Assembly: GCF_006716065.1 (NCBI RefSeq)
Contig: NZ_VFOL01000001.1
Location: 5,022,001 to 5,086,000, forward strand
Direction: 5' to 3'
Length of the DNA stretch: 64,000 nucleotides
Source of the DNA: Salinispora arenicola
Lineage (GTDB): Bacteria > Actinomycetota > Actinomycetes > Mycobacteriales > Micromonosporaceae
Position numbers and translations under genes: made by a program. The notes beneath the pieces were generated by a model. That model was not told the DNA's origin, did no database searches, and saw only the letters and a list, made by a program, of their open reading frames with translations. Shown piece after piece: positions 1 through 64,000 of the stretch (positions within the stretch are counted from its first letter, which is position 1; every line of letters begins with the position of its first letter).

Positions 1-863
1 GGCAGCACCGCGACCTCACGGCCGTCGAGCGACGCGAACGGCTTGAGCTTCTCCACCAGCGACGGGTCGGTGGCCAGATCGGCCGGCGACTGGAGCGCGT
101 TGGCTGCTCCCCAGGCGGTCGCGCCCACCTTCTGCTCGACCGCCGCGCGCTGGTCCTCGACACTGGCTGGCGCCGGGGTGGCGCTGCCGCTCGGCGAAGG
201 CGTCACGCTGGGCGAAGGCGTCACGCTCGGCGAGGGCGTCACGCTGGGCGAGGGCGAGGGGGTACCGGTCGGGGTCGGTGCCGGTGCACCACCGCCCTGG
301 CCACCACTCGGCGAGGCCGTGACCTGGACACTCCCCGACGGGGCGGGCGAGGCGCTCCCGGTCGCGGAAGGCGAAGCGGAACCGGACGGCGAGGGGGAAC
401 CGGACGGCGAGGCTGAGGGCGTGGCGGTCGGGCTCGGCGCCGGGTTCGCTGCCGCACCACTCCCGTCCGCCGCGTTGAGTACCTTCCGGAAGCGCAGCTC
501 AGCGGCGCTGCCGACCTCGGTCAGGTCACGGTTCTCACCAGGAAGGGAGATCACGATGTTCCGGTCGCCCTCGGTGACCACCTCGGCCTCGGCGACCCCG
601 AACGCGTTGACCCGGTTCTCGATGATCTGCCGGGCCTCCTCGAGGTTCTCCGCGGTCGGCGCCTGGCCGTCGACGGTGTTGGTCGCCTCCAGCGTCAGCC
701 GGGTGCCGCCAACCAGGTCGAGACCGAGCTTGGGCTCAAGCCGGTCCTGCCAGCTGCCACTCGCGCCGCCTCCGAAGAACACCAGAAGGTAGAGGACCAC
801 GAAGATGAACCCGAGCACGGCGAGCTGCCGCCCGGGGCGCATCTGTCCCTGAGGTGGTGCCAC
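1..863 (-). CDS. secD: SecD, protein-export membrane subunit (3' end outside window)
   Basis: SecD works with SecF and YajC at the SecYEG channel, using the proton gradient to help exported proteins finish crossing the membrane. The GTG start at 863 gives one N-terminal membrane segment (about residues 14-31). The family motif LGLDLVGGTRLTLEA follows at about residue 46, then the first part of the extracytoplasmic P1 domain. About residues 127-230 are a low-complexity Ser/Pro/Thr stretch inserted in P1, partly built from an 18-bp DNA repeat. The C-terminal membrane helices lie beyond the left edge. It is the last visible gene of the ruvCAB-yajC-secD group, the usual actinobacterial order. Confidence 0.93.
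   Translation of the reverse strand, partial: MAPPQGQMRPGRQLAVLGFIFVVLYLLVFFGGGASGSWQDRLEPKLGLDLVGGTRLTLEATNTVDGQAPTAENLEEARQIIENRVNAFGVAEAEVVTEGDRNIVISLPGENRDLTEVGSAAELRFRKVLNAADGSGAAANPAPSPTATPSASPSGSPSPSGSASPSATGSASPAPSGSVQVTASPSGGQGGGAPAPTPTGTPSPSPSVTPSPSVTPSPSVTPSPSGSATPAPASVEDQRAAVEQKVGATAWGAANALQSPADLATDPSLVEKLKPFASLDGREVAVL
191..258. repeat. 18-bp tandem repeat inside secD (about 3.8 copies)
   Basis: Copies begin at 191, 209, 227 and 245 and differ at one or two positions. On the minus strand they encode repeated PSPSVT units in the P1 domain insert of SecD. The repeat length is a multiple of three, so copy-number change would keep the reading frame. Confidence 0.85.
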
Positions 864-1082
864 GGCTGTCCTGTCTCCCTGAGGGTCACGCCGCCACGCC
901 GGCGGCTGTCAGGCCGGGTAACCGGCCGGACGATCTGTTGGGGGCCGCCACCGCGGCGCACGGGCACCGGTGCGGAACGCCACCTGAACCCTGCACCTAC
1001 CGAGGTGGCGTGTCGACCCGATTGTCAAACTTTGTCCTGAATTCCTGCTCCACCCGGCCGTCTTCAACGGCGGGCGACGGTG

Positions 1083-1421
1083 TCAGTCCTTGACGACATC
1101 CGCGTCGTCGGCCGCCGGCTCGGCGGGCTGCTCCGCCTTGGTGACGACGCGCGCGATCGCGGGGCGGGCGTAGCGAGACTGCACGCCCGGAGCGACCTCC
1201 AGCAGCACCGTCTCGTCATCCACGCCAACGACGGTGCCGTAGAGCCCGCCGATGGTGACGACCTCGTCACCGTGCCCCAGGGAGGACTGCATGGCCGTCG
1301 CCTCACGGCGCCGCTTCTGCTGCGGACGGATCATCATGAAGTACATGACACCGAACAGCAGAACGATCATGAGGATGGGCGTAAACCCGCCGGCTCCGCC
1401 GGACTCTTGTGCGTAAAGCAC
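1083..1421 (-). CDS. yajC: YajC, preprotein translocase accessory subunit
   Basis: Small single-pass membrane protein that binds SecD-SecF. The GTG at 1421 gives a 112-residue product beginning VLYAQESGG, with GGAAGG about 10 nt upstream as a plausible ribosome site. A hydrophobic helix (about residues 13-31) is followed by the family signature RPQQKRRREA and the small cytoplasmic domain HGDEVVTIGGLYGTV. The tail is acidic (AADDADVVKD). An upstream in-frame GTG at 1466 would add 15 residues without family similarity, so the inner start is preferred. It lies between ruvB and secD, as in other actinobacteria. Confidence 0.93.
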   Translation of the reverse strand: MLYAQESGGAGGFTPILMIVLLFGVMYFMMIRPQQKRRREATAMQSSLGHGDEVVTIGGLYGTVVGVDDETVLLEVAPGVQSRYARPAIARVVTKAEQPAEPAADDADVVKD

Positions 1422-1559
1422 GGTGGTAAGACCTTCCCATTGGCCGCCACACCGGCACGAGAGCACCGGGGCGAAGGCGATTTCTCACATCTGCACAGAC
1501 CGCGGCGAGTCTAGTCCCTCTACCTGGGAACACCGAATGCGGCACAGATCACGTTCACA

Positions 1560-2624
1560 TCACGGCTGATCGGGCTCCACCGAGAACAGGTCGGACGCGG
1601 GAGGGGTATCCGATCCAAATATACCATTCGGGGGCGTACGCCCCAGATGGCGCCAGGCAGCCTCGGTGGCTACCCGACCTCGCGGCGTCCGGGCGAGCAG
1701 CCCGGCCCGCACCAGGAACGGCTCACAGACCTCCTCTACCGTGTCCGGCTGCTCCCCCACCGCCACGGCCAGGGTGGACAGGCCGACCGGACCGCCTCGG
1801 AACAAGTCCACGAGCGCGGTGAGCACCTGGCGATCGAGCCGGTCCAGCCCCAGCGCGTCCACGTCGTACACGAGCAGTGCCGCCCGAGCGGCCTCCCGGG
1901 TGACCACACCGTCGGCCCGCACCTCGGCGAAGTCGCGCACCCGGCGCAGTAGCCGGTTCGCGATCCGGGGGGTGCCCCGCGAACGACCGGAGATCTCGAC
2001 CGCACCGTCTCCGGTGATCGGCACCCCGAGGATGCGGGCCGAACGGTGCAGCAGCGTCTCCAGGTCGGCCGGCGAATAGAAGTCCAGGTGCGCGACGAAA
2101 CCGAACCGGTCCCGCATGGGGCCGGTGAGCAGGCCGGCGCGGGTGGTTGCGCCGACCAGGGTGAACGGCTCCACATCCAGCGGGATGGCGGTCGCCCCGG
2201 GCCCCTTGCCCACCACCACGTCGACCCGGAAGTCCTCCATGGCGCTGTAGAGAAGCTCCTCCGCCGGCCGAGCGATCCGGTGAATCTCGTCGATGAAGAG
2301 CACATCCCCCTCACCGAGACTGGTCAGGATGGCGGCCAGATCGCCGGAACGCTCGATCGCCGGGCCGCTGGTCACCCGGATGCTGGTGCCCAACTCGGCG
2401 GCGACGATGTTGGCCAGGCTGGTCTTGCCCAATCCAGGCGGCCCCGACAACAGGATGTGATCAGGAGGGCTGCCCCGACGCAGCGCGCCCTGAAGCAGCA
2501 AGTCGAGCTGGTCGCGGACCCGCTCCTGGGCGATGAACTCGGCCAGCCGGCGCGGCCGGACGCTGGCCTCCACATCCCGCTCGGCGTCGCTCACATACGC
2601 CGAGACCAGATTGTCACCCGTCAT
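1560..2624 (-). CDS. ruvB: RuvB, Holliday-junction branch-migration ATPase
   Basis: AAA+ motor that drives branch migration of Holliday junctions together with RuvA. The ATG at 2624 gives 354 residues and is preceded by GAAGG; a GTG 18 nt further out is less likely. Walker A is GPPGLGKT at residues 61-68 and Walker B ends in DEIH at about 112-115. The sensor region reads GATTRAGLL, and the arginine-finger region GPMRDRF follows. The C-terminal winged-helix domain ([17 protein letters not shown]) is complete, followed by a short divergent tail. It lies 57 nt after ruvA on the same strand. Confidence 0.97.
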
Positions 2625-2681
2625 ACCCGACCCTTCGCCCACAGCCGGATGCCCCTCGACCCGGCTCGACCCGCACGCCTG

Positions 2682-3284
2682 TCATCGGGTCCGGCCCAGC
2701 AGCCGGATCGCCTGCCGGAGCAGGACCGGCACCGGTGGCACCTCCCCGTCCACGGTCTCCGCCACGGCGGCAACAGCCTGCTCCGCCTGCCCCGCCGTCC
2801 AACCGAGCCCGACCAGCGCCTGACGCACCTGCTCCGGCCAGGCACCGGTGGTGACGCCGGCCGCCCCGTCGCCCCCCACCGGGACCGGACCGATCCGGTC
2901 GCGCAGCTCCAGCACGAGACGTTCGGCGCCCTTCTTGCCGATACCCGGTACCCGGGTCAACGCGGCGGTGTCGGCGTTGGCGATGGCCGCGCGGACCGTT
3001 TCCGGGGTGTGCACGGCGAGGACCGCCTGGGCCAGCCGGGGGCCGACCCCACTGGCCGTCTGCAACAGCTCGAACAGGGCCTTGGCGTTGTCGTCGGCGA
3101 ACCCGTAGAGGGTCAGCGAATCCTCCCGGACGACCAGACTGGTGGCGAGCCGGGCCGGTTGGCCCACCCGTAGATCGGCGATCGTGCCGGGGGCGCACTG
3201 CACCGCCAGGCCCACCCCACCGACCTCGATGACGGCGTGGTCGGGACCGGTCGCGGTCACCACGCCCCGGACACTGGCGATCAT
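2682..3284 (-). CDS. ruvA: RuvA, Holliday-junction binding subunit
   Basis: Tetrameric protein that holds the four-way junction and loads RuvB. The start is the ATG at 3284, preceded by AGGAGGAGGACG, giving 200 residues beginning MIASVRG. An N-terminal OB-fold domain is followed by two helix-hairpin-helix motifs ([12 protein letters not shown] and [16 protein letters not shown]). A flexible linker and the C-terminal RuvB-binding domain ([21 protein letters not shown]) complete the usual architecture. Its ATG overlaps the ruvC stop as ATGA, which indicates translational coupling. Confidence 0.97.
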
Positions 3285-3808
3285 CGTCCTCCTCCTCGTC
3301 GTGCCCGATCGGCGGCGGCGGCCAGCCTCGAACGGGTACCGCCGCGCCACACGTGACAGATGGCCAGGGCCAGGGCATCTGCGGCGTCCGCCGGGCGGGG
3401 CGGCTCGGACAGCCGCAGCAGCCGGGTCACCATCGCGGTCATCTGCGCCTTGTCGGCCTGGCCGGAGCCGGTCACCGCCGCCTTCACCTCGCTCGGTGTG
3501 TAGGTCTGCACGGGAATCCCGGCCCGGGCCCCGGCGAGCACGGCGACCCCGCTGGCCTGCGCCGTGCCCATCACCGTGCGGACGTTGTGCTGGCTGAACA
3601 CCCGCTCGACGGCCACGCCGTCCGGCCGATGCTCGGCCACCAGGGCCGTCAGCGACCGGTCCAGATGCAGCAGACGCAGCGGCAACTCGTCATCAGGGTC
3701 GGTGCGCACGACGTGGTAGGCGATCAACGTGCAGGGACGCCCCGGCACGCCCTCGACCACGCCGACCCCGCACCGGGTCAGCCCCGGGTCGATGCCGAGC
3801 ACGCGCAC
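3281..3808 (-). CDS. ruvC: RuvC, Holliday-junction resolvase
   Basis: Homodimeric endonuclease that cuts Holliday junctions symmetrically. The GTG at 3808, with GGGAGGAGG just upstream, gives 175 residues starting [14 protein letters not shown]. The first catalytic aspartate is in GIDPG. The glutamate is in [11 protein letters not shown] and the last acidic residues are in [14 protein letters not shown], so the active site looks intact. It is first in the ruvC-ruvA-ruvB-yajC-secD group and its stop overlaps ruvA by 4 nt. In Streptomyces yebC lies directly upstream; here about 20 kb separates them. Confidence 0.96.
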
Positions 3809-4061
3809 GCCGCCTCCTCCCCGATCGCCGGCAGTACGTGTGTTCGACACCCTACCGAGACCGTCGGTGCCCCACGCCGCGGGACACGCCGCCACAGCCA
3901 CGCTCGACACCGATCGGGCGTCCTCCGCCGCCGCCGGACCGGCCCCGGCCAGAACCGATGGCCTGCGGCGGCCACCGACGTCGTCCGATGTCGAGTTCGG
4001 CCACACAGCATCATCGATGAGTATGTGCCGCTACCCCATGTGCGCCCGGCCGCACAGCTCG

Positions 4062-4067
4062 TAGTTT
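4062..4067 (+). promoter_or_regulatory. Candidate -10 (TAGTTT) for leaderless 3-hydroxybutyrate dehydrogenase mRNA
   Basis: TAGTTT ends 8 nt before the ATG at 4076 and there is no Shine-Dalgarno sequence. This is the geometry of an actinobacterial leaderless promoter. No clear -35 hexamer is visible. Confidence 0.45.
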
Positions 4068-4075
4068 CATGCGCC

Positions 4076-4858
4076 ATGACGGCAGATCCCAGGACGACCC
4101 CCCACGTCGTACAGGTCGATCTCACCGGCCGGACCGCCCTGGTGACCGGGGGCGGGAGCGGCATCGGACGGACGTGCGCGCGGCGGCTGGGCGCGGCCGG
4201 CGCAACGGTGGTCGTGGTGGACCGTGACCTCGCCGCGGCCCGGGCGGTCGCCGCCGAGGTGGGCGGCCGGGCCGTGGGCGTCGACCTGGCGGACCCGGAG
4301 GCGGTCGACCGCCTCGACACCAACGTCGACATCGTGGTGAACAACGCCGGACTCCAGCACGTCGCCCCGGTCGAGGAGTTCGCCGTGGAACGCTTCGAAC
4401 ACCTGCATCGGGTGATGGTCCAGGCCCCGTTCCTCGTCATCCGCCGGGCCCTGCCACACATGTACGCCGAACGGTGGGGGCGCATCGTCAACATCTCCTC
4501 GGTACACGGGCTGCGCGCCTCGCCGTACAAGGCGGCGTATGTGTCGGCGAAACACGCGCTGGAGGGGCTGTCCAAGGTGGTGGCGCTGGAGGGCGCCGGG
4601 CACGGGGTGACGGCCAACTGCATCAGCCCGGCGTACGTGCGCACCGCGCTGGTGCAGGACCAGATCGTGGACCAGGCCGCCATCCACGGCATCTCGGAGA
4701 CCGAGGTCGTCGAGAAGATCATGCTGGCTCGGGCGGCCATCAAGCGGCTGATCGAACCGGAGGAGGTGGCCGAGTTGGTGGCGTACCTGTGCTCACCACC
4801 GGCGGCGTTCATCACCGGTGCGTCCATCGCGCTCGACGGAGGCTGGACGGCGAACTAG
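4076..4858 (+). CDS. 3-hydroxybutyrate dehydrogenase (short-chain dehydrogenase)
   Basis: Predicted NAD-dependent oxidation of (R)-3-hydroxybutyrate to acetoacetate. The 260-residue product has the classical SDR layout: TGGGSGIG cofactor loop (about 24-31), NNAG, an active-site Ser in NISSVHG and the YxxxK motif in AYVSAKHAL. The long stretch QDQIVDQAAIHGISETEVVEKIML is characteristic of the hydroxybutyrate dehydrogenase subgroup. It runs opposite to ruvC. Its stop overlaps a possible GTG start of the next gene (TAGTG), so the two are probably coupled. Substrate is inferred from subgroup resemblance; another beta-hydroxyacid is possible. Confidence 0.85.
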   Translation: MTADPRTTPHVVQVDLTGRTALVTGGGSGIGRTCARRLGAAGATVVVVDRDLAAARAVAAEVGGRAVGVDLADPEAVDRLDTNVDIVVNNAGLQHVAPVEEFAVERFEHLHRVMVQAPFLVIRRALPHMYAERWGRIVNISSVHGLRASPYKAAYVSAKHALEGLSKVVALEGAGHGVTANCISPAYVRTALVQDQIVDQAAIHGISETEVVEKIMLARAAIKRLIEPEEVAELVAYLCSPPAAFITGASIALDGGWTAN

Positions 4859-6792
4859 TGACACCCCGCACAATGGCCGTCATGTCGTCGCCGGTGGAGT
4901 TCCTGGAACTGCTCGCCCGCGAAGCCGCAGCGGTGGAGTTCGAGGGACCGCTGGTGGCCGCCCGCGCCGCCGGACTGCCCCCGGAGCGGCTGGCCGAGCT
5001 GGAGCACGCCAGGACGGTCGCGTTGCGGGTCCGGGCACTGCTGGAACGCCGGCGGCGCCGGGAAAGTGAGCTGTCCGGGCTGTACGACACGGTCAGCGAC
5101 CTGGCCGGGCTGCGCGATCTGGACGACGTGCTGCGGGCGATCGTGCACCGCGCCCGCAACCTGCTGGGCGCCGACGTCGCGTACATGACGCTCAACGACG
5201 ACCGGCACGGCGACACCTACATGCGGGTCACCGACGGCTCGGTGTCCGCCCGGTTCCAACGGCTGCGACTGCCGATGGGCGCCGGCCTCGGTGGCCTGGT
5301 CGCCCAGTCCGGCGCCCCGTACGTCACGGCCAACTATCCGGAGGACGACCGGTTCCACCACACCCGGGAGATCGACGCCGGGGTCGGTGAGGAGGGCCTG
5401 GTGGCCATCCTCGGGGTGCCGCTGCGGCTCGGCTCGATCTCGATCGGCGTGCTCTACGCGGCCAACCGCTCGGCGCGGCCGTTCGCCCGGGAGGAGGTGG
5501 CGCTGCTGGTGTCGCTGGCCGCGCACGCCACGGTGGCGATCGACAATGCCCGGCTGCTCGCCGAGACCCGCTCGGCGTTGGTGGAGCTGTCGGCGGCCAA
5601 CACCACCATCCAGGCGCACAGCGCGTCGGTGGAGCGGGCCGCCGCGGCGCACGACCGGATGACCGCGCTGGTGCTGCGCGGCGGCGGGGTGGAGGAGGTC
5701 GCCGCCGCCGTGCCGGAGGTGCTCGGCGGCGCCCTGCTGGCCCTGGACGCCGAGGGCCGGCTCCTGGCCCGGGTCGGCGAGATCGACGAACCGAAGCGGG
5801 CGGACATCGCGGCGGCGGTGGCCGCGTCCCGGACCGAGGGGCGCAGCGTGCGCCGAGGTCCGTTGTGGTATGCCGCCGTGGTCGCCGGCACCGAGAACCT
5901 GGGCGCGTTGGTGCTCCGCCCGGACGACGAGCTGGTCGACGCCGACCAGCGGATCCTGGAGCGGGCCGCCCTGGTCACCGCACTGCTGCTGCTGTTTCGG
6001 CGGACCGTCGCCGAGGCGGAGGGGCGGGTCCGCGGCGAACTGCTCGACGATCTGATCGCCCACCCGAGGCGCGACGCCGACGCGCTCCGCGACCGGGCCC
6101 GCCGACTCGACGTGGACCTCGACGCCGCGCATGTGCTGGTCTGCGTTGACGACGGTGCGATCGCCGCGACCGGTTCGAGCCGGCAACGGACACTCTCCTG
6201 GGCCGCCACGTACGCCTCCACCCGGGGCGGGCTGGCCGCGGCACGGAACGGGCGGGTGGTGCTGATGCTGCCCGGCACGGACGCGGGCGGCGCCGCCCGC
6301 GCGGTGGCGCGGGACCTGTCGCGGGTGACCGGCCAGCCGGTGACCGCCGGGGGCGGCGGTCCCGCCACCGGTCCGGCCTCGCTGGCAGCGACCTTCCACG
6401 AGGCGGAGCGCTGCCTGACCGCGCTCGGCGCGCTGGGACGAGCCGGGCAGGGCGCCGGGACCGACGAGTTGGGCTTCGTCGGGTTGCTGCTGGGCTCGGT
6501 CGGTGCCGGCGGCGACCGCGACGTGTCCCGATTCCTGACCGACACCCTGGGGCCGGTGGTCGACTACGACGCCCGCCGGGGCACCGCCCTGGTGCGCACG
6601 CTGGAGGCGTACTTCGGGGTGGGCGGCAGCCTGACCCGTGCGGCGGAACGGCTGCACGTGCACGTCAACACGGTCACCCAACGGCTGGAACGGGTGGGTC
6701 ACCTCCTCGGCGCCGACTGGCAGCGACCGGAGCGCGCCCTCGAGGTGCAGCTCGCCCTCCGGTTGCACCGGCTCAGCCGCCCGGCCGGCTGA
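4858..6792 (+). CDS. GAF-domain PucR-type transcriptional regulator
   Basis: About 644 residues. A short N-terminal helical region is followed by a GAF ligand-binding domain (about 70-240, including PMGAGLGGLVAQSGAPYVTANY). A central region resembling the GGDEF-like part of the CdaR/PucR family follows (DAAHVLVCVDDG to VTAGGGG). The C-terminal helix-turn-helix of the PucR type is about 590-640 (LTRAAERLHVHVNTVTQRLERVGHLLG). The start is uncertain: GTG 4858 overlaps the preceding stop, while ATG 4873 or 4882 would shorten it slightly. Coupled to the hydroxybutyrate dehydrogenase and facing an amino-acid-type ABC importer, it may sense the pathway substrate. That role is inference. Confidence 0.85.
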   Translation: MTPRTMAVMSSPVEFLELLAREAAAVEFEGPLVAARAAGLPPERLAELEHARTVALRVRALLERRRRRESELSGLYDTVSDLAGLRDLDDVLRAIVHRARNLLGADVAYMTLNDDRHGDTYMRVTDGSVSARFQRLRLPMGAGLGGLVAQSGAPYVTANYPEDDRFHHTREIDAGVGEEGLVAILGVPLRLGSISIGVLYAANRSARPFAREEVALLVSLAAHATVAIDNARLLAETRSALVELSAANTTIQAHSASVERAAAAHDRMTALVLRGGGVEEVAAAVPEVLGGALLALDAEGRLLARVGEIDEPKRADIAAAVAASRTEGRSVRRGPLWYAAVVAGTENLGALVLRPDDELVDADQRILERAALVTALLLLFRRTVAEAEGRVRGELLDDLIAHPRRDADALRDRARRLDVDLDAAHVLVCVDDGAIAATGSSRQRTLSWAATYASTRGGLAAARNGRVVLMLPGTDAGGAARAVARDLSRVTGQPVTAGGGGPATGPASLAATFHEAERCLTALGALGRAGQGAGTDELGFVGLLLGSVGAGGDRDVSRFLTDTLGPVVDYDARRGTALVRTLEAYFGVGGSLTRAAERLHVHVNTVTQRLERVGHLLGADWQRPERALEVQLALRLHRLSRPAG

Positions 6793-6841
6793 GTGCCCGC
6801 GCTCCCCGGGCCCTGGCGACGCCGGTCGCCCCACGCCGGCC

Positions 6842-6899
6842 GGGCTTCACCCGCAGCACCTCACCCTCGGTGGGGCTTCACCCGCAGCGCCTCGCCCTG
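6842..6899. repeat. Two-copy 31-bp direct repeat between convergent genes
   Basis: GGGCTTCACCCGCAGC begins at 6842 and again at 6873, and about 27 nt match with two or three differences. It lies between the PucR regulator stop and the livM stop. No terminator-like hairpin with a U tract is evident in this gap. Confidence 0.6.
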
Positions 6900-6923
6900 C
6901 CGCACGGGTCGCCGTGGCCGAGG

Positions 6924-7940
6924 TCAGTCGCGGCGGGCCGCCCACCGGCGCCGGGCCAGTGCGGACGCGGTGCCCCAGATGCCCCGCCGGAACAGCAGCA
7001 CCACCAGCACGAAGAGGCCGCCGGTGACCAGCCCGATCGCCTCGAAGCCGGAGAACGACAGCCAGTCCTCCAGGCGGACCACGATGCCGGCGCCGAGCAC
7101 GCCGCCCCAGAGGGTGCCGATACCGCCCAGCACCACCACGATCACCGCCTTGCCGGAGGTGGTCCAGTGCAGCACCTCCAGCGACACGAACCGGTGGCTG
7201 ACGGCGAACAGGCCGCCGCCGAGACCGGCGACGAAGCCGGAGAGCACGAAGATGGTCAGCTTGTACCGGTGCACCGGGTAGCCGAGCGCCCGGGCCCGCG
7301 CCGGGTTGTCCCGGATACCCACCAGCACCCGACCGAACGGCGAGTGGACGATACGCCACGCCCCGGCCAGCCCGAGCAGCACGATCGGCAGGATCGCGTA
7401 GTAGAAGTAGTAGTCGTCGGTCAGGTCGAGCCCGAACAACTCCCGCGGCACACCCTGGAGGCCGTTCTCGCCCTGGGTCACCGACCGCCACTCGTTGGCG
7501 ACGTAGTAGACCAGCTGCGCGAATGCCAGGGTGACCATGGCGAAGTAGATCCCGGTTCGCCGCACCGCCAGGTACCCGATCGGCACCGCGAGCACCGCCG
7601 CGGCGAACGCCCCGGCCAGCACCGCCGCCGGGAACGGCAGGCCAAGGTGGATCGCCACCAGACCGGTCACGTACGCCGACACACCCCAGAAGGCCGCGTG
7701 TCCGAAGGACAGCAACCCGGTGAAGCCGAGCAACAGATCCACCGCGACGGCGAACAGGGCCCAGCAGAGGATGTCCACCGCCACCGCCGGATACAGCCCG
7801 TTCGGTAGCCAGAGCGCCACCGCCAGGCCGACGACGAGCAGCGCGTACCGAAGCCAACCGGGGGCCCGCGTGACGGTGGTCAGCCCGCTGGGTGTCCCCC
7901 GCCGGGCTGGCTCGGACCTGCTGTCCACGATGCTCGTCAT
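6924..7940 (-). CDS. livM: Branched-chain amino acid-type ABC transporter permease (LivM-like)
   Basis: Inner-membrane permease of a LivFGHMK-type importer. The ATG at 7940 gives 338 residues with about nine hydrophobic helices. The LivM/LivH signature region occurs as LLLGFTGLLSFGHAAFWGVSAYV. The cytoplasmic coupling loop SPFGRVLVGIRDNPARARALGYPVHRYKL contacts the ATPases. The start overlaps the livH stop by 4 nt (ATGA). It is the last gene of a five-gene minus-strand operon. The substrate cannot be read from this permease; related systems carry branched-chain amino acids, amides, urea or short carboxylates. Confidence 0.9.
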   Translation of the reverse strand: MTSIVDSRSEPARRGTPSGLTTVTRAPGWLRYALLVVGLAVALWLPNGLYPAVAVDILCWALFAVAVDLLLGFTGLLSFGHAAFWGVSAYVTGLVAIHLGLPFPAAVLAGAFAAAVLAVPIGYLAVRRTGIYFAMVTLAFAQLVYYVANEWRSVTQGENGLQGVPRELFGLDLTDDYYFYYAILPIVLLGLAGAWRIVHSPFGRVLVGIRDNPARARALGYPVHRYKLTIFVLSGFVAGLGGGLFAVSHRFVSLEVLHWTTSGKAVIVVVLGGIGTLWGGVLGAGIVVRLEDWLSFSGFEAIGLVTGGLFVLVVLLFRRGIWGTASALARRRWAARRD

Positions 7941-8818
7941 GCTGACGCCTCCGCCCGGCCGAACAAGCCGGCCGGGCGCCAGAGCAGCACGGCGGCCATC
8001 ACGATGAACACGATCGTCTGGGACACGATGGGAAAGGCGGAGAGGTACGCCTCGGCCCACGCCTGCACCATTCCGATGCCGAAACCGGCGGCGACCGAGC
8101 CGAAGATCGAGCCCAGCCCGCCGATCACCACCACCGCGAAGACCACGATGATGAGGTCCGCTCCCATCAGCGGGTTGACCGCGCGCATCGGCGCGGCGAG
8201 CACGCCGGCCAGCCCGGCCAGCCCGATGCCGAAGCCGAAGACCGGGGTGATCCACCGCCCGACGTTGATGCCGAGCGCGCGGGTCAGCTCCGGCCGCTCC
8301 GTCGAGGCGCGAACGACCATGCCGACCCGGGTGCGGGCCAGGGCCCACCACACCGCGACGCAGACCGCCACCGCGAAGCCGAGGATGAACACCCGGTACG
8401 TCGGGAACTCGAAGATGCCGAAGTCGACCGAGCCGCGTAGCGCGGACGGCGCCTCGTACGGGCTGGACTGCACCCCGTACCGGAGCTTCACCAGGTCCTG
8501 CACGATCAACGTGAGGCCGAAGGTGAGCAGGAAGTTGTAGAGCGGATCGAGTCGGGTGAGCCGGTGGATGAATGCCCGCTCCAGGGCCATGCCGAGCCCC
8601 GCCAGCGCCAGCGGCACGACCACCAGGGCGGCCCAGAACGGCACCCCCGCCTCGGTCAGCAGCACGTAGGCACCGAACGCGCCGAGCATGTAGAACGCGC
8701 CGTGGGCGAAGTTCACCACCCGCAGCATCCCGAAGATGACCGCGAGACCGAGCGCGAGCAGGGCGTAGAACGCCCCGCTCACCAACCCGTTGAACGTGTT
8801 CTGGAGAAGGCCGGTCAC
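7937..8818 (-). CDS. livH: Branched-chain amino acid-type ABC transporter permease (LivH-like)
   Basis: Second permease of the same importer, 293 residues from the GTG at 8818. It starts MTGLLQNTFNGLVSGAFYAL and continues with GLAVIFGMLRVVNFAHGAFYMLGAF, the typical LivH N-terminus. About eight hydrophobic segments are visible. The coupling loop ARTRVGMVVRASTERPELTRALGIN precedes the later helices. It follows the binding-protein gene by about 50 nt and overlaps livM by 4 nt, which fits co-translation of a heterodimeric channel. Confidence 0.9.
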   Translation of the reverse strand: MTGLLQNTFNGLVSGAFYALLALGLAVIFGMLRVVNFAHGAFYMLGAFGAYVLLTEAGVPFWAALVVVPLALAGLGMALERAFIHRLTRLDPLYNFLLTFGLTLIVQDLVKLRYGVQSSPYEAPSALRGSVDFGIFEFPTYRVFILGFAVAVCVAVWWALARTRVGMVVRASTERPELTRALGINVGRWITPVFGFGIGLAGLAGVLAAPMRAVNPLMGADLIIVVFAVVVIGGLGSIFGSVAAGFGIGMVQAWAEAYLSAFPIVSQTIVFIVMAAVLLWRPAGLFGRAEASA

Positions 8819-8867
8819 TGTCCGGCCCCCGTTCGGGAGTTTCGCGGCGCCGGCACGTGCCTGCCGG

Positions 8868-10121
8868 TCACAGGCTGCAGTCCGGGGACGGGGCCCGGAA
8901 CGCCTCCCCGGCCGGGATGGTCTCGAGGATCCGCACGTAGTCCCACGGCTCGGTGACCTCGGACTGCGGCTTCACCTGGGCCAGGTAGGCGTCGTGGACC
9001 ACCCGGTGGTCCTCCGCGCGGATCTTGCCGTTGCGCAGGAAGACGTCGTTGATCTCCTTGCCCTCCAGTTCCTCGACGATGGTGTCGGCATCGTCGGTGC
9101 CGGCCGCCTGCACCGCCTCCAGGTACTGCGTGGCGGCGGAGTAGTTCGCCGCGTGCGCGAAGGACGGCCGGGTGCCCGTCTCCTGCTGGAACCGGTCGGC
9201 GAACTCACGGTTCTGCTCGTCGAAGTTCCAGTACCAGGCGTCGGTGTAGGTGGTGCCGGCCAGCGCGGCTGGGGTGAGTGAGTGGATGTCGGTGATGAAC
9301 ATCAGTCCGACGGCCAGCCCGACACCCTTGTCGCGCAGCTTGAACTCGTTGTACTGCTTCACCACGTTGACCAGTTCCGCGCCGGCCTGCATGGTGCCGA
9401 GCACGTCTGGCTTCGGGTCCAGCGTCGGCGCCTTCAGCAGGTAGGTGGAGAAGTCGCCGCTGGTGTTCGGGAACGGTGCCCCGTCCTTGCCGACGACCTG
9501 TCCGCCGGCGTCGGCGATGGCCGTGGAGAAGCTCTTCTCCATGTCCTGACCGAACGCGTAGTTCGGATAGAGGATGTACCAGTTCCGGCCGATCTGCTCG
9601 GTGGTGGTCCGACCGGTGCCGTTGGCGAGCATGTACGTGTCGTACGCGTAGTGGAAGGTGTATTTGTTGCAGCTCTTGCCGGTGAGGTCGGTGGTCGCCG
9701 CACCGATGTTGAAGTAGAGCTTCTGCTTCTCCTTCGCCACGTCGGCCACCCGCAGCGCCGCCGACGAGGTGGGCACGTCCAGGATCAGGTCGACCCCCTG
9801 ACGGTCGTACATCTCCTGGGCCTTGCTGTTGGCCACATCCGGCTTGTTCTGGTGATCGGCGGTTTGCACGGTGATGTCCGTGGTGACCGCCTGGTCGCCG
9901 TATTTCGCCGTGAAATCGGCGACGGCCAGTTCCACGGCCGTGACCGAGTTCCGGCCGGACAGCTCGGAGTACACGCCGGACTGGTCGTTGAGCACGCCCA
10001 GCACGATCGCGCCGTCGGTAAACTTCTCGTCCCCGCCCGATTGGGGACCTCCGCCACCGCATCCGGAGACCACGAGCACCGTGGCCGTCGACGCGGCGAC
10101 CATACCCACCGTCCTACGCAT
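8868..10121 (-). CDS. livK: Substrate-binding lipoprotein of the Liv-type ABC importer
   Basis: Extracytoplasmic solute-binding protein, 417 residues, type I periplasmic-binding fold. The ATG at 10121 follows GAAGGG by about 6 nt, better spaced than the in-frame ATG at 10127. A lipoprotein signal runs MRRTVGMVAASTATVLVVSGC with the lipidated Cys at residue 21. The mature part has the LivK-like opening IVLGVLNDQSGVYSELSGRNS and a long ligand domain containing ILYPNYAFGQDMEKSF. It sits between the ATPase genes and the permease genes. The ligand is unknown; the neighbouring hydroxybutyrate dehydrogenase makes a short hydroxy- or carboxylic acid an attractive guess. Confidence 0.9.
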   Translation of the reverse strand: MRRTVGMVAASTATVLVVSGCGGGGPQSGGDEKFTDGAIVLGVLNDQSGVYSELSGRNSVTAVELAVADFTAKYGDQAVTTDITVQTADHQNKPDVANSKAQEMYDRQGVDLILDVPTSSAALRVADVAKEKQKLYFNIGAATTDLTGKSCNKYTFHYAYDTYMLANGTGRTTTEQIGRNWYILYPNYAFGQDMEKSFSTAIADAGGQVVGKDGAPFPNTSGDFSTYLLKAPTLDPKPDVLGTMQAGAELVNVVKQYNEFKLRDKGVGLAVGLMFITDIHSLTPAALAGTTYTDAWYWNFDEQNREFADRFQQETGTRPSFAHAANYSAATQYLEAVQAAGTDDADTIVEELEGKEINDVFLRNGKIRAEDHRVVHDAYLAQVKPQSEVTEPWDYVRILETIPAGEAFRAPSPDCSL

Positions 10122-10167
10122 GACCATCCCTTCGTCCGCGCGCCGCGCGGATCGGTCCTTGAGCCAC

Positions 10168-10860
10168 TCAGATCCCGAGGTACGACAGCAGTTCACGTTC
10201 CCGCGACTGCACCTCGGAGTTGTCCATCGCCGCCGCGACGCGCCCCTCGGCCAGCAGGTAGTGCCGGTCGGCGACGCCGGTGGCGAAACGCAGGTTCTGC
10301 TCGACCAACAGCACCGTCACCCCGTGCCGCTTGGCGTCGCGCAGCAGGTCACCGACCTGCTGCACGAGCAACGGCGACAGCCCTTCGGTCGGTTCGTCGC
10401 AGAGCAGCATGCGGGCGCCCATCCGCAGCACCCGCGCCAGCGCCAGCATCTGCTGCTCACCGCCGGACAGCGTCGTGGCGGCCGAGTCACGCCGCCCGTA
10501 CAGGGCGGGAAACGCCTCGTACACCCGCTCCAGCGACCACGGGTCCGGCCCCACGGTCGGCGGCAGGGTCAGGTTCTCCGTCACGGTCAGCGTGGCGTAG
10601 CTGCCCCGGTCGTCGGGAACCCAGCCCATGCCCAACCGTGCCCGCTGGTTCGCCGACAGCTTCCCGATGTCCCGCCCGTCCAGCTCGACGGTGCCCCGCA
10701 GGCCGGCGTGCAGGCCCATGACGCAGCGCAGCAGGGTCGACTTGCCGGCGCCGTTGCGTCCCACCAGGGTGACCACCTCGCCGGGTCGCACGTGCAGACC
10801 GACCTCCCGCAACACCCGTGCCTCGCCGTACCAGGCGGACAGGTTCTCAATGCGCAGCAT
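10168..10860 (-). CDS. livF: ABC transporter ATPase (LivF-like)
   Basis: One of two ATPases powering the importer, 230 residues. Walker A is GRNGAGKST (34-42), the signature is LSGGEQQMLALAR, Walker B is MLLCDEPTEGLSP and the switch His is replaced by Gln in LLVEQN, as is usual in LivF. The final YLGI is typical of LivF proteins. The start overlaps the livG end by 14 nt, consistent with coupled synthesis of the two ATPases. Confidence 0.93.
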   Translation of the reverse strand: MLRIENLSAWYGEARVLREVGLHVRPGEVVTLVGRNGAGKSTLLRCVMGLHAGLRGTVELDGRDIGKLSANQRARLGMGWVPDDRGSYATLTVTENLTLPPTVGPDPWSLERVYEAFPALYGRRDSAATTLSGGEQQMLALARVLRMGARMLLCDEPTEGLSPLLVQQVGDLLRDAKRHGVTVLLVEQNLRFATGVADRHYLLAEGRVAAAMDNSEVQSRERELLSYLGI

Positions 10861-11608
10861 CGGCTGCTCCCAGGTAGGCGGTGATCACCCGTTCGTCGGC
10901 GCGGACCTGCTCGTAGGACCCCTCGACGAGAACCCGGCCGGCCTGGAGCACGGTGACGGTGTCGGCGAGTCGCCCGACGACGCTCATGTTGTGTTCGACC
11001 AGCACCACGGTGCGGCCCTGCCGCACCCGGGCGATCAGGTCGACCGTGCGGTCGACGTCCTCCAGGCCCATGCCCGCGGTCGGCTCGTCCAGCAGCAGCA
11101 CCTTCGGCTCCAGGGCGAGGGCGATCGCCAGTTCCAGGGCCCGCTTGCGGCCGTAGGCGAGCGCTTCGGCGGGAACCGCCGCCAGATCGGCCAGACCGAC
11201 CATGTCCAGCAGCTCACCGGCCCGGTCGGAGTAGCGCCGCATCAGCGTCGCCGACCGCCAGAAGCGCCAGCCCAGGCCGCTCGAACTCTGGAGCGCCAAC
11301 TCGACGTGCTCCCGCGTGGACAGTTGCGGGAAGAGGCTGGTGATCTGGAAGGAGCGGGCGACGCCGCGGCGGGCGACCTGCTCCGCGGGCAGGCCGGTGA
11401 TGTCCCGCCCCGCCAGCTCGATCCGGCCGGCGCTGGGCGACAGGAAGCCGGTGAGCAGGTTGAACAGTGTCGTCTTGCCGGCGCCGTTCGGGCCGACCAA
11501 CGCGTGCACGCTGCCCGCCGTGATCTGGAGGTCGACGTCGTCGACGGCCCGGAAGCCCCGGAAGTCCCGGGTCAGCCCGTGGACCGACAGGAGACCTTGC
11601 CCGGCCAT
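10847..11608 (-). CDS. livG: ABC transporter ATPase (LivG-like)
   Basis: First gene of the liv-type operon. The ATG at 11608 is preceded by GAGAGGGG and gives 253 residues; a GTG 6 nt upstream is also in frame. Walker A is GPNGAGKT (39-46), the signature is the LivG-type degenerate form LAYGRKRALELA, and Walker B is VLLLDEPTAGM. LivG-specific ARSFQITSLFPQLSTREHVELAL is present, and the end ITAYLGAADAAH is family-like. Because it heads the operon, control of the whole transporter should lie in 11609-11700. A 14-bp inverted repeat there may be an operator. Confidence 0.92.
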   Translation of the reverse strand: MAGQGLLSVHGLTRDFRGFRAVDDVDLQITAGSVHALVGPNGAGKTTLFNLLTGFLSPSAGRIELAGRDITGLPAEQVARRGVARSFQITSLFPQLSTREHVELALQSSSGLGWRFWRSATLMRRYSDRAGELLDMVGLADLAAVPAEALAYGRKRALELAIALALEPKVLLLDEPTAGMGLEDVDRTVDLIARVRQGRTVVLVEHNMSVVGRLADTVTVLQAGRVLVEGSYEQVRADERVITAYLGAADAAH

Positions 11609-12034
11609 CGCCACCCCTCTCCCCGGCCAGGCGACGGACGAGAACGGTGACTGCGGTCACAGGTCCGTCGCGTGCAGGAAACCTACGACTACAGATCGAG
11701 GGGAGGCTATGTTGGTGGACGCCACATTCCGACACCTGTATGCGTGGATGGACGACGCCCCCGAACGCGGGGTCCAGGGGCGTCGTCAACACGGCTGCGG
11801 GCCGGAGGAGCCGACTCACGCCCGAGCGGGCCGAGTTCGGCGCGTGTTGTGGCTCGTCTCCATCTCCAGGGCGTGCCGGGTGGCTGGCGCCACCTTCCCC
11901 GGATCCGTGGCGGTTCAGCTCCCGAAGCTGGATGGTGCGGCCACGGTTGCGCACGGCATCCGGTTGTCCGTGGCTGTCACGCACGTGCTTGTCGGGCTGA
12001 TCTGCTCGACGCCGGGAGGGGCGATGATGGGAGT
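11609..12034. other. 426-bp intergenic stretch with inverted repeats and no convincing gene
   Basis: Contains the promoter side of livG and the start region of the thioredoxin-like gene. A perfect 11-bp inverted repeat (GACGACGCCCC at 11751-11761, partner at 11777-11787) has a 15-nt loop. A plus-strand frame from 11709 (or GTG 11715) to 12092 has a purine-rich GAGGGGAGG just upstream and would encode 127 residues starting MLVDATFRHLYAWMDDAPERG. I do not recognise it, and it overlaps the next gene out of frame. It may be a decayed gene fragment. Confidence 0.5.
11647..11660. promoter_or_regulatory. Inverted repeat upstream of livG, candidate operator
   Basis: GTGAC-TGCG-GTCAC, with perfect 5-bp arms, lies about 40 nt upstream of the livG start. 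The position suits a repressor or activator site for the importer operon. The binding protein is unknown; the adjacent PucR-type regulator is only a guess. Confidence 0.3.
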
Positions 12035-12352
12035 GTGGATGTGCAGCTGTTGGTCGTTGTTGACTGCCCCAACGAAGATCGGGCCGCAGTGATCCTGCGG
12101 CAGGCCCTGGACGAGGCTGGCCTGGCCGACGTGCGGTTCAGCACCCGGGTGGTGGCTGACCAGGCCGAGGCGGAGGCTGTGGGGTTCGTCGGCTCCCCGA
12201 CGATCTTGATCAATGGCGGTGATCCGTTTGCTCCTCCGACGCGAGCGGCCGGGCTCGCCTGTCGGCTCTATCGCGACGACGCGGGCGTGTCTGGTGTGCC
12301 TCCGCTCGCTCCGCTGCGTCAGGCTCTCCAGCGGGCGGCCGCGCACCGGTAG
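12035..12352 (+). CDS. Small thioredoxin-fold-like protein
   Basis: A 105-residue protein starting VDVQLLVVVDCPNEDRAAVILRQALDEAGL. The beta-strand, single Cys in DCPN, then helix, and the later GFVGSPTILINGGDPFAP resemble the thioredoxin-like family common in actinobacteria. The cis-Pro of the fold would be in GSPTI. Only one Cys occupies the usual CxxC position, so classical disulfide exchange is doubtful. A further Cys lies in GLACRLYRDD. The GTG start at 12035 is chosen from the similarity boundary; GTG 12041 is also possible. The 3' end overlaps the convergent gene by about 140 nt, which is unusual. Confidence 0.65.
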   Translation: MDVQLLVVVDCPNEDRAAVILRQALDEAGLADVRFSTRVVADQAEAEAVGFVGSPTILINGGDPFAPPTRAAGLACRLYRDDAGVSGVPPLAPLRQALQRAAAHR

Positions 12353-12839
12353 CCGCCCGCTCGGCGGTAGTGCCATGGCTTCGTGGTGTTCGTGATGGCA
12401 CCTCTCGCCGGGACAGGCGGGCCAACTGATCGTCGGCCCAGTCGAGCTGCGGGCACCTGCCATCGTCGGCGCACCTGGGACAGGTCGCACCCCAGTGGGC
12501 ACGAATGATCAATTCGAGCGCATCGAACACCACATCCAGATCCATTACCTCGACCGCGCTGTTCATGGAACTGTCGAGTTCGGGCGCCTGCTGATCCCTG
12601 AGAACCGTCCACGCCAGAACCCTCGCCGCGAGGCCGTCCGGCGCGTTGCCGTTGAGCTGGCGTAGCTGATCGGATGCCTCTTTCAACTGATTGCCGAGGT
12701 GGGTCAGCAGGGCTGACGTTCTCCCGCGATACTCGACCAACATGGCGAGCCGCGCCGGCTGACAGGGCCAGTCGGCACCACACGCCCGACACCGCCACAG
12801 CGGACGCATAGGGTCGTGCGGCACCCGGGTGCGCGTCAT
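12210..12839 (-). CDS. Cys-rich actinobacterial protein with CxxC-x-x-WPC motif
   Basis: The 209-residue product begins MTRTRVPHDPMRPLWRCRACGADWPCQPARLAMLVEYRGR. CRACGADWPC is typical of a small actinobacterial family often found beside XRE/DUF397 genes, probably metal-binding. A second pair occurs in ATCPRC (about residue 140). Residues up to about 155 look like the whole family unit. The last 50 or so are Arg/Ala-rich low-complexity sequence lying antisense to the thioredoxin-like gene, so a stop codon may have been lost or a frame shifted. Molecular function unknown. Confidence 0.6.
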   Translation of the reverse strand: MTRTRVPHDPMRPLWRCRACGADWPCQPARLAMLVEYRGRTSALLTHLGNQLKEASDQLRQLNGNAPDGLAARVLAWTVLRDQQAPELDSSMNSAVEVMDLDVVFDALELIIRAHWGATCPRCADDGRCPQLDWADDQLARLSRREVPSRTPRSHGTTAERAATGARPPAGEPDAAERAEAHQTRPRRRDRADRRARPLASEEQTDHRH

Positions 12840-13376
12840 GGTGTCCGCCGACTGTTACCACGTGCCCGAAACTGCCCCGCCAGCGTGAGGCGACCCGCCC
12901 GGCCCGCCCGAATCACCGGAAGGACCTCGGTCGGACTCGGGGGCAGGTTGAGCCCCGGAACACGCGTGACCAGTGGCAGCGTCGTGGGCGCAGCCACTCG
13001 CTCCCGCCGGAGCCGAGGAAATTGCACGTTGCCTCCTTATGTGTGGAAGGGCCGCCCGTGGTCACGGGGAGAAGCGACCAGGGCGAACCCCGTGATCCAC
13101 CCGAACTGTCCGCCCCAGTCGGAATAGACCCGCGCAACAGCAGTCAGCCGGGAATGGAATGTGATTGACCGCCCCCCACAACACCCCTGGACATAGGGGG
13201 CGGTCTGACAACGCCTCCGGCGGGTCGGGGCCTCCACCGGCTCACGCTGCCTCATTCCACACTGGGCGATGACCGCCTAATGTGGGAAGGCGATCAGGCC
13301 AGTTCGGGCGAGGGTCTGGCGATGTTCATTGGCGGCTGGCGGCAAATGGCGATCTTGACTAATCTCTGGAGGGTCG
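12840..13376. other. 537-bp intergenic region before the XRE regulator
   Basis: No convincing gene on either strand. It holds the promoters of the Cys-rich gene (left) and the XRE gene (right). A perfect 10-bp inverted repeat, GACCGCCCCC at 13167-13176 with its partner at 13196-13205 and a 19-nt loop, sits mid-region. TTGACT at about 13355 lies shortly before the GGAGGG ribosome site of the XRE gene and may belong to a promoter or leader. Confidence 0.5.
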
Positions 13377-14174
13377 ATGGAAGGCGAACAAACTACCGAT
13401 CTCATTCGGCTTCAGCTCCGCAGGCAGCGGGCGCTGACGGGCATGAACCAGGAAGAATTCGGGCGCCGTACGCGCTTTTCGGCGTCGACTGTCTCCGCCG
13501 TGGAGACTGGCACGCGCGAGATTGACCTGCCCTACGCGTCGCGGGCCGACGAGATCCTGGAAACTGGTGGCCTGTTCCAGTCCCTACTGAAGATGGCGCA
13601 GCGAGACGAGCTGCCTTCCTGGTTCAAACCCTGGTTGGATGCCGAGGCTGTCGCGAGGCAACTTCGCTACTTTCACCCGACCCTGATACCAGGCCTGCTC
13701 CAGACGGAGCGCTATACCCGCACGGTGCTCCGTTTCGACGACACGCGGCCCGAGGCCGAGATAGAGCAGCAGGTGTCTTCTCGGCTGGAGCGGCAGAAGA
13801 TCCTCGCCCGGGAGCGACCCCCGCAGGTCATCGCAGTCATGGATGAAAGGGCGCTGCGCCTCCGCGACGCCATCATGGCCGAACAGCTTGCGCACCTGCT
13901 TCGCCTGGCGGAGCTGCCGCACGTCCACATCCACGTCATACCCGCCGACGCCGGCCTCCACGTCGGGCTGTCCGGACCACTCGCCCTGGCCCTGCTGCCG
14001 GACGGGTCGCGGGTCGGATATCTGGAGAACCAGCTTGCCGGCGAGGTTGTCAACGCCGAGGATGCATTGACTACGCTTCAGGCCCGATGGGAGAGCGTAA
14101 GGGGCGTGGCCCTCCCGCAAGCCTCATCAGTCGCCCTCATCAAGGAAGTAGAGAGCCTGCATGGACCTCAGTAA
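13377..14174 (+). CDS. XRE-family helix-turn-helix regulator with DUF5753
   Basis: A 265-residue DNA-binding regulator. The N-terminal HTH spans about 10-65 (LRRQRALTGMNQEEFGRRTRFSASTVSAVETGTRE). The DUF5753 region is about 85-255 (PWLDAEAVARQLRYFHPTLIPGLLQTERYTR, then LPHVHIHVIPADAGLHVGLSGPLALALLPDG). Such proteins are typically encoded next to DUF397 partners and affect development and secondary metabolism in actinomycetes. The ATG follows GGAGGGTCG. It overlaps the DUF397 gene by 14 nt, a conserved coupled arrangement. Confidence 0.92.
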   Translation: MEGEQTTDLIRLQLRRQRALTGMNQEEFGRRTRFSASTVSAVETGTREIDLPYASRADEILETGGLFQSLLKMAQRDELPSWFKPWLDAEAVARQLRYFHPTLIPGLLQTERYTRTVLRFDDTRPEAEIEQQVSSRLERQKILARERPPQVIAVMDERALRLRDAIMAEQLAHLLRLAELPHVHIHVIPADAGLHVGLSGPLALALLPDGSRVGYLENQLAGEVVNAEDALTTLQARWESVRGVALPQASSVALIKEVESLHGPQ

Positions 14175-14346
14175 CGCTCGTTGGAAGAAGTCCACCCGCA
14201 GCGGCACTAGCGAATGCGTCGAGGTTGCCGGCGACCTTCCCGGCGTCGTGGGCGTCCGGGACAGCAAGGACCCCACCGGGCCGGCGCTGCTGTTCGGGCC
14301 GGCGGCGTGGCGGGCGTTCGTCGCCCAGCTCCCCGAGCAGCACTGA
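14161..14346 (+). CDS. DUF397 small protein, partner of the XRE regulator
   Basis: A 61-residue protein with the family pattern WKKSTRSGTSECVEVAG, VGVRDSKDPTGPALLFGPAAWRAF. DUF397 proteins in Streptomyces and relatives accompany XRE/DUF5753 regulators and probably modulate them. The start overlaps the regulator's 3' end by 14 nt. A strong terminator follows 10 nt after the stop, so the pair forms a closed unit. Confidence 0.92.
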   Translation: MDLSNARWKKSTRSGTSECVEVAGDLPGVVGVRDSKDPTGPALLFGPAAWRAFVAQLPEQH

Positions 14347-14356
14347 CCGTCAACGC

Positions 14357-14395
14357 AGAAGGCCCGGCTCACCGCGAGCCGGGCCTTCTGTTTTT
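14357..14395 (+). terminator. Rho-independent terminator after the XRE/DUF397 pair
   Basis: A perfect 14-bp stem (14357-14370 with 14376-14389), 5-nt loop, followed by TGTTTTT. This is the most canonical terminator in the window. Confidence 0.9.
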
Positions 14396-14500
14396 GGCTA
14401 CCGAAGCGGGAGCGCACGGCCTCCGCGCGGATGCCTCGGGACGTCAGCCGGTGAGCACGGCCGGGGGCAGTCAGCCGGTCAGCGCGTTCGGAGGTCAGCC

Positions 14501-14698
14501 GGTCAGCGCGTCCGGGCCGGTCAGGGCGTCCGGGCCGGTCAGGGCGTCCGGGCCGGTCAGCGCGTCCGGGCCGGTCAGCGCGTCCGGGCCGGTCAGCGCG
14601 TCCGGGCCGGTCAGCGCGTCCGGGCCGGTCAGCGCGTCCGGGGCGGTCAGCGCGTCCGGGGCGGTCAGCGCGTCCGGGGCGGTCAGCGCGTCCGGGGC
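14501..14698. repeat. 18-bp tandem array, 11 copies, behind a PLP enzyme gene
   Basis: Eleven consecutive units of GGTCAGCGCGTCCGGGCC with a few variants: copies 2 and 3 have GGTCAGGGCG and copies 8-11 end GGGGC. Partial copies flank both sides (14473-14500 and 14699-14715). Read on the minus strand a unit is GACGCGCTGACCGGCCCG, nearly the same as the last codons and stop of the adjacent gene (DALTG-stop). The array therefore appears to have grown from that gene's 3' end. In the gene's own frame each unit carries TGA; in another frame it reads PDALTG. Confidence 0.95.
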
Positions 14699-14700
14699 GG

Positions 14701-15744
14701 TCAGCCGGTCAGCGCGTCGAGCGCCCGGTCGACGTCGTCCTCGGTGCAGTAGACGTGGAACGAGACCCGGACCCGACCGGCGCGCACCGCCGCCCGCACG
14801 CCAGCCCGCTCCAGCCTCGACTGCGCTTCCGGCACCTGGGCGACAGCGATCGCGCTGTCGCCGGGAGGCAGCCCCAGGCCGGAACGGAACCGGTTGGCCA
14901 GCGCCACGTTGTGCGCGTGGATCGCCGGGACCCCCACCTCCAGTAACAGTTCCAGGGCGGGAGCGGCCCCGACGTAGCTGAACCAGGCCGGGGAGATGTC
15001 GAAGCGCCGGGCGTTGTCGGCCAGCCGCAGCGGCGGGCCGTAGTAGGAGTCGTGCGGGTCGGCCCCGGCATACCAGCAGGCGGTGTCGGGGCGCATCCGG
15101 TCCCGCAGCTCGGGGGCGTAGTACGCCAGCGCCGTGCCCCGCGGCGCCAGCAACCACTTGTACGCGGCGACGACGACCACGTCCGCGAGCGCGCCGTCGA
15201 ACGGAAGCCAACCGCACGCCTGCGTGGCGTCAACCGCCACCAGGGCGCCGTGTGCCCTGGCCGCGGCGACGACCTCCGCGTACCGGGCCACCGTGCCGTC
15301 GGACGACTGCACCAGGCTGAACGCGACCAGATCGGTGTCGGCGTCGATCGCGTCGACCAGGTCCGCCAGCGGAACGGTACGCACCCGAACGCCCCGCTGC
15401 TCCTGGGCCAGCCAGGGAAAGAGGTTGGAGGTGAACTCGACCTCGGGAACCACCACGGTCGCGCCCGCCGGCAGCGCGGCGGCCACCGGCGCGAACAACT
15501 GCGACGCCGAGCTGCCGACCGTGACGTCCCCGGCGTCGACGCCGACCAGGCGCGCGAACGCGGCACGGGTCCGTACCGTGGCCTCGTCCCAGGTCTCCCA
15601 CGACGTACCCATGCTCCCCGTGCGCCAGGCGGCGAGCGCCTCCTGCAACGCCGCCCACGCCGGGTCGGGCGGCAGCCCGTAGGTGGCGGTGTTCAGCCAG
15701 CCCCGGTGCGGTTGCCACAGCTGTTGCGCCTTCGTGATGTCCAC
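14701..15744 (-). CDS. Class V PLP-dependent aminotransferase-fold enzyme
   Basis: A 347-residue fold-type I PLP enzyme. VAVDATQACGWLPFDGALADVVVVAAYKWLLAPRG contains the cofactor-binding Asp/Gln region and the Schiff-base Lys (AYKW). GSSASQLFAPVAAAL contributes the phosphate pocket. The relatives are cysteine-desulfurase-like and isopenicillin-epimerase-like proteins. I see no clear catalytic Cys loop, so sulfur transfer is doubtful. GTG 15744 is preceded by TAGCGT with a 6-nt spacer, suggesting leaderless mRNA. The last codons and stop merge directly into the 18-bp tandem array, so a frameshift near the stop would add a repetitive tail. Confidence 0.85.
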   Translation of the reverse strand: MDITKAQQLWQPHRGWLNTATYGLPPDPAWAALQEALAAWRTGSMGTSWETWDEATVRTRAAFARLVGVDAGDVTVGSSASQLFAPVAAALPAGATVVVPEVEFTSNLFPWLAQEQRGVRVRTVPLADLVDAIDADTDLVAFSLVQSSDGTVARYAEVVAAARAHGALVAVDATQACGWLPFDGALADVVVVAAYKWLLAPRGTALAYYAPELRDRMRPDTACWYAGADPHDSYYGPPLRLADNARRFDISPAWFSYVGAAPALELLLEVGVPAIHAHNVALANRFRSGLGLPPGDSAIAVAQVPEAQSRLERAGVRAAVRAGRVRVSFHVYCTEDDVDRALDALTG

Positions 15745-15750
15745 GCCCCG

Positions 15751-15756
15751 ACGCTA
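15751..15756 (-). promoter_or_regulatory. Candidate -10 (TAGCGT) for leaderless PLP-enzyme mRNA
   Basis: TAGCGT on the minus strand lies 6 nt before the GTG at 15744, with no ribosome site between. No obvious -35. Confidence 0.5.
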
Positions 15757-15812
15757 GCGACCCGGCCCGCCGCAGGAGAGGACCAATCTGGCGACGGCGG
15801 CCCTAGCCAGGG

Positions 15813-18800
15813 TCAGCCCACGTTGGCCGGGCCGAGGACGGTCTTCAGGTCGGCCATCAGGGCGGTGGTCGGGGCCACCCGGAACGGACCGAGTCGCAGC
15901 CGGGTCACCTTGCTGCCGTTGAGGAGCTTGACGTGCACCTCCGCGTCGCCGGGATGCAGCACCAGCGTCTCCTTGAGCCGCTCCACCAGCGGCGGTGTGC
16001 ACCGGGTGACCGGGATGGTGAGGGTGACCGGCTTGTTGGCCGAGTTGCTGCTGACATCCGGGATCGACATGTCCATCGCCATGATCCGGGGTGTGTCGTC
16101 GCGGCGGTCGACCCGCCCCTTGACCACCACGATCGCGTCCTCGGCGATGTACTGCCCGATCACCTCGTAGGTGTTGGGGAAGAACAGCGTCTCCACCCCG
16201 CCGGCCAGGTCCTCCAGCGTCGCCGACGCCCACGCCCGGCCCTGCTTGGTGACCCGGCGCTGCACCCCGGAGAGGATGCCCGCGAGTGTCACCACCGTCC
16301 CGTCGGGGATGGTCCCCTCCTCGGAGAGGGCGGCGATGGTGGTGTCGGCTTCCTTGCCGAGCACATGCTCCAGGCCGAACAGCGGATGGTCGGAGACGTA
16401 GAGGCCGAGCATCTCGCGCTCGAAGGCAAGCTTCTCCCGCTTGTCCCACTCCCCGTCGACGATGACCGGCATCACCGTGGTGCTGGTGCCGACCTCCGGG
16501 TCGGCGAACCCGGCGCCGAACAGGTCGTACTGGCCGACGGCCTCCTTGCGCTTGACGTCGGCGTACGCGTCGATGGCGTCGGCGTGCACCGCGAGCAGGC
16601 CCCGGCGGGGATGGTCGAGTGAGTCGAACGCGCCCGCCTTGATCAGAGATTCGATGGTCTTCTTGTTGCAGACGACCGCGTCCACCTTGGACAGGAAGTC
16701 GTAGAAGTCGGTGTAGGCGCTCTTCTCCCCACGGCAGCGCATGATCGCGCTGACCACGTTCGCACCGACGTTACGGATCGCGGCCAGGCCGAAGCGAATG
16801 TCCCGGCCGACCGGAGTGAACGGCCCGGCCGAGGTGTTCACGTCCGGCGGGAGAACCTGGATGCCCATCCGGCGGCACTCCGACAGATAGAGCGCCATCT
16901 TGTCCTTGTCGTCGCCCACGGAGGTGAGCAGTGCCGCCATGTACTCGGCCGGGTAGTTCGCCTTCAGGTAGCCGGTCCAGTACGACACCAGGCCGTACCC
17001 GGCGGTGTGGGCCTTGTTGAACGCGTAGTCGGCGAAGGGGACGAGGATGTCCCACAGCGTCTGGATGGCCTCGTCGGAGTAGCCGTTGCCGCGCATTCCG
17101 TCGCGGAACGGCACGAACTCCTTGTCGAGCACCTCTTTCTTCTTCTTGCCCATCGCCCGCCGCAGCAGGTCGGCCTTACCGAGGCTGTAGCCGGCGAGGA
17201 CCTGGGCCGCACGCTGCACCTGCTCCTGGTAGACGATCAGGCCGTAGGTGGGCCCAAGGATCTCCTCCAGCGGTTCGGCCAGCTCCGGGTGGATCGGGGT
17301 GATCTCCTGGAGGCCGTTCTTGCGCAACGCGTAGTTGGTGTGCGAGTTGGCGCCCATCGGGCCCGGCCGGTACAGCGCCAGGACCGCGGAGATGTCCTCG
17401 AAGTTGTCCGGCTTCATCGTTCGCAGCAGCGACCGCATCGGCCCGCCGTCGAGCTGGAACACGCCCAGGGTGTCGCCACGGGACAGCAGCTCGTAGGTCG
17501 GCGTGTCGTCCAACGGCAGTTTGAGCAGGTCGACCGTACGCCCGTGGTTGCTCTCGATGTTCTTCAGCGCGTCGTCGATGATGGTCAGGTTGCGCAGGCC
17601 GAGGAAGTCCATCTTCAGCAGCCCGAGCGACTCACAGGTCGGGTAGTCGAACTGCGTGATGATCGCCCCGTCGGCGTCCCGGCGCATCAGCGGGATGTGG
17701 TCGATGATCGGCTCGGCGGACATGATGACCCCGGCGGCGTGCACACCCGTCTGCCGGATCAGACCCTCGATGCCGCGCGCGGTGTCGATGACCTTCTTGA
17801 CGTCCGGGTCGGACTCGTAGAGACCGCGGATCTCGCCGGCCTCCGCGTACCGGGAGTGCTTCGGGTCGAAGATGCCGGTCAGCGGGATGTCCTTGCCCAT
17901 CACGGCCGGTGGCATCGCCTTGGTGATCCGGTCACCGACCGCGTACGGGTAGCCGAGTACCCGCGCCGAGTCCTTGATCGCGGCCTTCGCCTTGATCGTG
18001 CCGAAGGTCGCGATCTGCGCGACCTTGTCCTCACCCCACTTCTCCGTGACGTACTTGATCACCTCGCCACGCCGACGCTCGTCGAAGTCGATGTCGACAT
18101 CCGGCATCGAGACCCGCTCGGGGTTGAGGAACCGCTCGAAGATCAGCCCGTGCGGCAACGGATCCAGGTCGGTGATGCCCAGGGCGTACGCGACCAGGGA
18201 ACCGGCGGCCGATCCACGGCCGGGCCCCACGGCGATGCCCTCGCCCTTGGCCCACTGGATGAAGTCGGCGACCACGAGGAAGTACGACGGGAAACCCATC
18301 TGGATGATGACACCCAGTTCGTACTCGGCCTGTTTGACGTGGGTCTCCGGGACGCCGTCGGGGAAGCGGCGGGCGAGCCCTTTGAACGTCTCCTTGCGGA
18401 ACCAGGACTCGTCGGTCTCCCCCTCCGGCACCGGGAAGCGCGGCATCAGGTTCCGGAAGTCGAACATGCCGGTCGGGTCGACCTTCTCCGCGACCAGCAG
18501 CGTGTTGCGGCAGCCCTGAAGCCACAGGTCGGACGAGTCGATGGCGCGCATCTCGTCGGCGGACTTGATGTAGTAGCCGCTGCCGTCGAACCGGAACCGG
18601 TTGGGGTCGCTGACGTTCGCCGCGGTCTGCACGCAGAGCAGCACATCGTGCGCCTCGGACTGCTCCTGGTGGGTGTAGTGCGTGTCGTTGGTAACTACGG
18701 GCGGAATGTCCAGCTTGTGCGAGATCTCCGCCAGCTCCTGGCGAACCCGACGCTCGATGTCGATGCCGTGGTCCATGACCTCCAGGAAGAAGTTCTCCTT

Positions 18801-19346
18801 GCCGAAGATGTCCTGGTATCTCGCGGCAGCCTTCAGGGCCTCGTCATACTGTTCCAGCCGTAACCGGGTCTGCACCTCGCCGGAGGGGCAGCCGGTCGTG
18901 GCCATCAACCCGTCGGCGTGCTCAGCGAGCAACTCCGCGTCCATCCGCGGCCACTTGACGAAGAACCCCTCGGTGAACGACCGACTGGTCAGCTTGAACA
19001 GGTTGTGCAACCCCACCTTGTTACGCGCCCAGATGGTCATGTGGGTGTAACCACCGCTGCCGGAGACGTCGTCGCTCTTCTGCTCCGGCCGGCCCCACCG
19101 CACCCGCTGCTTGTGGAACCGCGACTCCGGTGCGACGTACGCCTCGATCCCCAGGATCGGTGTGACGCCGGCCGCCATCGCCTGCTTGTAGAAGTCGTTC
19201 GCGCCGTGCATGTTGCCGTGGTCGGTCATCGCCACGGCCGGCATCCCCTGGCGGTTGACCTCGGCGAACAGGTCCTTCAGCCGGGCCGCACCGTCGAGCA
19301 TCGAGTACTCCGTGTGCACGTGCAGATGCGCGAACGAATCGCCCAT
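15813..19346 (-). CDS. dnaE1: DNA polymerase III alpha subunit (DnaE1)
   Basis: Main replicative polymerase, 1177 residues, full length. The N-terminal PHP domain starts [22 protein letters not shown] and keeps His residues typical of the metal site. The catalytic aspartates occur in [18 protein letters not shown] (about residues 412-430), with [14 protein letters not shown] just before. [12 protein letters not shown] and the conserved fingers segment [11 protein letters not shown] follow. The tandem helix-hairpin-helix and OB domain end with [22 protein letters not shown]. DnaE1 rather than ImuB-associated DnaE2, by length and complete PHP domain. In this genome it lies within the segment that separates yebC from ruvC. 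Confidence 0.97.
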
Positions 19347-19509
19347 GCGTGGCCCCCCCGGGTTGCTTCATGGGTGGTGAGAAGATCGGTCGGCCCACCC
19401 TATCCCCGGCCGCCGGCACACCTCCAGCGAGCCGCGCGGGGAGACCGACCCCGGCACCGGGCCCCGTGCCGGGAGCGGCACCGGTCCGCCGAGATGACAT
19501 CCTCGACCG

Positions 19510-20802
19510 ATGGACACCGCGGCGGGGACGCACTGGCGGCGGCCCGGGCCGACCCCGACACAGCAACGGCGGGACCTCATCGTGGGGCTGGCCGTGACCG
19601 TGCTGGCCATCACGAGCCTCACCCTCACCCGCGGCACGGGCGTGTTCCTGCTCGGCCCGCCACCATCGTTCGTGGAACAGCTGCTGTGGGCCGTCGCGGT
19701 AGGCCTGCCGCTGATCTGGCGGCGACGGTTCCCCGTGACGGCGACGCTGGTCATCTCGGTCGCGTTCGTCGCGGCACAAGCCCGCTCCGTACCGGAGACG
19801 CGGGTCACCACCGGAGTACTGTTCGCGGCCATCTACACCCTCGGCGCCTGGGGACAGGACCGCCGCCTGGCCCGTCGGGTTCGGATCGGCGTGATCGCCG
19901 CCATGTTCGGGTGGCTCGGGATCTGGTACTCGGTCAATCTGGGCAACCTGCTGGCGGACCCGCCGCCCGACGCGTTCGCCGACGCCGCGGGACCGATACC
20001 CCCGCTGGTCGCCGCGCTGCTCAGCGACGCGCTCTTCAACATCCTGTTCTTCGGATTCGCCTACTTCTTCGGCGAGATCGCCTGGCTGGCCGCCCGACGC
20101 GAGCACGAACTCCAGGCGCAGGCCGAAGAACTACGCCGGTCGCAGGCCGAGGCCAGAGAGCACGCCGTGGTCGGCGAGCGGGTTCGGATCGCCCGGGAAC
20201 TGCACGACGTCGTCGCCCACCACGTCTCGGTGATGGGCGTGCAGGCCGCCGCCTGCCGCCGGGTCCTCGACCGGGATCCGGCCAAGGCCCGCACCGCACT
20301 GACCGCGGTCGAAGAGTCGGCCCGCACGGCGGTGGACGAGCTACGCCGGATGCTCGGCGTCCTGCGTGCCCGCAACCAGGAACCGGACACCGTCGAACCG
20401 CCCGCCGGGATCAGCCGGGTCGCCACCGTGATCGAACGGGCGCGCGAGATCGGGCTACGAGCCACGCTGGGGGTGTACGGCGACCCGGTGCCGATCCCGG
20501 AATCGATCTCCCAGGCGGCGTACCGGATCGTGCAGGAAGCAGTGACGAACACGCTCAAACACGCCGTCGCGGCGACCACACTGGACGTGCGGATCCGCTA
20601 CCTGGCGCACGAGGTGGAGGTGGACGTGACCGACGACGGGCGCAGCAGCGGCACGACGAACGCGGACGGGGTGGGCCTGGTCGGCATGCGAGAGCGGGTC
20701 GCCGCCCATGGCGGCACACTGGAGGTCGGCCCCCGCGCCGCCGGCGGCTGGCGGGTCCGGACCCGCCTCCCGCTACCGCTGACCGAGCGGCCGGCGGCGT
20801 GA
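19510..20802 (+). CDS. Sensor histidine kinase, NarL/DesK (HisKA_3) type
   Basis: A 430-residue membrane kinase. About five or six hydrophobic segments span residues 22-205, then a coiled linker. The dimerisation/phosphoacceptor region is RVRIARELHDVVAHHVSVM with the phospho-His at about 232. The HATPase domain has QEAVTNTLKHA (N box), DVTDDGRSSG and GVGLVGMRERVAAHGG. It overlaps the response-regulator gene as GTGA. The absence of a large extracytoplasmic sensor suggests it detects membrane stress, or activity of the adjacent ABC transporter. That is inference from similar gene clusters. Confidence 0.93.
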   Translation: MDTAAGTHWRRPGPTPTQQRRDLIVGLAVTVLAITSLTLTRGTGVFLLGPPPSFVEQLLWAVAVGLPLIWRRRFPVTATLVISVAFVAAQARSVPETRVTTGVLFAAIYTLGAWGQDRRLARRVRIGVIAAMFGWLGIWYSVNLGNLLADPPPDAFADAAGPIPPLVAALLSDALFNILFFGFAYFFGEIAWLAARREHELQAQAEELRRSQAEAREHAVVGERVRIARELHDVVAHHVSVMGVQAAACRRVLDRDPAKARTALTAVEESARTAVDELRRMLGVLRARNQEPDTVEPPAGISRVATVIERAREIGLRATLGVYGDPVPIPESISQAAYRIVQEAVTNTLKHAVAATTLDVRIRYLAHEVEVDVTDDGRSSGTTNADGVGLVGMRERVAAHGGTLEVGPRAAGGWRVRTRLPLPLTERPAA

Positions 20803-21491
20803 CCGCCGAGCCGGCGACCAGCCGGGCCATCCGGGTCCTGCTCGCCGACGACCAGCACCTCGTGCGTACCGGGTTCCGGGTCATCCTCGAGGTGGAAGAC
20901 GACATCCACGTCGTCGGGGAGGCCGCGGACGGCGAGCGGGCGGTGAGCATGGCCCGGGCGCTACGCCCGGACGTGGTCCTGATGGATGTGGAGATGCCCC
21001 GGGTCGACGGGCTGGAGGCCACCCGACGGATCGTCGCGGACGTGGACCGACCGAACGGTCCGGCGGTGTTGATCCTCACCACCTTCGACCGGGATGACTA
21101 TCTGTTCGCCGCGCTGCGCGCCGGAGCCAGCGGATTCCTGCTGAAAAACGGCACGCCGGAGGCGCTCGTGGCGGCGATCCGGGTGGTTGCCCGAGGCGAT
21201 GGCCTCATCGCCCCCGAGCTCACCCGACGAGTGATCGCCGCCTTCGCCGGGCCGGGAGGCGAACCAACGACGACGGCCGTGGCCCTGCCGGAGCTCACGC
21301 CACGGGAGCACGAGGTACTGGTGCTGGTCGCCTCGGGTGCGAACAACGCCGAGATCGCGGCCGCCTTACGCCTCGGCGAGGCGACCGTGAAGACCCACGT
21401 CAGTCGGGTGCTGGCCAAACTCGGCCTGCGGGACCGAGTGCAGGCAGTGGTCTTCGCGTACGAACACGGGGTGGTGCGGCCGGGCGGATGA
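20799..21491 (+). CDS. NarL/LuxR-family response regulator
   Basis: A 230-residue regulator paired with the upstream kinase. The receiver domain is about 11-130, with the acidic pair LADD, the phospho-acceptor Asp at about 63 in VVLMDVEMP, and LLKNGTPE carrying the conserved Lys. The LuxR-type helix-turn-helix is about 165-225 (LTPREHEVLVLVASGANNAEIAAALRLGEATVKTHVSRVLAKLGLRDR). The GTG start overlaps the kinase stop. An 8-bp perfect inverted repeat, 28 nt after its stop and just before the transporter promoter, is a good candidate for its own binding site. Confidence 0.94.
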   Translation: MTAEPATSRAIRVLLADDQHLVRTGFRVILEVEDDIHVVGEAADGERAVSMARALRPDVVLMDVEMPRVDGLEATRRIVADVDRPNGPAVLILTTFDRDDYLFAALRAGASGFLLKNGTPEALVAAIRVVARGDGLIAPELTRRVIAAFAGPGGEPTTTAVALPELTPREHEVLVLVASGANNAEIAAALRLGEATVKTHVSRVLAKLGLRDRVQAVVFAYEHGVVRPGG

Positions 21492-21518
21492 CCGCCTCCG
21501 TCGCGGGGTGGAGCCGAT

Positions 21519-21538
21519 CGTCCACCCGCAGGTGGACG
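21519..21538. promoter_or_regulatory. Perfect inverted repeat, likely operator for the NarL-type regulator
   Basis: CGTCCACC-CGCA-GGTGGACG. It ends about 20 nt upstream of the putative -10 TAGCGT, so it sits at or just upstream of the expected -35, the usual place for an activator. Dyads of this size are typical of dimeric NarL/LuxR-family regulators. Confidence 0.55.
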
Positions 21539-21558
21539 GAGCGGGACGCAAGGTGATC

Positions 21559-21564
21559 TAGCGT
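21559..21564 (+). promoter_or_regulatory. Candidate -10 (TAGCGT) for leaderless ABC-transporter mRNA
   Basis: TAGCGT ends 7 nt before the GTG at 21572 with no Shine-Dalgarno sequence, so the transporter operon is probably transcribed separately from the kinase-regulator genes and is leaderless. Confidence 0.5.
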
Positions 21565-21571
21565 TGCCAGC

Positions 21572-22465
21572 GTGACGAACATGCTCCGACTCGACGGCGT
21601 CGACCGCAGCTTCGGTGGCCGACGCGTGCTCCAGAATGTGTCCTTCGACGCGGTTGCCGGTCGGATGACCGGCTTCGTTGGCGGCAACGGCGCCGGCAAG
21701 ACCACCACGATGCGCATCATCCTCGGCGTACTCGCCGCCGACGCCGGCCAGGTGACCTGGCGGGGGACGCCACTGACCCGCAGGGCCCGTCGACGCTTCG
21801 GGTACATGCCGGAGGAACGCGGCCTGTACCCCAAGATGGCCGTCCGTGAACAGCTGATCTACCTGGCCCGGTTGCACGGGATGACCGCGACGGCGGCGGG
21901 GCGCAGTACCGACACGTTGCTGGAGCGGGTCGGCCTCGCCGACCGCGGCGACGACCTGCTGGAGAAACTGTCGCTGGGCAACCAGCAACGCGCCCAGATC
22001 GTCGCCGCGCTGGTGTCCGACCCCGAGGTGCTGGTGCTCGACGAACCCTTCTCCGGCCTCGACCCACTGGCCGTGGACACGGTCGTCGACGTGCTGAAGG
22101 AACGGGCCGCCGAAGGGGTACCGGTGCTCTTCTCCAGCCACCAGTTGGACGTGGTGGAACGGCTCTGCGACGACCTGGTGATCATCAGTGCGGGGATGAT
22201 CCGCGCCGCCGGCAGCCGTACACAGCTGCGGGCCACCCACACCGCACCCCGCTACGAACTGGTGGTGGACAACGACGCCGGCTGGCTCCGCGACCACCCG
22301 GGCGTGACCCTGGTCGAGCTCGAGGGCGCCCGCGCCGTGTTCGAACTGCCCCGGGGAGCGGATGAGCAAACCGTCCTCCGCGCCGCGCTCGCCCGCGGGC
22401 CCGTCCGCGGGTTCCGACCCGTCGTCCCGTCGCTGGCCGAGATCTTCCGGGAGGTCGCCCTGTGA
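21572..22465 (+). CDS. ABC transporter ATPase (ABC-2/NatA type)
   Basis: A 297-residue ATPase of a drug/peptide/sodium-export type transporter. Walker A is GGNGAGKT (37-44), the signature is EKLSLGNQQRAQIVAAL, Walker B is VLVLDEPFSGLDP, and the switch His is in SSHQLDVVERL. The C-terminal 70 residues (APRYELVVDNDAGWLRDHPG to PVVPSLAEIFREVAL) form the DUF4162-like domain common in this family. The GTG start lies after a candidate leaderless promoter; ATG 21581 is an alternative. It overlaps the permease gene as GTGA. Confidence 0.93.
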   Translation: MTNMLRLDGVDRSFGGRRVLQNVSFDAVAGRMTGFVGGNGAGKTTTMRIILGVLAADAGQVTWRGTPLTRRARRRFGYMPEERGLYPKMAVREQLIYLARLHGMTATAAGRSTDTLLERVGLADRGDDLLEKLSLGNQQRAQIVAALVSDPEVLVLDEPFSGLDPLAVDTVVDVLKERAAEGVPVLFSSHQLDVVERLCDDLVIISAGMIRAAGSRTQLRATHTAPRYELVVDNDAGWLRDHPGVTLVELEGARAVFELPRGADEQTVLRAALARGPVRGFRPVVPSLAEIFREVAL

Positions 22466-23523
22466 ACACCCTCGCCGCCACCCAGTTGGTCGCGGCCCGT
22501 GAGATCCGGGCCAAGCTGCGCGACCGCACCTTTCTCCTCAGCACGCTGATCTTCCTGCTCATCGCCGCCGCCGCGACGACTCTGCCGTCGCTGCTGTCCG
22601 GCGGCCCATCCACGGTGGCCGCGACGCCGGTGGTCTCGGCCGAGCTGCGCGCCGCCGGACTCGAGGTCCGCGAGGTGCCCGACGACGCCGCCGCCGAACG
22701 GGCGGTTCGGGACGGCGACACCGACGCGGCGGTGGTCGCCGGGCCAACGGTCCTCGCGCGGGAGAAGGCTCCCTCCGACGTCGTGGCGGCACTCAGCGTC
22801 GAACCGCCGGTACGGTTGCTGAACCCCGCCCCGGCGGAACCACCGGGGGCCTTCCTGGTGCCGTTCGTCTTCGCGTTCGCCTTCCTCCTCACGTCCCAGA
22901 CCTTCGGCGTCCAGATCGCGCAGAGCATCATCGAGGAGAAACAGACCCGGATCGTCGAGATCCTGGTGGCCGCCGTGTCGGTACGAGCCCTGCTCGCCGG
23001 CAAGATGATCGCCGGCACCGTGCTGGCCCTGGGCCAGATAGCGCTGGTGGCGCTCGTCGCGGTCGTGGGGCTGCGACTCTTCGGTGACAGCGAGCTGCTG
23101 AACCTGCTCGCGCCGGCGATCGGCTGGTTCCTGCCGTACTTCCTGCTCGGCTTCGTCCTGATCGCCGCGCTGTGGGCCGCGGCGGGAGCCCTGGTCAGCC
23201 GGCTGGAAGACATCGGCACGGTGGCCATGCCGGTCCAGTTGGTGGTGATGCTCCCATTCTTCGGGGTGATCTTCCTCAGCGACAACGCATTCGCCATGCA
23301 GGTGCTGTCCTACGTGCCGTTCTCGGCGCCCACCGCGATGCCGCTGCGGCTGTTCACCGGGGACGCCGCTGGCTGGGAACCTCCACTGTCACTGGCCCTG
23401 CTGCTGGTCACCGCGCTCGCCGTCCTGGCCGCCGGGGCCCGGGTGTACGAGGGGTCGCTGCTGCGGACCAACGGCAACACCTCGCTGCGGACGGCCTGGC
23501 GGGAACGAGAGACAGTGGACTGA
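22462..23523 (+). CDS. ABC-2 type permease (NatB-like)
   Basis: A 353-residue membrane partner of the preceding ATPase. One N-terminal helix (about 25-45) is followed by a roughly 90-residue extracytoplasmic domain. Five or more helices form the ABC2_membrane_3 core, with IIEEKQTRIVEILVAAVSVRALLAGKMIAG as the family signature loop. Together with the kinase, regulator and inverted-repeat operator it forms a signal-responsive export module. The exported compound is unknown; related modules handle antimicrobial peptides, lipids or ions. Confidence 0.92.
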   Translation: MNTLAATQLVAAREIRAKLRDRTFLLSTLIFLLIAAAATTLPSLLSGGPSTVAATPVVSAELRAAGLEVREVPDDAAAERAVRDGDTDAAVVAGPTVLAREKAPSDVVAALSVEPPVRLLNPAPAEPPGAFLVPFVFAFAFLLTSQTFGVQIAQSIIEEKQTRIVEILVAAVSVRALLAGKMIAGTVLALGQIALVALVAVVGLRLFGDSELLNLLAPAIGWFLPYFLLGFVLIAALWAAAGALVSRLEDIGTVAMPVQLVVMLPFFGVIFLSDNAFAMQVLSYVPFSAPTAMPLRLFTGDAAGWEPPLSLALLLVTALAVLAAGARVYEGSLLRTNGNTSLRTAWRERETVD

Positions 23524-23542
23524 AGCTCGCCCCGACAGCCCC

Positions 23543-23578
23543 ACCCCGTGGGTCCGGCCAGGGCCGGACCCACGGGGT
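23543..23578. terminator. 17-bp GC-rich hairpin between convergent genes
   Basis: ACCCCGTGGGTCCGGCC at 23543-23559 pairs perfectly with 23562-23578. No U tract. It lies 20 nt after the permease stop and faces yebC; probably a bidirectional terminator or roadblock. Confidence 0.6.
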
Positions 23579-23625
23579 CCACCCTGGGTGCCCCTCCAGC
23601 GGGGCGAGGGCCCCAGGTCACCGAC

Positions 23626-23653
23626 GCCGCAGGGGCGGGTAGGCCCCTGCGGC
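23626..23653. terminator. 11-bp hairpin downstream of yebC
   Basis: GCCGCAGGGGC (23626-23636), 6-nt loop, perfect partner at 23643-23653. It lies 45 nt beyond the yebC stop on the minus strand and probably ends the pdx/yebC transcript. Confidence 0.5.
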
Positions 23654-23697
23654 GGCGGGTCGTGCCCGGCACGCCCGAGGCGCGACCAACGGCGGGG

Positions 23698-24447
23698 TCA
23701 GCCGAGTCGCGCGAGCATCTCGTCGGAGACGTCGAAGTTCGCGTAGACGTTCTGCACGTCGTCGCTGTCCTCCAACACGTCGATGAGCTTGAGGATCTTC
23801 CGGGCGCCGTCCTCGTCCAGCGGGACGCTGACGCTCGGGACCAGCGAGGACTCGGCCGACTCGTACTCGATGCCGGCGTCCTGCAACGCGGTACGCACCG
23901 CTACCAGATCACCCGGTTCGGAGAGCACCTCGAACGACTCCCCCAGGTCGTTGACCTCCTCCGCCCCCGCGTCCAGGACGGCCAGCATCACATCGTCCTC
24001 GGTGGTGCCGGCCTTGGCCACGATCACCACACCCTTGCGGCTGAACAGGTACGACACCGAGCCGGCATCGGCGAACGAGCCGCCGTTACGGGTCAGCGCG
24101 GTCCGTACCTCGGTGGCGGCACGGTTACGGTTGTCGGTCAGGCACTCGATCAACAGCGCGACACCGTTCGGCCCATAGCCCTCGTACATGACCGTCTGGT
24201 AGTCGGCTCCGCCGGCCTCCAGGCCAGAACCACGCTTGACCGCACGGTCGATGTTGTCGTTGGGGACCGAGTTCTTCTTGGCCTTCTGGATGGCGTCGTA
24301 GAGCGTCGGGTTACCAGCCGGGTCACCGCCGCCGGTGCGCGCCGCGACCTCGACGTTCTTGATCAGCTTGGCGAACATCTTGCCGCGCTTGGCGTCGATG
24401 ACCGCCTTCTTGTGCTTGGTCGTCGCCCACTTTGAGTGGCCGGACAT
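23698..24447 (-). CDS. yebC: YebC/PmpR family protein
   Basis: A 249-residue conserved protein starting [49 protein letters not shown], essentially the family consensus. Members have been described as DNA-binding regulators and more recently as ribosome-associated factors that relieve stalling at proline-rich stretches. The three-domain protein is complete ([34 protein letters not shown] is conserved). The ATG follows GGAGG. In Streptomyces it is next to ruvC; here it lies 20 kb away, still adjacent to pdxT. Confidence 0.96.
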
Positions 24448-24660
24448 CAGCTACCTCCGTTGCTACCCGCCGTCTGCATCGACCGCACCGCACTCGCCCG
24501 CTCCCGCCGGCGCACGCGGGGTGCCGGTCAGCTCTGGTGGAAGCCGCGGCGGACAGCTGGCCCTGCCGAATCTCGGCAATCTTACCGGTGACCCCCGGAC
24601 GTGCGTCAGCGCCGCACGTCCGGCTCCCTCATGCCGCCTACGGCACGACGACGCGGGCGC

Positions 24661-24720
24661 GGCGATCCGGCCGGCCGCGACGCGGGCTCGGCGATCCGGT
24701 CCGGCCGCGACGCGGGCTCG
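24661..24720. repeat. 30-bp tandem duplication
   Basis: Two near-identical 30-bp units; CCGGCCGCGACGCGGGCTCG occurs at 24671 and 24701. It lies in the pdxT-yebC gap. Confidence 0.8.
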
Positions 24721-24760
24721 GCGGCCGGTTCCGGTCCGGTCGCAGGGCGCCAGCCGGCCC

Positions 24761-24820
24761 GGTCCACGCCGGCCCGGTCCACGCGGGCCCGGTCCACGCC
24801 GGCCCGGTCCACGCGGGCCC
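24761..24820. repeat. 15-bp tandem repeat, four copies, after pdxT
   Basis: GGTCCACGCCGGCCC and GGTCCACGCGGGCCC alternate twice, so it can also be read as two 30-bp units. The block starts 10 nt beyond the pdxT stop codon. Like the 18-bp array it follows immediately after a minus-strand gene. Confidence 0.9.
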
Positions 24821-24830
24821 GGCAGCCCGG

Positions 24831-25436
24831 TCAGACTGCGGCGCGGACCAGGTCCGCGAAGTACGCGTGCAGGCGCCGGTCCCCGGTCAACTCGGGATGG
24901 AACGAGGTGGCCAGCAGGTTTCCCTGGCGGACCGCGACGATCCGACCCGCCGCCGGGCCCTCGGTGACCGTGCCGAGCACCTCGACGCCCTGGCCGACGC
25001 GCTCGACCCAGGGCGCCCGGATGAACAGCACGTGGAACGGTCCGCCGTCGATGCCCGCCACACTCACCGGCGCCTCGAACGAGTGGACCTGACGCCCGAA
25101 CGCATTGCGCCGGACGGTCATCTCGATGCCGGCGAAGGCACGCTGGTCGGGTCGACCGTCCAGCACCTCACTGGCCAGCATGATCATGCCCGCGCAGGAA
25201 CCGTAGACGGGCATGCCGTCGGCGATCCGCTTGTCGATCGGCTCACGCAGCTCGAAAACGTCGGCCAACCTGCTGATCGTGGTGGACTCGCCGCCCGGGA
25301 TGACCAGCCCGTCGACCAGGTCCAGCTCGCCGGGACGACGGACCGGGCGGGCATCCGCACCGGCCGCCGCCAGGGCCGCCGTGTGCTCACGGACGTCGCC
25401 CTGCAGGGCGAGCACACCGATGACGGGTGCCGTCAT
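24831..25436 (-). CDS. pdxT: PdxT, glutaminase subunit of PLP synthase
   Basis: Class I glutamine amidotransferase that feeds ammonia to PdxS for vitamin B6 synthesis without deoxyxylulose phosphate. The ATG at 25436, after GGAGGAG, gives 201 residues. Catalytic Cys is in [11 protein letters not shown] and the His/Glu pair in SFHPELTGD. The glutamine-binding PGGESTT is present. It is separated from pdxS by 76 nt on the same strand. Four 15-bp repeats lie directly beyond its stop. Confidence 0.96.
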
Positions 25437-25512
25437 GTTCACTCCTCCGGAGGGTGTCGAGCCGGCCCCTGCCCGGCCTGGGCCCAGGCACCGGCAGGGG
25501 CCCGCGCTCACG

Positions 25513-26433
25513 TCACCGGCCGCGCTCGGCCAGGCGGTCCGACTGCGGGATCTGGTCGACGTTGATACCGACCATGGCCTCGCCGAGGCCCCGCGAGACC
25601 TTGGCCAGCACCTCCGGGTCGTCGTGGAACGTGGTCGCCTTGACGATCGCGGCAGCCCGTTCGGCCGGGTTGCCGGACTTGAAGATGCCGGAGCCGACGA
25701 AGACGCCCTCGGCGCCCAGCTGCATCATCATGGCGGCGTCGGCCGGGGTGGCGATACCACCGGCGGTGAACAGCACCACCGGCAGCTTGCCCGTCTCGGC
25801 GATCTCCCGGACCAGCTCGTACGGCGCCTGGAGCTCCTTGGCAGCCACGTACAACTCGTCCGCCGGCAATGACTGCAGCCGGCGGATCTCAGTGCGGATC
25901 CCCCGCATGTGGGTGGTGGCGTTGGAAACGTCGCCGGTGCCGGCCTCGCCCTTCGAGCGAATCATGGCCGCGCCCTCGGTGATCCGCCGCAGCGCCTCGC
26001 CCAGATTGGTGGCGCCGCAGACGAACGGCACCGTGAAGGCCCACTTGTCGACGTGGTTCGCGTAGTCCGCCGGGGTCAGGACCTCGGACTCGTCGACGTA
26101 GTCGACGCCGAGCGACTGGAGGATCTGCGCCTCCACGAAGTGACCGATGCGGGCCTTGGCCATGACCGGGATCGAGACCGCCTGCATGATGCCGTCGATC
26201 ATGTCGGGATCACTCATCCGGGACACCCCGCCCTGGGCGCGGATGTCCGCCGGAACCCGCTCCAGTGCCATCACCGCGACCGCACCGGCGTCCTCGGCGA
26301 TCCTGGCCTGCTCCGGGGTGACCACGTCCATGATCACACCACCCTTGAGCATCTCGGCCATACCCCGTTTCACGTGGGTGGTGCCGGTGACAGGGGCATT
26401 GGTGGAAGAGTTCGGAGATTGGGATTCGGGCAC
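25513..26433 (-). CDS. pdxS: PdxS, pyridoxal 5'-phosphate synthase lyase subunit
   Basis: Builds PLP from ribose 5-phosphate, glyceraldehyde 3-phosphate and ammonia, as a dodecameric TIM barrel. It has 306 residues from GTG 26433, preceded by AGGAG. Highly conserved blocks include [67 protein letters not shown] and [33 protein letters not shown]. The first 20 residues are a variable leader. It forms the biosynthetic pair with the downstream pdxT. Confidence 0.97.
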
Positions 26434-26545
26434 CGTTCATCGCTCCTAGGGACGTGCACGCGAGTGACTGGCAAGGATGCTACGAGGGCCACAACGCCAG
26501 CCCGACAGCCAATCAGACCCATGGTGGCCTGACCTGTGTCCGTCG

Positions 26546-27061
26546 TCACGTACCCGGTCGATCTGCGAGTATGTCCTCGGGGGCCGCCAGCGTCGGGTCG
26601 TCGATGTCGAAGTACTGCGGCCAGGGGCGCCGACGCCCCATCCGCATCAGCCGCACCAATGGTCGACCACGGGCCGCCCGTGCCCCCCGGACCAGGTCCG
26701 TGTGCACCTGTCGGGCCAGGGCCAACCGCCGACTGGCGGCGATGACGGCCTCGGTGTCCGGATCATCCGGATCGAGCTGCGACGCTCGCAGTTGCCGGGT
26801 GAGGTCGTTCTCCGCGGCCTCCCGCTCGTCCGGGCGAACCTCCAGCGCGACCCGCGCCGCCGCGTACAGCTGAGCGCCGTAGCGACGCTCGGCGAGCACG
26901 GCCGCCGCCGCCGCCCGGCGCAACAGGTGGGCGTCGAGCGCGCGCGCCGCGAGCTCCGCCCGGTCCTGCAACCGCTCGACCCGGCCGGCCGTCCAGACGA
27001 GGTACGTCGCCAGCAGCGCGACCACCAGCGTCGCGCCCACCACCCACCACATGCCCGGCAT
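26546..27061 (-). CDS. LemA-like single-pass membrane protein
   Basis: A 171-residue protein from ATG 27061 (MPGMWWVVGATLVVALLATYLVWTAGRVERL). One transmembrane helix at about 5-25 precedes a long helical cytoplasmic region rich in Ala/Arg (AARALDAHLLRRAAAAAVLAERRYG, then DEREAAENDLTRQLRA). It occupies the position of Rv2609c in Mycobacterium tuberculosis, whose N-terminal half is LemA-like and whose C-terminal half is a NUDIX domain. The NUDIX part is missing here. Probably a membrane-associated accessory protein of the PIM region; function unknown. Confidence 0.7.
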   Translation of the reverse strand: MPGMWWVVGATLVVALLATYLVWTAGRVERLQDRAELAARALDAHLLRRAAAAAVLAERRYGAQLYAAARVALEVRPDEREAAENDLTRQLRASQLDPDDPDTEAVIAASRRLALARQVHTDLVRGARAARGRPLVRLMRMGRRRPWPQYFDIDDPTLAAPEDILADRPGT

Positions 27062-27117
27062 CGTAGTGCTGCTCCGTCCCGTCTCCGTCGGTCGCCCGCG
27101 TACCGCCGGCCAACCGG

Positions 27118-28278
27118 TCAGCCCAGCCCCACCCATTCCTGGTCGATGACCCGGCCGTCGGCGGCCTCCATCGCAGCTGCGTACACCTCAAGAATCCGGC
27201 GGGCGACCACGGGCCAGTCGTAGTTCGCCACCACCTGGTCCGCGTAGGCGGTCAGCTCGGCCCGCGCGTCCGTGTCGTCCAGCAGGTCGACGAGAGCGGC
27301 CCGCAGCGCCACCGGGTCTCCGGTACGGAACAGACGACCGGCGCGGCCACGGTCCAACACCCGGCGGAACGCGTCGAGGTCACTCGCGAGCACAGCGGTC
27401 CCCGCCGCGAGCGCCTCGGTGAGGATCATGCCGAACGACTCCCCGCCCGTGTTCGGCGCCACGTAGACGTCGACGCTCCGCAGCATCCGCGCCTTGTCCT
27501 CCTCGGAGACCAGCCCGAGGAAGGTGACTCGGTCCCGCAGCTCGGTCGGGAAGAGGTCGAACAGGTCGGCCGGGTCGCCGGGACCGGCGACCAGCAGCCG
27601 TAACCCCGGGCGCTCGGGGGCCAGCCGGACGAACGCGTCCCGCAGCACCGGAAAGCCCTTGCGGGCCTCGGTGAACCGGCCGAGGAACCCGATCGTGCCA
27701 CCGCTGCCGGGGGCACACGTTCCCGGCCAGCCGGGCAGCGGCTGGGCCCCGGCGAACTTCGCGATGGCCACCCCGTTCGGGATCTCCACCGCCCCACCGT
27801 CCATGTGCTCGACCTGCACCTTGCGGGCCAGCGCGCTGACCGCGATCCGGGCGGTGATGCGCTCCAGCACGATCTGGAGTACGCCCTGGGCCGCGGCGAG
27901 TACCCGGGAACGCGCCATCGCCGTGTGGAAGGTCGCCACCACCGGACCCCGCGCGGAGAGCACGGCGAACATCGACAGGCTCAACGTCAGCGGCTCGTGT
28001 ACGTGCAGCACGTCGAAGTCGCCCCGGTTGATCCATCGGCGGACCCGGGCGGTGGAGACCGGGCCGAAGGCGACCCGGGCGACCGAACCGTTGTACGGCA
28101 GCGGAACCGCCCGACCGGCCGACACCACATAAGGCGGCAGGCGCGACTCCTCGTCCGCGGGGGCGAGGACGCTCACCTCGTGCCCGAGCCCGATCAACGC
28201 CTCGGCGAGGTCCAACACGTGGTTCTGCACACCGCCGGGCACATCAAAGGAGTACGGGCACACGATGCCGATCCGCAC
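27118..28278 (-). CDS. pimA: PimA, phosphatidylinositol alpha-mannosyltransferase
   Basis: GT4-type enzyme that transfers the first mannose from GDP-mannose to phosphatidylinositol on the cytoplasmic membrane face. The 386 residues start MRIGIVCPYSFDVPGGVQNHVLDLAEAL, the PimA N-terminus with its glycine-rich acceptor loop. HVHEPLTLSLSMFAVL and TFHTAMARSRVL follow in the N-domain. The C-domain has GFLGRFTEARKGFPVLRDAF and PNTGGESFGMILTEALAAG with the EX7E-type pair. It lies directly after the acyltransferase gene in the pgsA1-acyltransferase-pimA order of mycobacteria. Confidence 0.95.
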   Translation of the reverse strand: MRIGIVCPYSFDVPGGVQNHVLDLAEALIGLGHEVSVLAPADEESRLPPYVVSAGRAVPLPYNGSVARVAFGPVSTARVRRWINRGDFDVLHVHEPLTLSLSMFAVLSARGPVVATFHTAMARSRVLAAAQGVLQIVLERITARIAVSALARKVQVEHMDGGAVEIPNGVAIAKFAGAQPLPGWPGTCAPGSGGTIGFLGRFTEARKGFPVLRDAFVRLAPERPGLRLLVAGPGDPADLFDLFPTELRDRVTFLGLVSEEDKARMLRSVDVYVAPNTGGESFGMILTEALAAGTAVLASDLDAFRRVLDRGRAGRLFRTGDPVALRAALVDLLDDTDARAELTAYADQVVANYDWPVVARRILEVYAAAMEAADGRVIDQEWVGLG

Positions 28279-28294
28279 GTTGGTGCCCCTCCTC

Positions 28295-29227
28295 TCACAC
28301 CTGTCCCGTGGTCGGCGAGGGCCGCCCCGCGCCGGTGGGTGTGGCGCGCTGGTCCAGCCACATCCGTTGCAACATGTGCCAGTCTTGCGGATGTCGGGCT
28401 ATGCCCGCCGCCAGACCGTCGGCGACCCGCTGGGCCAGTATCCGCACCCGCACGTCGAGCGTGCCCTGCTCGGCCCCGGGCAGGGCCAGCGGCCCCTCGA
28501 TCGTGGCGCAGGCGGCGTCCGGCTCGTACCACAACGAGGCGACGTAGAGGGGCGCACCGGTACGGAGCGCGAGCAGGGCCGGACCGGGCGGCATCCGGGT
28601 ACGGGAGCCGAAGAAGTCGACTGTCACACCACGTGCCGACAGATCCCGGTCGGCCAGCAGGGGTACCACATATCCGGCCTTCACCCGGTCGACCAGCACA
28701 TCGAAGGCGGGCCGTTCGCCGCCGTGAGTGGGCAGGATCTCCATGCCCAGGTCCCGCCGGAACGCGAGGAAGCGCTGGTAGATCCCCTCCGGCTTGAGCC
28801 GCTCGGCGACCGTGGCGATCGGCCAGCCCATCGCCGCGACCCAGGCGCCGGCCATGTCCCAGTTGCCGGAGTGCGGCAGGGCCACGATCGCGCCCCGACC
28901 GGCGGCCACGTCGGCGGCGAGCACGTCCTCACGGTCGAACCGGAAACCGGCGAGGATCTCGGCCCGACTCAGCGCGGGCAGGCGGAACGCCTCCATCCAG
29001 TACCGGGCGTAGGACCGCAGCCCGGCCCGGACCAGCACGTCCAGGTCGGCTTCGGACACGTCTGGACCCACCACGCGGCGCAGGTTGGCGCGGAGTCGGG
29101 TCGTGCTCCCGCCGCCGCGGCGGTGGGCGCGGTCGGCGCCCACCCGGAAGAGTGTGCCCGCCACCGACCGGGGCAGTGCCCGGACCCCACGCCACCCGGC
29201 GAGGTAGGCCAGCTCGGTGAGGTTCAC
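28295..29227 (-). CDS. Phosphatidylinositol mannoside acyltransferase
   Basis: Homolog of mycobacterial Rv2611c (PatA), which palmitoylates the mannose of PIM. It has 310 residues from GTG 29227. The HX4D catalytic motif of the LpxL/HtrB family is IVALPHSGNWDMAGAWV, and substrate-binding residues lie around GSRTRMPPGPALLAL. The N-terminus has a hydrophobic region for membrane association. It lies between PIP synthase and pimA, with only 16-22 nt between genes, so the three are probably one transcript. Confidence 0.93.
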   Translation of the reverse strand: MNLTELAYLAGWRGVRALPRSVAGTLFRVGADRAHRRGGGSTTRLRANLRRVVGPDVSEADLDVLVRAGLRSYARYWMEAFRLPALSRAEILAGFRFDREDVLAADVAAGRGAIVALPHSGNWDMAGAWVAAMGWPIATVAERLKPEGIYQRFLAFRRDLGMEILPTHGGERPAFDVLVDRVKAGYVVPLLADRDLSARGVTVDFFGSRTRMPPGPALLALRTGAPLYVASLWYEPDAACATIEGPLALPGAEQGTLDVRVRILAQRVADGLAAGIARHPQDWHMLQRMWLDQRATPTGAGRPSPTTGQV

Positions 29228-29249
29228 CGGTGCCGCCCTTCGACCGCCC

Positions 29250-29885
29250 TCACCCCTGCCCGCCCGGAGCGGTGGGGACCTGCTGGGCCTGCCGGTACAC
29301 GTGGGCCATCCGCTGCGCCACCGTGAAGATCGACACAGCGGCGAGCAGCCAGAGCGCGATCGGCAGGGCGATCGTCAGGCCGAAACCGGTCAGCAGGCCC
29401 CCGACGCCGACGATCAACAGCCGCTCGGTGCGCTCGGCGATACCCACGTCACAGGTGAGACCGAGCCCTTCGGCCCGTGCCTTCACATACGAGACGAGCC
29501 CACCGGCGGCCAGGCACAGCAGCGCGGCGACGACCCCCGGGCGGTCACCCTCGGTGGACAGGTAGTAGGCCACCGCCCCGAAGACCGCGCTGTCGGCAAC
29601 CCGGTCCATGCTCGAGTCGAGGAAAGCCCCGAACCGGGTGGAGCCACCACTCATCCGGGCCATCGTCCCGTCGAGCAGGTCGGTGAGCGCGAAGACGGTG
29701 ACGATCAACGCGCCGGCGACGAGGTGACCGCGGGCCCCGAAGCCGAGCGCCCCGACGAGCACGCCAAGGGTGCCTGTCACGGTGACCGCGTTGGGAGTCA
29801 CGCCCGCACGGAGCAGGCGGCGCGCGACCGGTTCGACAACGCGGGTCATGCCCGCACGGGCCGTCACTTGGAAGATCTTCGCCAT
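29250..29885 (-). CDS. pgsA1: Phosphatidylinositol phosphate synthase (PgsA1-like)
   Basis: CDP-alcohol phosphotransferase making phosphatidylinositol phosphate from CDP-diacylglycerol and inositol phosphate, the entry step to PIMs. The ATG at 29885 gives 211 residues with six hydrophobic segments. The full CDP-alcohol signature D-x2-D-G-x2-A-R-x8-G-x3-D-x3-D is present (DLLDGTMARMSGG through DSSMDR). The N-terminal MAKIFQVTARAGMTRVVEP matches actinobacterial PIP synthases. It heads the PIM operon; a TATCGT hexamer lies 9 nt upstream. Confidence 0.95.
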   Translation of the reverse strand: MAKIFQVTARAGMTRVVEPVARRLLRAGVTPNAVTVTGTLGVLVGALGFGARGHLVAGALIVTVFALTDLLDGTMARMSGGSTRFGAFLDSSMDRVADSAVFGAVAYYLSTEGDRPGVVAALLCLAAGGLVSYVKARAEGLGLTCDVGIAERTERLLIVGVGGLLTGFGLTIALPIALWLLAAVSIFTVAQRMAHVYRQAQQVPTAPGGQG

Positions 29886-29894
29886 GGCGGTCCC

Positions 29895-29900
29895 ACGATA
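29895..29900 (-). promoter_or_regulatory. Candidate -10 (TATCGT) for the PIM operon
   Basis: Minus-strand TATCGT lies 9 nt before the pgsA1 ATG. It implies a very short or absent leader. No convincing -35. Confidence 0.4.
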
Positions 29901-30136
29901 ACGGTCCAGTGCCCGGCGCGGTACGGACGGTCCGGCGACCCGCCCGCCGGAACTTGTGCCGCGCCGGTGTCGGGGTGTCTGATCGACCCAGTAAAGGTGA
30001 GCCAACTCACCGGTCCACCCGTCCCGTTCCCGCTTGGCAGCAGTACCCCGGAGGATGTCGCCGCGCACCCGCCCCAAGCCGTTTCTCCATCGCGCGCGGC
30101 GGTCGCCACCAAACATCGGCTGAGGGAGGTGCGCCC

Positions 30137-32290
30137 ATGGCGCAGAAGAGTCAGGACAAGGGGGTCGCCGGCGGGATGCCGGTGGTGACCCACCCCGACA
30201 AGATCCGCAACGTGGTGCTCGTCGGGCACTCCGGTGCCGGCAAGACGACTCTGGTCGAGGCGCTGCTAGCGGCGACCGGCACGATCGGCCGCACCGGGAA
30301 CGTCACCGACGGCAGCACGACCTGCGATCACGATCCGGCCGCCATCCGTCAACAGCGGTCGGTGACCCTGGCCTGCGCGCCGCTCATGCACGACGGGATC
30401 AAGGTCAACCTGCTGGACACCCCGGGATACGCCGACTTCGTGGGCGAGTTGCGCGCCGGGTTGCGGGCCGCCGACGCCGCGCTGTTCGTCGTCTCCGCCG
30501 TCGACGGGATGGACGCCACCACCGCCGCGCTGTGGGAGGAGTGCGCGGCCGTGGACATGCCCCGGGCGGTCGCCGTCTCCCGGCTGGACCATCCACGCGC
30601 GGACTTCGACGAGGCGGTCGCGCTCTGCCAGCGGGTTTTCGGCGACAACGTGCTTCCGCTCTACCTGCCGATGCTCGGCGACGACGGCGTCTCCACCGCC
30701 GGCCTGCTCGGCCTCATCACCCGCCGCGTCCTCGACTACACCGCCGGGCTGCCAGCCGAGGTGCGGCAGCCGGACCCGGAGCACCTGCCGGCGATCGCCG
30801 AGTCCCGCAACGAGCTGATCGAGGGCATCATCGCCGAGAGCGAGGACGAGACCCTCATGGACCGGTACCTCGAGGGCGCCGAGATCGACACCGGGATTCT
30901 CGTCGAGGATCTGGAGAAGGCGGTCGCGCGCGGTCACTTCTACCCCGTGGTACCGGTCTGCGCGCAGACCGGGGTGGGAATCGACGCCCTGCTGGAGGTG
31001 CTCACCGCCGGCTTCCCGTCGCCGCTGGAGCATGACGTGCCGGCGGTGACCGGGGTGGACGGCGCACCACGCCCGCCGCTGACCTGCGACCCGGCCGGGC
31101 CGCTGGTCGCCGAGGTGGTCAAGACCACTGTCGACCGACACGTGGGGCGGGTCTCCCTGGTCCGGATCTTTTCCGGCACGCTACGCCCGGAGCAGGTCGT
31201 GCACGTGTCCGGGCACGGCCTGGCTGACCGGGGCCACCCCGACCACGACGCCGACGAGCGGGTCGCCCACCTCTACTCGCCGCTCGGGGCGACGCTGCGC
31301 GAGGTGAGCATGTGTGTGGCCGGCGACCTCTGCGCGCTCACCAAATCGGGCAGCGCGGAGACCGGCGACACCATCTCGGCCAAGGACGATCCGCTGCTGG
31401 TGGCGCCATGGGAGATGCCGGAGCCGCTGCTGCCGGTGGCGATCGTGGCACGCACCCGCGCCGACGAGGACGCGCTGGCCCGCAACCTGGCCCGGCTGGT
31501 GGCCGGTGACCCCACCCTGCGGCTCGACCGCAACAGCGAGACCCGTCAACTGGTGCTCTGGTGCATGGGTGAGGCGCACGCGGACGTGGTGCTGGACCGG
31601 TTGCGCAGCGGCGGGGTGGAGCTGGACACGGCGCCGGTGCGGGTGGCCCTGCGGGAGACGTTCACCGTGCCGGCCAAGGGGCACGGACGGCACGTCAAGC
31701 AGTCCGGTGGACACGGCCAGTACGCGGTCTGCGACATCGAGGTGGAGCCGCTACCCCGGGGCGACGGTTTCGAGTTCGTCAACCGGGTGGTGGGCGGGGC
31801 TGTACCGCACAACTACATTCCCTCGGTGGAGAAGGGCGTGCGGGCCCAGTTGGAGCGTGGCCTGGCGGCCGGCGCCCCCCTCGTGGACCTGCGGGTGACG
31901 CTCGTCGACGGTAAGGCGCACAGCGTCGACTCCTCGGACGCGGCGTTCCAGACCGCGGGGGCCCTGGCCCTCAGGGACGCGGCCGACAAGGGTCAGCCGG
32001 CACTGCTGGAACCGGTCGACGAAGTGATCATCCGGGTACCCGACTCGTCGGTCGGCGCGGTGCTCGGTGACCTGTCCGGCCGACGCGGCCGGGTGCTCGG
32101 CACCGAACCTGACACCGCCGCCGAGGGGCGAACCCTGGTCCGCGCCGAGGTCCCGGCGACCGAACTTCTCCGGTACGCGGTGGAGTTACGGTCGATGACC
32201 TCCGGCACGGGCACCTTCGGCCGCGAGTTCGCCCGCTACGAACCCATGCCCAGCCACCAGGCCGACCGATTCCGCACAGAGCACGCCTGA
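30137..32290 (+). CDS. Elongation factor G-like protein (EF-G2)
   Basis: A 717-residue translational-GTPase paralog. P loop GHSGAGKTT and G3 DTPGYADF are intact. The G4 motif is SRLDHPRAD instead of NKxD, and the switch I/effector segment is RSVTLACAPLMHDG instead of the RGITI form. Domain IV keeps KQSGGHGQYAVCDIEVEPL and GGAVPHNYIPSVEKGVRAQLERG; domain V keeps GDLSGRRGRVLGTEP. It corresponds to actinobacterial EF-G2 (Rv0120c type), whose role in translation is not settled. The ATG follows GGGAGG. It is alone on the plus strand, dividing the otherwise conserved pgsA1/HIT/thrS order. Confidence 0.92.
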   Translation: MAQKSQDKGVAGGMPVVTHPDKIRNVVLVGHSGAGKTTLVEALLAATGTIGRTGNVTDGSTTCDHDPAAIRQQRSVTLACAPLMHDGIKVNLLDTPGYADFVGELRAGLRAADAALFVVSAVDGMDATTAALWEECAAVDMPRAVAVSRLDHPRADFDEAVALCQRVFGDNVLPLYLPMLGDDGVSTAGLLGLITRRVLDYTAGLPAEVRQPDPEHLPAIAESRNELIEGIIAESEDETLMDRYLEGAEIDTGILVEDLEKAVARGHFYPVVPVCAQTGVGIDALLEVLTAGFPSPLEHDVPAVTGVDGAPRPPLTCDPAGPLVAEVVKTTVDRHVGRVSLVRIFSGTLRPEQVVHVSGHGLADRGHPDHDADERVAHLYSPLGATLREVSMCVAGDLCALTKSGSAETGDTISAKDDPLLVAPWEMPEPLLPVAIVARTRADEDALARNLARLVAGDPTLRLDRNSETRQLVLWCMGEAHADVVLDRLRSGGVELDTAPVRVALRETFTVPAKGHGRHVKQSGGHGQYAVCDIEVEPLPRGDGFEFVNRVVGGAVPHNYIPSVEKGVRAQLERGLAAGAPLVDLRVTLVDGKAHSVDSSDAAFQTAGALALRDAADKGQPALLEPVDEVIIRVPDSSVGAVLGDLSGRRGRVLGTEPDTAAEGRTLVRAEVPATELLRYAVELRSMTSGTGTFGREFARYEPMPSHQADRFRTEHA

Positions 32291-32339
32291 CCCGCGCCAC
32301 GACGCCGGCCGAGGGCTGGACCGCACCTGGTCGGCCGGA

Positions 32340-32888
32340 TCAGGAGGGCCAGGCGCTGGACAGCAGCGCGCGGGTGTCACCGAGTAGCTGCGGCAGGACC
32401 TTGGTACGGCCGATCACCGGCATGAAGTTGGAGTCACCGCCCCACCGGGGCACCACGTGCTGGTGCAGGTGCGCGGCGATACCGGCACCGGCGACCCCGC
32501 CCTGGTTCATCCCCAGGTTGAAACCATGGGCGCTGCTGACCTTGCGAATCACCCGCATCGCGGTCTGGGTGACGACGGCCAGTTCGGCCGTCTCCCGGTC
32601 GTCGAGGTCGGTGTAGTCGGCAACGTGCCGGTACGGGCAGACCAGCAGATGCCCAGGGTTGTACGGGTACAGGTTGAGCACCACGAAGACGTGCTTCCCC
32701 CGCGCCACGACCAGGTTGTCCGGCTCGGGCCGCTGAGGAGCCAGACAGAAGGGGCAGCCACCGGGCCGCTCGTATCCACCCTCGGGTCGGTCCCCGCCGG
32801 AGATGTACGTCATCCGGTGGGGCGTCCACAGCCGGTCCAGGCCGTCCGCCATCGCAGTGCTTTCGGTGTGTCCCTCCGCCCCAGTCAC
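32340..32888 (-). CDS. HIT-family protein, likely AP4A phosphorylase (Rv2613c-like)
   Basis: Nucleotide hydrolase/transferase with the HIT motif HLHQHVVPRWGGDSNF. It has 182 residues from GTG 32888; a later ATG at 32852 is possible. The long matches to the mycobacterial diadenosine tetraphosphate phosphorylase are LDRLWTPHRMTYI, VLNLYPYNPGHLLVCPYRHVADY and HGFNLGMNQG. PGGCPFC at about 60 may contribute to a metal site. TAGGAT lies 7 nt upstream of the GTG. It sits immediately downstream of thrS on the same strand, as in mycobacteria. Confidence 0.9.
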   Translation of the reverse strand: MTGAEGHTESTAMADGLDRLWTPHRMTYISGGDRPEGGYERPGGCPFCLAPQRPEPDNLVVARGKHVFVVLNLYPYNPGHLLVCPYRHVADYTDLDDRETAELAVVTQTAMRVIRKVSSAHGFNLGMNQGGVAGAGIAAHLHQHVVPRWGGDSNFMPVIGRTKVLPQLLGDTRALLSSAWPS

Positions 32889-32895
32889 AGCAGCG

Positions 32896-32901
32896 ATCCT
32901 A
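32896..32901 (-). promoter_or_regulatory. Candidate -10 (TAGGAT) for leaderless HIT-protein mRNA
   Basis: Minus-strand TAGGAT ends 7 nt before the GTG at 32888. AGGAT could alternatively serve as a ribosome site on a thrS read-through transcript. Confidence 0.4.
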
Positions 32902-33017
32902 CGACCCACCACCGGGTACGCCGAAGCGCGCCGTACCCCGCCCGTCGCCACCTGGGCGGCTCGGGTACCCGGTGTCGATCGCGGCCCTGCGCCAGCAGCG
33001 GCGTTGAACTCTGGCCC

Positions 33018-35033
33018 TTACTCCTGGGCGGCGGAGGGGCCCTGGTTGGCGCGGGAGTTGACCACGTCGAGGACGTGGCTGACCGCCTCGGCGACCGGCA
33101 CCCCGTTACGTTGCGAGCCGTCCCGGTAGCGGAACGACACGGTGCCCGCCGCCACGTCGTCGTCCCCCGCGATCGCCATGAACGGGATCTTCTGCTGCTG
33201 GGCGGTGCGGATCTTCTTCTGCATCCGGTCGTCACCGGCGTCCACCTGGGCCCGGATCCCCGCGGCGCGCAGCCCGGCGACGAACCCGTCCAGGTACTCG
33301 GTGTGGTCCTCGCGGATCGGGATGCCGACCACCTGTACCGGCGCCAGCCACGCCGGGAACGCCCCGGCGTAGTGCTCGGTGAGCACGCCGATGAACCGCT
33401 CGATCGAGCCGAACTTCGCACAATGGATCATGACCGGCCGCTGACGGCTGCCATCGGCGGCCTGGTACTCCAGCCCGAAGCCCGCCGGCTGGTTGAAGTC
33501 ATACTGGATGGTCGACATCTGCCAGGTCCGACCGATGGCGTCCTTGGCCTGCACCGAGATCTTCGGACCGTAGAAGGCCGCGCCTCCCGGATCCGGCACC
33601 AGGTCGAGCCCGGTGTCCCTGGCGCACTGCTCCAGCACCGCCGTCGCCGTTGCCCAGTCCTCGGCGGAGCCGACGAACTTGTCCGGGTTGGCGTCGTCGC
33701 GGGTGGACAACTCGAGGACGAAGTCGGTGATCCCGAAGTCCTGCAGGAGCCCGAGCACGAAGGCCAGCAGATGCTTGATCTCGGCGGGCGCCTGCTCCTT
33801 GGTGCAGTAGGAGTGCGAGTCGTCCTGGGTGAAACCGCGCACCCGGGTCAGCCCATGGATGACGCCGGACTTCTCGTCACGGTAGACCGAGCCGAACTCG
33901 AACAGCCGCATCGGCAGTTCCCGGTAGGACCGCCCGCGGGACCGGTAGATCAGGTTGTGCATCGGGCAGTTCATCGCCTTGAGGTAGTAGTCCGCCCCCT
34001 CCAGGTGCATGGGCGGGAACATCCCGTCGGCGTAGTACGGCAGGTGGCCCGAGGTGTGGAAGAGCCCTTCCTTCGAGATGTGCGGGGTGCCGACGTAGTC
34101 GAAGCCCTCCTCGATGTGCCGGGCACGGACGTAGTCCTCCATCGTCCGCTTGAGCACGCCGCCCTTGGGGTGGAACACCGGCAGGCCTGAGCCGATCTCC
34201 TCCGGGAAGCTGAACAGGTCGAGGTCGGTACCGAGCTTGCGGTGGTCGCGCCGGGCGGCCTCCTCCAGGAGCCGCAGGTACGCCTTCAGCTCGTCCCGGG
34301 TCGGCCAGGCGGTGCCGTACACCCGCTGGAGCTGTGGGTTCTTCTCCGAACCACGCCAGTACGCGGCGGCCGACCGCATCAGTTTGAAGGCCCCGATGAG
34401 TCGGGTGTTCGGCAGGTGGGGACCGCGGCACAGGTCCGACCAGCAGACCTTGTCCGCATCGGCGGCAAGGTTGTCGTAGCTGGTCAGTTCGCCGCCACCC
34501 ACCTCCATCACCTGGGAGGAGTCCAGCCCGTCACCCTTGAGTTCGATCAGCTCCAGCTTGAACGGCTCGGCCGCGAGTTCACCGCGCGCCTCGTCCAGGT
34601 TGCGGAAGCGGCGGCGACGGAACCGCTGGCCGGATTTGATGATCTCCTGCATCCGCTTTTCCAGCTTTGTCAGGTCCTCGGGCTGGAACGGCCGGTCGAC
34701 CGCGAAGTCATAGTAGAAACCATTCTCGATCGGTGGGCCGATGCCCAGCTTCGCCTCGGGAAAGAGGTCCTGCACGGCCTGGGCGAGCACGTGGGCGGTG
34801 GAGTGCCGCAGCACGGCCAGCCCGTCCGGGGTGTCGATGCCGACCGGCTCGACCACGGTCTCCTCCGCCGGGGTCCAGTCCAGGTCGCGAAGCTGGCCCT
34901 GCGGATCCCGCACCACTACGACCGCGGCCCGACCGGCCACCGGAAGCCCGGCCGCCGCGACCGCGTCGGCCGCCGTCGTCCCGGCGGCCACGACGACGGG
35001 GTCGGCCACGACGGGGTTACGGGGTGCGGACAC
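33018..35033 (-). CDS. thrS: Threonyl-tRNA synthetase
   Basis: Class II synthetase, 671 residues from GTG 35033, preceded by GAGGAG. An N-terminal TGS domain (about 1-70) is followed by the editing domain ([33 protein letters not shown]) and a catalytic core. The core has [28 protein letters not shown] (zinc-site Cys/His region, motif 2) and [10 protein letters not shown]. The anticodon-binding domain includes [34 protein letters not shown]. No T-box leader is evident in the 87 nt before the start. It heads the conserved thrS/HIT/PIM block. Confidence 0.97.
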
Positions 35034-35120
35034 GGTGACTCCTCATGGCAGACGGTACGACTCGCTGCCGATGCTATCGGTCGGCCCGCCGCGCACCCGC
35101 CGCGGCCGGGCCGCTGACGC

Positions 35121-36041
35121 TCACGGCAACCAGTCCGGCAGCGGTTCGCGGGCGTCCACCCACTCGGTCGGTACCCCGGCTGGGGTGCCGACCCCGGTGT
35201 GGGCGGCGACGATCGCGCCGACGATCGCCGTGGTGGTGTCCACGTCCCCGCCCGCCTCGACGCAGACCCGCACCGCCGCTGGATAGTCGTCGAGGTGACC
35301 GGCGGCGACCCAACAGGTGAAGGCGACGGTGTCCTGCGCGGTGACCCGCGACCCGTTGCCGAGTGCGGCGACGGCCGCCTCCGGGCGACGGCCGAGCAGA
35401 CCGGTGGCCCGCCGGATCCCCCGGTACACCTCGCTCGTCGGGTCGAGTGCGGCGGCCACTCCGGCGAGCAGTCGCTCCGGCTCCGGGCGGTGTCCGTCCA
35501 GCCGGCCCCGGGCGGCGAGCGACGCCGCCACCGCCACCGCGACGGCACCGGCGACGCCCTCGGGGTGGGCGTGGGTCACCTCGGCCGAGGCGCGGGCCTG
35601 GGCCGCCGCGCGGGTGCTCGAGTCGGCGAAGTACGCCCCGAGCGGCCCGACCCGCATGGCGGCGCCGTTGCCGCAGGAGCCCTGCCCGGCGAAGGCCGAG
35701 GCGGCGGCCACGGGCCACGGGGTGCCGGTCCGGATCAACCGCAGGATACCGACCGCCCCCGATCCGTAGCCCCGGTGCGGCTCGCACCGCTCGGCAAACG
35801 CCAGGGCGAGCGCGTCCGGGTCGATCCGTCCGGTTCCGGCGAGGGCGGCGACGACCGAGCAGGCCATCTCGGTGTCGTCGGTCCACGCCCAGGGCGGCGG
35901 GGGAAGCCGGCCGGTAGCCAGGTCGGTCGGCTGGCAGCCGGGGACGAAGAACTGGGAGCCGAGCGCGTCACCGACCGACAGCCCGGCCAACGCGTCCCGG
36001 GCCAGTGCGAGTCTCGTGTCGGCGAAGAGGGTGAAGGACAT
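35121..36041 (-). CDS. ADP-ribosylglycohydrolase family protein
   Basis: A 306-residue all-helical hydrolase (DraG/ARH type) that removes ADP-ribose from proteins or small molecules. Metal-binding motifs are visible: GLSVGDALGSQF and WTDDTEMACSVVAAL near the N-terminus, GSCGNGAAMRVGPLGAYF in the centre, and GGDVDTTTAIVGAIVAAHTG near the C-terminus. ATG 36041 is chosen because the family similarity begins at LALARDALAGLSVGDA. It is transcribed toward thrS and divergent from the OmpR-type regulator. Confidence 0.9.
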   Translation of the reverse strand: MSFTLFADTRLALARDALAGLSVGDALGSQFFVPGCQPTDLATGRLPPPPWAWTDDTEMACSVVAALAGTGRIDPDALALAFAERCEPHRGYGSGAVGILRLIRTGTPWPVAAASAFAGQGSCGNGAAMRVGPLGAYFADSSTRAAAQARASAEVTHAHPEGVAGAVAVAVAASLAARGRLDGHRPEPERLLAGVAAALDPTSEVYRGIRRATGLLGRRPEAAVAALGNGSRVTAQDTVAFTCWVAAGHLDDYPAAVRVCVEAGGDVDTTTAIVGAIVAAHTGVGTPAGVPTEWVDAREPLPDWLP

Positions 36042-36102
36042 CGTTGTACCAGCTTGCCGGCTCTGCCGCGGTGCCGCAACGCGACCGCCTTGCCGCGCCG
36101 AG

Positions 36103-36108
36103 TACCGT
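36103..36108 (+). promoter_or_regulatory. Candidate -10 (TACCGT) for leaderless response-regulator mRNA
   Basis: TACCGT ends 6 nt before the GTG at 36115, with no ribosome site between. Confidence 0.45.
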
Positions 36109-36114
36109 CTTGGG

Positions 36115-36804
36115 GTGGCCACCGTGCTCCTGGTCGAAGACGATCACGTCGTCCGTGGCGCGATGCTGCGCTCCCTCACTGGCCGGGGGCACGCCGTACA
36201 CGCTGTCGGCACCGCGCTCGAGGCCCTCCGCCGGGTGGCGGCGGAGACACCCGACCTCGTGGTGCTCGACCTGGGCCTACCCGACCTCGACGGCTCGGAC
36301 GCGCTGCGGATGCTGCGCGGCATCACCGACATACCGATTATCATCGCCACCGCCCGCGACGACGAGCAGTCGGTGGTTCGGCTGCTGCGGGCCGGCGCCG
36401 ATGACTACATGGTCAAGCCATTCACGGGCGCCCATCTGGACGCCCGGATCACGACCGTGTTGCGGCGGGTCGGACGGGCGAGCCGGACGGCCCCTCCAGC
36501 TGTTCACGTGGTCGGTGGGCTGCAGATCGACGTCGGGGAGCGCAGCGCCCACCTGGACGGGGAACCGCTGGCGCTGACCCGTAAGGAGTTCGATCTGCTG
36601 GCATACCTGGCCGCACGACCCGGCCGGGTAGTGTCCCGCCGGGAACTCTTGGAGGAGGTATGGCGGCAACCGTCGGTCGGCGAGGACCAGACCATCGACG
36701 TTCACCTCTACTGGCTGCGCCGCAAGATGGGCGAGTCCGCGGCGAAGCCACGCTACCTGCGCACCGTGCGGGGGGTGGGTTTCCGGCTGGTGGCGCCGGA
36801 CTGA
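36115..36804 (+). CDS. OmpR/PhoB-family response regulator
   Basis: A 229-residue regulator. The receiver has LLVEDD at 6-10, phospho-Asp at about 52 in VVLDLGLPDLDG, Thr/Ser in IATARD and Lys in YMVKPF. The winged-helix domain is about 130-227 (ALTRKEFDLLAYLAARPGRVVSRRELLEEVW, then TIDVHLYWLRRKMG and RTVRGVGFRLVAP). OmpR-type dimers bind direct repeats with about 11-bp spacing. Three such repeats occur at 38255-38287, behind the partner kinase. The stop overlaps the first codon of the kinase. Confidence 0.94.
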   Translation: MATVLLVEDDHVVRGAMLRSLTGRGHAVHAVGTALEALRRVAAETPDLVVLDLGLPDLDGSDALRMLRGITDIPIIIATARDDEQSVVRLLRAGADDYMVKPFTGAHLDARITTVLRRVGRASRTAPPAVHVVGGLQIDVGERSAHLDGEPLALTRKEFDLLAYLAARPGRVVSRRELLEEVWRQPSVGEDQTIDVHLYWLRRKMGESAAKPRYLRTVRGVGFRLVAPD

Positions 36805-38234
36805 GGCGGTCACTGGCCCTGGTCGTGGCCGGTGTGTGCACGCTGACGGCGCTCACGTTCCTGGTGCCGCTCTCCGCCAGTCTCGGCGACGGCGTCCGCG
36901 AGGAGGCGATCGCCGATGCGGCCCGCCGCGGATCCTCGGTCGCCGGCGCACTCGCCGTCAGCACCAGCCCGGAGGTGGTCGAACGGGCGATCGCGGGCAG
37001 CGGCGACGGTCCGGCCGACCCACCGATCGTGCACGGGCTGGCCGACGTTCCGTCCGGTGGTGGCCGAGTCTCGGCAGCCGACCTGGAACAGGCTCGGGCG
37101 ACGGGAAAGTCGATGCTTGTCGACGTCGACGGCGGCGTGGCCTGGCTCGACCCCGTGGTGCTGGCCGACCGGACGGCTGTGGTCGAGGTCTTCGTGCCGG
37201 ACTCGGCACTCGCCACGGGCACCGGTAAGCGGTGGCTGCTCCTGGCTGGTCTGGCGACAGGGTTGGTCGCCGCGGCGGTCCTGCTGGTCGACCGGGTGGC
37301 CGTGCGCACGGTTAACGCGGCCCGCGGCCTGGTACGCGGGGCGCTCGCCCTCGGCGCTGGCGACCTGAACGTCCGGGTGGAGCCGAGCGGTTCACGGGAG
37401 TTGGTCGAGGCCGGGTACGCGTTCAACCGGATGGCCGAGCATCTCGTGGCGACCCGCGCCGACGAGCGGGAACTGGTGGCCGACCTGTCGCACCGGCTGC
37501 GAACGCCGCTGACCGCGCTCCGGCTGGACGCCGAGGCGCTGGACCCGGATGACACCAGCATCGGAACCTTCACCGAGGCGGAGCTGGATCGCCGGCGTGG
37601 GATCCGGCGGATCCGACAGGCGATCGCCACCCTGGAGGGCGAGGTCGATCAGTTGATCAAGACCACCCGAAAGGCGGCCACCCAGGAGATCGCGCCGGGC
37701 AGCTGCGATGTGAGTGAGGTGGTCCGGGAGCGGATGGTGTTCTGGTCCGCCCTGGCTGGCGACCAGAACCGGCCGCACCAGGTCATCGGGGCACAGCTAC
37801 GCATCCCGGCGCCGGTGCCGCGGGCGGAACTGGCCGCCGCACTGGACGCGGTGATCGGCAACGTGTTCCGGTACACGTCCCAGGGAACGGGGTTCGAGGT
37901 GGCGGTCTCCCGGCGGGACGGGTATGTGGCCATCCGGATCGACGACGCCGGACCGGGCGTCGCGGACCCGGACCGGGCGCTGCGCCGGGGCACCAGCGAC
38001 CGCGGCTCGACCGGTCTCGGCCTGGACATCGCGAAGCGGGTCGCGTTACAGGCCAACGGTTCGGTCAGCATCGACCGCGCCCGGTTGGGGGGAGCGAGTG
38101 TGGTGATGCTGCTGGCCGACCCGGAGGCGGCACCGCGGCAGGTCAGCCGGTTCGGCCTGGTGGGCCGGAGGGCCCGGGACGCCCGCGACCAGAAGGGCAG
38201 CGTCCGACGCTGGTACCGCCGGGCTGACCGCTGA
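36801..38234 (+). CDS. Sensor histidine kinase of the OmpR-type pair
   Basis: About 477 residues. Two membrane helices (about 4-27 and 145-168) flank a small extracytoplasmic domain. HAMP-like sequence (LVRGALALGAGDLNVRVEPSG), the dimerisation/phosphoacceptor box ADLSHRLRTPLTALRLDAEAL and the ATPase motifs AVIGNVFRYT, DDAGPGVAD and GSTGLGLDIAKRVA follow. No ATG, GTG or TTG lies at the natural N-terminus. The reading frame opens with CTG at 36801, overlapping the regulator stop (cTGA). The alternatives are GTG 36825, which truncates helix 1, or ATG 36660 deep inside the regulator gene. A CTG start or coupled reinitiation is the simplest reading. Confidence 0.88.
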   Translation: MRRSLALVVAGVCTLTALTFLVPLSASLGDGVREEAIADAARRGSSVAGALAVSTSPEVVERAIAGSGDGPADPPIVHGLADVPSGGGRVSAADLEQARATGKSMLVDVDGGVAWLDPVVLADRTAVVEVFVPDSALATGTGKRWLLLAGLATGLVAAAVLLVDRVAVRTVNAARGLVRGALALGAGDLNVRVEPSGSRELVEAGYAFNRMAEHLVATRADERELVADLSHRLRTPLTALRLDAEALDPDDTSIGTFTEAELDRRRGIRRIRQAIATLEGEVDQLIKTTRKAATQEIAPGSCDVSEVVRERMVFWSALAGDQNRPHQVIGAQLRIPAPVPRAELAAALDAVIGNVFRYTSQGTGFEVAVSRRDGYVAIRIDDAGPGVADPDRALRRGTSDRGSTGLGLDIAKRVALQANGSVSIDRARLGGASVVMLLADPEAAPRQVSRFGLVGRRARDARDQKGSVRRWYRRADR

Positions 38235-38254
38235 GTCACCAAGCTGTGCGCCTA

Positions 38255-38287
38255 CGTAAGTTCTCCTTAGGTCCCGCTTAACCCCGA
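38255..38287. promoter_or_regulatory. Three 11-bp direct repeats, likely OmpR-type regulator site
   Basis: CGTAAGTTCTC, CTTAGGTCCCG and CTTAACCCCGA follow each other with an exact 11-bp period and a C(G/T)TA core. That period is the hallmark of PhoB/OmpR-type binding sites. It begins 20 nt after the kinase stop, but no convincing gene starts just downstream on the plus strand. Confidence 0.5.
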
Positions 38288-38337
38288 CGGGGTACCGGCG
38301 TGGGCCTGTCACGATGGGGAGGCAAACCCACCCAGTT

Positions 38338-38375
38338 CCACCGGTCTCTATCGCCCGACGCAGCACGACCGGTGG
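38338..38375. repeat. Inverted repeat downstream of the 11-bp repeats
   Basis: CCACCGGTC at 38338-38346 pairs with GACCGGTGG at 38367-38375; 20-nt loop. It could fold in a short transcript starting near 38320. Confidence 0.55.
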
Positions 38376-38380
38376 ATCCT

Positions 38381-38429
38381 GTGCGCGCGGCGGGAACATG
38401 GTCCCTCCCTCTCCTCCCGCCGCGCGCAC
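38381..38429. terminator. 15-bp hairpin between the kinase and the deaminase gene
   Basis: GTGCGCGCGGCGGGA at 38381-38395 pairs perfectly with 38415-38429 across a 19-nt loop. No U tract on either side. It lies 3 nt beyond the deaminase stop, so it probably ends transcripts from both directions. Confidence 0.6.
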
Positions 38430-38432
38430 CCT

Positions 38433-39455
38433 TCAGGACACGGTCGCCAGGTGGGCGTCGATCTCCCCCGCGATCCGTTGCTTGCTCGCGGGGTCGAGGA
38501 ACGACGCGACCACCGCGTTGCGGGCCAGCGCGGCCACACCCTGCGGGCCAAGACCGAGTAACCGGGCGGCCACGGCGTACTCGTCATTGAGGGTGGTGCC
38601 GAACATCGGCGGATCATCAGAGTTGATCGTGACCAGCAGCCCGGCCTCGACCAGCCGAGGCAGCGGGTGCTCCTCGATCCGGGGTACCGCCCGGGTGCGG
38701 ACGTTGGAGGTCGGGCACACCTCCAGCGCGATCTGCCGCTCGGCCAGGAACTCGAGCAGTTTCGGGTCCTCGGCCGCCGCGATGCCATGCCCGATCCGCT
38801 CGGCGGCCAGGTCGCGCAGCGCGTCCCAGACGGTCTGCGGCCCGGTGGTCTCCCCGGCGTGCGGCACCGACCGCAGGCCGGCCGCGCGAGCCTGATCGAA
38901 GTACGGCTTGAACTGAGGCCGGGGCACGCCAACCTCCGGGCCGCCCAAGCCGAAACTGATCAGGCCGTCGGGGCGCTCGTCCAGGCTTATCCGCAGGGTC
39001 TCCTCGGCTGCCGGCAGCCCGGCTTCGCCCGGGATGTCGAAGCACCAGCGCAGCTCGATGCCGAAGTCGGCCGCCGCCCGTTTCCGGGCGTCCTCGATCG
39101 CCTCGCAGAACGCCGGCGCGGGAATGCCACGGTTCACGTGCGAGTACGGGGTGATGGTCAGCTCCGCGTAGCGGACCTGCTGGCGGGCCAGTTCCCGGGC
39201 CACCTCGTGGGTGAGGAGCCAGACGTCCTCCTGGTCCCGGATCAGATCCACGACGCTCAGGTAGACCTCGACGAAGTGGGCGAAGTCGCGGAAGGCGAAG
39301 TAGTCCGCGAGGGCGGCCGGGTCGGCCGGGACCGGGCTGCGGCCCTCGTGCCGGGCGGCCAACTCGGCGACGATCCGGGGCGAGGCGGAACCAACGTGGT
39401 GCACGTGCAGCTCGACCTTGGGCAGGCCGGCGATAAAGGTGGACAGGTCGGTCAC
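38433..39455 (-). CDS. Adenosine deaminase-family enzyme
   Basis: Zinc amidohydrolase of 340 residues from GTG 39455 (after AGAGGAGAG). The metal HxH is in KVELHVHHVGSAS; a further His is in SVPHAGET, and catalytic HGI and SDDPP are present (IGHGIAAAEDP, INSDDPPMFG). VHHVGSAS differs from the classical VHLDGS of adenosine deaminases. It resembles the Streptomyces subgroup in which aminodeoxyfutalosine deaminase (menaquinone pathway) has been described. Substrate therefore uncertain: adenosine, or 6-amino-6-deoxyfutalosine. The start overlaps the tam stop as GTGA. Confidence 0.88.
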   Translation of the reverse strand: MTDLSTFIAGLPKVELHVHHVGSASPRIVAELAARHEGRSPVPADPAALADYFAFRDFAHFVEVYLSVVDLIRDQEDVWLLTHEVARELARQQVRYAELTITPYSHVNRGIPAPAFCEAIEDARKRAAADFGIELRWCFDIPGEAGLPAAEETLRISLDERPDGLISFGLGGPEVGVPRPQFKPYFDQARAAGLRSVPHAGETTGPQTVWDALRDLAAERIGHGIAAAEDPKLLEFLAERQIALEVCPTSNVRTRAVPRIEEHPLPRLVEAGLLVTINSDDPPMFGTTLNDEYAVAARLLGLGPQGVAALARNAVVASFLDPASKQRIAGEIDAHLATVS

Positions 39456-40246
39456 AGACTCTCCTCTGCGCGGGCGACGGTACGGGCAACGAAGAAGACG
39501 CGGCGGAACGGGAAGTACACCTGGCCCTGCTGCACCGGGTAAGCCTCGGCGAGCCGTCCGCTCAGCTCCAGCCGAAAGTCGGCCCAGCCCGCGGGATCGA
39601 GCGCGGCGCGTACGGGGCGCAGTGCGGTCCCCTCCATCCAGCGCAGCACCGGATGGGGGGCGTCGGCCGGAGCCGGAAGCAGGTGCACGTAGGTAGTCTC
39701 CCAGGCGTCCACCGCGCACCCCTCGGTGGTCAACAGCCGGGCGTAGCCGACCGAGTCGTCCACCGGGGCCTCGCGTAGCAGCGGGCCGAGCACCGAACGC
39801 CAGGCAGGGCGGGCGGCCACCGTCCGCAGTGCCTGGTGCGACGGCGCGTCGACGTTGCCCGGCACCTGCACCGCGATGACGGCGCCAGCCGGCAGTTCGC
39901 GAGCCCAGCGGGTGAGCAGGGCCCGGTGGTCGGGCACCCACTGGAGCACGGCGTTGCAGATGACGACGTCCAGGTCACGGCCGGGACGCCAGTGTCGGAC
40001 GTCGGCGACGGCGAACTCCACCGGGCTGTCCAGCATGGTGGCTTGGGCGATCATCTCTGGCGCGGCGTCGAGGCCGGTGACCCGGCAGCCGGGCCAACGG
40101 TCGGCGAGAACGGTGGTCAGCGTGCCGGGCCCACAGCCGAGGTCGACCACCGCCCGAGGGCGGATGGTCGGCACCCGGGCGAGCAGGTCATGGAACGGTC
40201 GGGCCCGTTCGTCGCCGTAGCGCAGGTATGTCATCGGATCCCACAT
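39452..40246 (-). CDS. tam: Trans-aconitate 2-methyltransferase
   Basis: SAM-dependent methyltransferase, 264 residues. It starts MWDPMTYLRYGDERARPFHDLLARV, the Tam N-terminal signature. The SAM site is VVDLGCGPGTLTTVLADRWP followed by VTGLDAAPEMIAQA; DVVICNAVLQWVPDH is the catalytic-side motif. Tam methylates the aconitase by-product trans-aconitate and so relieves its inhibition of the TCA cycle. It overlaps the deaminase gene by 4 nt. GGAG lies 6 nt upstream of the ATG. Confidence 0.92.
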   Translation of the reverse strand: MWDPMTYLRYGDERARPFHDLLARVPTIRPRAVVDLGCGPGTLTTVLADRWPGCRVTGLDAAPEMIAQATMLDSPVEFAVADVRHWRPGRDLDVVICNAVLQWVPDHRALLTRWARELPAGAVIAVQVPGNVDAPSHQALRTVAARPAWRSVLGPLLREAPVDDSVGYARLLTTEGCAVDAWETTYVHLLPAPADAPHPVLRWMEGTALRPVRAALDPAGWADFRLELSGRLAEAYPVQQGQVYFPFRRVFFVARTVARAEESL

Positions 40247-40316
40247 GAGCGCTCCAAACCGTACGTACGTCTTTTTAGACTATGGCCCACCGCGCGCCCG
40301 GACAAGCCCGAATCAC

Positions 40317-40322
40317 TAGGCT
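40317..40322 (+). promoter_or_regulatory. Candidate -10 (TAGGCT) for leaderless aldo-keto reductase mRNA
   Basis: TAGGCT ends 6 nt before the ATG at 40329. No ribosome site. Confidence 0.45.
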
Positions 40323-40328
40323 CGCCCC

Positions 40329-41312
40329 ATGGAGCAGCGCACCTTTCGCCGGTTACACCGCGCCGTCGGCGTGGTCGGCCTCGGCACCTGGCAGCTCGGA
40401 GCCGACTGGGGCACCGTCAGCGAGGACTCCGCCCTGAGCGTCCTCGCCGCCGCCGTCGACTCCGGGGTCTCCTTCCTCGACACCGCCGACGTCTATGGTG
40501 ATGGACGTAGCGAGACGCTGATCGGCCGGTTCCTCCGCACCCGGCCCGACGCCGACCTCACCGTCGCCACGAAGACGGGCCGGCGGGTGGAGCAGCGACC
40601 CGAGGCGTACACCCTCGCCCATCTCCGGGAGTGGACCGACCGGTCCCGGAGGAACCTCGGAGTCGACACCCTCGACCTGGTGCAACTGCACTGCCCACCG
40701 ACACCGGTCTTCGCCGACGACGCGGTCTTCGACGCCCTCGACACCCTGGTCACCGAGGAACGGATCGCGGGGTACGGCGTCAGTGTGGAAACCTGCGCGG
40801 AGGCACTCACCGCAATCGCTCGGCCCGGCGTGGCCAGCGTCCAGATCATTCTCAACGCACTGCGCCACAAGCCCCTGGAGCGGGTCCTCCCGGCCGCCGC
40901 CGAGGCTGGCGTCGGCATCATCGCCCGGGTGCCACTGGCCAGCGGGTTGCTCTCCGGCCGGTACGACGAACACACCACCTTCGCCCCCAACGACCACCGC
41001 ACCTACAACCGGCAGGGTGCGGCGTTCGACGTCGGGGAAACCTTCGCCGGCGTCGACCTCACCCTCGGCCTGACCGCTGTCCGCCAGCTCGCGCCGCTGG
41101 TCGGCGAGGAGCGGACAATGGCGCAGTTCGCGCTGCGCTGGGTCATCGACCAACCCGGCGTGACGGTGGTGATCCCCGGCGCCCGGGACGTGACCCAGGC
41201 CCGGGCGAACGCCGAGACCGCCGGCCAGCGGCCGCTCTCTGAGCAGGAGCGCGCTGTCGTCGCCGACGTGTACGACGACCTGATCCGGCCGCAGGTGCAC
41301 GACCGGTGGTGA
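40329..41312 (+). CDS. Aldo/keto reductase
   Basis: A 327-residue NADPH-dependent oxidoreductase, TIM barrel. Catalytic residues are recognisable: Asp/Tyr in FLDTADVYGDGRSETLIGRFL, Lys in VATKTGRR and His in LVQLHCPP. The C-terminal cofactor-binding segment is VVIPGARDVTQARANAETAG, with ALRWVIDQPGV before it. Related proteins act on a wide range of aldehydes and ketones, so the substrate is unknown. It is coupled to a small membrane-protein gene through a GTGA overlap. Confidence 0.92.
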   Translation: MEQRTFRRLHRAVGVVGLGTWQLGADWGTVSEDSALSVLAAAVDSGVSFLDTADVYGDGRSETLIGRFLRTRPDADLTVATKTGRRVEQRPEAYTLAHLREWTDRSRRNLGVDTLDLVQLHCPPTPVFADDAVFDALDTLVTEERIAGYGVSVETCAEALTAIARPGVASVQIILNALRHKPLERVLPAAAEAGVGIIARVPLASGLLSGRYDEHTTFAPNDHRTYNRQGAAFDVGETFAGVDLTLGLTAVRQLAPLVGEERTMAQFALRWVIDQPGVTVVIPGARDVTQARANAETAGQRPLSEQERAVVADVYDDLIRPQVHDRW

Positions 41313-41545
41313 ACGGGACGAGCGCCCCACGCGGGCAGGAACGCGAATTCGCGCTGCGGGGCTGGCTGGCGTTGGCACTCGGTCTGCTGGCCGTGGTGCT
41401 CGGTGCCCTCTGGACGGTGCAGGGGCTGGGGTACATCGAGGGCAGCGTGATGACCGACGTACGGCTCTGGGCCGTCGCCGGTCCGGCGCTCGCGCTCGTC
41501 GGATTGGTCGCGCTCTGGCTCGGCCTGCGCGGCCGCCGCCGCTGA
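41309..41545 (+). CDS. Small two-helix membrane protein
   Basis: 78 residues, VNGTSAPRGQEREFALRGW, then two hydrophobic segments (LALALGLLAVVLGALWTVQGLG and LWAVAGPALALVGLVALWLGL) and a basic end RGRRR. I do not recognise a named family; similar short proteins are common in Micromonosporaceae. The GTG at 41309 overlaps the reductase stop, suggesting coupled translation. A terminator follows 25 nt later. Confidence 0.7.
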   Translation: MNGTSAPRGQEREFALRGWLALALGLLAVVLGALWTVQGLGYIEGSVMTDVRLWAVAGPALALVGLVALWLGLRGRRR

Positions 41546-41569
41546 GCCCGCCAGGGAACTCCACAACGA

Positions 41570-41600
41570 AGCCCCGCATCCCGAAACAGGATGCGGGGCT
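41570..41600. terminator. 12-bp hairpin between convergent genes
   Basis: AGCCCCGCATCC, 7-nt loop, then a perfect partner (41589-41600). It lies between the small membrane-protein gene and the cold-shock gene; likely bidirectional, without a long U tract. Confidence 0.7.
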
Positions 41601-41658
41601 CGGTCGATCCGGGCGAGCCGGATCAGCCACTGACCGGCGGGCCGCCGGTCGGCGTCGT

Positions 41659-41862
41659 TCAGAGGGGGCGGACCTGCTCGGCCTGCGGACCCTTCTGACC
41701 CTGGGCGATCTCGAACTCCACCCGCTGGTTCTCCTCCAGCGTGCGGTAGCCGCTGGTCTGGATGGCCGAGAAGTGGACGAACACGTCAGCACCCCCGCCG
41801 TCGACGGTGATGAAGCCGAAGCCCTTGTCAGCGTTGAACCACTTCACGGTTCCCTGCGCCAT
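41659..41862 (-). CDS. cspA: Cold-shock domain protein
   Basis: 67-residue single OB-fold RNA/DNA chaperone: [38 protein letters not shown]1 is KGFGFITV and RNP2 VFVHFSAI. It carries a very strong ribosome site (AGAAGGAGATACAC before the ATG). About 290 nt without a gene lie upstream, more AT-rich than the surroundings, as expected for a long regulated csp leader. I see no named thermosensor element. Confidence 0.96.
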
Positions 41863-42156
41863 GTGTATCTCCTTCTAAAACTGGCGGCCGAGCACGCCGT
41901 GCGGCCGGTTGGCCGTTTTCGAGCAGCGGCGCCTGAGGCGGCCCCCGATGAAGGAGACTTCTCTCAACCCACGCCATCTCTACAACAGCGTGGAACAGCA
42001 AACCACGTACGCAAAAACTCTGCACAGCCTACCGGACGAAATTCTCCGACATGTGACCTGTCGGATGCCAAAGATCGGTCCAGCCGGCCCCCGCAAACCG
42101 ACGGAAAGCCCCCATGCCGTCTGGATTCGGCATCTGGTGCCACACCAATGACCCGG

Positions 42157-42426
42157 TCACTTCGGCCAGTTGCCGGTCAGCCGGCGTAGGCCCACCGCCC
42201 CACCCCGGTCCACGGCCGCCCGGACGACCGCGAAGATCGCCCCCTGCAACGCCGCCGCGGCCAGGATCTCGCCCCAACCGCGGTCTTCGTCGGTGGCGTT
42301 CGGCGCCTCGCCGGCACCCGCCACCTTCCACACCTGCTCGAAGATGGCACCCGCGGCGGCGCCGGCGGCGAAACCCAACAGAATGCCGACCGGCTTGTAC
42401 GCGGCCTTTCCATATCCCTTACTCAC
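42157..42426 (-). CDS. DUF4235 small membrane protein
   Basis: 89 residues starting MSKGYGKAAYKPVGILLGFAAGAAAGAIFEQVWKVAG, then a second helix (ILAAAALQGAIFAVVRAAVDRGG) and RRLTGNWP, the DUF4235 pattern. Two membrane helices. It is the last gene of a three-gene chain, each joined to the next by a 4-nt overlap. The function of the family is unknown. Confidence 0.85.
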   Translation of the reverse strand: MSKGYGKAAYKPVGILLGFAAGAAAGAIFEQVWKVAGAGEAPNATDEDRGWGEILAAAALQGAIFAVVRAAVDRGGAVGLRRLTGNWPK

Positions 42427-42737
42427 CGGCGCCTCCCCCGGACGATCATCAGTACGACAACGGCGGCCAACGCGCCCGCGGCCAACGCGGTCAACGGCAC
42501 CGGGGCACCCCGGACCCGTTCACCCCGCGGCCGAGCCCGCCCCCGCACCCGCGCGGCCGTCAGCGTGGCCTGCTCGCGCATCCGTTCCTTCACCTGCTCG
42601 GTCGAGGACCGCAGGCGCTTTCTCACATCGGCCTTCGCGGCCAGCGCCTCCATGGTCTCGCCGAGTTCGACCCGGGTCCGCCGGATCTCCTCACGGAGGG
42701 CCTCGGTATCCCCGCTGGCCCGCCCATTGCCCGTCAT
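42423..42737 (-). CDS. DUF3618 membrane-anchored protein
   Basis: 104 residues. The N-terminal part, DTEALREEIRRTRVELGETMEALAAKADVRKRLR, is the DUF3618 signature, an amphipathic helical region. One membrane helix sits near the C-terminus (PLTALAAGALAAVVVLMIV) followed by a basic RGRRR. It overlaps its neighbours by 4 nt on both sides. With the holin-like protein and DUF4235 this set is conserved in actinobacteria and may act at the cell envelope. Confidence 0.87.
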   Translation of the reverse strand: MTGNGRASGDTEALREEIRRTRVELGETMEALAAKADVRKRLRSSTEQVKERMREQATLTAARVRGRARPRGERVRGAPVPLTALAAGALAAVVVLMIVRGRRR

Positions 42738-43189
42738 ACCCGTCTCCCGTCCCGCGCCACGGCTCTACCATCCTTCACCGCGGCGGCGACGGTGTCGACG
42801 TCTGCCCGGACGCTGCGTACCGTGCCCTCCGGCACCGGCGGGACCGCCTGGCCGACCTGCTTCTTGCCGATCAGCGCGAGAACCCCGGCGCCGACAAAGA
42901 GCGCCACCGCGACGATCAGGGCAGCCACCCAGCCGGGCATGATCAGGGCGAGCAGCAGGATCACGGTCGCCGCGAGCGCACCGAGCCCGTACAGCGCCAG
43001 TGCCGCGGCACCGCCGAACAGGCCGATGCCGATTCCGGCGCGCTTGCCCTTCTGGGCCAGCTCCACCCGGGCCAGCGCCAGTTCGTCGCGGACCAGCCGC
43101 GAGACCTGCTCGGTGGCCCGCTGCACCAGTTCGGCGGTGGACGGATCGCTCCCGGCCTGAGTCGTGCGGACGTTCGCCACGTCAGCCAT
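42734..43189 (-). CDS. Phage-holin-superfamily (DUF1469-type) membrane protein
   Basis: 151 residues from ATG 43189 with AAAGGAGG upstream. TAELVQRATEQVSRLVRDELALARVELAQKGKRAG precedes two strong hydrophobic helices (IGLFGGAAALALYGLGALAATVILLLALIM and AALIVAVALFVGAGVLALIG). The tail is hydrophilic (RADVDTVAAAVKDG). The name holin-like is a superfamily label; no lysis role is implied. First gene of the three-gene operon; its promoter should lie in 43190-43460. Confidence 0.87.
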   Translation of the reverse strand: MADVANVRTTQAGSDPSTAELVQRATEQVSRLVRDELALARVELAQKGKRAGIGIGLFGGAAALALYGLGALAATVILLLALIMPGWVAALIVAVALFVGAGVLALIGKKQVGQAVPPVPEGTVRSVRADVDTVAAAVKDGRAVARDGRRV

Positions 43190-43460
43190 GCTGTACCTCC
43201 TTTCCTCGTCGCCGCGCTTCATGCCCTCGAGTCGCCGCCGGTCAATCCTGGAGCCCGAAGCGCCGGCGGGTGCCCGCAGGCCACAGGGTCGCGCAGCAGG
43301 TCCCCCCAAAACGCCGGCCCAAACGTCACCTCGCCTGCCCGACGTCCCCCGGCGACCACATCACGCTAACTCGCCCGTTCAAGGAGGTGTAGTGGGCGAT
43401 CACGGCAAAAGCCTGTTCCCGGATACCCGACCAACGACCGCCCCCAGGCAAGCAGGAAGG

Positions 43461-44660
43461 TCAGCGGCGGGAGTCGGCCGGCTCGTCCGGACCGACGAAC
43501 GCCTCGCTGCGAGCGACACCGTCCGCACTGCCGCCGAAGATCCGCGCGTCGTCGGAGCCCGCACCGTCGGCGAGGCGACCCGACTGGGTCGGGCGGCGGG
43601 GTGACACCCACTGCCACGGCTGGCCGCCCCCGGCATCACCGACCTCGGCGCGCATCCGGGGCATCGCGGTCGGCCGCTGGTCCCACACCCAGGCGACCAG
43701 GTGCTCACGGACCAGGCAGCGCAGGTCCCACAGACTGCCGGCGTTCGCCGCGCTGACCAACGCACGTACCTTGATCATGCCGCCGGTCGCGTCGGTTACC
43801 TGCAGCGCGCAGACCCGACCGTCCCACAGCTCGCTGCTCTCCGCCAAGCGGCGCAATTCCTCCCGCATCGCCTGCACCGAGATGGACCAGTCGACGTCGA
43901 ACTCGGCGGTGCCGAGCACCGCGGCCTCGGTCCGGGTCCAGTTCTGGAACGGCTTGCTGACGAAGTAGGAGGTGGGCAGGATCAACCGCCGGTCGTCCCA
44001 GATCCGCACCACCACGTAGCTGAGGGTCAGCTCCTCGATCCGACCCCACTCCCCGTCGACGACCACCACGTCGCCGAGGCGTACGGCGTCGCTGAACGCG
44101 AGTTGGAGACCGGCGAACACGTTGCCCAGCAGACTCTGTGCGGCCAGCGCCGCCACCACACCCACCACACCAGCGCTGGTCAACACTCCAGCGCCGATCC
44201 CGCGGACGGCAGGGAAGGTCATCAGCATCACGCCGAGGGCCAGGATGACGACCACCGCAATGGTCAACCGGCGCAGGAGCACCACCTGCGTGCGGATCCG
44301 GCGATGCCGGTTGTCCGGCACGTCGACCTGGAACCGGGCCAGCGCGGTGTCCTCGACCACCACCAGCAACGTGGCGACCAGCCAGGCGGTCGCGGCGATC
44401 ACCCCGAGCACCAGGATGTGCAGCAGAGCCTTGAGCCAGCCGGCATCCTCCGCGTAGCCGGTGGTGAACCGCACGGCGAACTGCACGGCGAGGATGGTCG
44501 CCGCCACCTGAACCGCGCGGTGCGCGTGCTGGGCCAGCCCGGTCAACAGAAGTGAGCGCTGGCCGAGCCGCCGCGTTATCCGGTGCACCACGGCCACCGC
44601 GAACAGGGCACCCGCCGCGGCGACGAGCACGGCGACAAGCGTCCCGAGATAGCTCTGCAC
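43461..44660 (-). CDS. Mechanosensitive ion channel (MscS family)
   Basis: A 399-residue channel protecting against osmotic downshock. GTG 44660 follows GAGGAGGAG, better placed than an ATG 15 nt upstream. Four or five membrane helices span about 5-190, with the pore-lining MscS helix GVVGVVAALAAQSLLGNVFAGLQLAFSDAVRLGD. The beta domain is DVVVVDGEWGRIEELTLSYVVVRIWDDRRLILPTSYF. The last 60 residues are polar and variable (Gly/Ser/Asp-rich), probably a cytoplasmic tail. Confidence 0.92.
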   Translation of the reverse strand: MQSYLGTLVAVLVAAAGALFAVAVVHRITRRLGQRSLLLTGLAQHAHRAVQVAATILAVQFAVRFTTGYAEDAGWLKALLHILVLGVIAATAWLVATLLVVVEDTALARFQVDVPDNRHRRIRTQVVLLRRLTIAVVVILALGVMLMTFPAVRGIGAGVLTSAGVVGVVAALAAQSLLGNVFAGLQLAFSDAVRLGDVVVVDGEWGRIEELTLSYVVVRIWDDRRLILPTSYFVSKPFQNWTRTEAAVLGTAEFDVDWSISVQAMREELRRLAESSELWDGRVCALQVTDATGGMIKVRALVSAANAGSLWDLRCLVREHLVAWVWDQRPTAMPRMRAEVGDAGGGQPWQWVSPRRPTQSGRLADGAGSDDARIFGGSADGVARSEAFVGPDEPADSRR

Positions 44661-44904
44661 GTCTCTCCTCCTCATCAACCGGACGTCGGGACGCCCGGCG
44701 AAGGCCCAATGGTGCCGGCGATCGGCCGAGTCGACCAGTGTCAGACCTTCTGGTAACGAGAACGGAGGAGACAGAAGGCGCCGAGGACGACCAGGCCGAC
44801 AACGCCGACGCTGGTAGCACCTGCCCTGAGCTACCGTACGCCACGCCCTCGCCGGTATCACCGGCAACGCCGTCAGGGGTGGACCGGAGGGTACGCGCGC
44901 TCAG

Positions 44905-45270
44905 CTACCCCGAATTCTGTGCCACCCGGATAGCGACCTGCTCAGCGGTGACGCTGTCCAGCGTGACCGATAGTCCGCCCACCTCGGTGGCCGGCTGCCC
45001 ACTGGTGAGGGTCAACTGCTCGCCGGCGACCTCGACGGTCACCTGGTCGCCCTGGGCACCGATCAACTTGGCCTCGACGCCGAGGATGCTGGTCTCGGCG
45101 TTGGCCCCACGGTCGAAGGTGACCGTGCAGCCGTCCAGCCCGCAGTTGGTGGAGACCCCCTCGGAGGAACTGCAGCCGGTCAACACGGCGACACCGAGCG
45201 CCAGGCCGGCGAGCAGGCCGGCGGCCCGGCGGGGGGATTTCGGGGGAAAAGAAGCGCGTCGGTTCGTCAC
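44905..45270 (-). CDS. Secreted lipoprotein, function unknown
   Basis: 121 residues from GTG 45270. A basic leader and hydrophobic core end in the lipobox LTGC, with the lipidated Cys at residue 33. The mature part, SSSEGVSTNCGLDGCTVTFDRGANAE, has a Cys pair and short beta-rich sequence (TVEVAGEQLTLTSGQPATEVGGLSVTLDSV). I do not recognise a family with a known role. TACCCT lies 7 nt upstream of the GTG. Confidence 0.8.
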   Translation of the reverse strand: MTNRRASFPPKSPRRAAGLLAGLALGVAVLTGCSSSEGVSTNCGLDGCTVTFDRGANAETSILGVEAKLIGAQGDQVTVEVAGEQLTLTSGQPATEVGGLSVTLDSVTAEQVAIRVAQNSG

Positions 45271-45277
45271 GGCCCCC

Positions 45278-45283
45278 AGGGTA
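45278..45283 (-). promoter_or_regulatory. Candidate -10 (TACCCT) for leaderless lipoprotein mRNA
   Basis: Minus-strand TACCCT ends 7 nt before the GTG at 45270. The plus-strand hexamer TAGGGT of the divergent gene lies 48 nt away. Confidence 0.4.
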
Positions 45284-45330
45284 CGAGACGGGCGCCGTAC
45301 CGACCGTGCGCCATGATCGCCGATGCGGGT

Positions 45331-45336
45331 TAGGGT
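45331..45336 (+). promoter_or_regulatory. Candidate -10 (TAGGGT) for leaderless PLP-enzyme mRNA
   Basis: TAGGGT ends 6 nt before the ATG at 45343, without a ribosome site. Confidence 0.5.
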
Positions 45337-45342
45337 CCGCTC

Positions 45343-46554
45343 ATGCCGTTCGACATCGCCCGCGCCCGGGCCGCCTATCCCGCCCTGGCCGAGGGACACG
45401 TCCACTTCGACGGTGCCGGTGGCACCCAGACCGCCGCGCCGGTGATCGCCGCGGTGGCCGAGACGATGGGTACGGCGCTCGGCAACCGCAGTGGTGGCAA
45501 CCTACCCGGCCGACGCTCGGTGGAACTGGTGTCCGCCGCCCGGACGGCCGTGGCCGACCTGCTCGGCGCGGTCCCGGAGGGGGTGGTGCTGGGCCCGAGC
45601 GCGACCGCGCTGACGTACACCCTGGCCCGCGCCCTCGGGGCGACCTGGCGGCCGGGCGACGAGGTGGTGGTGTCCCGACTCGACCACGATGCCAACGTTC
45701 GGCCGTGGATCCAGGCGGCCGAGGCGGCCGGCGCGACGGTACGGTGGGCCGAGTTCGACGAGCACACCGGCGAACTGCCCGCCGGCCAGTACGCCGACCT
45801 GGTCAACGAGCGGACCCGGCTGGTGGCGGTCACGGCCGGCAGCAACGCGATCGGCACGATCCCGGACGTGGCGGCGATCGCCAAGTCGGCTCACGCCGCC
45901 GGCGCGTTGGTCTGCGTGGACGGCGTGCACTCGGTACCGCACGGTCCGACCGACCTCACCGCGCTGGGAGCGGACTTCCTCGTCACCAGTGCCTACAAGT
46001 GGTCCGGCCCGCACCTGGCCGCGGTAGCAGCGGACCCGGCGTGCTGGCAGCACCTGCACCCGGCGAAGCTGCGCCCCTCCGCCGACACGGTGCCCGACCG
46101 GTTCGAGTACGGCACGCCCAGCTTTCCCCTGTTGGCCGGGGTGGCCGTGACCGTGGACCACCTCGCCGGGCTGGACCCGACGGCTACCGGAACCCGGCGG
46201 GAGCGGCTGCGGACCAGTCTGAGCGCAGTCCGCACGTACGAGGAGGGACTGTTGGACCGGCTGCTCGACGGTCTCGCCGCGGTGTCCGGGGTCACCGTGC
46301 TCGGCTCACCGGGCCGGCGCTGCCCCACGGTCTCGTTCCGGTTGGCGGGCCGGTCTCCGGCCGACACCCAGGCGGCGCTGGGCGCGGCGGGGGTCTGCCT
46401 GTCCGCCGGCGACTACTACGCCTACGAGTACTTCCAGACGTTGGGACTGCGGGACAGCGGCGGGGCGGTGCGGGTCAGCCTGTACCACTACAACACCGTC
46501 GCCGAGGTGGATCGCCTGCTCAACGAGTTGGCGGCCCTGACCGCCGGCCGCTGA
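45343..46554 (+). CDS. Cysteine desulfurase-like class V PLP enzyme (VC1184-like)
   Basis: 403 residues. It starts MPFDIARARAAYPALAEGHVHFDGAGGTQTAAPVI, and NRSGGNLPGRRS matches the cysteine-desulfurase-like VC1184 group. The PLP site has LVCVDGVHSVPHGPTDL and the Schiff-base Lys in VTSAYKWSGPHLAAV. The C-terminal GVCLSAGDYYAYEYFQTLGLRDSGGAVRVSLYHYNT replaces the usual desulfurase Cys loop. Reaction unknown; sulfur transfer cannot be assumed. It runs toward the NagZ-like gene, from which 17 nt separate it. Confidence 0.88.
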   Translation: MPFDIARARAAYPALAEGHVHFDGAGGTQTAAPVIAAVAETMGTALGNRSGGNLPGRRSVELVSAARTAVADLLGAVPEGVVLGPSATALTYTLARALGATWRPGDEVVVSRLDHDANVRPWIQAAEAAGATVRWAEFDEHTGELPAGQYADLVNERTRLVAVTAGSNAIGTIPDVAAIAKSAHAAGALVCVDGVHSVPHGPTDLTALGADFLVTSAYKWSGPHLAAVAADPACWQHLHPAKLRPSADTVPDRFEYGTPSFPLLAGVAVTVDHLAGLDPTATGTRRERLRTSLSAVRTYEEGLLDRLLDGLAAVSGVTVLGSPGRRCPTVSFRLAGRSPADTQAALGAAGVCLSAGDYYAYEYFQTLGLRDSGGAVRVSLYHYNTVAEVDRLLNELAALTAGR

Positions 46555-46571
46555 CGGCCTCCTGCCGGCGG

Positions 46572-48065
46572 TCAGCCGGCCCCGGTCAGGACCTCCGCCG
46601 CCGCCCGGCTGCTGGCACGGGTCGCACCGTGGGTCGCCACGTGCACCGCCCCGGTGACGAGTTCGGGCACACCCAGCTCGACGACCACGGCGTCCGGGCG
46701 GGCGGCCAGGGCACGCGTCACGGCCGCCCGCACCAACGGGTGTCGGTGCAGGTCCCGAACGACGAGGACGACGTGGCGACCGTGCGCTCCGGCGACGGGA
46801 TCGGTGGGCGCGTCGTCCTCGGCACACCGGACAGCGGTGGTGCCCGGCAGCAGCTCGGCCAGCGGTGCCGCGACGCCCCACGGTGTCTCCGCGCCGATCG
46901 CGATGTTCCGGGGGGACTCGAACTCCACCACGTGGGCGGGGCCGGTCAGGGGCAGCGTCCCCCGCCCGGCACCGCCCGTCGTGATCCGGACGGCCCGCCG
47001 GGCGGCGGCGAATCCGATGGCCGAGCCACCGCCGGGTGCCGGCTGCCGCGCCGGCCGGGCCCCGCGGCTGGCGGCGGTCCAGGAGGCGAGCAGGCTGACC
47101 CGTTTGGCTGCCTCGACGAGCCGTTCCTCGGGCAGTTCCCCGGCCACGACAGCGGCCACGATCGCGTCCCGTAGCTGCTGGGCCGCGTCCTCGTCGGCGC
47201 GCTCGCCGCCAACGCAGATGGCGTCGGCGCCCGCGGCCAGGGCACGCACCGCGGCACCCGCGAAGCCGTAGCGGTCGGCGACCGCGCGCATCTCCACCGC
47301 GTCGGTCACCACGACCCCGGCGAATCCCAACTCGTCGCGGAGCAGGCCGGTGAGGATCCGGCGGCTCAGGCTGGCCGGCAGATCCGGATCCAGTACGGGT
47401 ACGAGCAGGTGGCCGCTCATCACCGCCTGCACGCCGGCGGACAACGCGGCGCGGAACGGTGCCAATTCCACGGCGTCCAGCCGGGTTCGGTCGCCGACGA
47501 TCCGGGGCAGGTCGTGGTGGGAGTCGATCCGGGTGTCACCGTGCCCGGGAAAGTGCTTGGCGCAGGCCGCGACGCCGCTGGCCTGCAGGCCCCGCACCCA
47601 GGCGGCGGTGTGCCGGGCGACACGGGCCGGGTCGGCACCGAAGGAACGGACGCCGATCACCGGGTTGTCCGGATCGGAGTTGACGTCGGCGTCCGGCGCG
47701 TAGTTCAGGGTGATCCCGAGCGCCGCCAGCTCCGCGCCGAGGTCGCTGGCCACTGCCTCGGTCAGGGCCGGATCGTCGACCACGCCGAGAGCCAGGTTGC
47801 CGGGCCGGGAGCTGCCCAGCCCCGACTCGATCCGGGTCACGTCGCCGGCCTCCTCGTCGATGGCGACGATGACGTCCGGTCGTTCCGCGCGCAACGTCGC
47901 GGTCAGCGCGGCGACCTGGTCGGAGTCGACCACGTTGCGGGCGAAGAGCACCACCGCGCCGAGCCCGTCGCCCAGCCAGCGGCGCACCCAGGTCGGGGCG
48001 GTGGTACCGACGAAGCCGGGTTGGAGAACGGTGGCGGCCAGGGACTGGAGGTTGCCTTCGGGCAT
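46572..48065 (-). CDS. Glycoside hydrolase family 3, beta-N-acetylglucosaminidase-like (NagZ-like)
   Basis: 497 residues from ATG 48065 with GGAGG upstream. NagZ-type motif KHFPGHGDTRIDSHHDLPRI carries the general acid/base His-Asp dyad, and the nucleophile Asp is in VVVTDAVEMRAV. VAIDEEAGDVTRIES is the substrate-binding block. No signal peptide, so a cytoplasmic or peptidoglycan-recycling role is likely. About 150 extra C-terminal residues beyond the NagZ domain end in a Rossmann-like segment (DAVVVELGVPELV). Some GH3 enzymes of this group act by phosphorolysis, so the exact reaction is open. Confidence 0.9.
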   Translation of the reverse strand: MPEGNLQSLAATVLQPGFVGTTAPTWVRRWLGDGLGAVVLFARNVVDSDQVAALTATLRAERPDVIVAIDEEAGDVTRIESGLGSSRPGNLALGVVDDPALTEAVASDLGAELAALGITLNYAPDADVNSDPDNPVIGVRSFGADPARVARHTAAWVRGLQASGVAACAKHFPGHGDTRIDSHHDLPRIVGDRTRLDAVELAPFRAALSAGVQAVMSGHLLVPVLDPDLPASLSRRILTGLLRDELGFAGVVVTDAVEMRAVADRYGFAGAAVRALAAGADAICVGGERADEDAAQQLRDAIVAAVVAGELPEERLVEAAKRVSLLASWTAASRGARPARQPAPGGGSAIGFAAARRAVRITTGGAGRGTLPLTGPAHVVEFESPRNIAIGAETPWGVAAPLAELLPGTTAVRCAEDDAPTDPVAGAHGRHVVLVVRDLHRHPLVRAAVTRALAARPDAVVVELGVPELVTGAVHVATHGATRASSRAAAEVLTGAG

Positions 48066-48238
48066 GGTCACGCCTCCACCTCGGGCTGCTCCTCGGTCCG
48101 CTCGCTCATGTCGCCCCCGCTTCCGCGCCCTGTGCAACCCGCCCCGGCGGCGGTGCTCTGCCATGGTCACACCACACAAACCAATAGTCAACAAACCTTA
48201 CAGTTGCTGAGATGCTCCTCGGCCGGGACAGTTCGAGA

Positions 48239-48361
48239 ATGGATCCCGTGCTACTGGCCGAGGCAGCGAGCCCGGCCGATGTCCCCGGCGTACGCCTGCT
48301 CGGCGTGGTGGTGGGCGGCCTGCTGTTGATCGCCGCGATCCGGGCGATGTTCCGCCGCTAG
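48239..48361 (+). CDS. Putative 40-residue single-helix membrane protein
   Basis: ATG 48239 opens MDPVLLAEAASPADVPGVRLL, then a helix (LGVVVGGLLLIAAIRAMF) and a basic RR end. The hydrophobic stretch followed by positive residues suits a small membrane protein, and I recall comparable short proteins in Micromonospora. The ribosome site is weak (CGAGA). It lies between the divergent nagZ-like gene and the convergent topoisomerase gene. Real gene status is uncertain. Confidence 0.45.
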   Translation: MDPVLLAEAASPADVPGVRLLGVVVGGLLLIAAIRAMFRR

Positions 48362-48480
48362 CCCCCGGTTCATCACCGGTCGACACGGGCACCTCGGACC
48401 CGAACCGCGAAGGATCCGACCAGCCCGGGTAGGCCGCACCGGTCACCGGCCGGGCCCGCCACACCTGATCCAGATGCTCG

Positions 48481-49464
48481 TCATGCCTCGGTCAACAACT
48501 CCAGGACCGCCCGCTCCGCGTCCTCGCGGGGCATCCACCGGCCGACCGGCGCCAACACACCATCGTGGTAGAGCTCGACGACCCGGGGGTCGACGTAGGA
48601 CGAACGAGCCACCGTGGGCGTGTTCCCGAGCAGCCCCGCCACCTCCCGCATGACCGCGGCCACCGCCCGACGGCGGGCGGTCACCGACCGGTGCCCACCA
48701 ACGGCAGCCAGCCCGGTGGCCGCCAGGACGGTGGCGTGCCAGGTACGGAAGTCCTTCGCGGTCATCTCACCTCCGCTGGCGGTACGCAGATACCCGTTGA
48801 CGTCGCCCCGGCGCACGTCCCGCCAGTGCCGGCCGTCCCAGTAGCCGAAGAGCCGGTCCGCGGCGCGGCGGCGACGACGCAGGTTGACCAGCACCTGGCA
48901 CAGCACCGGATCCTCAATCCACCGAATCTGCTCGATCCCACCCTTAGCCGGGAACTCCAGGACCACGCAGCCGCGGCGGGAGCGGGCGTGCTCCGGACGC
49001 AGAGTGGACACCCCGAAGGTCGGGTCGTCGCCGGCGGCGTAGCGGTCACTGCCCACCCGGAACGCGCCCAGGTCCAACAACCGGGCCACGGTGGCCAGCA
49101 CCCGATCTCGGTTCAGTCCCCGGCCGTCGAGGTCATCCGCGATGCGCTCGCGCAACCTGGGCAGCCGGTGGGCCACCTCGAGCACGTGATCGAACTTCGC
49201 CTCGTCCCGCTTGCGCCGCCACTCCGGGTGGTACAGGTACTGCCGCCGGCCAGCAGCATCGACTCCGGTGGCCTGGATGTGCCCGTTCGGGTACGGCGAA
49301 ATCCACACGTCCTGCCAGGCCGGCGGGATGACCAGGTCACGCAGCCGGGCCAGCCGATCCGGATCACGGACCGGCTCACCGGCCGGATCCTGGAACCCCC
49401 AGCCCCGGCCACGCCGGCAGCGCCGGTACCCCGGCCTGCCCGGATCACTACGCCGCAACCGCAC
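48481..49464 (-). CDS. DNA topoisomerase IB (poxvirus/bacterial type)
   Basis: 327 residues from GTG 49464. It relaxes supercoils through a 3'-phosphotyrosine intermediate. The N-terminal domain has DLVIPPAWQDVWISPYPNGHIQATGVDAAGRRQYLYHPEWRRKRDEAKFD. Catalytic-domain residues include SGGEMTAKDFRTWHATVLAA (Lys and Arg/His group) and the active-site Tyr in VARSSYVDPRVVELY. Length fits the small bacterial TopIB family. Its start overlaps the GT9 gene by 17 nt, making it the last member of the heptose operon. The functional link is unclear. Confidence 0.93.
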   Translation of the reverse strand: MRLRRSDPGRPGYRRCRRGRGWGFQDPAGEPVRDPDRLARLRDLVIPPAWQDVWISPYPNGHIQATGVDAAGRRQYLYHPEWRRKRDEAKFDHVLEVAHRLPRLRERIADDLDGRGLNRDRVLATVARLLDLGAFRVGSDRYAAGDDPTFGVSTLRPEHARSRRGCVVLEFPAKGGIEQIRWIEDPVLCQVLVNLRRRRRAADRLFGYWDGRHWRDVRRGDVNGYLRTASGGEMTAKDFRTWHATVLAATGLAAVGGHRSVTARRRAVAAVMREVAGLLGNTPTVARSSYVDPRVVELYHDGVLAPVGRWMPREDAERAVLELLTEA

Positions 49465-50401
49465 CGGTCGTCCGCACTGCCCGCTGCACCTCGTCGACGG
49501 CGACCAGCACCTGATCAACATCCACGGCCGCCAGCATCGGGTGGGCCCCGGTCCCGTCCCACCCCGGAAGGTCCCCACCGCCGGCCCAGAGCGCCCGGTG
49601 CCAGGGCCGATCGGGCGGTGGCCCCCACCGAGACGGCGGGTTGGGGCCGAAGAGGACGACGGAGGGGGTGCGGTAGGCGGTGGCAAGGTGGGCGATGCCG
49701 GTGTCGCCGCTGATCAGCAGGCGGGCATGAGCGACCAGAGTGGCCAGGTAACGCAAGTCGGTGTGGCCGGCCCGGACGGTGCGACCGGGCAACCCGGCAA
49801 GCCGCGCGACGCGCCGGGCGAGGCCGCACTCAGTGGTGTCTCCGGTTATCACGATCTCGTGGCCGGCAGCACTGAGCTGGCGGGCGACAGCCGCGAACCG
49901 CCGCACCGGCCAGCGCTTACCCGCGATCTTCGAGCCCGGGTGCAGCACGGTCACGCCGATCGGTGTTCGGTCGGGTGCTGGCCGGCGGAGGCCCAGGTCG
50001 GTCGGATCCGTGGGGACGCCGTACCAGTCCAGCAGGCGGCACCACCGGTGGACCTCGTGTTCGTCGGCCAGCCATGGCGGGCCGTCGTGGTGCCCGGCGA
50101 TCGGGTTGGCGAAGGCGATCAGCCGGTGCGGCCGGGTGCCGGCCAGCAGGCGGTGTGACTGTGGCCCGCGGCCGTGCAGATTGACCGCCAGGTCGGGAGC
50201 GGCTCCCCGCCACCGAAGGTGGGACAGGTCGTCGGTGTCGACCAGGTGGTCGATCCCACCGATCAGAGGAACCAGTGGGGCCAGCCAGTCCGGGGCGAGC
50301 AGGACCAGACGCTCGTCGGGGTGGTGGGCGCGCAGGGCGCGAAGTGCCGGCACGGCGGTGGCGAGGTCGCCGAGGCCCAGCGCACGGAGAATCACGATCA
50401 C
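49448..50401 (-). CDS. Glycosyltransferase family 9 (heptosyltransferase-like)
   Basis: 317 residues, GT-B fold. The start VIVILRALGLGDLATAVPALRALRAHHPDERLVLL is the ADP-heptose:LPS heptosyltransferase N-terminus, with the GDL catalytic-region Asp. The donor-binding half has VTVLHPGSKIAGKRWPVRRFAAVARQL and LLISGDTGIAHLATAYRTPSVVLFGPNPPSRWGPP. GTG 50401 overlaps the SDR gene by 4 nt and the 3' end overlaps the topoisomerase gene. With GmhA, HldE and GmhB in the same operon, ADP-heptose is the likely donor. The acceptor is unknown because this organism should have no LPS. Confidence 0.9.
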   Translation of the reverse strand: MIVILRALGLGDLATAVPALRALRAHHPDERLVLLAPDWLAPLVPLIGGIDHLVDTDDLSHLRWRGAAPDLAVNLHGRGPQSHRLLAGTRPHRLIAFANPIAGHHDGPPWLADEHEVHRWCRLLDWYGVPTDPTDLGLRRPAPDRTPIGVTVLHPGSKIAGKRWPVRRFAAVARQLSAAGHEIVITGDTTECGLARRVARLAGLPGRTVRAGHTDLRYLATLVAHARLLISGDTGIAHLATAYRTPSVVLFGPNPPSRWGPPPDRPWHRALWAGGGDLPGWDGTGAHPMLAAVDVDQVLVAVDEVQRAVRTTGAVAA

Positions 50402-51084
50402 GGGTAGGAGGACTCCTGTTCGGCGCAGACCACCAGTTCACGGACGGCGCAGCCGGCGGGTTGGGTCAGGGCGAACATGACCGCGGCGGCGGTGTCGGCC
50501 GGGTCGTTGAGGACCGCATCCGGTCCAGGTCGGTACTGTGGGTCGCGATCGTCGAAGAAGGCGGTGCGCATGCCACCGGGGATGAGCAGAGCCACGCCCA
50601 CCCGGCCCGCGAGTTCCGCGGCGAGCGCCCTGGTGAAACCGACCACCCCGAACTTCGCCGCGCAGTACGCCGTGGCGTCACCGACCGCCTTTACTCCCAG
50701 AGTCGAGGCGACGGTGACGATCCGGCCCCGGGAAGCCTCCAGGAACGGCAGTGCCGCCCGGATGACCGCGGCAGTGCCGAGTAGGTCCACCGTGACAACC
50801 CGGTCCCAGGTCTCCCCGGGTACGTCGGCCAGCCTTCCGGGCACATCCATCCCCGCCGCCGTCACGACGGCGTCCAGGCCACCGGTGCGCTCGACGATGT
50901 CCCGGGTGGCCGCCTCGGCGGCCCGAGTGTCGGCCAGGTCGCACGCCGCCCACGGCACCCCGTCGGCCGGGGGTTGCCGATCCAGTACCAGCGGTCGACC
51001 ACCCGCCCCGGCCACCGCCGAAACCACCGCCGCACCCAGCCCGCTCGACCCACCGGTCACCAGGACCGTGGACCCGGCGTTCAT
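50398..51084 (-). CDS. Short-chain dehydrogenase/reductase in the heptose operon
   Basis: 228 residues from ATG 51084. Classical SDR motifs: VLVTGGSSGLGAAVVSAV, TAAGMD in place of NNAG, Ser in TVASTLGVKAVG and YCAAK. LLIPGGMRTAFFDD is the usual P-G loop. It is not HldD, the ADP-heptose 6-epimerase, which is a longer extended-type SDR. It may oxidise, reduce or epimerise a sugar of the pathway, or replace HldD chemistry. Both ends overlap neighbouring genes by 4 nt. Confidence 0.88.
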   Translation of the reverse strand: MNAGSTVLVTGGSSGLGAAVVSAVAGAGGRPLVLDRQPPADGVPWAACDLADTRAAEAATRDIVERTGGLDAVVTAAGMDVPGRLADVPGETWDRVVTVDLLGTAAVIRAALPFLEASRGRIVTVASTLGVKAVGDATAYCAAKFGVVGFTRALAAELAGRVGVALLIPGGMRTAFFDDRDPQYRPGPDAVLNDPADTAAAVMFALTQPAGCAVRELVVCAEQESSYP

Positions 51085-52589
51085 CGGATCCCCGCCGACC
51101 GACGAGGCCCGGCCGCCGACCCGGATGGTGGATCCGCCCGGGGGTCCGCGGTGGACGCCGACGCGACGCCGCGACGACCCCGCTCGTGGGCCGCGGCGAT
51201 CATGTCGGTGGTCGAGCGCCCGTCCAGGTACGGCACCACCACGGTGTGCCCGCCCCACCGTCGCACCAACTCCGCCTCGGGGAGCACCGGCTCCCCTCCG
51301 CCCGTGGCATAGTCGCCTCCCTTGACCCAGATGTCGGGCCGCAACCAGGTCAACGTCGCCTGCGGCGTCGACTCGTCGAAGATCATGACCGCGTCGACAC
51401 AACTCAGCGCGGCGAGCAGGCGGCTCCGGTCACCCTGCGGCATCACCGGCCGGTCGGGGCCCTTCAGCTCCGCGACGCTGGCATCCGAGTTCAGGCAGAC
51501 CACCAGGCAGTCGCCGAGTTGACGGGCCGCCTGCAAGGTCGCCACGTGCCCCGCGTGCAGCAGGTCGAAGCAGCCGCCGGTGGCGACGACGGTGCCGCCG
51601 GCCGCGCGTACCTCGGAGACCACCGTGGCGGCGGCCACCACACCGATCCGCTCCGTCGGCACACCCGACACCACCGACGGCAACGGCCGGACCGGCGGCG
51701 GCAGCGCAGTCGCCACTCCCCCGCCCGTCACGTACGCGCATGCCTCGGTGACCCCCTCCTGCACCGCCTCGGAAACCAACGCGCCCCGGGCCAGGGCGAT
51801 CGCGGCAGTAGCCGCGAACCGATCCCCGGCCCCACAGGTGTCCCCGTCGGCGGTGGCCGGGGCGGGCACGATCAGCGGTGTCGGCCCGGCGTGGCACAGC
51901 AGCGCGCCGTCCCCGCCCATCGTCACCGCGACGGCCCGCGCCCGCCACCGCTGACGCAGTTCCAGGGCACCTCGTGACGCGGTCGCCAGCCGGGTCTCGC
52001 CCGGAGGCACCTTCGCCAGTTCGCGGACCTCTGATTCATTGGGCGTGGCCAGGTGCACTCCGGGTACCGCGGCCGGACCCCGGGGATGTGGATCCCAGAC
52101 CACCGGCGCCCGGGTTCCGGCCAACGCCGCCCGCAGCGCGGGCTGCCCGGCCACCCCCCGGCCGTAGTCGCTGACCAACACCACCGCAGCGTCCGCGATC
52201 GCCCGCAGCACCGCCTCGGCCGGCGGGCTTGGTTCACCGGCGGCACCGCCCCGGTCATGGCGCAGCAGCACCCGGCCCTGGGCCCGCAGCCGTACCTTCT
52301 CCGGGGTTCCGCCGGCCAGCCCGAGGGCGTACACCTGAACTCCGGCCGCGGCGAGTAGCGAGCTGAGCCGTGCGGCACCGGCGTCGTCGGCCAGGGCGGT
52401 GACCAGGACGACCTCGGTGCCCGGCGCCGCCGCCGCGAACGCCGCGGCCAGTCCGGCACCGCCCGGCCGGTCGGTGGACGAGGTCTCGTCCAGCACCGGC
52501 ACCGGCGAGTCCGGACAGAGCCGGTTCACCGCCCCTTCCACGTCCCGGTCGAGCAGGGTGTCGCCGACCACCACCAGGGGTCTCCTCAC
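51081..52589 (-). CDS. hldE: HldE, bifunctional heptose 7-phosphate kinase / heptose 1-phosphate adenylyltransferase
   Basis: 502 residues carrying two enzymes. Residues 1-315 are a PfkB/ribokinase-type kinase (GDTLLDRDVEGAVNRLCPDSPVPVL, GGAGLAAAF, LVSDYGRGVAG, catalytic TADGDTCGAGDRFA). Residues 335-470 are a cytidylyltransferase-fold domain: GGCFDLLHAGHVATLQAARQLGD contains the HxGH nucleotide motif, and GRSTTDMI the second. It makes D-glycero-beta-D-manno-heptose 1,7-bisphosphate and later ADP-heptose. A polar C-terminal tail of about 35 residues is extra. GGAGGGAAGC precedes the GTG. Confidence 0.95.
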   Translation of the reverse strand: MRRPLVVVGDTLLDRDVEGAVNRLCPDSPVPVLDETSSTDRPGGAGLAAAFAAAAPGTEVVLVTALADDAGAARLSSLLAAAGVQVYALGLAGGTPEKVRLRAQGRVLLRHDRGGAAGEPSPPAEAVLRAIADAAVVLVSDYGRGVAGQPALRAALAGTRAPVVWDPHPRGPAAVPGVHLATPNESEVRELAKVPPGETRLATASRGALELRQRWRARAVAVTMGGDGALLCHAGPTPLIVPAPATADGDTCGAGDRFAATAAIALARGALVSEAVQEGVTEACAYVTGGGVATALPPPVRPLPSVVSGVPTERIGVVAAATVVSEVRAAGGTVVATGGCFDLLHAGHVATLQAARQLGDCLVVCLNSDASVAELKGPDRPVMPQGDRSRLLAALSCVDAVMIFDESTPQATLTWLRPDIWVKGGDYATGGGEPVLPEAELVRRWGGHTVVVPYLDGRSTTDMIAAAHERGRRGVASASTADPRADPPSGSAAGPRRSAGIR

Positions 52590-52602
52590 GCTTCCCTCCT
52601 CA

Positions 52603-53349
52603 TCACGTCTCGACCTGCTGCTCGCCGTTCAGCACCACCTCGACCCCGGCCCGTACCGGTCCGGCAGCCGGCACGTCCGTGGACAGCACATCGATGGGCG
52701 GTGTGTCGGTGGGCGCCCCGGAGCCGCGGCCGGTCACCGGCGCCGCTGCCGGTGCACCGGCAGCGGCGGCCAGCGCCGCCGGGAGCGCCTGCTCGGTGTA
52801 CTCGCAGAGCAGGTGACTGGAGACCAGGTGCAGTTCCTGGACGATCTGCCCATCCGGCGCCGGAACAGCGAGGGTCTCGTGGCACAGGTCGGCCAGCGGA
52901 TTGGGCACAGGTCCGGTCAGGGCCCAGCACCGTAGGCCGACGTGGTGGGCGGCCTGGGCGGCCTGCAGGAGGTTCCGGCTCCTGCCGCTGGTGGACAGCA
53001 GCAGGAGGATGTCACCGGGACGGCCGTGGGCGTGGACCTGACGGGCGAAGACCTGGTCATAGCCGTAGTCGTTGCCGACGGCGGTCAGGGCGCTGGTCTC
53101 GGCGTGCAGGGCGATGGCAGAGAAGGGCTGGCGGTCGGCGTGGAGTTTGCCGACGAGTTCGGCGGTGAGGTGTTGCGCCTCGGCGGCGCTACCGCCGTTG
53201 CCGGCCACCAGCAGCCGACCACCGCCGGCCAGGGTGCGGGCGAGTTCGGCTCCCCAGGCAGGTAGTCGCCGGGCGGCGCGGCGGTACGGCGGCAGCGCGG
53301 CGGCGAGGCCCGCCAGGTGTTCCTCCAGGATCGACCGGGCCGGCGTCAT
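52603..53349 (-). CDS. gmhA: GmhA-type sedoheptulose 7-phosphate isomerase (SIS domain)
   Basis: 248 residues. The SIS fold has RLLVAGNGGSAAEAQHLTAELVGK and DILLLLSTSGRSRNLLQAAQAAHHVGLRCWALTGP, closely GmhA-like; QELHLVSSHLLCEYTEQAL ends the domain. GmhA proteins are about 190 residues. The last 55 here (Ala/Pro/Thr-rich, AAAGAPAAAPVTGRGSGAPTD) are an unstructured addition. First committed step of heptose synthesis. It overlaps the GT4 gene by 4 nt; hldE follows after 13 nt. Confidence 0.92.
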   Translation of the reverse strand: MTPARSILEEHLAGLAAALPPYRRAARRLPAWGAELARTLAGGGRLLVAGNGGSAAEAQHLTAELVGKLHADRQPFSAIALHAETSALTAVGNDYGYDQVFARQVHAHGRPGDILLLLSTSGRSRNLLQAAQAAHHVGLRCWALTGPVPNPLADLCHETLAVPAPDGQIVQELHLVSSHLLCEYTEQALPAALAAAAGAPAAAPVTGRGSGAPTDTPPIDVLSTDVPAAGPVRAGVEVVLNGEQQVET

Positions 53350-54566
53350 CCGGCCACCACCCGGGTCGCCCGGCCCACAGCCGCCACGTCACCGTAGACC
53401 TCGACCAGCCGCTCCGCGGTGGCAGCCCACGCGTAGCGCTCCCGAACCCGTTCCAGCGCCGCCGTCGCATACGTGAACCGGCGAATCCGGTCGTCGAGCA
53501 GCCGCTGGATCGCGGTACCGAGCGCACGGGGATCCCGGGCGGGCACGAGGTCACCGGTCACCCCGTCCACCACCGTGTCCCTGATCCCCCCGACCGCGGT
53601 ACCCACCACCGGCACGCCACACGCCATCGCCTCGAGCGGGGTCAGCCCGAACGGCTCGTACCACGGTGCGGCCACCAGCAGATCCGCCGAGCGATACCAG
53701 CGGCCCATCTCCTCCCTGGGCACCGCGCCGGCCAGCCGCACCCGATCAGCAACCCCGCACGAGTGCGCCAGGGCCCGCAGCCGACCCGCGTACGGGTCGG
53801 TCTCGAGCAGCCCGGCCGGTGGCCCGCCGACCACCACGCACTCCGCGTCCGGCACATGGGCCATCGCCCGGACAACGGTCTGGAAACCCTTCCGCTCGAC
53901 CAGCCGCCCCACGGTGAGAATGCGGGGGCGGCCGTCGTCGCGGTCGGCGGCGGGGCCCAACGGGGCGAAGGTACGGAGGTTGACCCCGGACGGGACGACC
54001 GTCATCCGGGACCGGGGCACGCCCATCCGAACCAACTCACCGACCTCGTCCTGGCACTGGGCGATCACCCGGTCCACCGATCGGCCGAGTTCCCGCTCGT
54101 AGCCGATACGGCGGGGCGGGCTGGTGTCCTGCACGCCCTGATACCGCCGTTTGACCACGCCGAGCGCGTGGTAGGTCTGTACCACCGGCACACCGGTCCT
54201 GCGGCCGGCGGCGAGCCCGGCGAGACCACTCATCCAGAAGTGCGCGTGGACCACCTCCGGAGTCCACCGATCGCCGCGCCAGCGATCCGTCAGCCAGTGG
54301 CTGAACCCCTTCATGTGGGGCAGCAGCGCGTCCTTGGCCACCGGCTCCGCCGGGCCGGCCGGAACATGGACCACCTCGTACCCGTCCGGGCAGCGGACGG
54401 TCGCCGGCAGGTCGACCGCGTCCCAGCGCGTGTAGACCCGCACATCGTGGCCGGCCGCGGCGAGGGCTGCGGAGAGTTCGGCGACGTGCGTGTTCTGGCC
54501 GCCGGCGTCCTCCCCGCCGAGGACGGCGAGCGGGCTGGCGTGCTCCGAGATCATCGCGATCCGCAT
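53346..54566 (-). CDS. GT4-family glycosyltransferase
   Basis: 406 residues from ATG 54566 after GGAGGAGGAAGT. RIAMISEHASPLAVLGGEDAGGQNTHVAELSAAL is the glycine-rich acceptor region of MshA/sucrose-synthase-like GT4 enzymes. HAHFWMSGLAGLAAGRRTGVPVVQTYHALG follows. The C-domain has ILTVGRLVERKGFQTVVRAM, and PWYEPFGLTPLEAMACGVPVVGTAVGG contains the EX7E pair. It is a retaining enzyme using a nucleotide sugar; donor and acceptor unknown. Co-transcribed with the heptose genes. Confidence 0.9.
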   Translation of the reverse strand: MRIAMISEHASPLAVLGGEDAGGQNTHVAELSAALAAAGHDVRVYTRWDAVDLPATVRCPDGYEVVHVPAGPAEPVAKDALLPHMKGFSHWLTDRWRGDRWTPEVVHAHFWMSGLAGLAAGRRTGVPVVQTYHALGVVKRRYQGVQDTSPPRRIGYERELGRSVDRVIAQCQDEVGELVRMGVPRSRMTVVPSGVNLRTFAPLGPAADRDDGRPRILTVGRLVERKGFQTVVRAMAHVPDAECVVVGGPPAGLLETDPYAGRLRALAHSCGVADRVRLAGAVPREEMGRWYRSADLLVAAPWYEPFGLTPLEAMACGVPVVGTAVGGIRDTVVDGVTGDLVPARDPRALGTAIQRLLDDRIRRFTYATAALERVRERYAWAATAERLVEVYGDVAAVGRATRVVAG

Positions 54567-55528
54567 ACTTCCTCCTCCAGCAGCCGGTCCCAGTCGGTGA
54601 GGAAACGGTCGAGGCCGTACCGGTCGCGGGCGGCACGACGGGCGATGGCTCCCGCCCGACGGGCAGCCGCTGGGTCCACCATCAACTGACCGGTGGCGGT
54701 CAGCAGGTCGTCGACCCGGGTGGCGAGGGCGCCGGCACCGGGCGGCACCGCCATCACGGCCTCCGTGGCGGCGAGCACGACGACCGGCATGCCGATCGTC
54801 ATCGCCTCGATCAGGCTCAGCCCGAGCGAGGTCCACCGGCACAGGTGCAGGTATGCCCGCCTTCGGGCCAGCTCGGCGTGCATCCGTGCCTGAGGCAGGT
54901 CGTCGTGGCTGGTCAGTCGATCGGCTGGCAACCCGAGCTGGTCGGCGAGCCCGGCTACCTTCATGCCGAACACGTCCAGGGGTGCGATCTCGGCGAACCG
55001 GGGCAGCAGGTCGGTGCCGGTGACCCGCCGGCGACGTATCGGTTCGTTGATCACCACCGCGAGCCGGTCCAATTCGCCGGTGTACTCGACCGTCGGTGGC
55101 ACGATGCCGTGGTCCACCACGGTGGTCCGGGTACCCCCGGTGTCCCAGTAGAGCTGGTTGAAGGCGGTGACGTGGGCGACCAGCAGGTCATCGCGGTCGG
55201 CCATCGGGTGTCGGCTGTTCGGCACCGCCCCGTCCTTCGGGGTGTTGTGCTCGACGTAGATCGCCGGGACGTCGCGGCCCGGCCGACGGCCCAGCCACTC
55301 GGTGGCCAGGGCCTCCTCCTCGGGGCGTTGCAGGAGGACCAGGTCCACCTCGGCGGTCGCCAGTTCGGGTGGGGTGACCTCGACCGCGCTGTCCGGCCAC
55401 GGGTAGGTGCGGGCCCGACCGAGGCCATCCGGGCCACGGTCGGGGGTGACGGGCACCAGATAGCGATGCTTGCCGTGGACGAACGACGTCGTCCAGGAGC
55501 CGTGCACGTGCCAGAGCAGGATGTTCAT
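54551..55528 (-). CDS. Glycosyltransferase, GT-B type
   Basis: 325 residues from ATG 55528. The start is MNILLWHVHGSWTTSFVHGKHRYLVPVTPDRGPDGLGR. The middle has IYVEHNTPKDGAVP and YWDTGGTRTTVVDHGIVPP. The C-terminal half, RRRAYLHLCRWTSLGLSLIEAMTIGMPVVVLAATE, matches the donor-binding region of GT4-like enzymes. The protein is shorter than typical GT4 enzymes, with a reduced N-domain. It overlaps the upstream fusion gene by 4 nt and the following GT4 gene by 16 nt. Confidence 0.82.
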   Translation of the reverse strand: MNILLWHVHGSWTTSFVHGKHRYLVPVTPDRGPDGLGRARTYPWPDSAVEVTPPELATAEVDLVLLQRPEEEALATEWLGRRPGRDVPAIYVEHNTPKDGAVPNSRHPMADRDDLLVAHVTAFNQLYWDTGGTRTTVVDHGIVPPTVEYTGELDRLAVVINEPIRRRRVTGTDLLPRFAEIAPLDVFGMKVAGLADQLGLPADRLTSHDDLPQARMHAELARRRAYLHLCRWTSLGLSLIEAMTIGMPVVVLAATEAVMAVPPGAGALATRVDDLLTATGQLMVDPAAARRAGAIARRAARDRYGLDRFLTDWDRLLEEEVCGSR

Positions 55529-57297
55529 CGGCCGCTCCGGGCGAGGGCGGTGGCCACGGCCGTCGTCGGTGGCCGGGACAGGGGCACGCCGAGCAGGGTC
55601 AGCGCGGCCAACACCTCCTCCGGCCTGATCCGGCTCAGGCAGGGGTGGCCGGGTACCGGGCAGGTGGCGGCACGGGTGCCGCGGCAGGGGGTGTCCGGAT
55701 CGCCGAGCCGGACGGTCGGCACCCGCCACGGCCCCCACTGCCCGAACGGGACCGTCGGGGCGAAGAGGCTGACCACCGGAACGCCGTACGCGGCGGCGAG
55801 GTGGGCGGGACCGGTGTTACCGACGACCACCGCGGCGGCACCGGCGACGGTCGCGGCCAGGTCGGCCAGTCCGGTCCCACCGCCGAGATCAACGGCGATC
55901 CCGCCGGCCACCCGCGCGGTCAACGCCACCTCGTCCGGACCGCCGGTGACCACGACCCGGTGGCCCGCGCCGACCAGGGTCCGGACGATCTCCGCTGCCA
56001 GGTCGGGCGGCAACCCCCGGGACTGAGCCGCCGAGCCGGGGTGCAGCACCACGTAGCCCGGCGCGCCCACCCGCGCAGGTGGCGGCGGCACCGGCCGCAG
56101 CCGCAGGACCGGTTCGTCGTCGAACGGTAGTGGGTAGCCGGCGGCGGCGGCGAGCGAGAGGGCACGTTCGGGCTCGGGGGTGCCGGTCGGGACGTGGTGG
56201 CGGACGTCGAGCAGGCTGCCGGGGTAGTCGTCGCTGATCGCGCAGATGCGCTCGACGCCGACGGCACGCAGCAGCAGGGCCAAGGGGAGCGGGGACTGGT
56301 GGTAGCTGGTGAAGATCACCGCCTCGTCGGCGTCGACGGCAGCGAGGGCGGTGGTGAGGGTGGCGATGTCGTGCGGGGTAACCGGTGCGGGTGCGGGGTC
56401 GATCCACGGCAGTTGGTGCTCGATGACGGTGTCGACGCCAGGTAGGAGGTCGGCGGCGGCACGACCGCGCGGTCCGCACAGCAGGACGACCCGGCGCGCG
56501 TGGGCGGCGACGGCACGGATCCCCGGGCCCGTGACAAGCACGTCGCCGGCCGAGTCGGAACGGACGACGAGTACGGTCCCGGCACGCCGGCTGGGGCGGG
56601 AGCGACGGACCGCCGACGCCACAGTGGCCGGGGACGGGGCGCCCGCCGACGCCACAGTGGCCGGCGACGGAAGGCCCACCGACGGCAGGGCGCGTCGGTG
56701 GGTGGCCGGATCGATGGCGGCCTGCCGACGGAGAATCTCGGCTGCCGCGGCCGGTAGATCCGCCGCGACCCACGGCGCGGCGCTGGTTTCGGGTGGGCGG
56801 GTCAGTGGCGTGGGCACCAGGACCGCCTGGGCGCCGGCGGCCAGTGCAGCGGTGACATCGCGACCGATGTCACCGACCAGAACGCACCGCTGCGGCGTGG
56901 TGCCGAGCCGGCGGGCGGCGGCGTGGATCAGTTCCGGCGCTGGTTTGCGACAGCTGCACCGGTCGTCGTCGTCGTGCGGACAGACCAGCCAGGCGTCGAA
57001 CGGGCCGAGCACCTGCTCGACCCGCGCGTGTACGGCCCGCAGCTGCGCCTCGGTGAACAGCCCCTTGGCCAGCCCGGACTGGTTCGTCACCACCGCCAGC
57101 CGCAGGCCCGCCGACCGCAGCGCGTCCAGCGCCGCCCGCGCCCCCGGCATCGGCCGTACCCGCTCCGGGTTCCCGTTGTACGGCACGTCCTCGATGAGGG
57201 TGCCATCCCGGTCCAGCAGCACCGCGTCGAACAGGCGGGAAACCGAGCCGCCCCGGCGGGCTGTTGCCCGGGTCGACCTGCGCTGATCCGGCTCCAC
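55525..57297 (-). CDS. Fusion of GmhB phosphatase and a GT9 glycosyltransferase
   Basis: About 590 residues. The N-terminal 190 are a HAD phosphatase of the GmhB type: FDAVLLDRDGTLIEDVPYNGNPERVRP (DxDGT), VVTNQSGLAKG, the zinc-loop region CPHDDDDRCSCRKPAPELI and VLVGDIGRDVTAA. A linker at about 215-235 contains PSPATVASA twice. From about 235 on is a GT9 enzyme: LVVRSDSAGDVLVTGPGIRAVAAH, VLHPGSAAQSRGLPPDL and VVGNTGPAHLAAAYGVPVVSLFAP. It would dephosphorylate heptose 1,7-bisphosphate and also transfer the finished sugar. The start is uncertain (GTG 57297 or 57306). First gene of the operon. Confidence 0.88.
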   Translation of the reverse strand: MEPDQRRSTRATARRGGSVSRLFDAVLLDRDGTLIEDVPYNGNPERVRPMPGARAALDALRSAGLRLAVVTNQSGLAKGLFTEAQLRAVHARVEQVLGPFDAWLVCPHDDDDRCSCRKPAPELIHAAARRLGTTPQRCVLVGDIGRDVTAALAAGAQAVLVPTPLTRPPETSAAPWVAADLPAAAAEILRRQAAIDPATHRRALPSVGLPSPATVASAGAPSPATVASAVRRSRPSRRAGTVLVVRSDSAGDVLVTGPGIRAVAAHARRVVLLCGPRGRAAADLLPGVDTVIEHQLPWIDPAPAPVTPHDIATLTTALAAVDADEAVIFTSYHQSPLPLALLLRAVGVERICAISDDYPGSLLDVRHHVPTGTPEPERALSLAAAAGYPLPFDDEPVLRLRPVPPPPARVGAPGYVVLHPGSAAQSRGLPPDLAAEIVRTLVGAGHRVVVTGGPDEVALTARVAGGIAVDLGGGTGLADLAATVAGAAAVVVGNTGPAHLAAAYGVPVVSLFAPTVPFGQWGPWRVPTVRLGDPDTPCRGTRAATCPVPGHPCLSRIRPEEVLAALTLLGVPLSRPPTTAVATALARSGR

Positions 57298-57680
57298 CTG
57301 TGGCACGGCCGGCGGGTTCCCTGCGCCCCGAGGTGTAAACCTCAGTGGGACGGCGCCGCCCGTGCCGCCCCGCCGGTGCGGTCCCGCCAGCGGTGACCCG
57401 ATGCGGTCCTCGCCCGCGATGGCCTTACCCGCCGCCCCCGAGAAGCTAACCCGGCCACGGGTACGCCGCGCGCCGGTTCGCCACGGCCCCGGGCGTTCGT
57501 GGACAATGTGCCCGACCAGCCCGCACGGAGGTGTCCCGTCGACAGGTCGTCGGGTCACGTGGACGTCGTCGACGCTGGGTAACGACGTCGGCTGACCGGA
57601 GCCCGGGAGCCGTCACACGACGTACAGGGGCACTGGCTACCCTCGCAGGGAGCCAAGTCCGCGAAACAAGGATTTCCGAC
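57298..57680. other. 383-bp divergent promoter region between the heptose operon and ppm1
   Basis: No gene. On the plus strand TACCCT at 57638-57643 is a likely -10 for ppm1, about 37 nt before its ATG, with AAGGA as ribosome site. The promoter for the heptose operon must also lie here or upstream of an earlier start, but I cannot assign it. The stretch is GC-rich with no repeat worth reporting. Confidence 0.5.
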
Positions 57681-58448
57681 ATGAGTGAACCCGTGCAGTT
57701 GCCGTCGCCGTGGCGGGACGTGCGCCTGACCGTGGTGGTGCCGACCTACAACGAGGCAGGCAACCTACCGATACTGGTGGAACAGTTGCTCGCGCTGCCC
57801 CTGCCCGGGTTGAAGGTCCTCGTGGCCGACGACAACTCGCCGGACGGCACCGGCGACGTCGCGGACAAGCTGGCTGTCGAGCACCCGGACCGGATCGAGG
57901 TCGTCCACCGGGCCGGTAAGGAAGGCCTGGGCCGGGCGTACGTCGACGGCATGGGGCGGGCTCTCGACGGTGGTGCCGAGTTCGTCGCGCAGATGGACGC
58001 CGACCTCTCCCACCCGCCGGACGCGCTGCCCGGCATGCTGGGTGCGCTGTTGTCCACCCAGGCCGGGGTGGTGATCGGTTCCCGTTACGTGCCGGGCGGC
58101 GAGCTGGACGAGAACTGGCCGCTGTACCGGCGGGCGCTGAGCGGATGGGCGAACCTGTACGTCCACACCCTGCTGCGGGTACGGATCCGGGACCTCACCG
58201 CCGGCTTCAAGATCTGGCGGGCGGACGCGCTGCGCGACATCGGACTGGAGCGGGTGCAGTCCAATGGCTACAGCTTCCAGGTGGAGATGCACTACCTGGC
58301 CACGAAGCTGGGGCACACGATCCTCGAGGTACCGATCCGGTTCGAGGAACGGCATGACGGCGACTCGAAGATGACAACCGCCACCAAGATCGAAAGTGCG
58401 CTGATGCCGTTCCGCCTACGCAGCAAGCACCGCAACGTCGAACGCTGA
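57681..58448 (+). CDS. ppm1: Polyprenol monophosphomannose synthase (Ppm1/Dpm1-like)
   Basis: GT2 enzyme making polyprenyl-phosphate-mannose from GDP-mannose, the donor for late PIM/LM and protein mannosylation. 255 residues: LTVVVPTYNEAGNLPILVEQLL, VADDNSPDGTGDVAD, the DXD region in VAQMDADLSHPPDALP, and DLTAGFKIWRADAL. It ends HRNVER without the C-terminal membrane domain. In mycobacteria the enzyme is fused to an apolipoprotein N-acyltransferase; here it is free-standing. ATG after AAGGATTTCCGAC. Confidence 0.93.
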   Translation: MSEPVQLPSPWRDVRLTVVVPTYNEAGNLPILVEQLLALPLPGLKVLVADDNSPDGTGDVADKLAVEHPDRIEVVHRAGKEGLGRAYVDGMGRALDGGAEFVAQMDADLSHPPDALPGMLGALLSTQAGVVIGSRYVPGGELDENWPLYRRALSGWANLYVHTLLRVRIRDLTAGFKIWRADALRDIGLERVQSNGYSFQVEMHYLATKLGHTILEVPIRFEERHDGDSKMTTATKIESALMPFRLRSKHRNVER

Positions 58449-58514
58449 GGTGGGTCAGACGACGCGTCGGGCCGCCCAGCACCGGCGGTCGGCCACGTCC
58501 GTGGGGCCCGCGGC

Positions 58515-60119
58515 TTAGCGGTAGACCGCGCGGTGCGCCGCACCCATCGCCGCCGCGTACAGGCCGCCGGTCAGCGCGCCGTCGCGGGCCAACGCCGCCC
58601 GCGCGGCGTTGGCACCGCACGCGCCGTGCACACCACCGCCGGGATGCGCCGACGCACTGGCCAGAAAGAGCCGGTCGACGGGTGTGTCGGCGCGACCGAG
58701 GCCGGGGACCGGGCGGAAGAACAGCTGCTGGTAGGCGGCGGCGGTACCCCCGCCGAGTGCCCCGCCGACCAGGCTCGGATCGCCCGCCTCCAGGTCCGCC
58801 GGTCCCGCCACGTGGCGGCCCACCACCAGGTCACGGAAGCCCGGGGCGGCATCCTCCAGCACCTGTTCCATCCGCTGTACGTGCGCGGCGACCTCCTCGG
58901 CCCGCCACGACCGCCGGAACGGCAGGTGGGTGTACGACCACAACGACTCGGTGCCGGGCGGCGAGTGGCTGGGGTCGGCGACGGTCATCTGCCCGACCAA
59001 CAGGAACGGACTGCGGGGAACCTCCCCCCGGGCCAGCGTCGCCGCGTAGTCGGTCAGCCCGTCGAGGTCGGCGCCGAGGTGGACGGTGCCCGCCGTGGCA
59101 ACCGCTCGGTTGGTCCACGGCACCGGAGCGGACAACGCCCAGTCGACCTTCAGGGTCGAGCCGTCCCACCGGAAGTGGGCCAGGTCCGCCACCAGCCGGG
59201 GCGGTAGCACGTCGGCCCCGACAAGATCCAGGAAGAGTGCGGGTGCCGGCACGTCGGCGAGCACCGCACGGCGGGCCCGCCACAGCGCACCGTCCTCGGT
59301 CCGGACGCCCATCGCCCGGCCCCGGGCGGTCAGCACCCGATCCACCCGCGCGCCGCAGCGAATCTGACCGCCCCGGTCGGCGAGCCGCGCCACCAGCGCG
59401 TCGGTGATCCGCTGGGCGCCGCCGTCCGGCACTGGCCAACCAACCTGCTGGCCAAGCATCGCCAGCAGCCACCCGAAAGCCCCGGAGCCGACCTCCTCCG
59501 GGGCGAGGTCGGTGTGCAGCCCGCAGCCGGCGAGCAGGGCCGCACCACCCGCCCCACGGAAGAGCTCGTCGCCGAGCCGACGAACCGGCATCACCAGTTG
59601 GCGGGCCAGACGCATCGCCCCGGCGACCCGCAGCCGGCGCACCAGGGTGAGACTGCTGCGCACCGGCGGGAATGGCGTGGTGATGGCGTCCAGCACCGGG
59701 TCGGCCACCTGGCACCAGTCGCCGTACGCGGCCAGCCACCGCTCTCCGTCACCGGCCGCGAACGCCTCCAGGGAGGTGGCCGTGGTCGCCGGATCGCGGT
59801 TGAGTACCGCCGCCCGCCCGTCCGGCAGCAGGTGCGCCAACACGTCCGGGGCGTGCCGCCAACGCACCCCGTACTGGTCCAGCCCCAGCCCGCGCAGCAC
59901 CGGCGAGGCGTAACCGACGGGGTAGAAGGAGCTGTAGAGGTCGCTCAGGTAGCCGGGAGCGGTCACCTGGGCCGACCGGATCGCCCCGCCCGGCGCTCCG
60001 GTCGCCTCCAGCACGAGCACGTCCCAGCCGGCGTCGGCGAGCAGATTGGCGGCCACCAGACCGTTGTGCCCCGCTCCGATAACGATCGCGTCCGGGGACG
60101 CCGCGCCGACTGGAGCCAT
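58515..60119 (-). CDS. Phytoene dehydrogenase-like FAD oxidoreductase
   Basis: 534 residues. It starts with the Rossmann FAD motif DAIVIGAGHNGLVAANLLADAGWDVLVLEA and APGGAIRS. The ending RLFLASASAHPGGGVHGACGANAARAAL is the second conserved FAD block of the CrtI-like/NAD(P)-FAD family. No other carotenoid genes lie nearby, so a carotenoid role is not supported by context. The ATG at 60119 has TAGCAT 6 nt upstream. It diverges from the aldehyde dehydrogenase gene. Confidence 0.9.
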   Translation of the reverse strand: MAPVGAASPDAIVIGAGHNGLVAANLLADAGWDVLVLEATGAPGGAIRSAQVTAPGYLSDLYSSFYPVGYASPVLRGLGLDQYGVRWRHAPDVLAHLLPDGRAAVLNRDPATTATSLEAFAAGDGERWLAAYGDWCQVADPVLDAITTPFPPVRSSLTLVRRLRVAGAMRLARQLVMPVRRLGDELFRGAGGAALLAGCGLHTDLAPEEVGSGAFGWLLAMLGQQVGWPVPDGGAQRITDALVARLADRGGQIRCGARVDRVLTARGRAMGVRTEDGALWRARRAVLADVPAPALFLDLVGADVLPPRLVADLAHFRWDGSTLKVDWALSAPVPWTNRAVATAGTVHLGADLDGLTDYAATLARGEVPRSPFLLVGQMTVADPSHSPPGTESLWSYTHLPFRRSWRAEEVAAHVQRMEQVLEDAAPGFRDLVVGRHVAGPADLEAGDPSLVGGALGGGTAAAYQQLFFRPVPGLGRADTPVDRLFLASASAHPGGGVHGACGANAARAALARDGALTGGLYAAAMGAAHRAVYR

Positions 60120-60125
60120 CCGATC

Positions 60126-60131
60126 ATGCTA
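60126..60131 (-). promoter_or_regulatory. Candidate -10 (TAGCAT) for leaderless flavoenzyme mRNA
   Basis: Minus-strand TAGCAT ends 6 nt before the ATG at 60119, without a ribosome site. Confidence 0.5.
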
Positions 60132-60192
60132 GTGGGCGCGGGCCCGGGACGAAAAGTGTTTGCCTTGGGCTTACCAGGGCATCCACGGCCGC

Positions 60193-61626
60193 ATGTATAC
60201 GGTTGCTCAGCTCATCGGCGGAGTGTGGGGGGCAGGTGGCGAAGGGGGCGAACTGGTCGTCCACGACCCGGCCGACGGCACCCCCGTCAGCTCGGTGCCC
60301 GTGGCGACGGCGGAAGAGGTCAGCAAGGCGGTGGAGGCGGCCCGGGGCGCCGCCGAGGAGTGGGCGGCGACGCCCCCGGCGGAGCGCGCTGCCGCCCTGC
60401 ACCGGGCCGCGGACGCGGTGGCTGCCGTCGCCGCCGAACTGGCCCAGGCCACGACGGCGGAGATGGGAAAGCCCCTCGCCGACGCGCGGGGCGGGGTAGA
60501 TGCCGGCGTCGGCACCCTGCACCAGTACGCCGAGCTGGCGCCGGTCCGTGGCGGGCGGACACTGCACGGTGCCACTGAGGCGATCGACTTCATGCTGCCG
60601 CAGCCCCGTGGCGTGGTCGCCGCGATCACTCCCTGGAACGATCCGGTAGCAGTCTCCTGCGGCCTGCTCGGCGCGGCGCTGGTCACCGGGAACGTGGTGC
60701 TCTACAAGCCGAGCGAGCGGACCCCGGCGACCGGCTGGCTGTTGGCGAAGACCCTGGACGGGGCGCTGCCGGCCGGCGTGCTCTCACTGCTGACCGGGGG
60801 GCCCGAGGTAGGCGCGGCGCTGGCCGCCCAGCGCGTCGATGTGCTCGCTCACGTGGGTTCGACCGCCACCGGCCGGTCGATCGCCGCCGCGGCCGCACAG
60901 ACCGGTGCGAAGGTACTGCTCGAAAACGGCGGCAGCGACCCCCTCGTCGTCGACGGAAACGTGGACCCGGTCTGGGCAGCCCAGCAGGCGGCACTCGGTG
61001 CGTTCGCCAACGCCGGGCAGATCTGCGTCGCCGTGGAACGGATCTACGTACACCGGGATGTGGCCGAGGACTTCGTCGACGCCCTGGTCGATCGGGCACA
61101 GGCCCTGCGTAGCGGCCCGGGCGCCGACCCGGCGACCGAACTGGGCCCGCTGGTCGACCGGCGGCACCGCGACCATGTCCACGGACAGGTCACGGCCGCG
61201 GTGGCACAGGGTGCCCGGATCCGAACCGGCGGCGCCCTGCCGGACGGGCCGGGCGCGCACTACCCGGCGACCGTGGTGTCGGACTGCCGGCACGACATGC
61301 CCCTGGTCCGCGAGGAGACCTTCGCCCCGGTCGCCCCGGTCGTGGTGGTCGACTCGTTCTCCGAGGCCCTGCGGTGCGCGGCCGATTCGCCGTACGGGCT
61401 CGCCGCGACCGTACTGACCGCCTCGATGAGCCACGCCCAGCGCGCCTGGCGCGAGCTTCCGGTGGGCACCGTGAAGGTCAACGCGGTCTTCGGTGGGGCG
61501 CCGGGCGGTGCCGCGCATCCGCGCCGGGGCAGCGGGCAGGGATTCGGGTACGGGCCGGAACTACTCGACGAGTTCACCGCGACGAAGGCGGTCCACTTGG
61601 AGGCCCCCGGGGGCGGCCACTGGTGA
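60193..61626 (+). CDS. Aldehyde dehydrogenase family protein
   Basis: 477 residues from ATG 60193. The NAD-dependent ALDH fold has AAITPWNDPVAVSCGLLGAALVTGNVVLYKPSERTP, then HVGSTATGRSIAAAA. The catalytic general base Glu is in KVLLENGGSDPLVVD (ENGG rather than the common ELGG), and the nucleophile Cys in FANAGQICVAVERIYVH. REETFAPVAPVVVVDSF and GLAATVLTASM are typical late motifs. Relatives include succinate-semialdehyde and lactaldehyde dehydrogenases. Substrate unknown. Confidence 0.92.
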   Translation: MYTVAQLIGGVWGAGGEGGELVVHDPADGTPVSSVPVATAEEVSKAVEAARGAAEEWAATPPAERAAALHRAADAVAAVAAELAQATTAEMGKPLADARGGVDAGVGTLHQYAELAPVRGGRTLHGATEAIDFMLPQPRGVVAAITPWNDPVAVSCGLLGAALVTGNVVLYKPSERTPATGWLLAKTLDGALPAGVLSLLTGGPEVGAALAAQRVDVLAHVGSTATGRSIAAAAAQTGAKVLLENGGSDPLVVDGNVDPVWAAQQAALGAFANAGQICVAVERIYVHRDVAEDFVDALVDRAQALRSGPGADPATELGPLVDRRHRDHVHGQVTAAVAQGARIRTGGALPDGPGAHYPATVVSDCRHDMPLVREETFAPVAPVVVVDSFSEALRCAADSPYGLAATVLTASMSHAQRAWRELPVGTVKVNAVFGGAPGGAAHPRRGSGQGFGYGPELLDEFTATKAVHLEAPGGGHW

Positions 61627-61685
61627 ACCGCCGCGGAAGCAGCGCGGCGGCCCCGGCTGGGGCCACGCGCCCCCGATTCCGGCCG

Positions 61686-62099
61686 TCAACGGCTCCGGCC
61701 CCGCTGCCGGGCCTGGGCTGTCAACCGGTTGTTGGCCTTCTCGATCGCCCGCACCAGTTCCGGCTTGGTCATGGTCGACCGGCCGGAGATGTCGAGTTCG
61801 CGCGCGACTCGCCGCAGGTGGTCCTTGGTGGCGTTGGCGTCGACGCCCCCCGCGGTCGCCGCACGCCGCTGGGGACCACCGCCGGCGGCCTGCCGGTCGC
61901 TGGGGCCCTTCCGACCCTTCGACTCCCAGTGGTCGCCCACCTTCTCGAACTCATGCTTGACCGCTGCGTACGCGGCCCGACTCGCGCGCTCTCCCGAGCC
62001 GTACGTCCGTAGGGCCGAGTCGTGGGTCTTTTCCCAGGTGCGCTGCGCCTTGTCCGGGGAGCGTCGCAGCGTGCTGGGCATGTCCTCCCGCCCGGGCAT
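61686..62099 (-). CDS. ChaB-like protein with C-terminal Rho-N/SAP-like helices
   Basis: 137 residues from ATG 62099, preceded by CGGAGGAGGACGAG. The ChaB core is MPSTLRRSPDKAQRTWEKTHDSALRTYGSGERASRAAYAAVKHEFEKVGDHWESKGRKGPSD (residues 7-68), the usual length of the E. coli protein. After a linker the C-terminal KDHLRRVARELDISGRSTMTKPELVRAIEKANN resembles a Rho-N/SAP-type nucleic-acid-binding motif. The role of ChaB in actinobacteria is unknown; ChaB was first placed beside a cation antiporter. Confidence 0.88.
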   Translation of the reverse strand: MPGREDMPSTLRRSPDKAQRTWEKTHDSALRTYGSGERASRAAYAAVKHEFEKVGDHWESKGRKGPSDRQAAGGGPQRRAATAGGVDANATKDHLRRVARELDISGRSTMTKPELVRAIEKANNRLTAQARQRGRSR

Positions 62100-62302
62100 C
62101 TCGTCCTCCTCCGTGTCGGTGGTTCTCCGGTGGACGGTTCCCCACCGCCAACACGGCAAACCGGATCCGGGCTTGTCGATCTCCGACCCCGGGTGCCGTG
62201 GGGCACTCGGCGTACCGATCTCCGGCGCCCGGGTGCGGTCCGCGGCCGGTACGTGACGGCTTGCCGGGTTTACCGGGGATCCCGCCGGGTAGCGCAGAAC
62301 GC

Positions 62303-62719
62303 ATGGAACGTGGCAGCAGCAAGCACGGACCGAGGCTCGACGACGAGATGGAAAGCGAGGTCAGCGGCCTCGTGCAGGGTCCGGGGGCGGCCGGCTCACG
62401 CGTCGACGAGTCCCGCCAACCGGAGCCGGCGGGTGAGGACCAGCCGGAACCGAAGACGGTGACGGCCGGCGCGCTGCGCAGCGGCAACCCGCAGGGCATG
62501 AGCTCCGATGATGTCGAGGCCCGCAGCCGGCTCGGGCGATTCATCACGATGTCCGCCCTACCCGGCGATCGGGCGACCCTGGTCGCCAATGCGCGGGACA
62601 ACGACGCGCCGGCCGACGTGATCGCCGAGCTGGAGCGCCTGCCCTCGGACACCCGTTACCAGACGGTCTCCGAAATCTGGGCCGCGCTCGGCCACCGCAA
62701 CGAGACGACCCGCTGGTGA
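62303..62719 (+). CDS. DUF2795 protein
   Basis: 138 residues. The N-terminal MERGSSKHGPRLDDEMESEVSGLVQG is a conserved leader in actinobacterial members. A disordered Glu/Pro/Gly stretch is followed by the DUF2795 domain (LGRFITMSALPGDRATLVANARDNDAPADVIAELERLPSDTRYQTVSEIWAALGH). The family is small and helical, of unknown function, often found with stress genes. TAGCGC lies 7 nt upstream of the ATG, a weak match to the leaderless pattern. Confidence 0.85.
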   Translation: MERGSSKHGPRLDDEMESEVSGLVQGPGAAGSRVDESRQPEPAGEDQPEPKTVTAGALRSGNPQGMSSDDVEARSRLGRFITMSALPGDRATLVANARDNDAPADVIAELERLPSDTRYQTVSEIWAALGHRNETTRW

Positions 62720-62767
62720 CGGATCCATCCGGTCCGGGCCTGAGATTCGGCAGGGAGGAGGAGCCTG

Positions 62768-63229
62768 ATGAGTGGCGTGATAGAACACGTGGACGTGTCG
62801 GTTCCGGTGCGCACCGCATATGACCAGTGGACCCAGTTCGAGGAGTTCCCGCGCTTCATGGAGGGGGTGCAGGAGGTGCGTCAAACCTCCGCGACGATGA
62901 CCCACTGGACCGTGGAGATCGCCGGAGCGCGACGCGAGTTCGACGCCGAGATCACCGAGCAGCTCCCGGACGAGCGGGTCGCCTGGCGCTCGACCGGCCC
63001 CACCCAGCACGCCGGCGTGGTCACCTTCCACCGGTTGGACGAGAATTCCAGCCGCGTCACGCTCCAACTCGAGTTCGAGCCGCACGGTGTGGTCGAGCAG
63101 GCCGGCGACATGCTCGGCTTCGTCGACCGGCGGGCGAAGGGCGACCTGCAACGGTTCAAGCAGTTCATCGAGGCACGCGGCACGGAGACCGGCGCCTGGC
63201 GGGGCAAGGTCGACCGCCCCCAGCCCTGA
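62768..63229 (+). CDS. SRPBCC (START-like, cyclase/dehydrase) family protein
   Basis: 153 residues, MSGVIEHVDVSVPVRTAYDQWTQFEEFPRFMEGVQEVRQ, the common actinobacterial SRPBCC pattern. The helix-grip fold can bind a hydrophobic ligand (DAEITEQLPDERVAWRSTGPTQHAGVVTFHRLDENSSRVTLQLEF). A role in polyketide or lipid chemistry is not supported by neighbours. GGGAGGAGGAG lies upstream of the ATG. Probably co-transcribed with the DUF2795 gene 48 nt upstream. Confidence 0.87.
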   Translation: MSGVIEHVDVSVPVRTAYDQWTQFEEFPRFMEGVQEVRQTSATMTHWTVEIAGARREFDAEITEQLPDERVAWRSTGPTQHAGVVTFHRLDENSSRVTLQLEFEPHGVVEQAGDMLGFVDRRAKGDLQRFKQFIEARGTETGAWRGKVDRPQP

Positions 63230-63240
63230 CACCGAGACTC

Positions 63241-63277
63241 TCGCGACGGCCCCCGGCACCGCCGGGGGCCGTCGCGA
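63241..63277 (+). terminator. 17-bp perfect hairpin after the SRPBCC gene
   Basis: TCGCGACGGCCCCCGGC (63241-63257), 3-nt loop, perfect partner 63261-63277. Lies 11 nt after the stop. No U tract; terminator by position and stem strength. Confidence 0.7.
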
Positions 63278-63318
63278 TACCGGGTTTCGTGGCGGTGGGG
63301 CCGGGTACCGCCGGAGGC

Positions 63319-63576
63319 ATGACCGACGACAAGGTGTGGCGCAACGAGGAGCGGACCCCGCTGGCGGAGCTGGACCGGGCCATCGCCCGTTCGGCGATGG
63401 ATGGCCAGGCCGACGACGTGACCGGCAACGACGCCGGTGAGGAGGCCGCCTTCGGGCATGGACCGGAGGCGGCGGACCGCGGCGGTCAGGCGGCCGGAGC
63501 TGGCCGCGAGCCGACCGACCCGGACCGGGCGTATCGCCCGTCGACGACCGGGCGCACCGGACCGGACACCATGTGA
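63319..63576 (+). CDS. Small hydrophilic protein, unknown
   Basis: 85 residues, MTDDKVWRNEERTPLAELDRAIARSAMDGQADDVTGNDAGEEAAFGHGPEAAD, very acidic and Gly/Ala-rich, likely disordered. I do not recognise a characterised family. GGAGG lies directly before the ATG with very short spacing, which is not ideal. It sits between a terminator and the final gene, so it needs its own promoter. Confidence 0.55.
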   Translation: MTDDKVWRNEERTPLAELDRAIARSAMDGQADDVTGNDAGEEAAFGHGPEAADRGGQAAGAGREPTDPDRAYRPSTTGRTGPDTM

Positions 63577-63759
63577 CGTCACCGCCACGGCGGCTGCCTG
63601 CCGCCCAACCGGGCCCAGCTGCCGGACATGTGACCTAGGCCGGTGTCGTCCCTGCCACACAGACCGGCGGCGACGACACCGGAGTGCCGGTGGGGGTCGG
63701 CCGACCGGTCGAGGGGTGGAACCGCTGACCGGCCGAGGTCGACCGCCCCGCCCGCCGGC

Positions 63760-63765
63760 TAGTCT
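63760..63765 (+). promoter_or_regulatory. Candidate -10 (TAGTCT) for leaderless terminal-gene mRNA
   Basis: TAGTCT ends 8 nt before the ATG at 63774, no ribosome site. Confidence 0.4.
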
Positions 63766-63773
63766 CGTTCCCC

Positions 63774-64000
63774 ATGCGCGCCCCGTTTCACCAGGTCAGC
63801 CCCCGCACGCTCATCGACGCTGCTCGCTCGACGTTGTCGACCTTGTCCGCGACGGTGGGCACCGACGGCTTGGCGGCGGCCTCGACGCGACCGGGGCTGC
63901 TCGCGTTGGTCGACCAGCACGCCGCAGCGGTGCGGGAGAGCCTTGGCGGGGATCGGAGACCACTGACCGTCGCCGCCCTGGCGGGCTACACGGAAGGGAT
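63774..64000 (+). CDS. Unknown protein, 5' part only
   Basis: The reading frame stays open to the right edge: MRAPFHQVSPRTLIDAARSTL, then STLSATVGTDGLAAASTRPG and LLALVDQHAAAVRESLGGD, 75 codons visible. No recognisable domain. Alternation of charged and small residues suggests a soluble helical start. A TAGTCT hexamer 8 nt upstream supports the start. Confidence 0.55.
   Translation, partial: MRAPFHQVSPRTLIDAARSTLSTLSATVGTDGLAAASTRPGLLALVDQHAAAVRESLGGDRRPLTVAALAGYTEG

What the first reader, a model, noticed from the sequence alone, without database searches (positions are those of the whole stretch)
48481..57297. Complete-looking ADP-heptose synthesis operon in a Gram-positive, without HldD or LPS genes
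Seen: eight minus-strand genes with overlaps of 4-17 nt or gaps up to 13 nt, encoding GmhB-GT9 fusion, GT-B, GT4, GmhA, HldE, SDR, GT9 and TopIB. Known: GmhA, HldE and GmhB give ADP-D-glycero-beta-D-manno-heptose; HldD then epimerises it for LPS. Inference: the non-epimerised heptose, or one altered by the SDR, is moved by the two GT9 domains onto a surface glycan or a metabolite. The lack of lipid A/Kdo genes in the window and the nearby PIM and Ppm1 genes point to an undescribed heptose-containing envelope polymer.
Basis: partly seen in the sequence, partly recalled or inferred. Interest (0 to 1): 0.78.

Follow-up and report, generated by a model that had tools for sequence, protein, structure and literature searches.

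The report
Actinobacterial heptose-glycan (cwg-type) operon
A Salinispora-like Gram-positive bacterium carries a compact gene set that should make a seven-carbon sugar best known from Gram-negative outer membranes and attach it to an unknown glycan; it looks like a trimmed relative of the Streptomyces "cell wall glycan" operon that responds to vancomycin, and it hints at what that operon makes.

Summary
Seven tightly packed minus-strand genes (57306-49448) encode a GmhB-GT9 fusion, a GT4-fold transferase, a GT4, GmhA, HldE, an SDR and a GT9; TopIB is only a neighbour. Checked residues of GmhA, HldE and GmhB are intact and invariant in relatives. The 5.63 Mb genome has no HldD over cut-off, no WaaA and no LpxC; no HldD rang at E <= 1e-50 in 393 class genomes. 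In 59 of 59 long named loci, chosen by the GT4-fold protein, GmhA, HldE, GmhB, GT9 and GT4 are present.

It is not undescribed. Order and printed annotations match the 12-gene cwg operon of Streptomyces coelicolor (SCO6179-6190), a vancomycin-induced sigma-E target predicted to make a cell wall glycan. The window holds a reduced form: GmhB fused to GT9, an SDR present, no carbamoyltransferase or GT2, and no linked UDP-glucuronate-decarboxylase-like gene.

[quoted passage not shown] 'Polymer' is unproven: no export or polymerisation gene recurs beside the core.

The parts
55525..57306 (-). GmhB (HAD D,D-heptose-1,7-bisphosphate 7-phosphatase) fused to a GT9 domain; like CwgD + CwgE
   Evidence: Pfam/NCBIfam; best solved relative of the N half is D,D-heptose 1,7-bisphosphate phosphatase 4pnh; DxD and C-x-H...C-x-C in 117 of 117 aligned relatives; the GT9 motif has N, T and H in 120 of 120 (NTGxxH, not DTGxxH). 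GmhB and this GT9 share one frame in 67 of 118 loci.
54551..55528 (-). GT4-fold glycosyltransferase; like CwgF by position only
53346..54566 (-). GT4 glycosyltransferase of the sucrose-phosphate synthase / MshA group; like CwgG
   Evidence: best solved relatives Tll1590 (212 bits) and MshA (187 bits) (the molecule names of 3c4q and 6kih are given).
52603..53349 (-). GmhA sedoheptulose-7-phosphate isomerase; like CwgH
   Evidence: TIGR00441 156 bits, below the curated 209; solved relatives are phosphoheptose isomerases; H60, E64 in 122 of 122 and Q171, H179 in 121 of 121 relatives. Only strong GmhA match in the genome; two others at 24-25 bits.
51081..52589 (-). HldE: heptose-7-phosphate kinase + heptose-1-phosphate adenylyltransferase; like CwgI
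   Evidence: PRK11316 255 bits (cut-off 521), rfaE_dom_II 174 (181.5), rfaE_dom_I 127 (345); GAGD 116 of 116 and HxGH 115 of 115 in relatives.
50398..51084 (-). Classical SDR oxidoreductase, substrate unknown
   Evidence: YxxxK in 93 of 93 aligned relatives; SDR hit in 26 of 26 family loci, 13 of 20 other-family loci, 49 of 59 long named loci (the threshold also takes generic SDRs of about 30-35% identity).
49448..50401 (-). GT9 heptosyltransferase with the DTGxxH motif; like CwgJ
   Evidence: solved relatives WaaF 1psw, GT9 3tov, WaaC 2gt1; D, T, G and H in 104 of 104 relatives.
48481..49404 (-). DNA topoisomerase IB: neighbour, not part of the unit
57693..58448 (+). Ppm1-like GT2 (polyprenol-phosphate mannose synthase), divergent neighbour in the reduced form
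60223..61626 (+). Aldehyde dehydrogenase, often near the unit; possible accessory gene
   Evidence: a hit in 11 of 26 family loci, 8 of 20 other-family loci, 32 of 59 long named loci (threshold also admits generic aldehyde dehydrogenases).

Best explanation
The seven genes are a reduced, Micromonosporaceae form of the cwg ('cell wall glycan') operon. GmhA turns sedoheptulose 7-phosphate into D-glycero-D-manno-heptose 7-phosphate; the HldE kinase half and the GmhB domain give the 1-phosphate; [quoted passage not shown] With no HldD the sugar stays D,D. The GT9 with the DTGxxH motif (and probably the fused GT9) transfers it, and the two GT4-type enzymes add other sugars, onto an unknown acceptor in the cytoplasm; the SDR may modify one sugar. 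The product is most likely a short heptose-bearing glycan or glycoconjugate of the cell envelope, as predicted for cwg. Shown here: gene content, kept residues, no HldD/WaaA/LpxC match in the genome, conservation, cwg-like order in relatives. Inferred: enzyme activities, stereochemistry, acceptor, location of the product, role in envelope stress.
For: Domains and residues. One strong GmhA match. No HldD over cut-off, no WaaA, no LpxC in the genome (E. coli rings as control in each); HldD at E <= 1e-50 in 0 of 393 class genomes (at most about five first-look candidates were scored per genome). Core in 59 of 59 long named loci; in 20 loci of other families HldE, GmhB, GT9 and GT4 in 19 and GmhA in 17. 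The order UXS-like - carbamoyltransferase - GT2 - GmhB - GT9 - GT4-fold - GT4 - GmhA - HldE - GT9 (these ten taken alone, other genes allowed between) occurs in 12 of 100 loci and agrees with the printed annotations that I saw: cwgB, C transferases, cwgD 'dehydratase' (my reading: HisB-like HAD = GmhB), cwgE 'putative heptosyl transferase', cwgG transferase, cwgH phosphoheptose isomerase, cwgI bifunctional synthase/transferase, cwgJ transferase. HldE tree pairs the window with Salinispora mooreana (support 100) within a carbamoyltransferase-less set in Micromonosporaceae.
Against: The sugar-nucleotide enzymes score below the curated cut-offs of the LPS equivalogs, so the substrate could differ. 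The S. coelicolor proteins themselves were not aligned; no S. coelicolor entry was among the 80 named loci or the 120 proteins listed, and the annotations of cwgA, F, K and L were not seen. In two Streptomyces-type loci (L099, L171) the order differs (the UXS-like and carbamoyltransferase genes lie directly before the GT4-fold gene), which would fit cwgD 'dehydratase' too. The reported sigma-E promoter pattern was not found upstream of the window unit nor of the relatives' first genes. No membrane protein for export recurs with the core. The window form lacks three of the cwg-type genes.
Confidence: 0.6

Rival explanations
1. The unit makes a small soluble heptose glycoside (specialised metabolite or stress solute) rather than an envelope glycan. 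The fuller relatives add a NodU/TobZ-type carbamoyltransferase, as in small-molecule pathways (recalled).
For: No family of proteins with 5 or more predicted membrane helices recurs within 4 kb of the core in more than 9 of 105 loci; that one looks like an MFS exporter by eye and is in 9 loci, 7 named Streptomyces, L099 of family f19 and L062 of the window's family. Carbamoyltransferase in 32 of 59 long named loci (Pfam Carbam_trans). ADP-heptose is a known precursor of septacidin and hygromycin B in Streptomyces (PMC10221265, passage).
Against: The locus is conserved over many families (GT4-fold protein in 103 of 393 class genomes and 42 of 122 genera), which is unusual for a specialised-metabolite cluster (general knowledge). 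The cwg operon is induced by a wall-active antibiotic (PMC6767563, passages). Not all recurrent neighbour families were annotated, so accessory genes could have been missed.
Confidence: 0.25
2. The enzymes have drifted to another sugar: HldE makes for example ADP-mannose or another ADP-sugar and no heptose is made.
For: Sub-cut-off scores; HldE enzymes accept beta-D-mannose 1-phosphate (PMC10948575, passage); a same-genus genome (G065) keeps the second-type HldE without a strong GmhA match, so HldE-like proteins can live without the heptose route.
Against: In the window type GmhA and GmhB travel with HldE (59 of 59 long named loci) with the checked residues kept; the GT9 DTGxxH motif is kept in 104 of 104.
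Confidence: 0.1

Closest known systems
cwg operon of Streptomyces coelicolor (SCO6179-SCO6190; Hong, Paget and Buttner 2002, known here only through later papers)
   Same: Phosphoheptose isomerase, bifunctional HldE-type synthase, heptosyltransferase-type and other transferases in a matching order.
   Different: Window form lacks the linked UDP-glucuronate-decarboxylase-like gene, the carbamoyltransferase and the GT2; has an SDR that the Streptomyces loci lack or show only at 33-35% identity; GmhB and the first GT9 are one protein; no sigma-E promoter found. Compared by order and printed annotation, not by aligning S. coelicolor proteins.
LPS inner-core heptose pathway (GmhA, HldE, GmhB, HldD, WaaC/WaaF)
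   Same: First three enzymes and the GT9 family and motif.
   Different: No HldD over cut-off and no LpxC or WaaA match in the genome.
Septacidin / hygromycin B heptose pathways in Streptomyces
   Same: ADP-heptose made in a Gram-positive (PMC10221265, passage).
   Different: Those serve specialised metabolites; this unit is widely conserved. Not compared by sequence.
GDP-heptose route (HddA/HddC; recalled)
   Same: Starts from sedoheptulose 7-phosphate through GmhA and GmhB.
   Different: Window kinase is PfkB-type and fused to a nucleotidyltransferase of the HldE kind.

Membership tests
cwg-type operon | GmhB, GT9, GT4-fold transferase, GT4, GmhA, HldE and a second GT9 in one cluster in that order | tested here: met
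   window has all seven in that order, with the SDR between HldE and the last GT9.
cwg-type operon | Carbamoyltransferase, GT2 and UXS-like gene in the operon | tested here: not met
   No such gene among the window ORFs of the unit and its flanks; no carbamoyltransferase match in the genome at E <= 1e-5 (a search without a positive control); a 57% identical UXS-like relative lies at C1:1.512 Mb.
cwg-type operon | Sigma-E dependent promoter (AAC ... CGTC) | tested here: inconclusive
   Not found upstream in the window; but also not upstream of the relatives' first genes, so the test has no working control.
cwg-type operon | Induction by vancomycin and role in the wall | not testable with these tools
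   Needs expression and wall analysis.
LPS heptose pathway | GmhA, HldE, GmhB | tested here: met
   By domain and residues, though NCBIfam equivalog cut-offs are not reached.
LPS heptose pathway | HldD epimerase | tested here: not met
   (29 of 29 candidates scored, none over cut-off); for the class.
LPS heptose pathway | Lipid A / Kdo acceptor (LpxC, WaaA) | tested here: not met
   with E. coli ringing as control.
GDP-heptose (HddA/HddC) route | GHMP-type heptose kinase and guanylyltransferase (recalled) | tested here: not met
   Searches show PfkB and CTP_transf_like/rfaE domains in the linked enzyme; the rest of the genome was not searched for HddA/HddC.
Tridomain NDP-heptose synthetases of actinobacteria (only a title in a reference list seen) | Three catalytic domains in one protein | tested here: not met
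   Window HldE and the second HldE each show two Pfam domains of this kind; what the three domains are was not read.
Septacidin/hygromycin-type heptose cluster | Scaffold and amino-sugar genes beside the heptose genes | not tested
   No sequence comparison made; the flanking genes annotated show none.

The most novel reading that the evidence does not exclude
A large part of the Actinomycetes makes an HldD-free D,D-heptose glycan of the cell envelope, a Gram-positive counterpart of the LPS heptose region; cwg is its general form, decorated by carbamoylation in many lineages and stripped of it in Micromonospora/Salinispora.
Probability: 0.4. Interest if true: 0.78.

Novelty: new variant of a known kind. 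Interest (0 to 1): 0.5.

Why it matters
In the ten searches of held open-access papers that I made I found none that identifies the product of the vancomycin-induced cwg operon. This locus gives a compact seven-gene version in which one sugar can be named in advance, so one deletion plus a heptose assay would test it. If true, ADP-heptose, known mainly as a Gram-negative product and innate immune signal, is made by many ordinary Gram-positives.

Tried and rejected
Sigma-E promoter: scans upstream of GmhB (118 loci, relaxed pattern; 18 with hits, six of them one site in closely related Micromonospora and one, L138, from a 12 kb artefact stretch; none in the window), upstream of the GT2 (66 loci, strict pattern, none) and upstream of the UXS-like gene (39 loci, 1 hit, in a 19 kb artefact stretch of L097; 3.8 expected by shuffling, a figure raised by two such stretches) led nowhere (one search looked at three Streptomyces loci).

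Second HldE as part of the same pathway: in a few genomes both HldE types lie together (L073, L091, L100, and in part L096), but G065 keeps only the second type and has no strong GmhA match, so I did not make it part of the unit. It shows two domains, not three.

HldD candidates: the own-genome matches to the HldD profile are all below cut-off; the one nearest the relatives' UXS-like gene is 57% identical to it, and that gene's family matches UDP-glucuronate decarboxylase best among solved structures.

Bleomycin sugar genes as relatives was a recollection; the paper search gave nothing to test it with.

A search of 5.8 billion proteins listed no S. coelicolor entry among the 120 rows shown of 7319.
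Full report

The genome. The window lies in a 5.63 Mb single contig. It has one strong GmhA match (two more at 24-25 bits), three GT9 matches, two in the window and one elsewhere, and two HldE: the window's and one at C1:2.306 Mb beside a GT2 and a divergent GT9. There is no HldD over cut-off (14 lower matches, best 113.2 bits), no WaaA-type N domain and no LpxC. Over 393 genomes of the class, HldD reaches E <= 1e-50 in none; in the controls E. coli, Caulobacter and Haloferax rang, two of the three over the cut-off (only some five first-look candidates were scored per genome).

Conservation. Of 121 genomes of the family, 74 have an HldE match at E <= 1e-20, both HldE types counted together. 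I took 26 loci with the window type from these; GmhA, HldE, GmhB, both GT9, GT4 and SDR are in 26 of 26, the GT4-fold protein in 24, a carbamoyltransferase in 15, TopIB in 13, Ppm1 in 8 (HldE is there by choice). In 393 class genomes the GT4-fold protein is found in 103 at E <= 1e-10, in 42 of 122 genera. Of 20 regions that I chose from other families, HldE, GT9, GT4 and GmhB are in 19, GmhA in 17, and one (L102) has the GT4-fold protein alone (in L096 the HldE is the second type). In the class sample 91 of 92 genomes with a GmhA of at least 165 bits have the GT4-fold protein, 87 within 15 kb and 4 on other contigs; 12 genomes have the latter without such a GmhA.

What it is. Twelve of 100 loci, eleven from Streptomycetaceae and one Pseudonocardiales bin, carry the order UXS-like, carbamoyltransferase, GT2, GmhB, GT9, GT4-fold, GT4, GmhA, HldE, GT9, other genes allowed between them (in L151 an MFS gene on the other strand lies between HldE and the last GT9). 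A printed table of S. coelicolor lists SCO6180 and 6181 as transferases, SCO6182 'dehydratase', SCO6183 and 6185 transferases, SCO6186 phosphoheptose isomerase, SCO6187 bifunctional synthase/transferase and SCO6188 transferase, as cwgB-E and G-J (PMC5839063, passages), and another paper calls SCO6183 (cwgE) a putative heptosyl transferase (PMC5882110, passage). The match is by order and annotation, not by alignment with S. coelicolor. Two loci (L099, L171) have another order, in which the UXS-like and carbamoyltransferase genes precede the GT4-fold gene; cwgD 'dehydratase' could then be the UXS-like gene, but cwgE as a heptosyl transferase fits the first order better. The 12-gene cwg operon is induced by vancomycin, partly dependent on sigma-E, and predicted to make a cell wall glycan (PMC6767563, passages; Hong et al. 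2002 itself was not held). The UXS-like family matches UDP-glucuronate decarboxylase best.

The window form. In the HldE tree (113 rows, quick method, midpoint root) the window falls in starred sets of 33 and 36 rows, all without the carbamoyltransferase in their loci and nearly all with both Ppm1 and TopIB, inside a 64-row Micromonosporaceae group (99) in which many others keep the carbamoyltransferase. Loss is the simplest reading, but the root and several inner forks are weak. Some Micromonospora carry both a fuller and a reduced copy (L142 and L143; L046 and L078). GmhB and the first GT9 lie in one frame in 67 of 118 loci. No carbamoyltransferase match was found elsewhere in the genome (a search without a control).

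How it most likely works. [quoted passage not shown] No HldD means the D,D form, unless an unrelated epimerase acts. The step from there to an envelope glycan rests on the cwg prediction. Against a polymer made on the spot, only 23 of 105 loci have a protein with 5 or more membrane helices (simple hydropathy count) within 4 kb of the core; the largest recurrent family, MFS-like by eye, is in 9. Shared regulation could not be shown.

The second HldE. It recurs with a GT2 and a GT9 in 10 of 11 loci examined, the window's own included. A same-genus genome, G065, has only this type and no strong GmhA match, so its substrate may not be the GmhA product, or another isomerase serves it.

Print. ADP-heptose in Streptomyces is known for septacidin and hygromycin B (PMC10221265, passage). 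Rhodococcus ruber has a heptose 1-phosphate guanosyltransferase gene whose deletion abolishes its capsule material (PMC12298843, passage). I found no paper that identifies the cwg product or reports this unit in Micromonosporaceae in the ten searches made (listings, and passages of nine papers bear on it); subscription papers are mostly not held.

Noticed in passing
G000:C1:2304487-2308362 (L082:4488-8363): Second HldE (622 aa as called, two domains) with a GT2 and a divergent GT9, seen with HSP20 (9 of 11) and NUDIX (8 of 11) genes in the loci examined; a same-genus genome has it without a strong GmhA match.
   Followed up: partly
57450-57440 and 57340-57313, minus strand: Two blocks kept in 16 of 16 aligned Micromonospora/Salinispora stretches upstream of the GmhB-GT9 gene: GTTAGCTTCTC, and GTTTAC followed by GGGAACCCG just before the start codon; possible promoter or leader.
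   Followed up: no
60223-61626: An aldehyde dehydrogenase lies near the unit in several families, in L089 directly after the SDR, and may be an accessory gene.
   Followed up: partly
58515-60056: A flavin amine-oxidase-family protein is often kept beside the unit and Ppm1 (29 of 59 long named loci).
   Followed up: no
27118-29885: GT4, lipid A-acyltransferase-family protein and CDP-alcohol phosphatidyltransferase: probably an ordinary phosphatidylinositol mannoside set, about 20 kb from the heptose unit; linkage in relatives not tested.
   Followed up: partly
L142 and L143 (Micromonospora mirobrigensis); L046 and L078 (G045): Single genomes carry two copies of the unit, one with the carbamoyltransferase and GT2, one reduced and next to Ppm1 and TopIB.
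   Followed up: partly
L097 (G156): A cluster with HldE, GmhB, GT9 and GT4 but no GmhA; a distant GmhA (36% identity) lies elsewhere in that genome.
   Followed up: no
L061:11114-12289 and relatives: A gene family that looks like an alternative sigma factor by eye lies near the unit in 8 of 47 loci (family 15); a possible regulator, not annotated.
   Followed up: no
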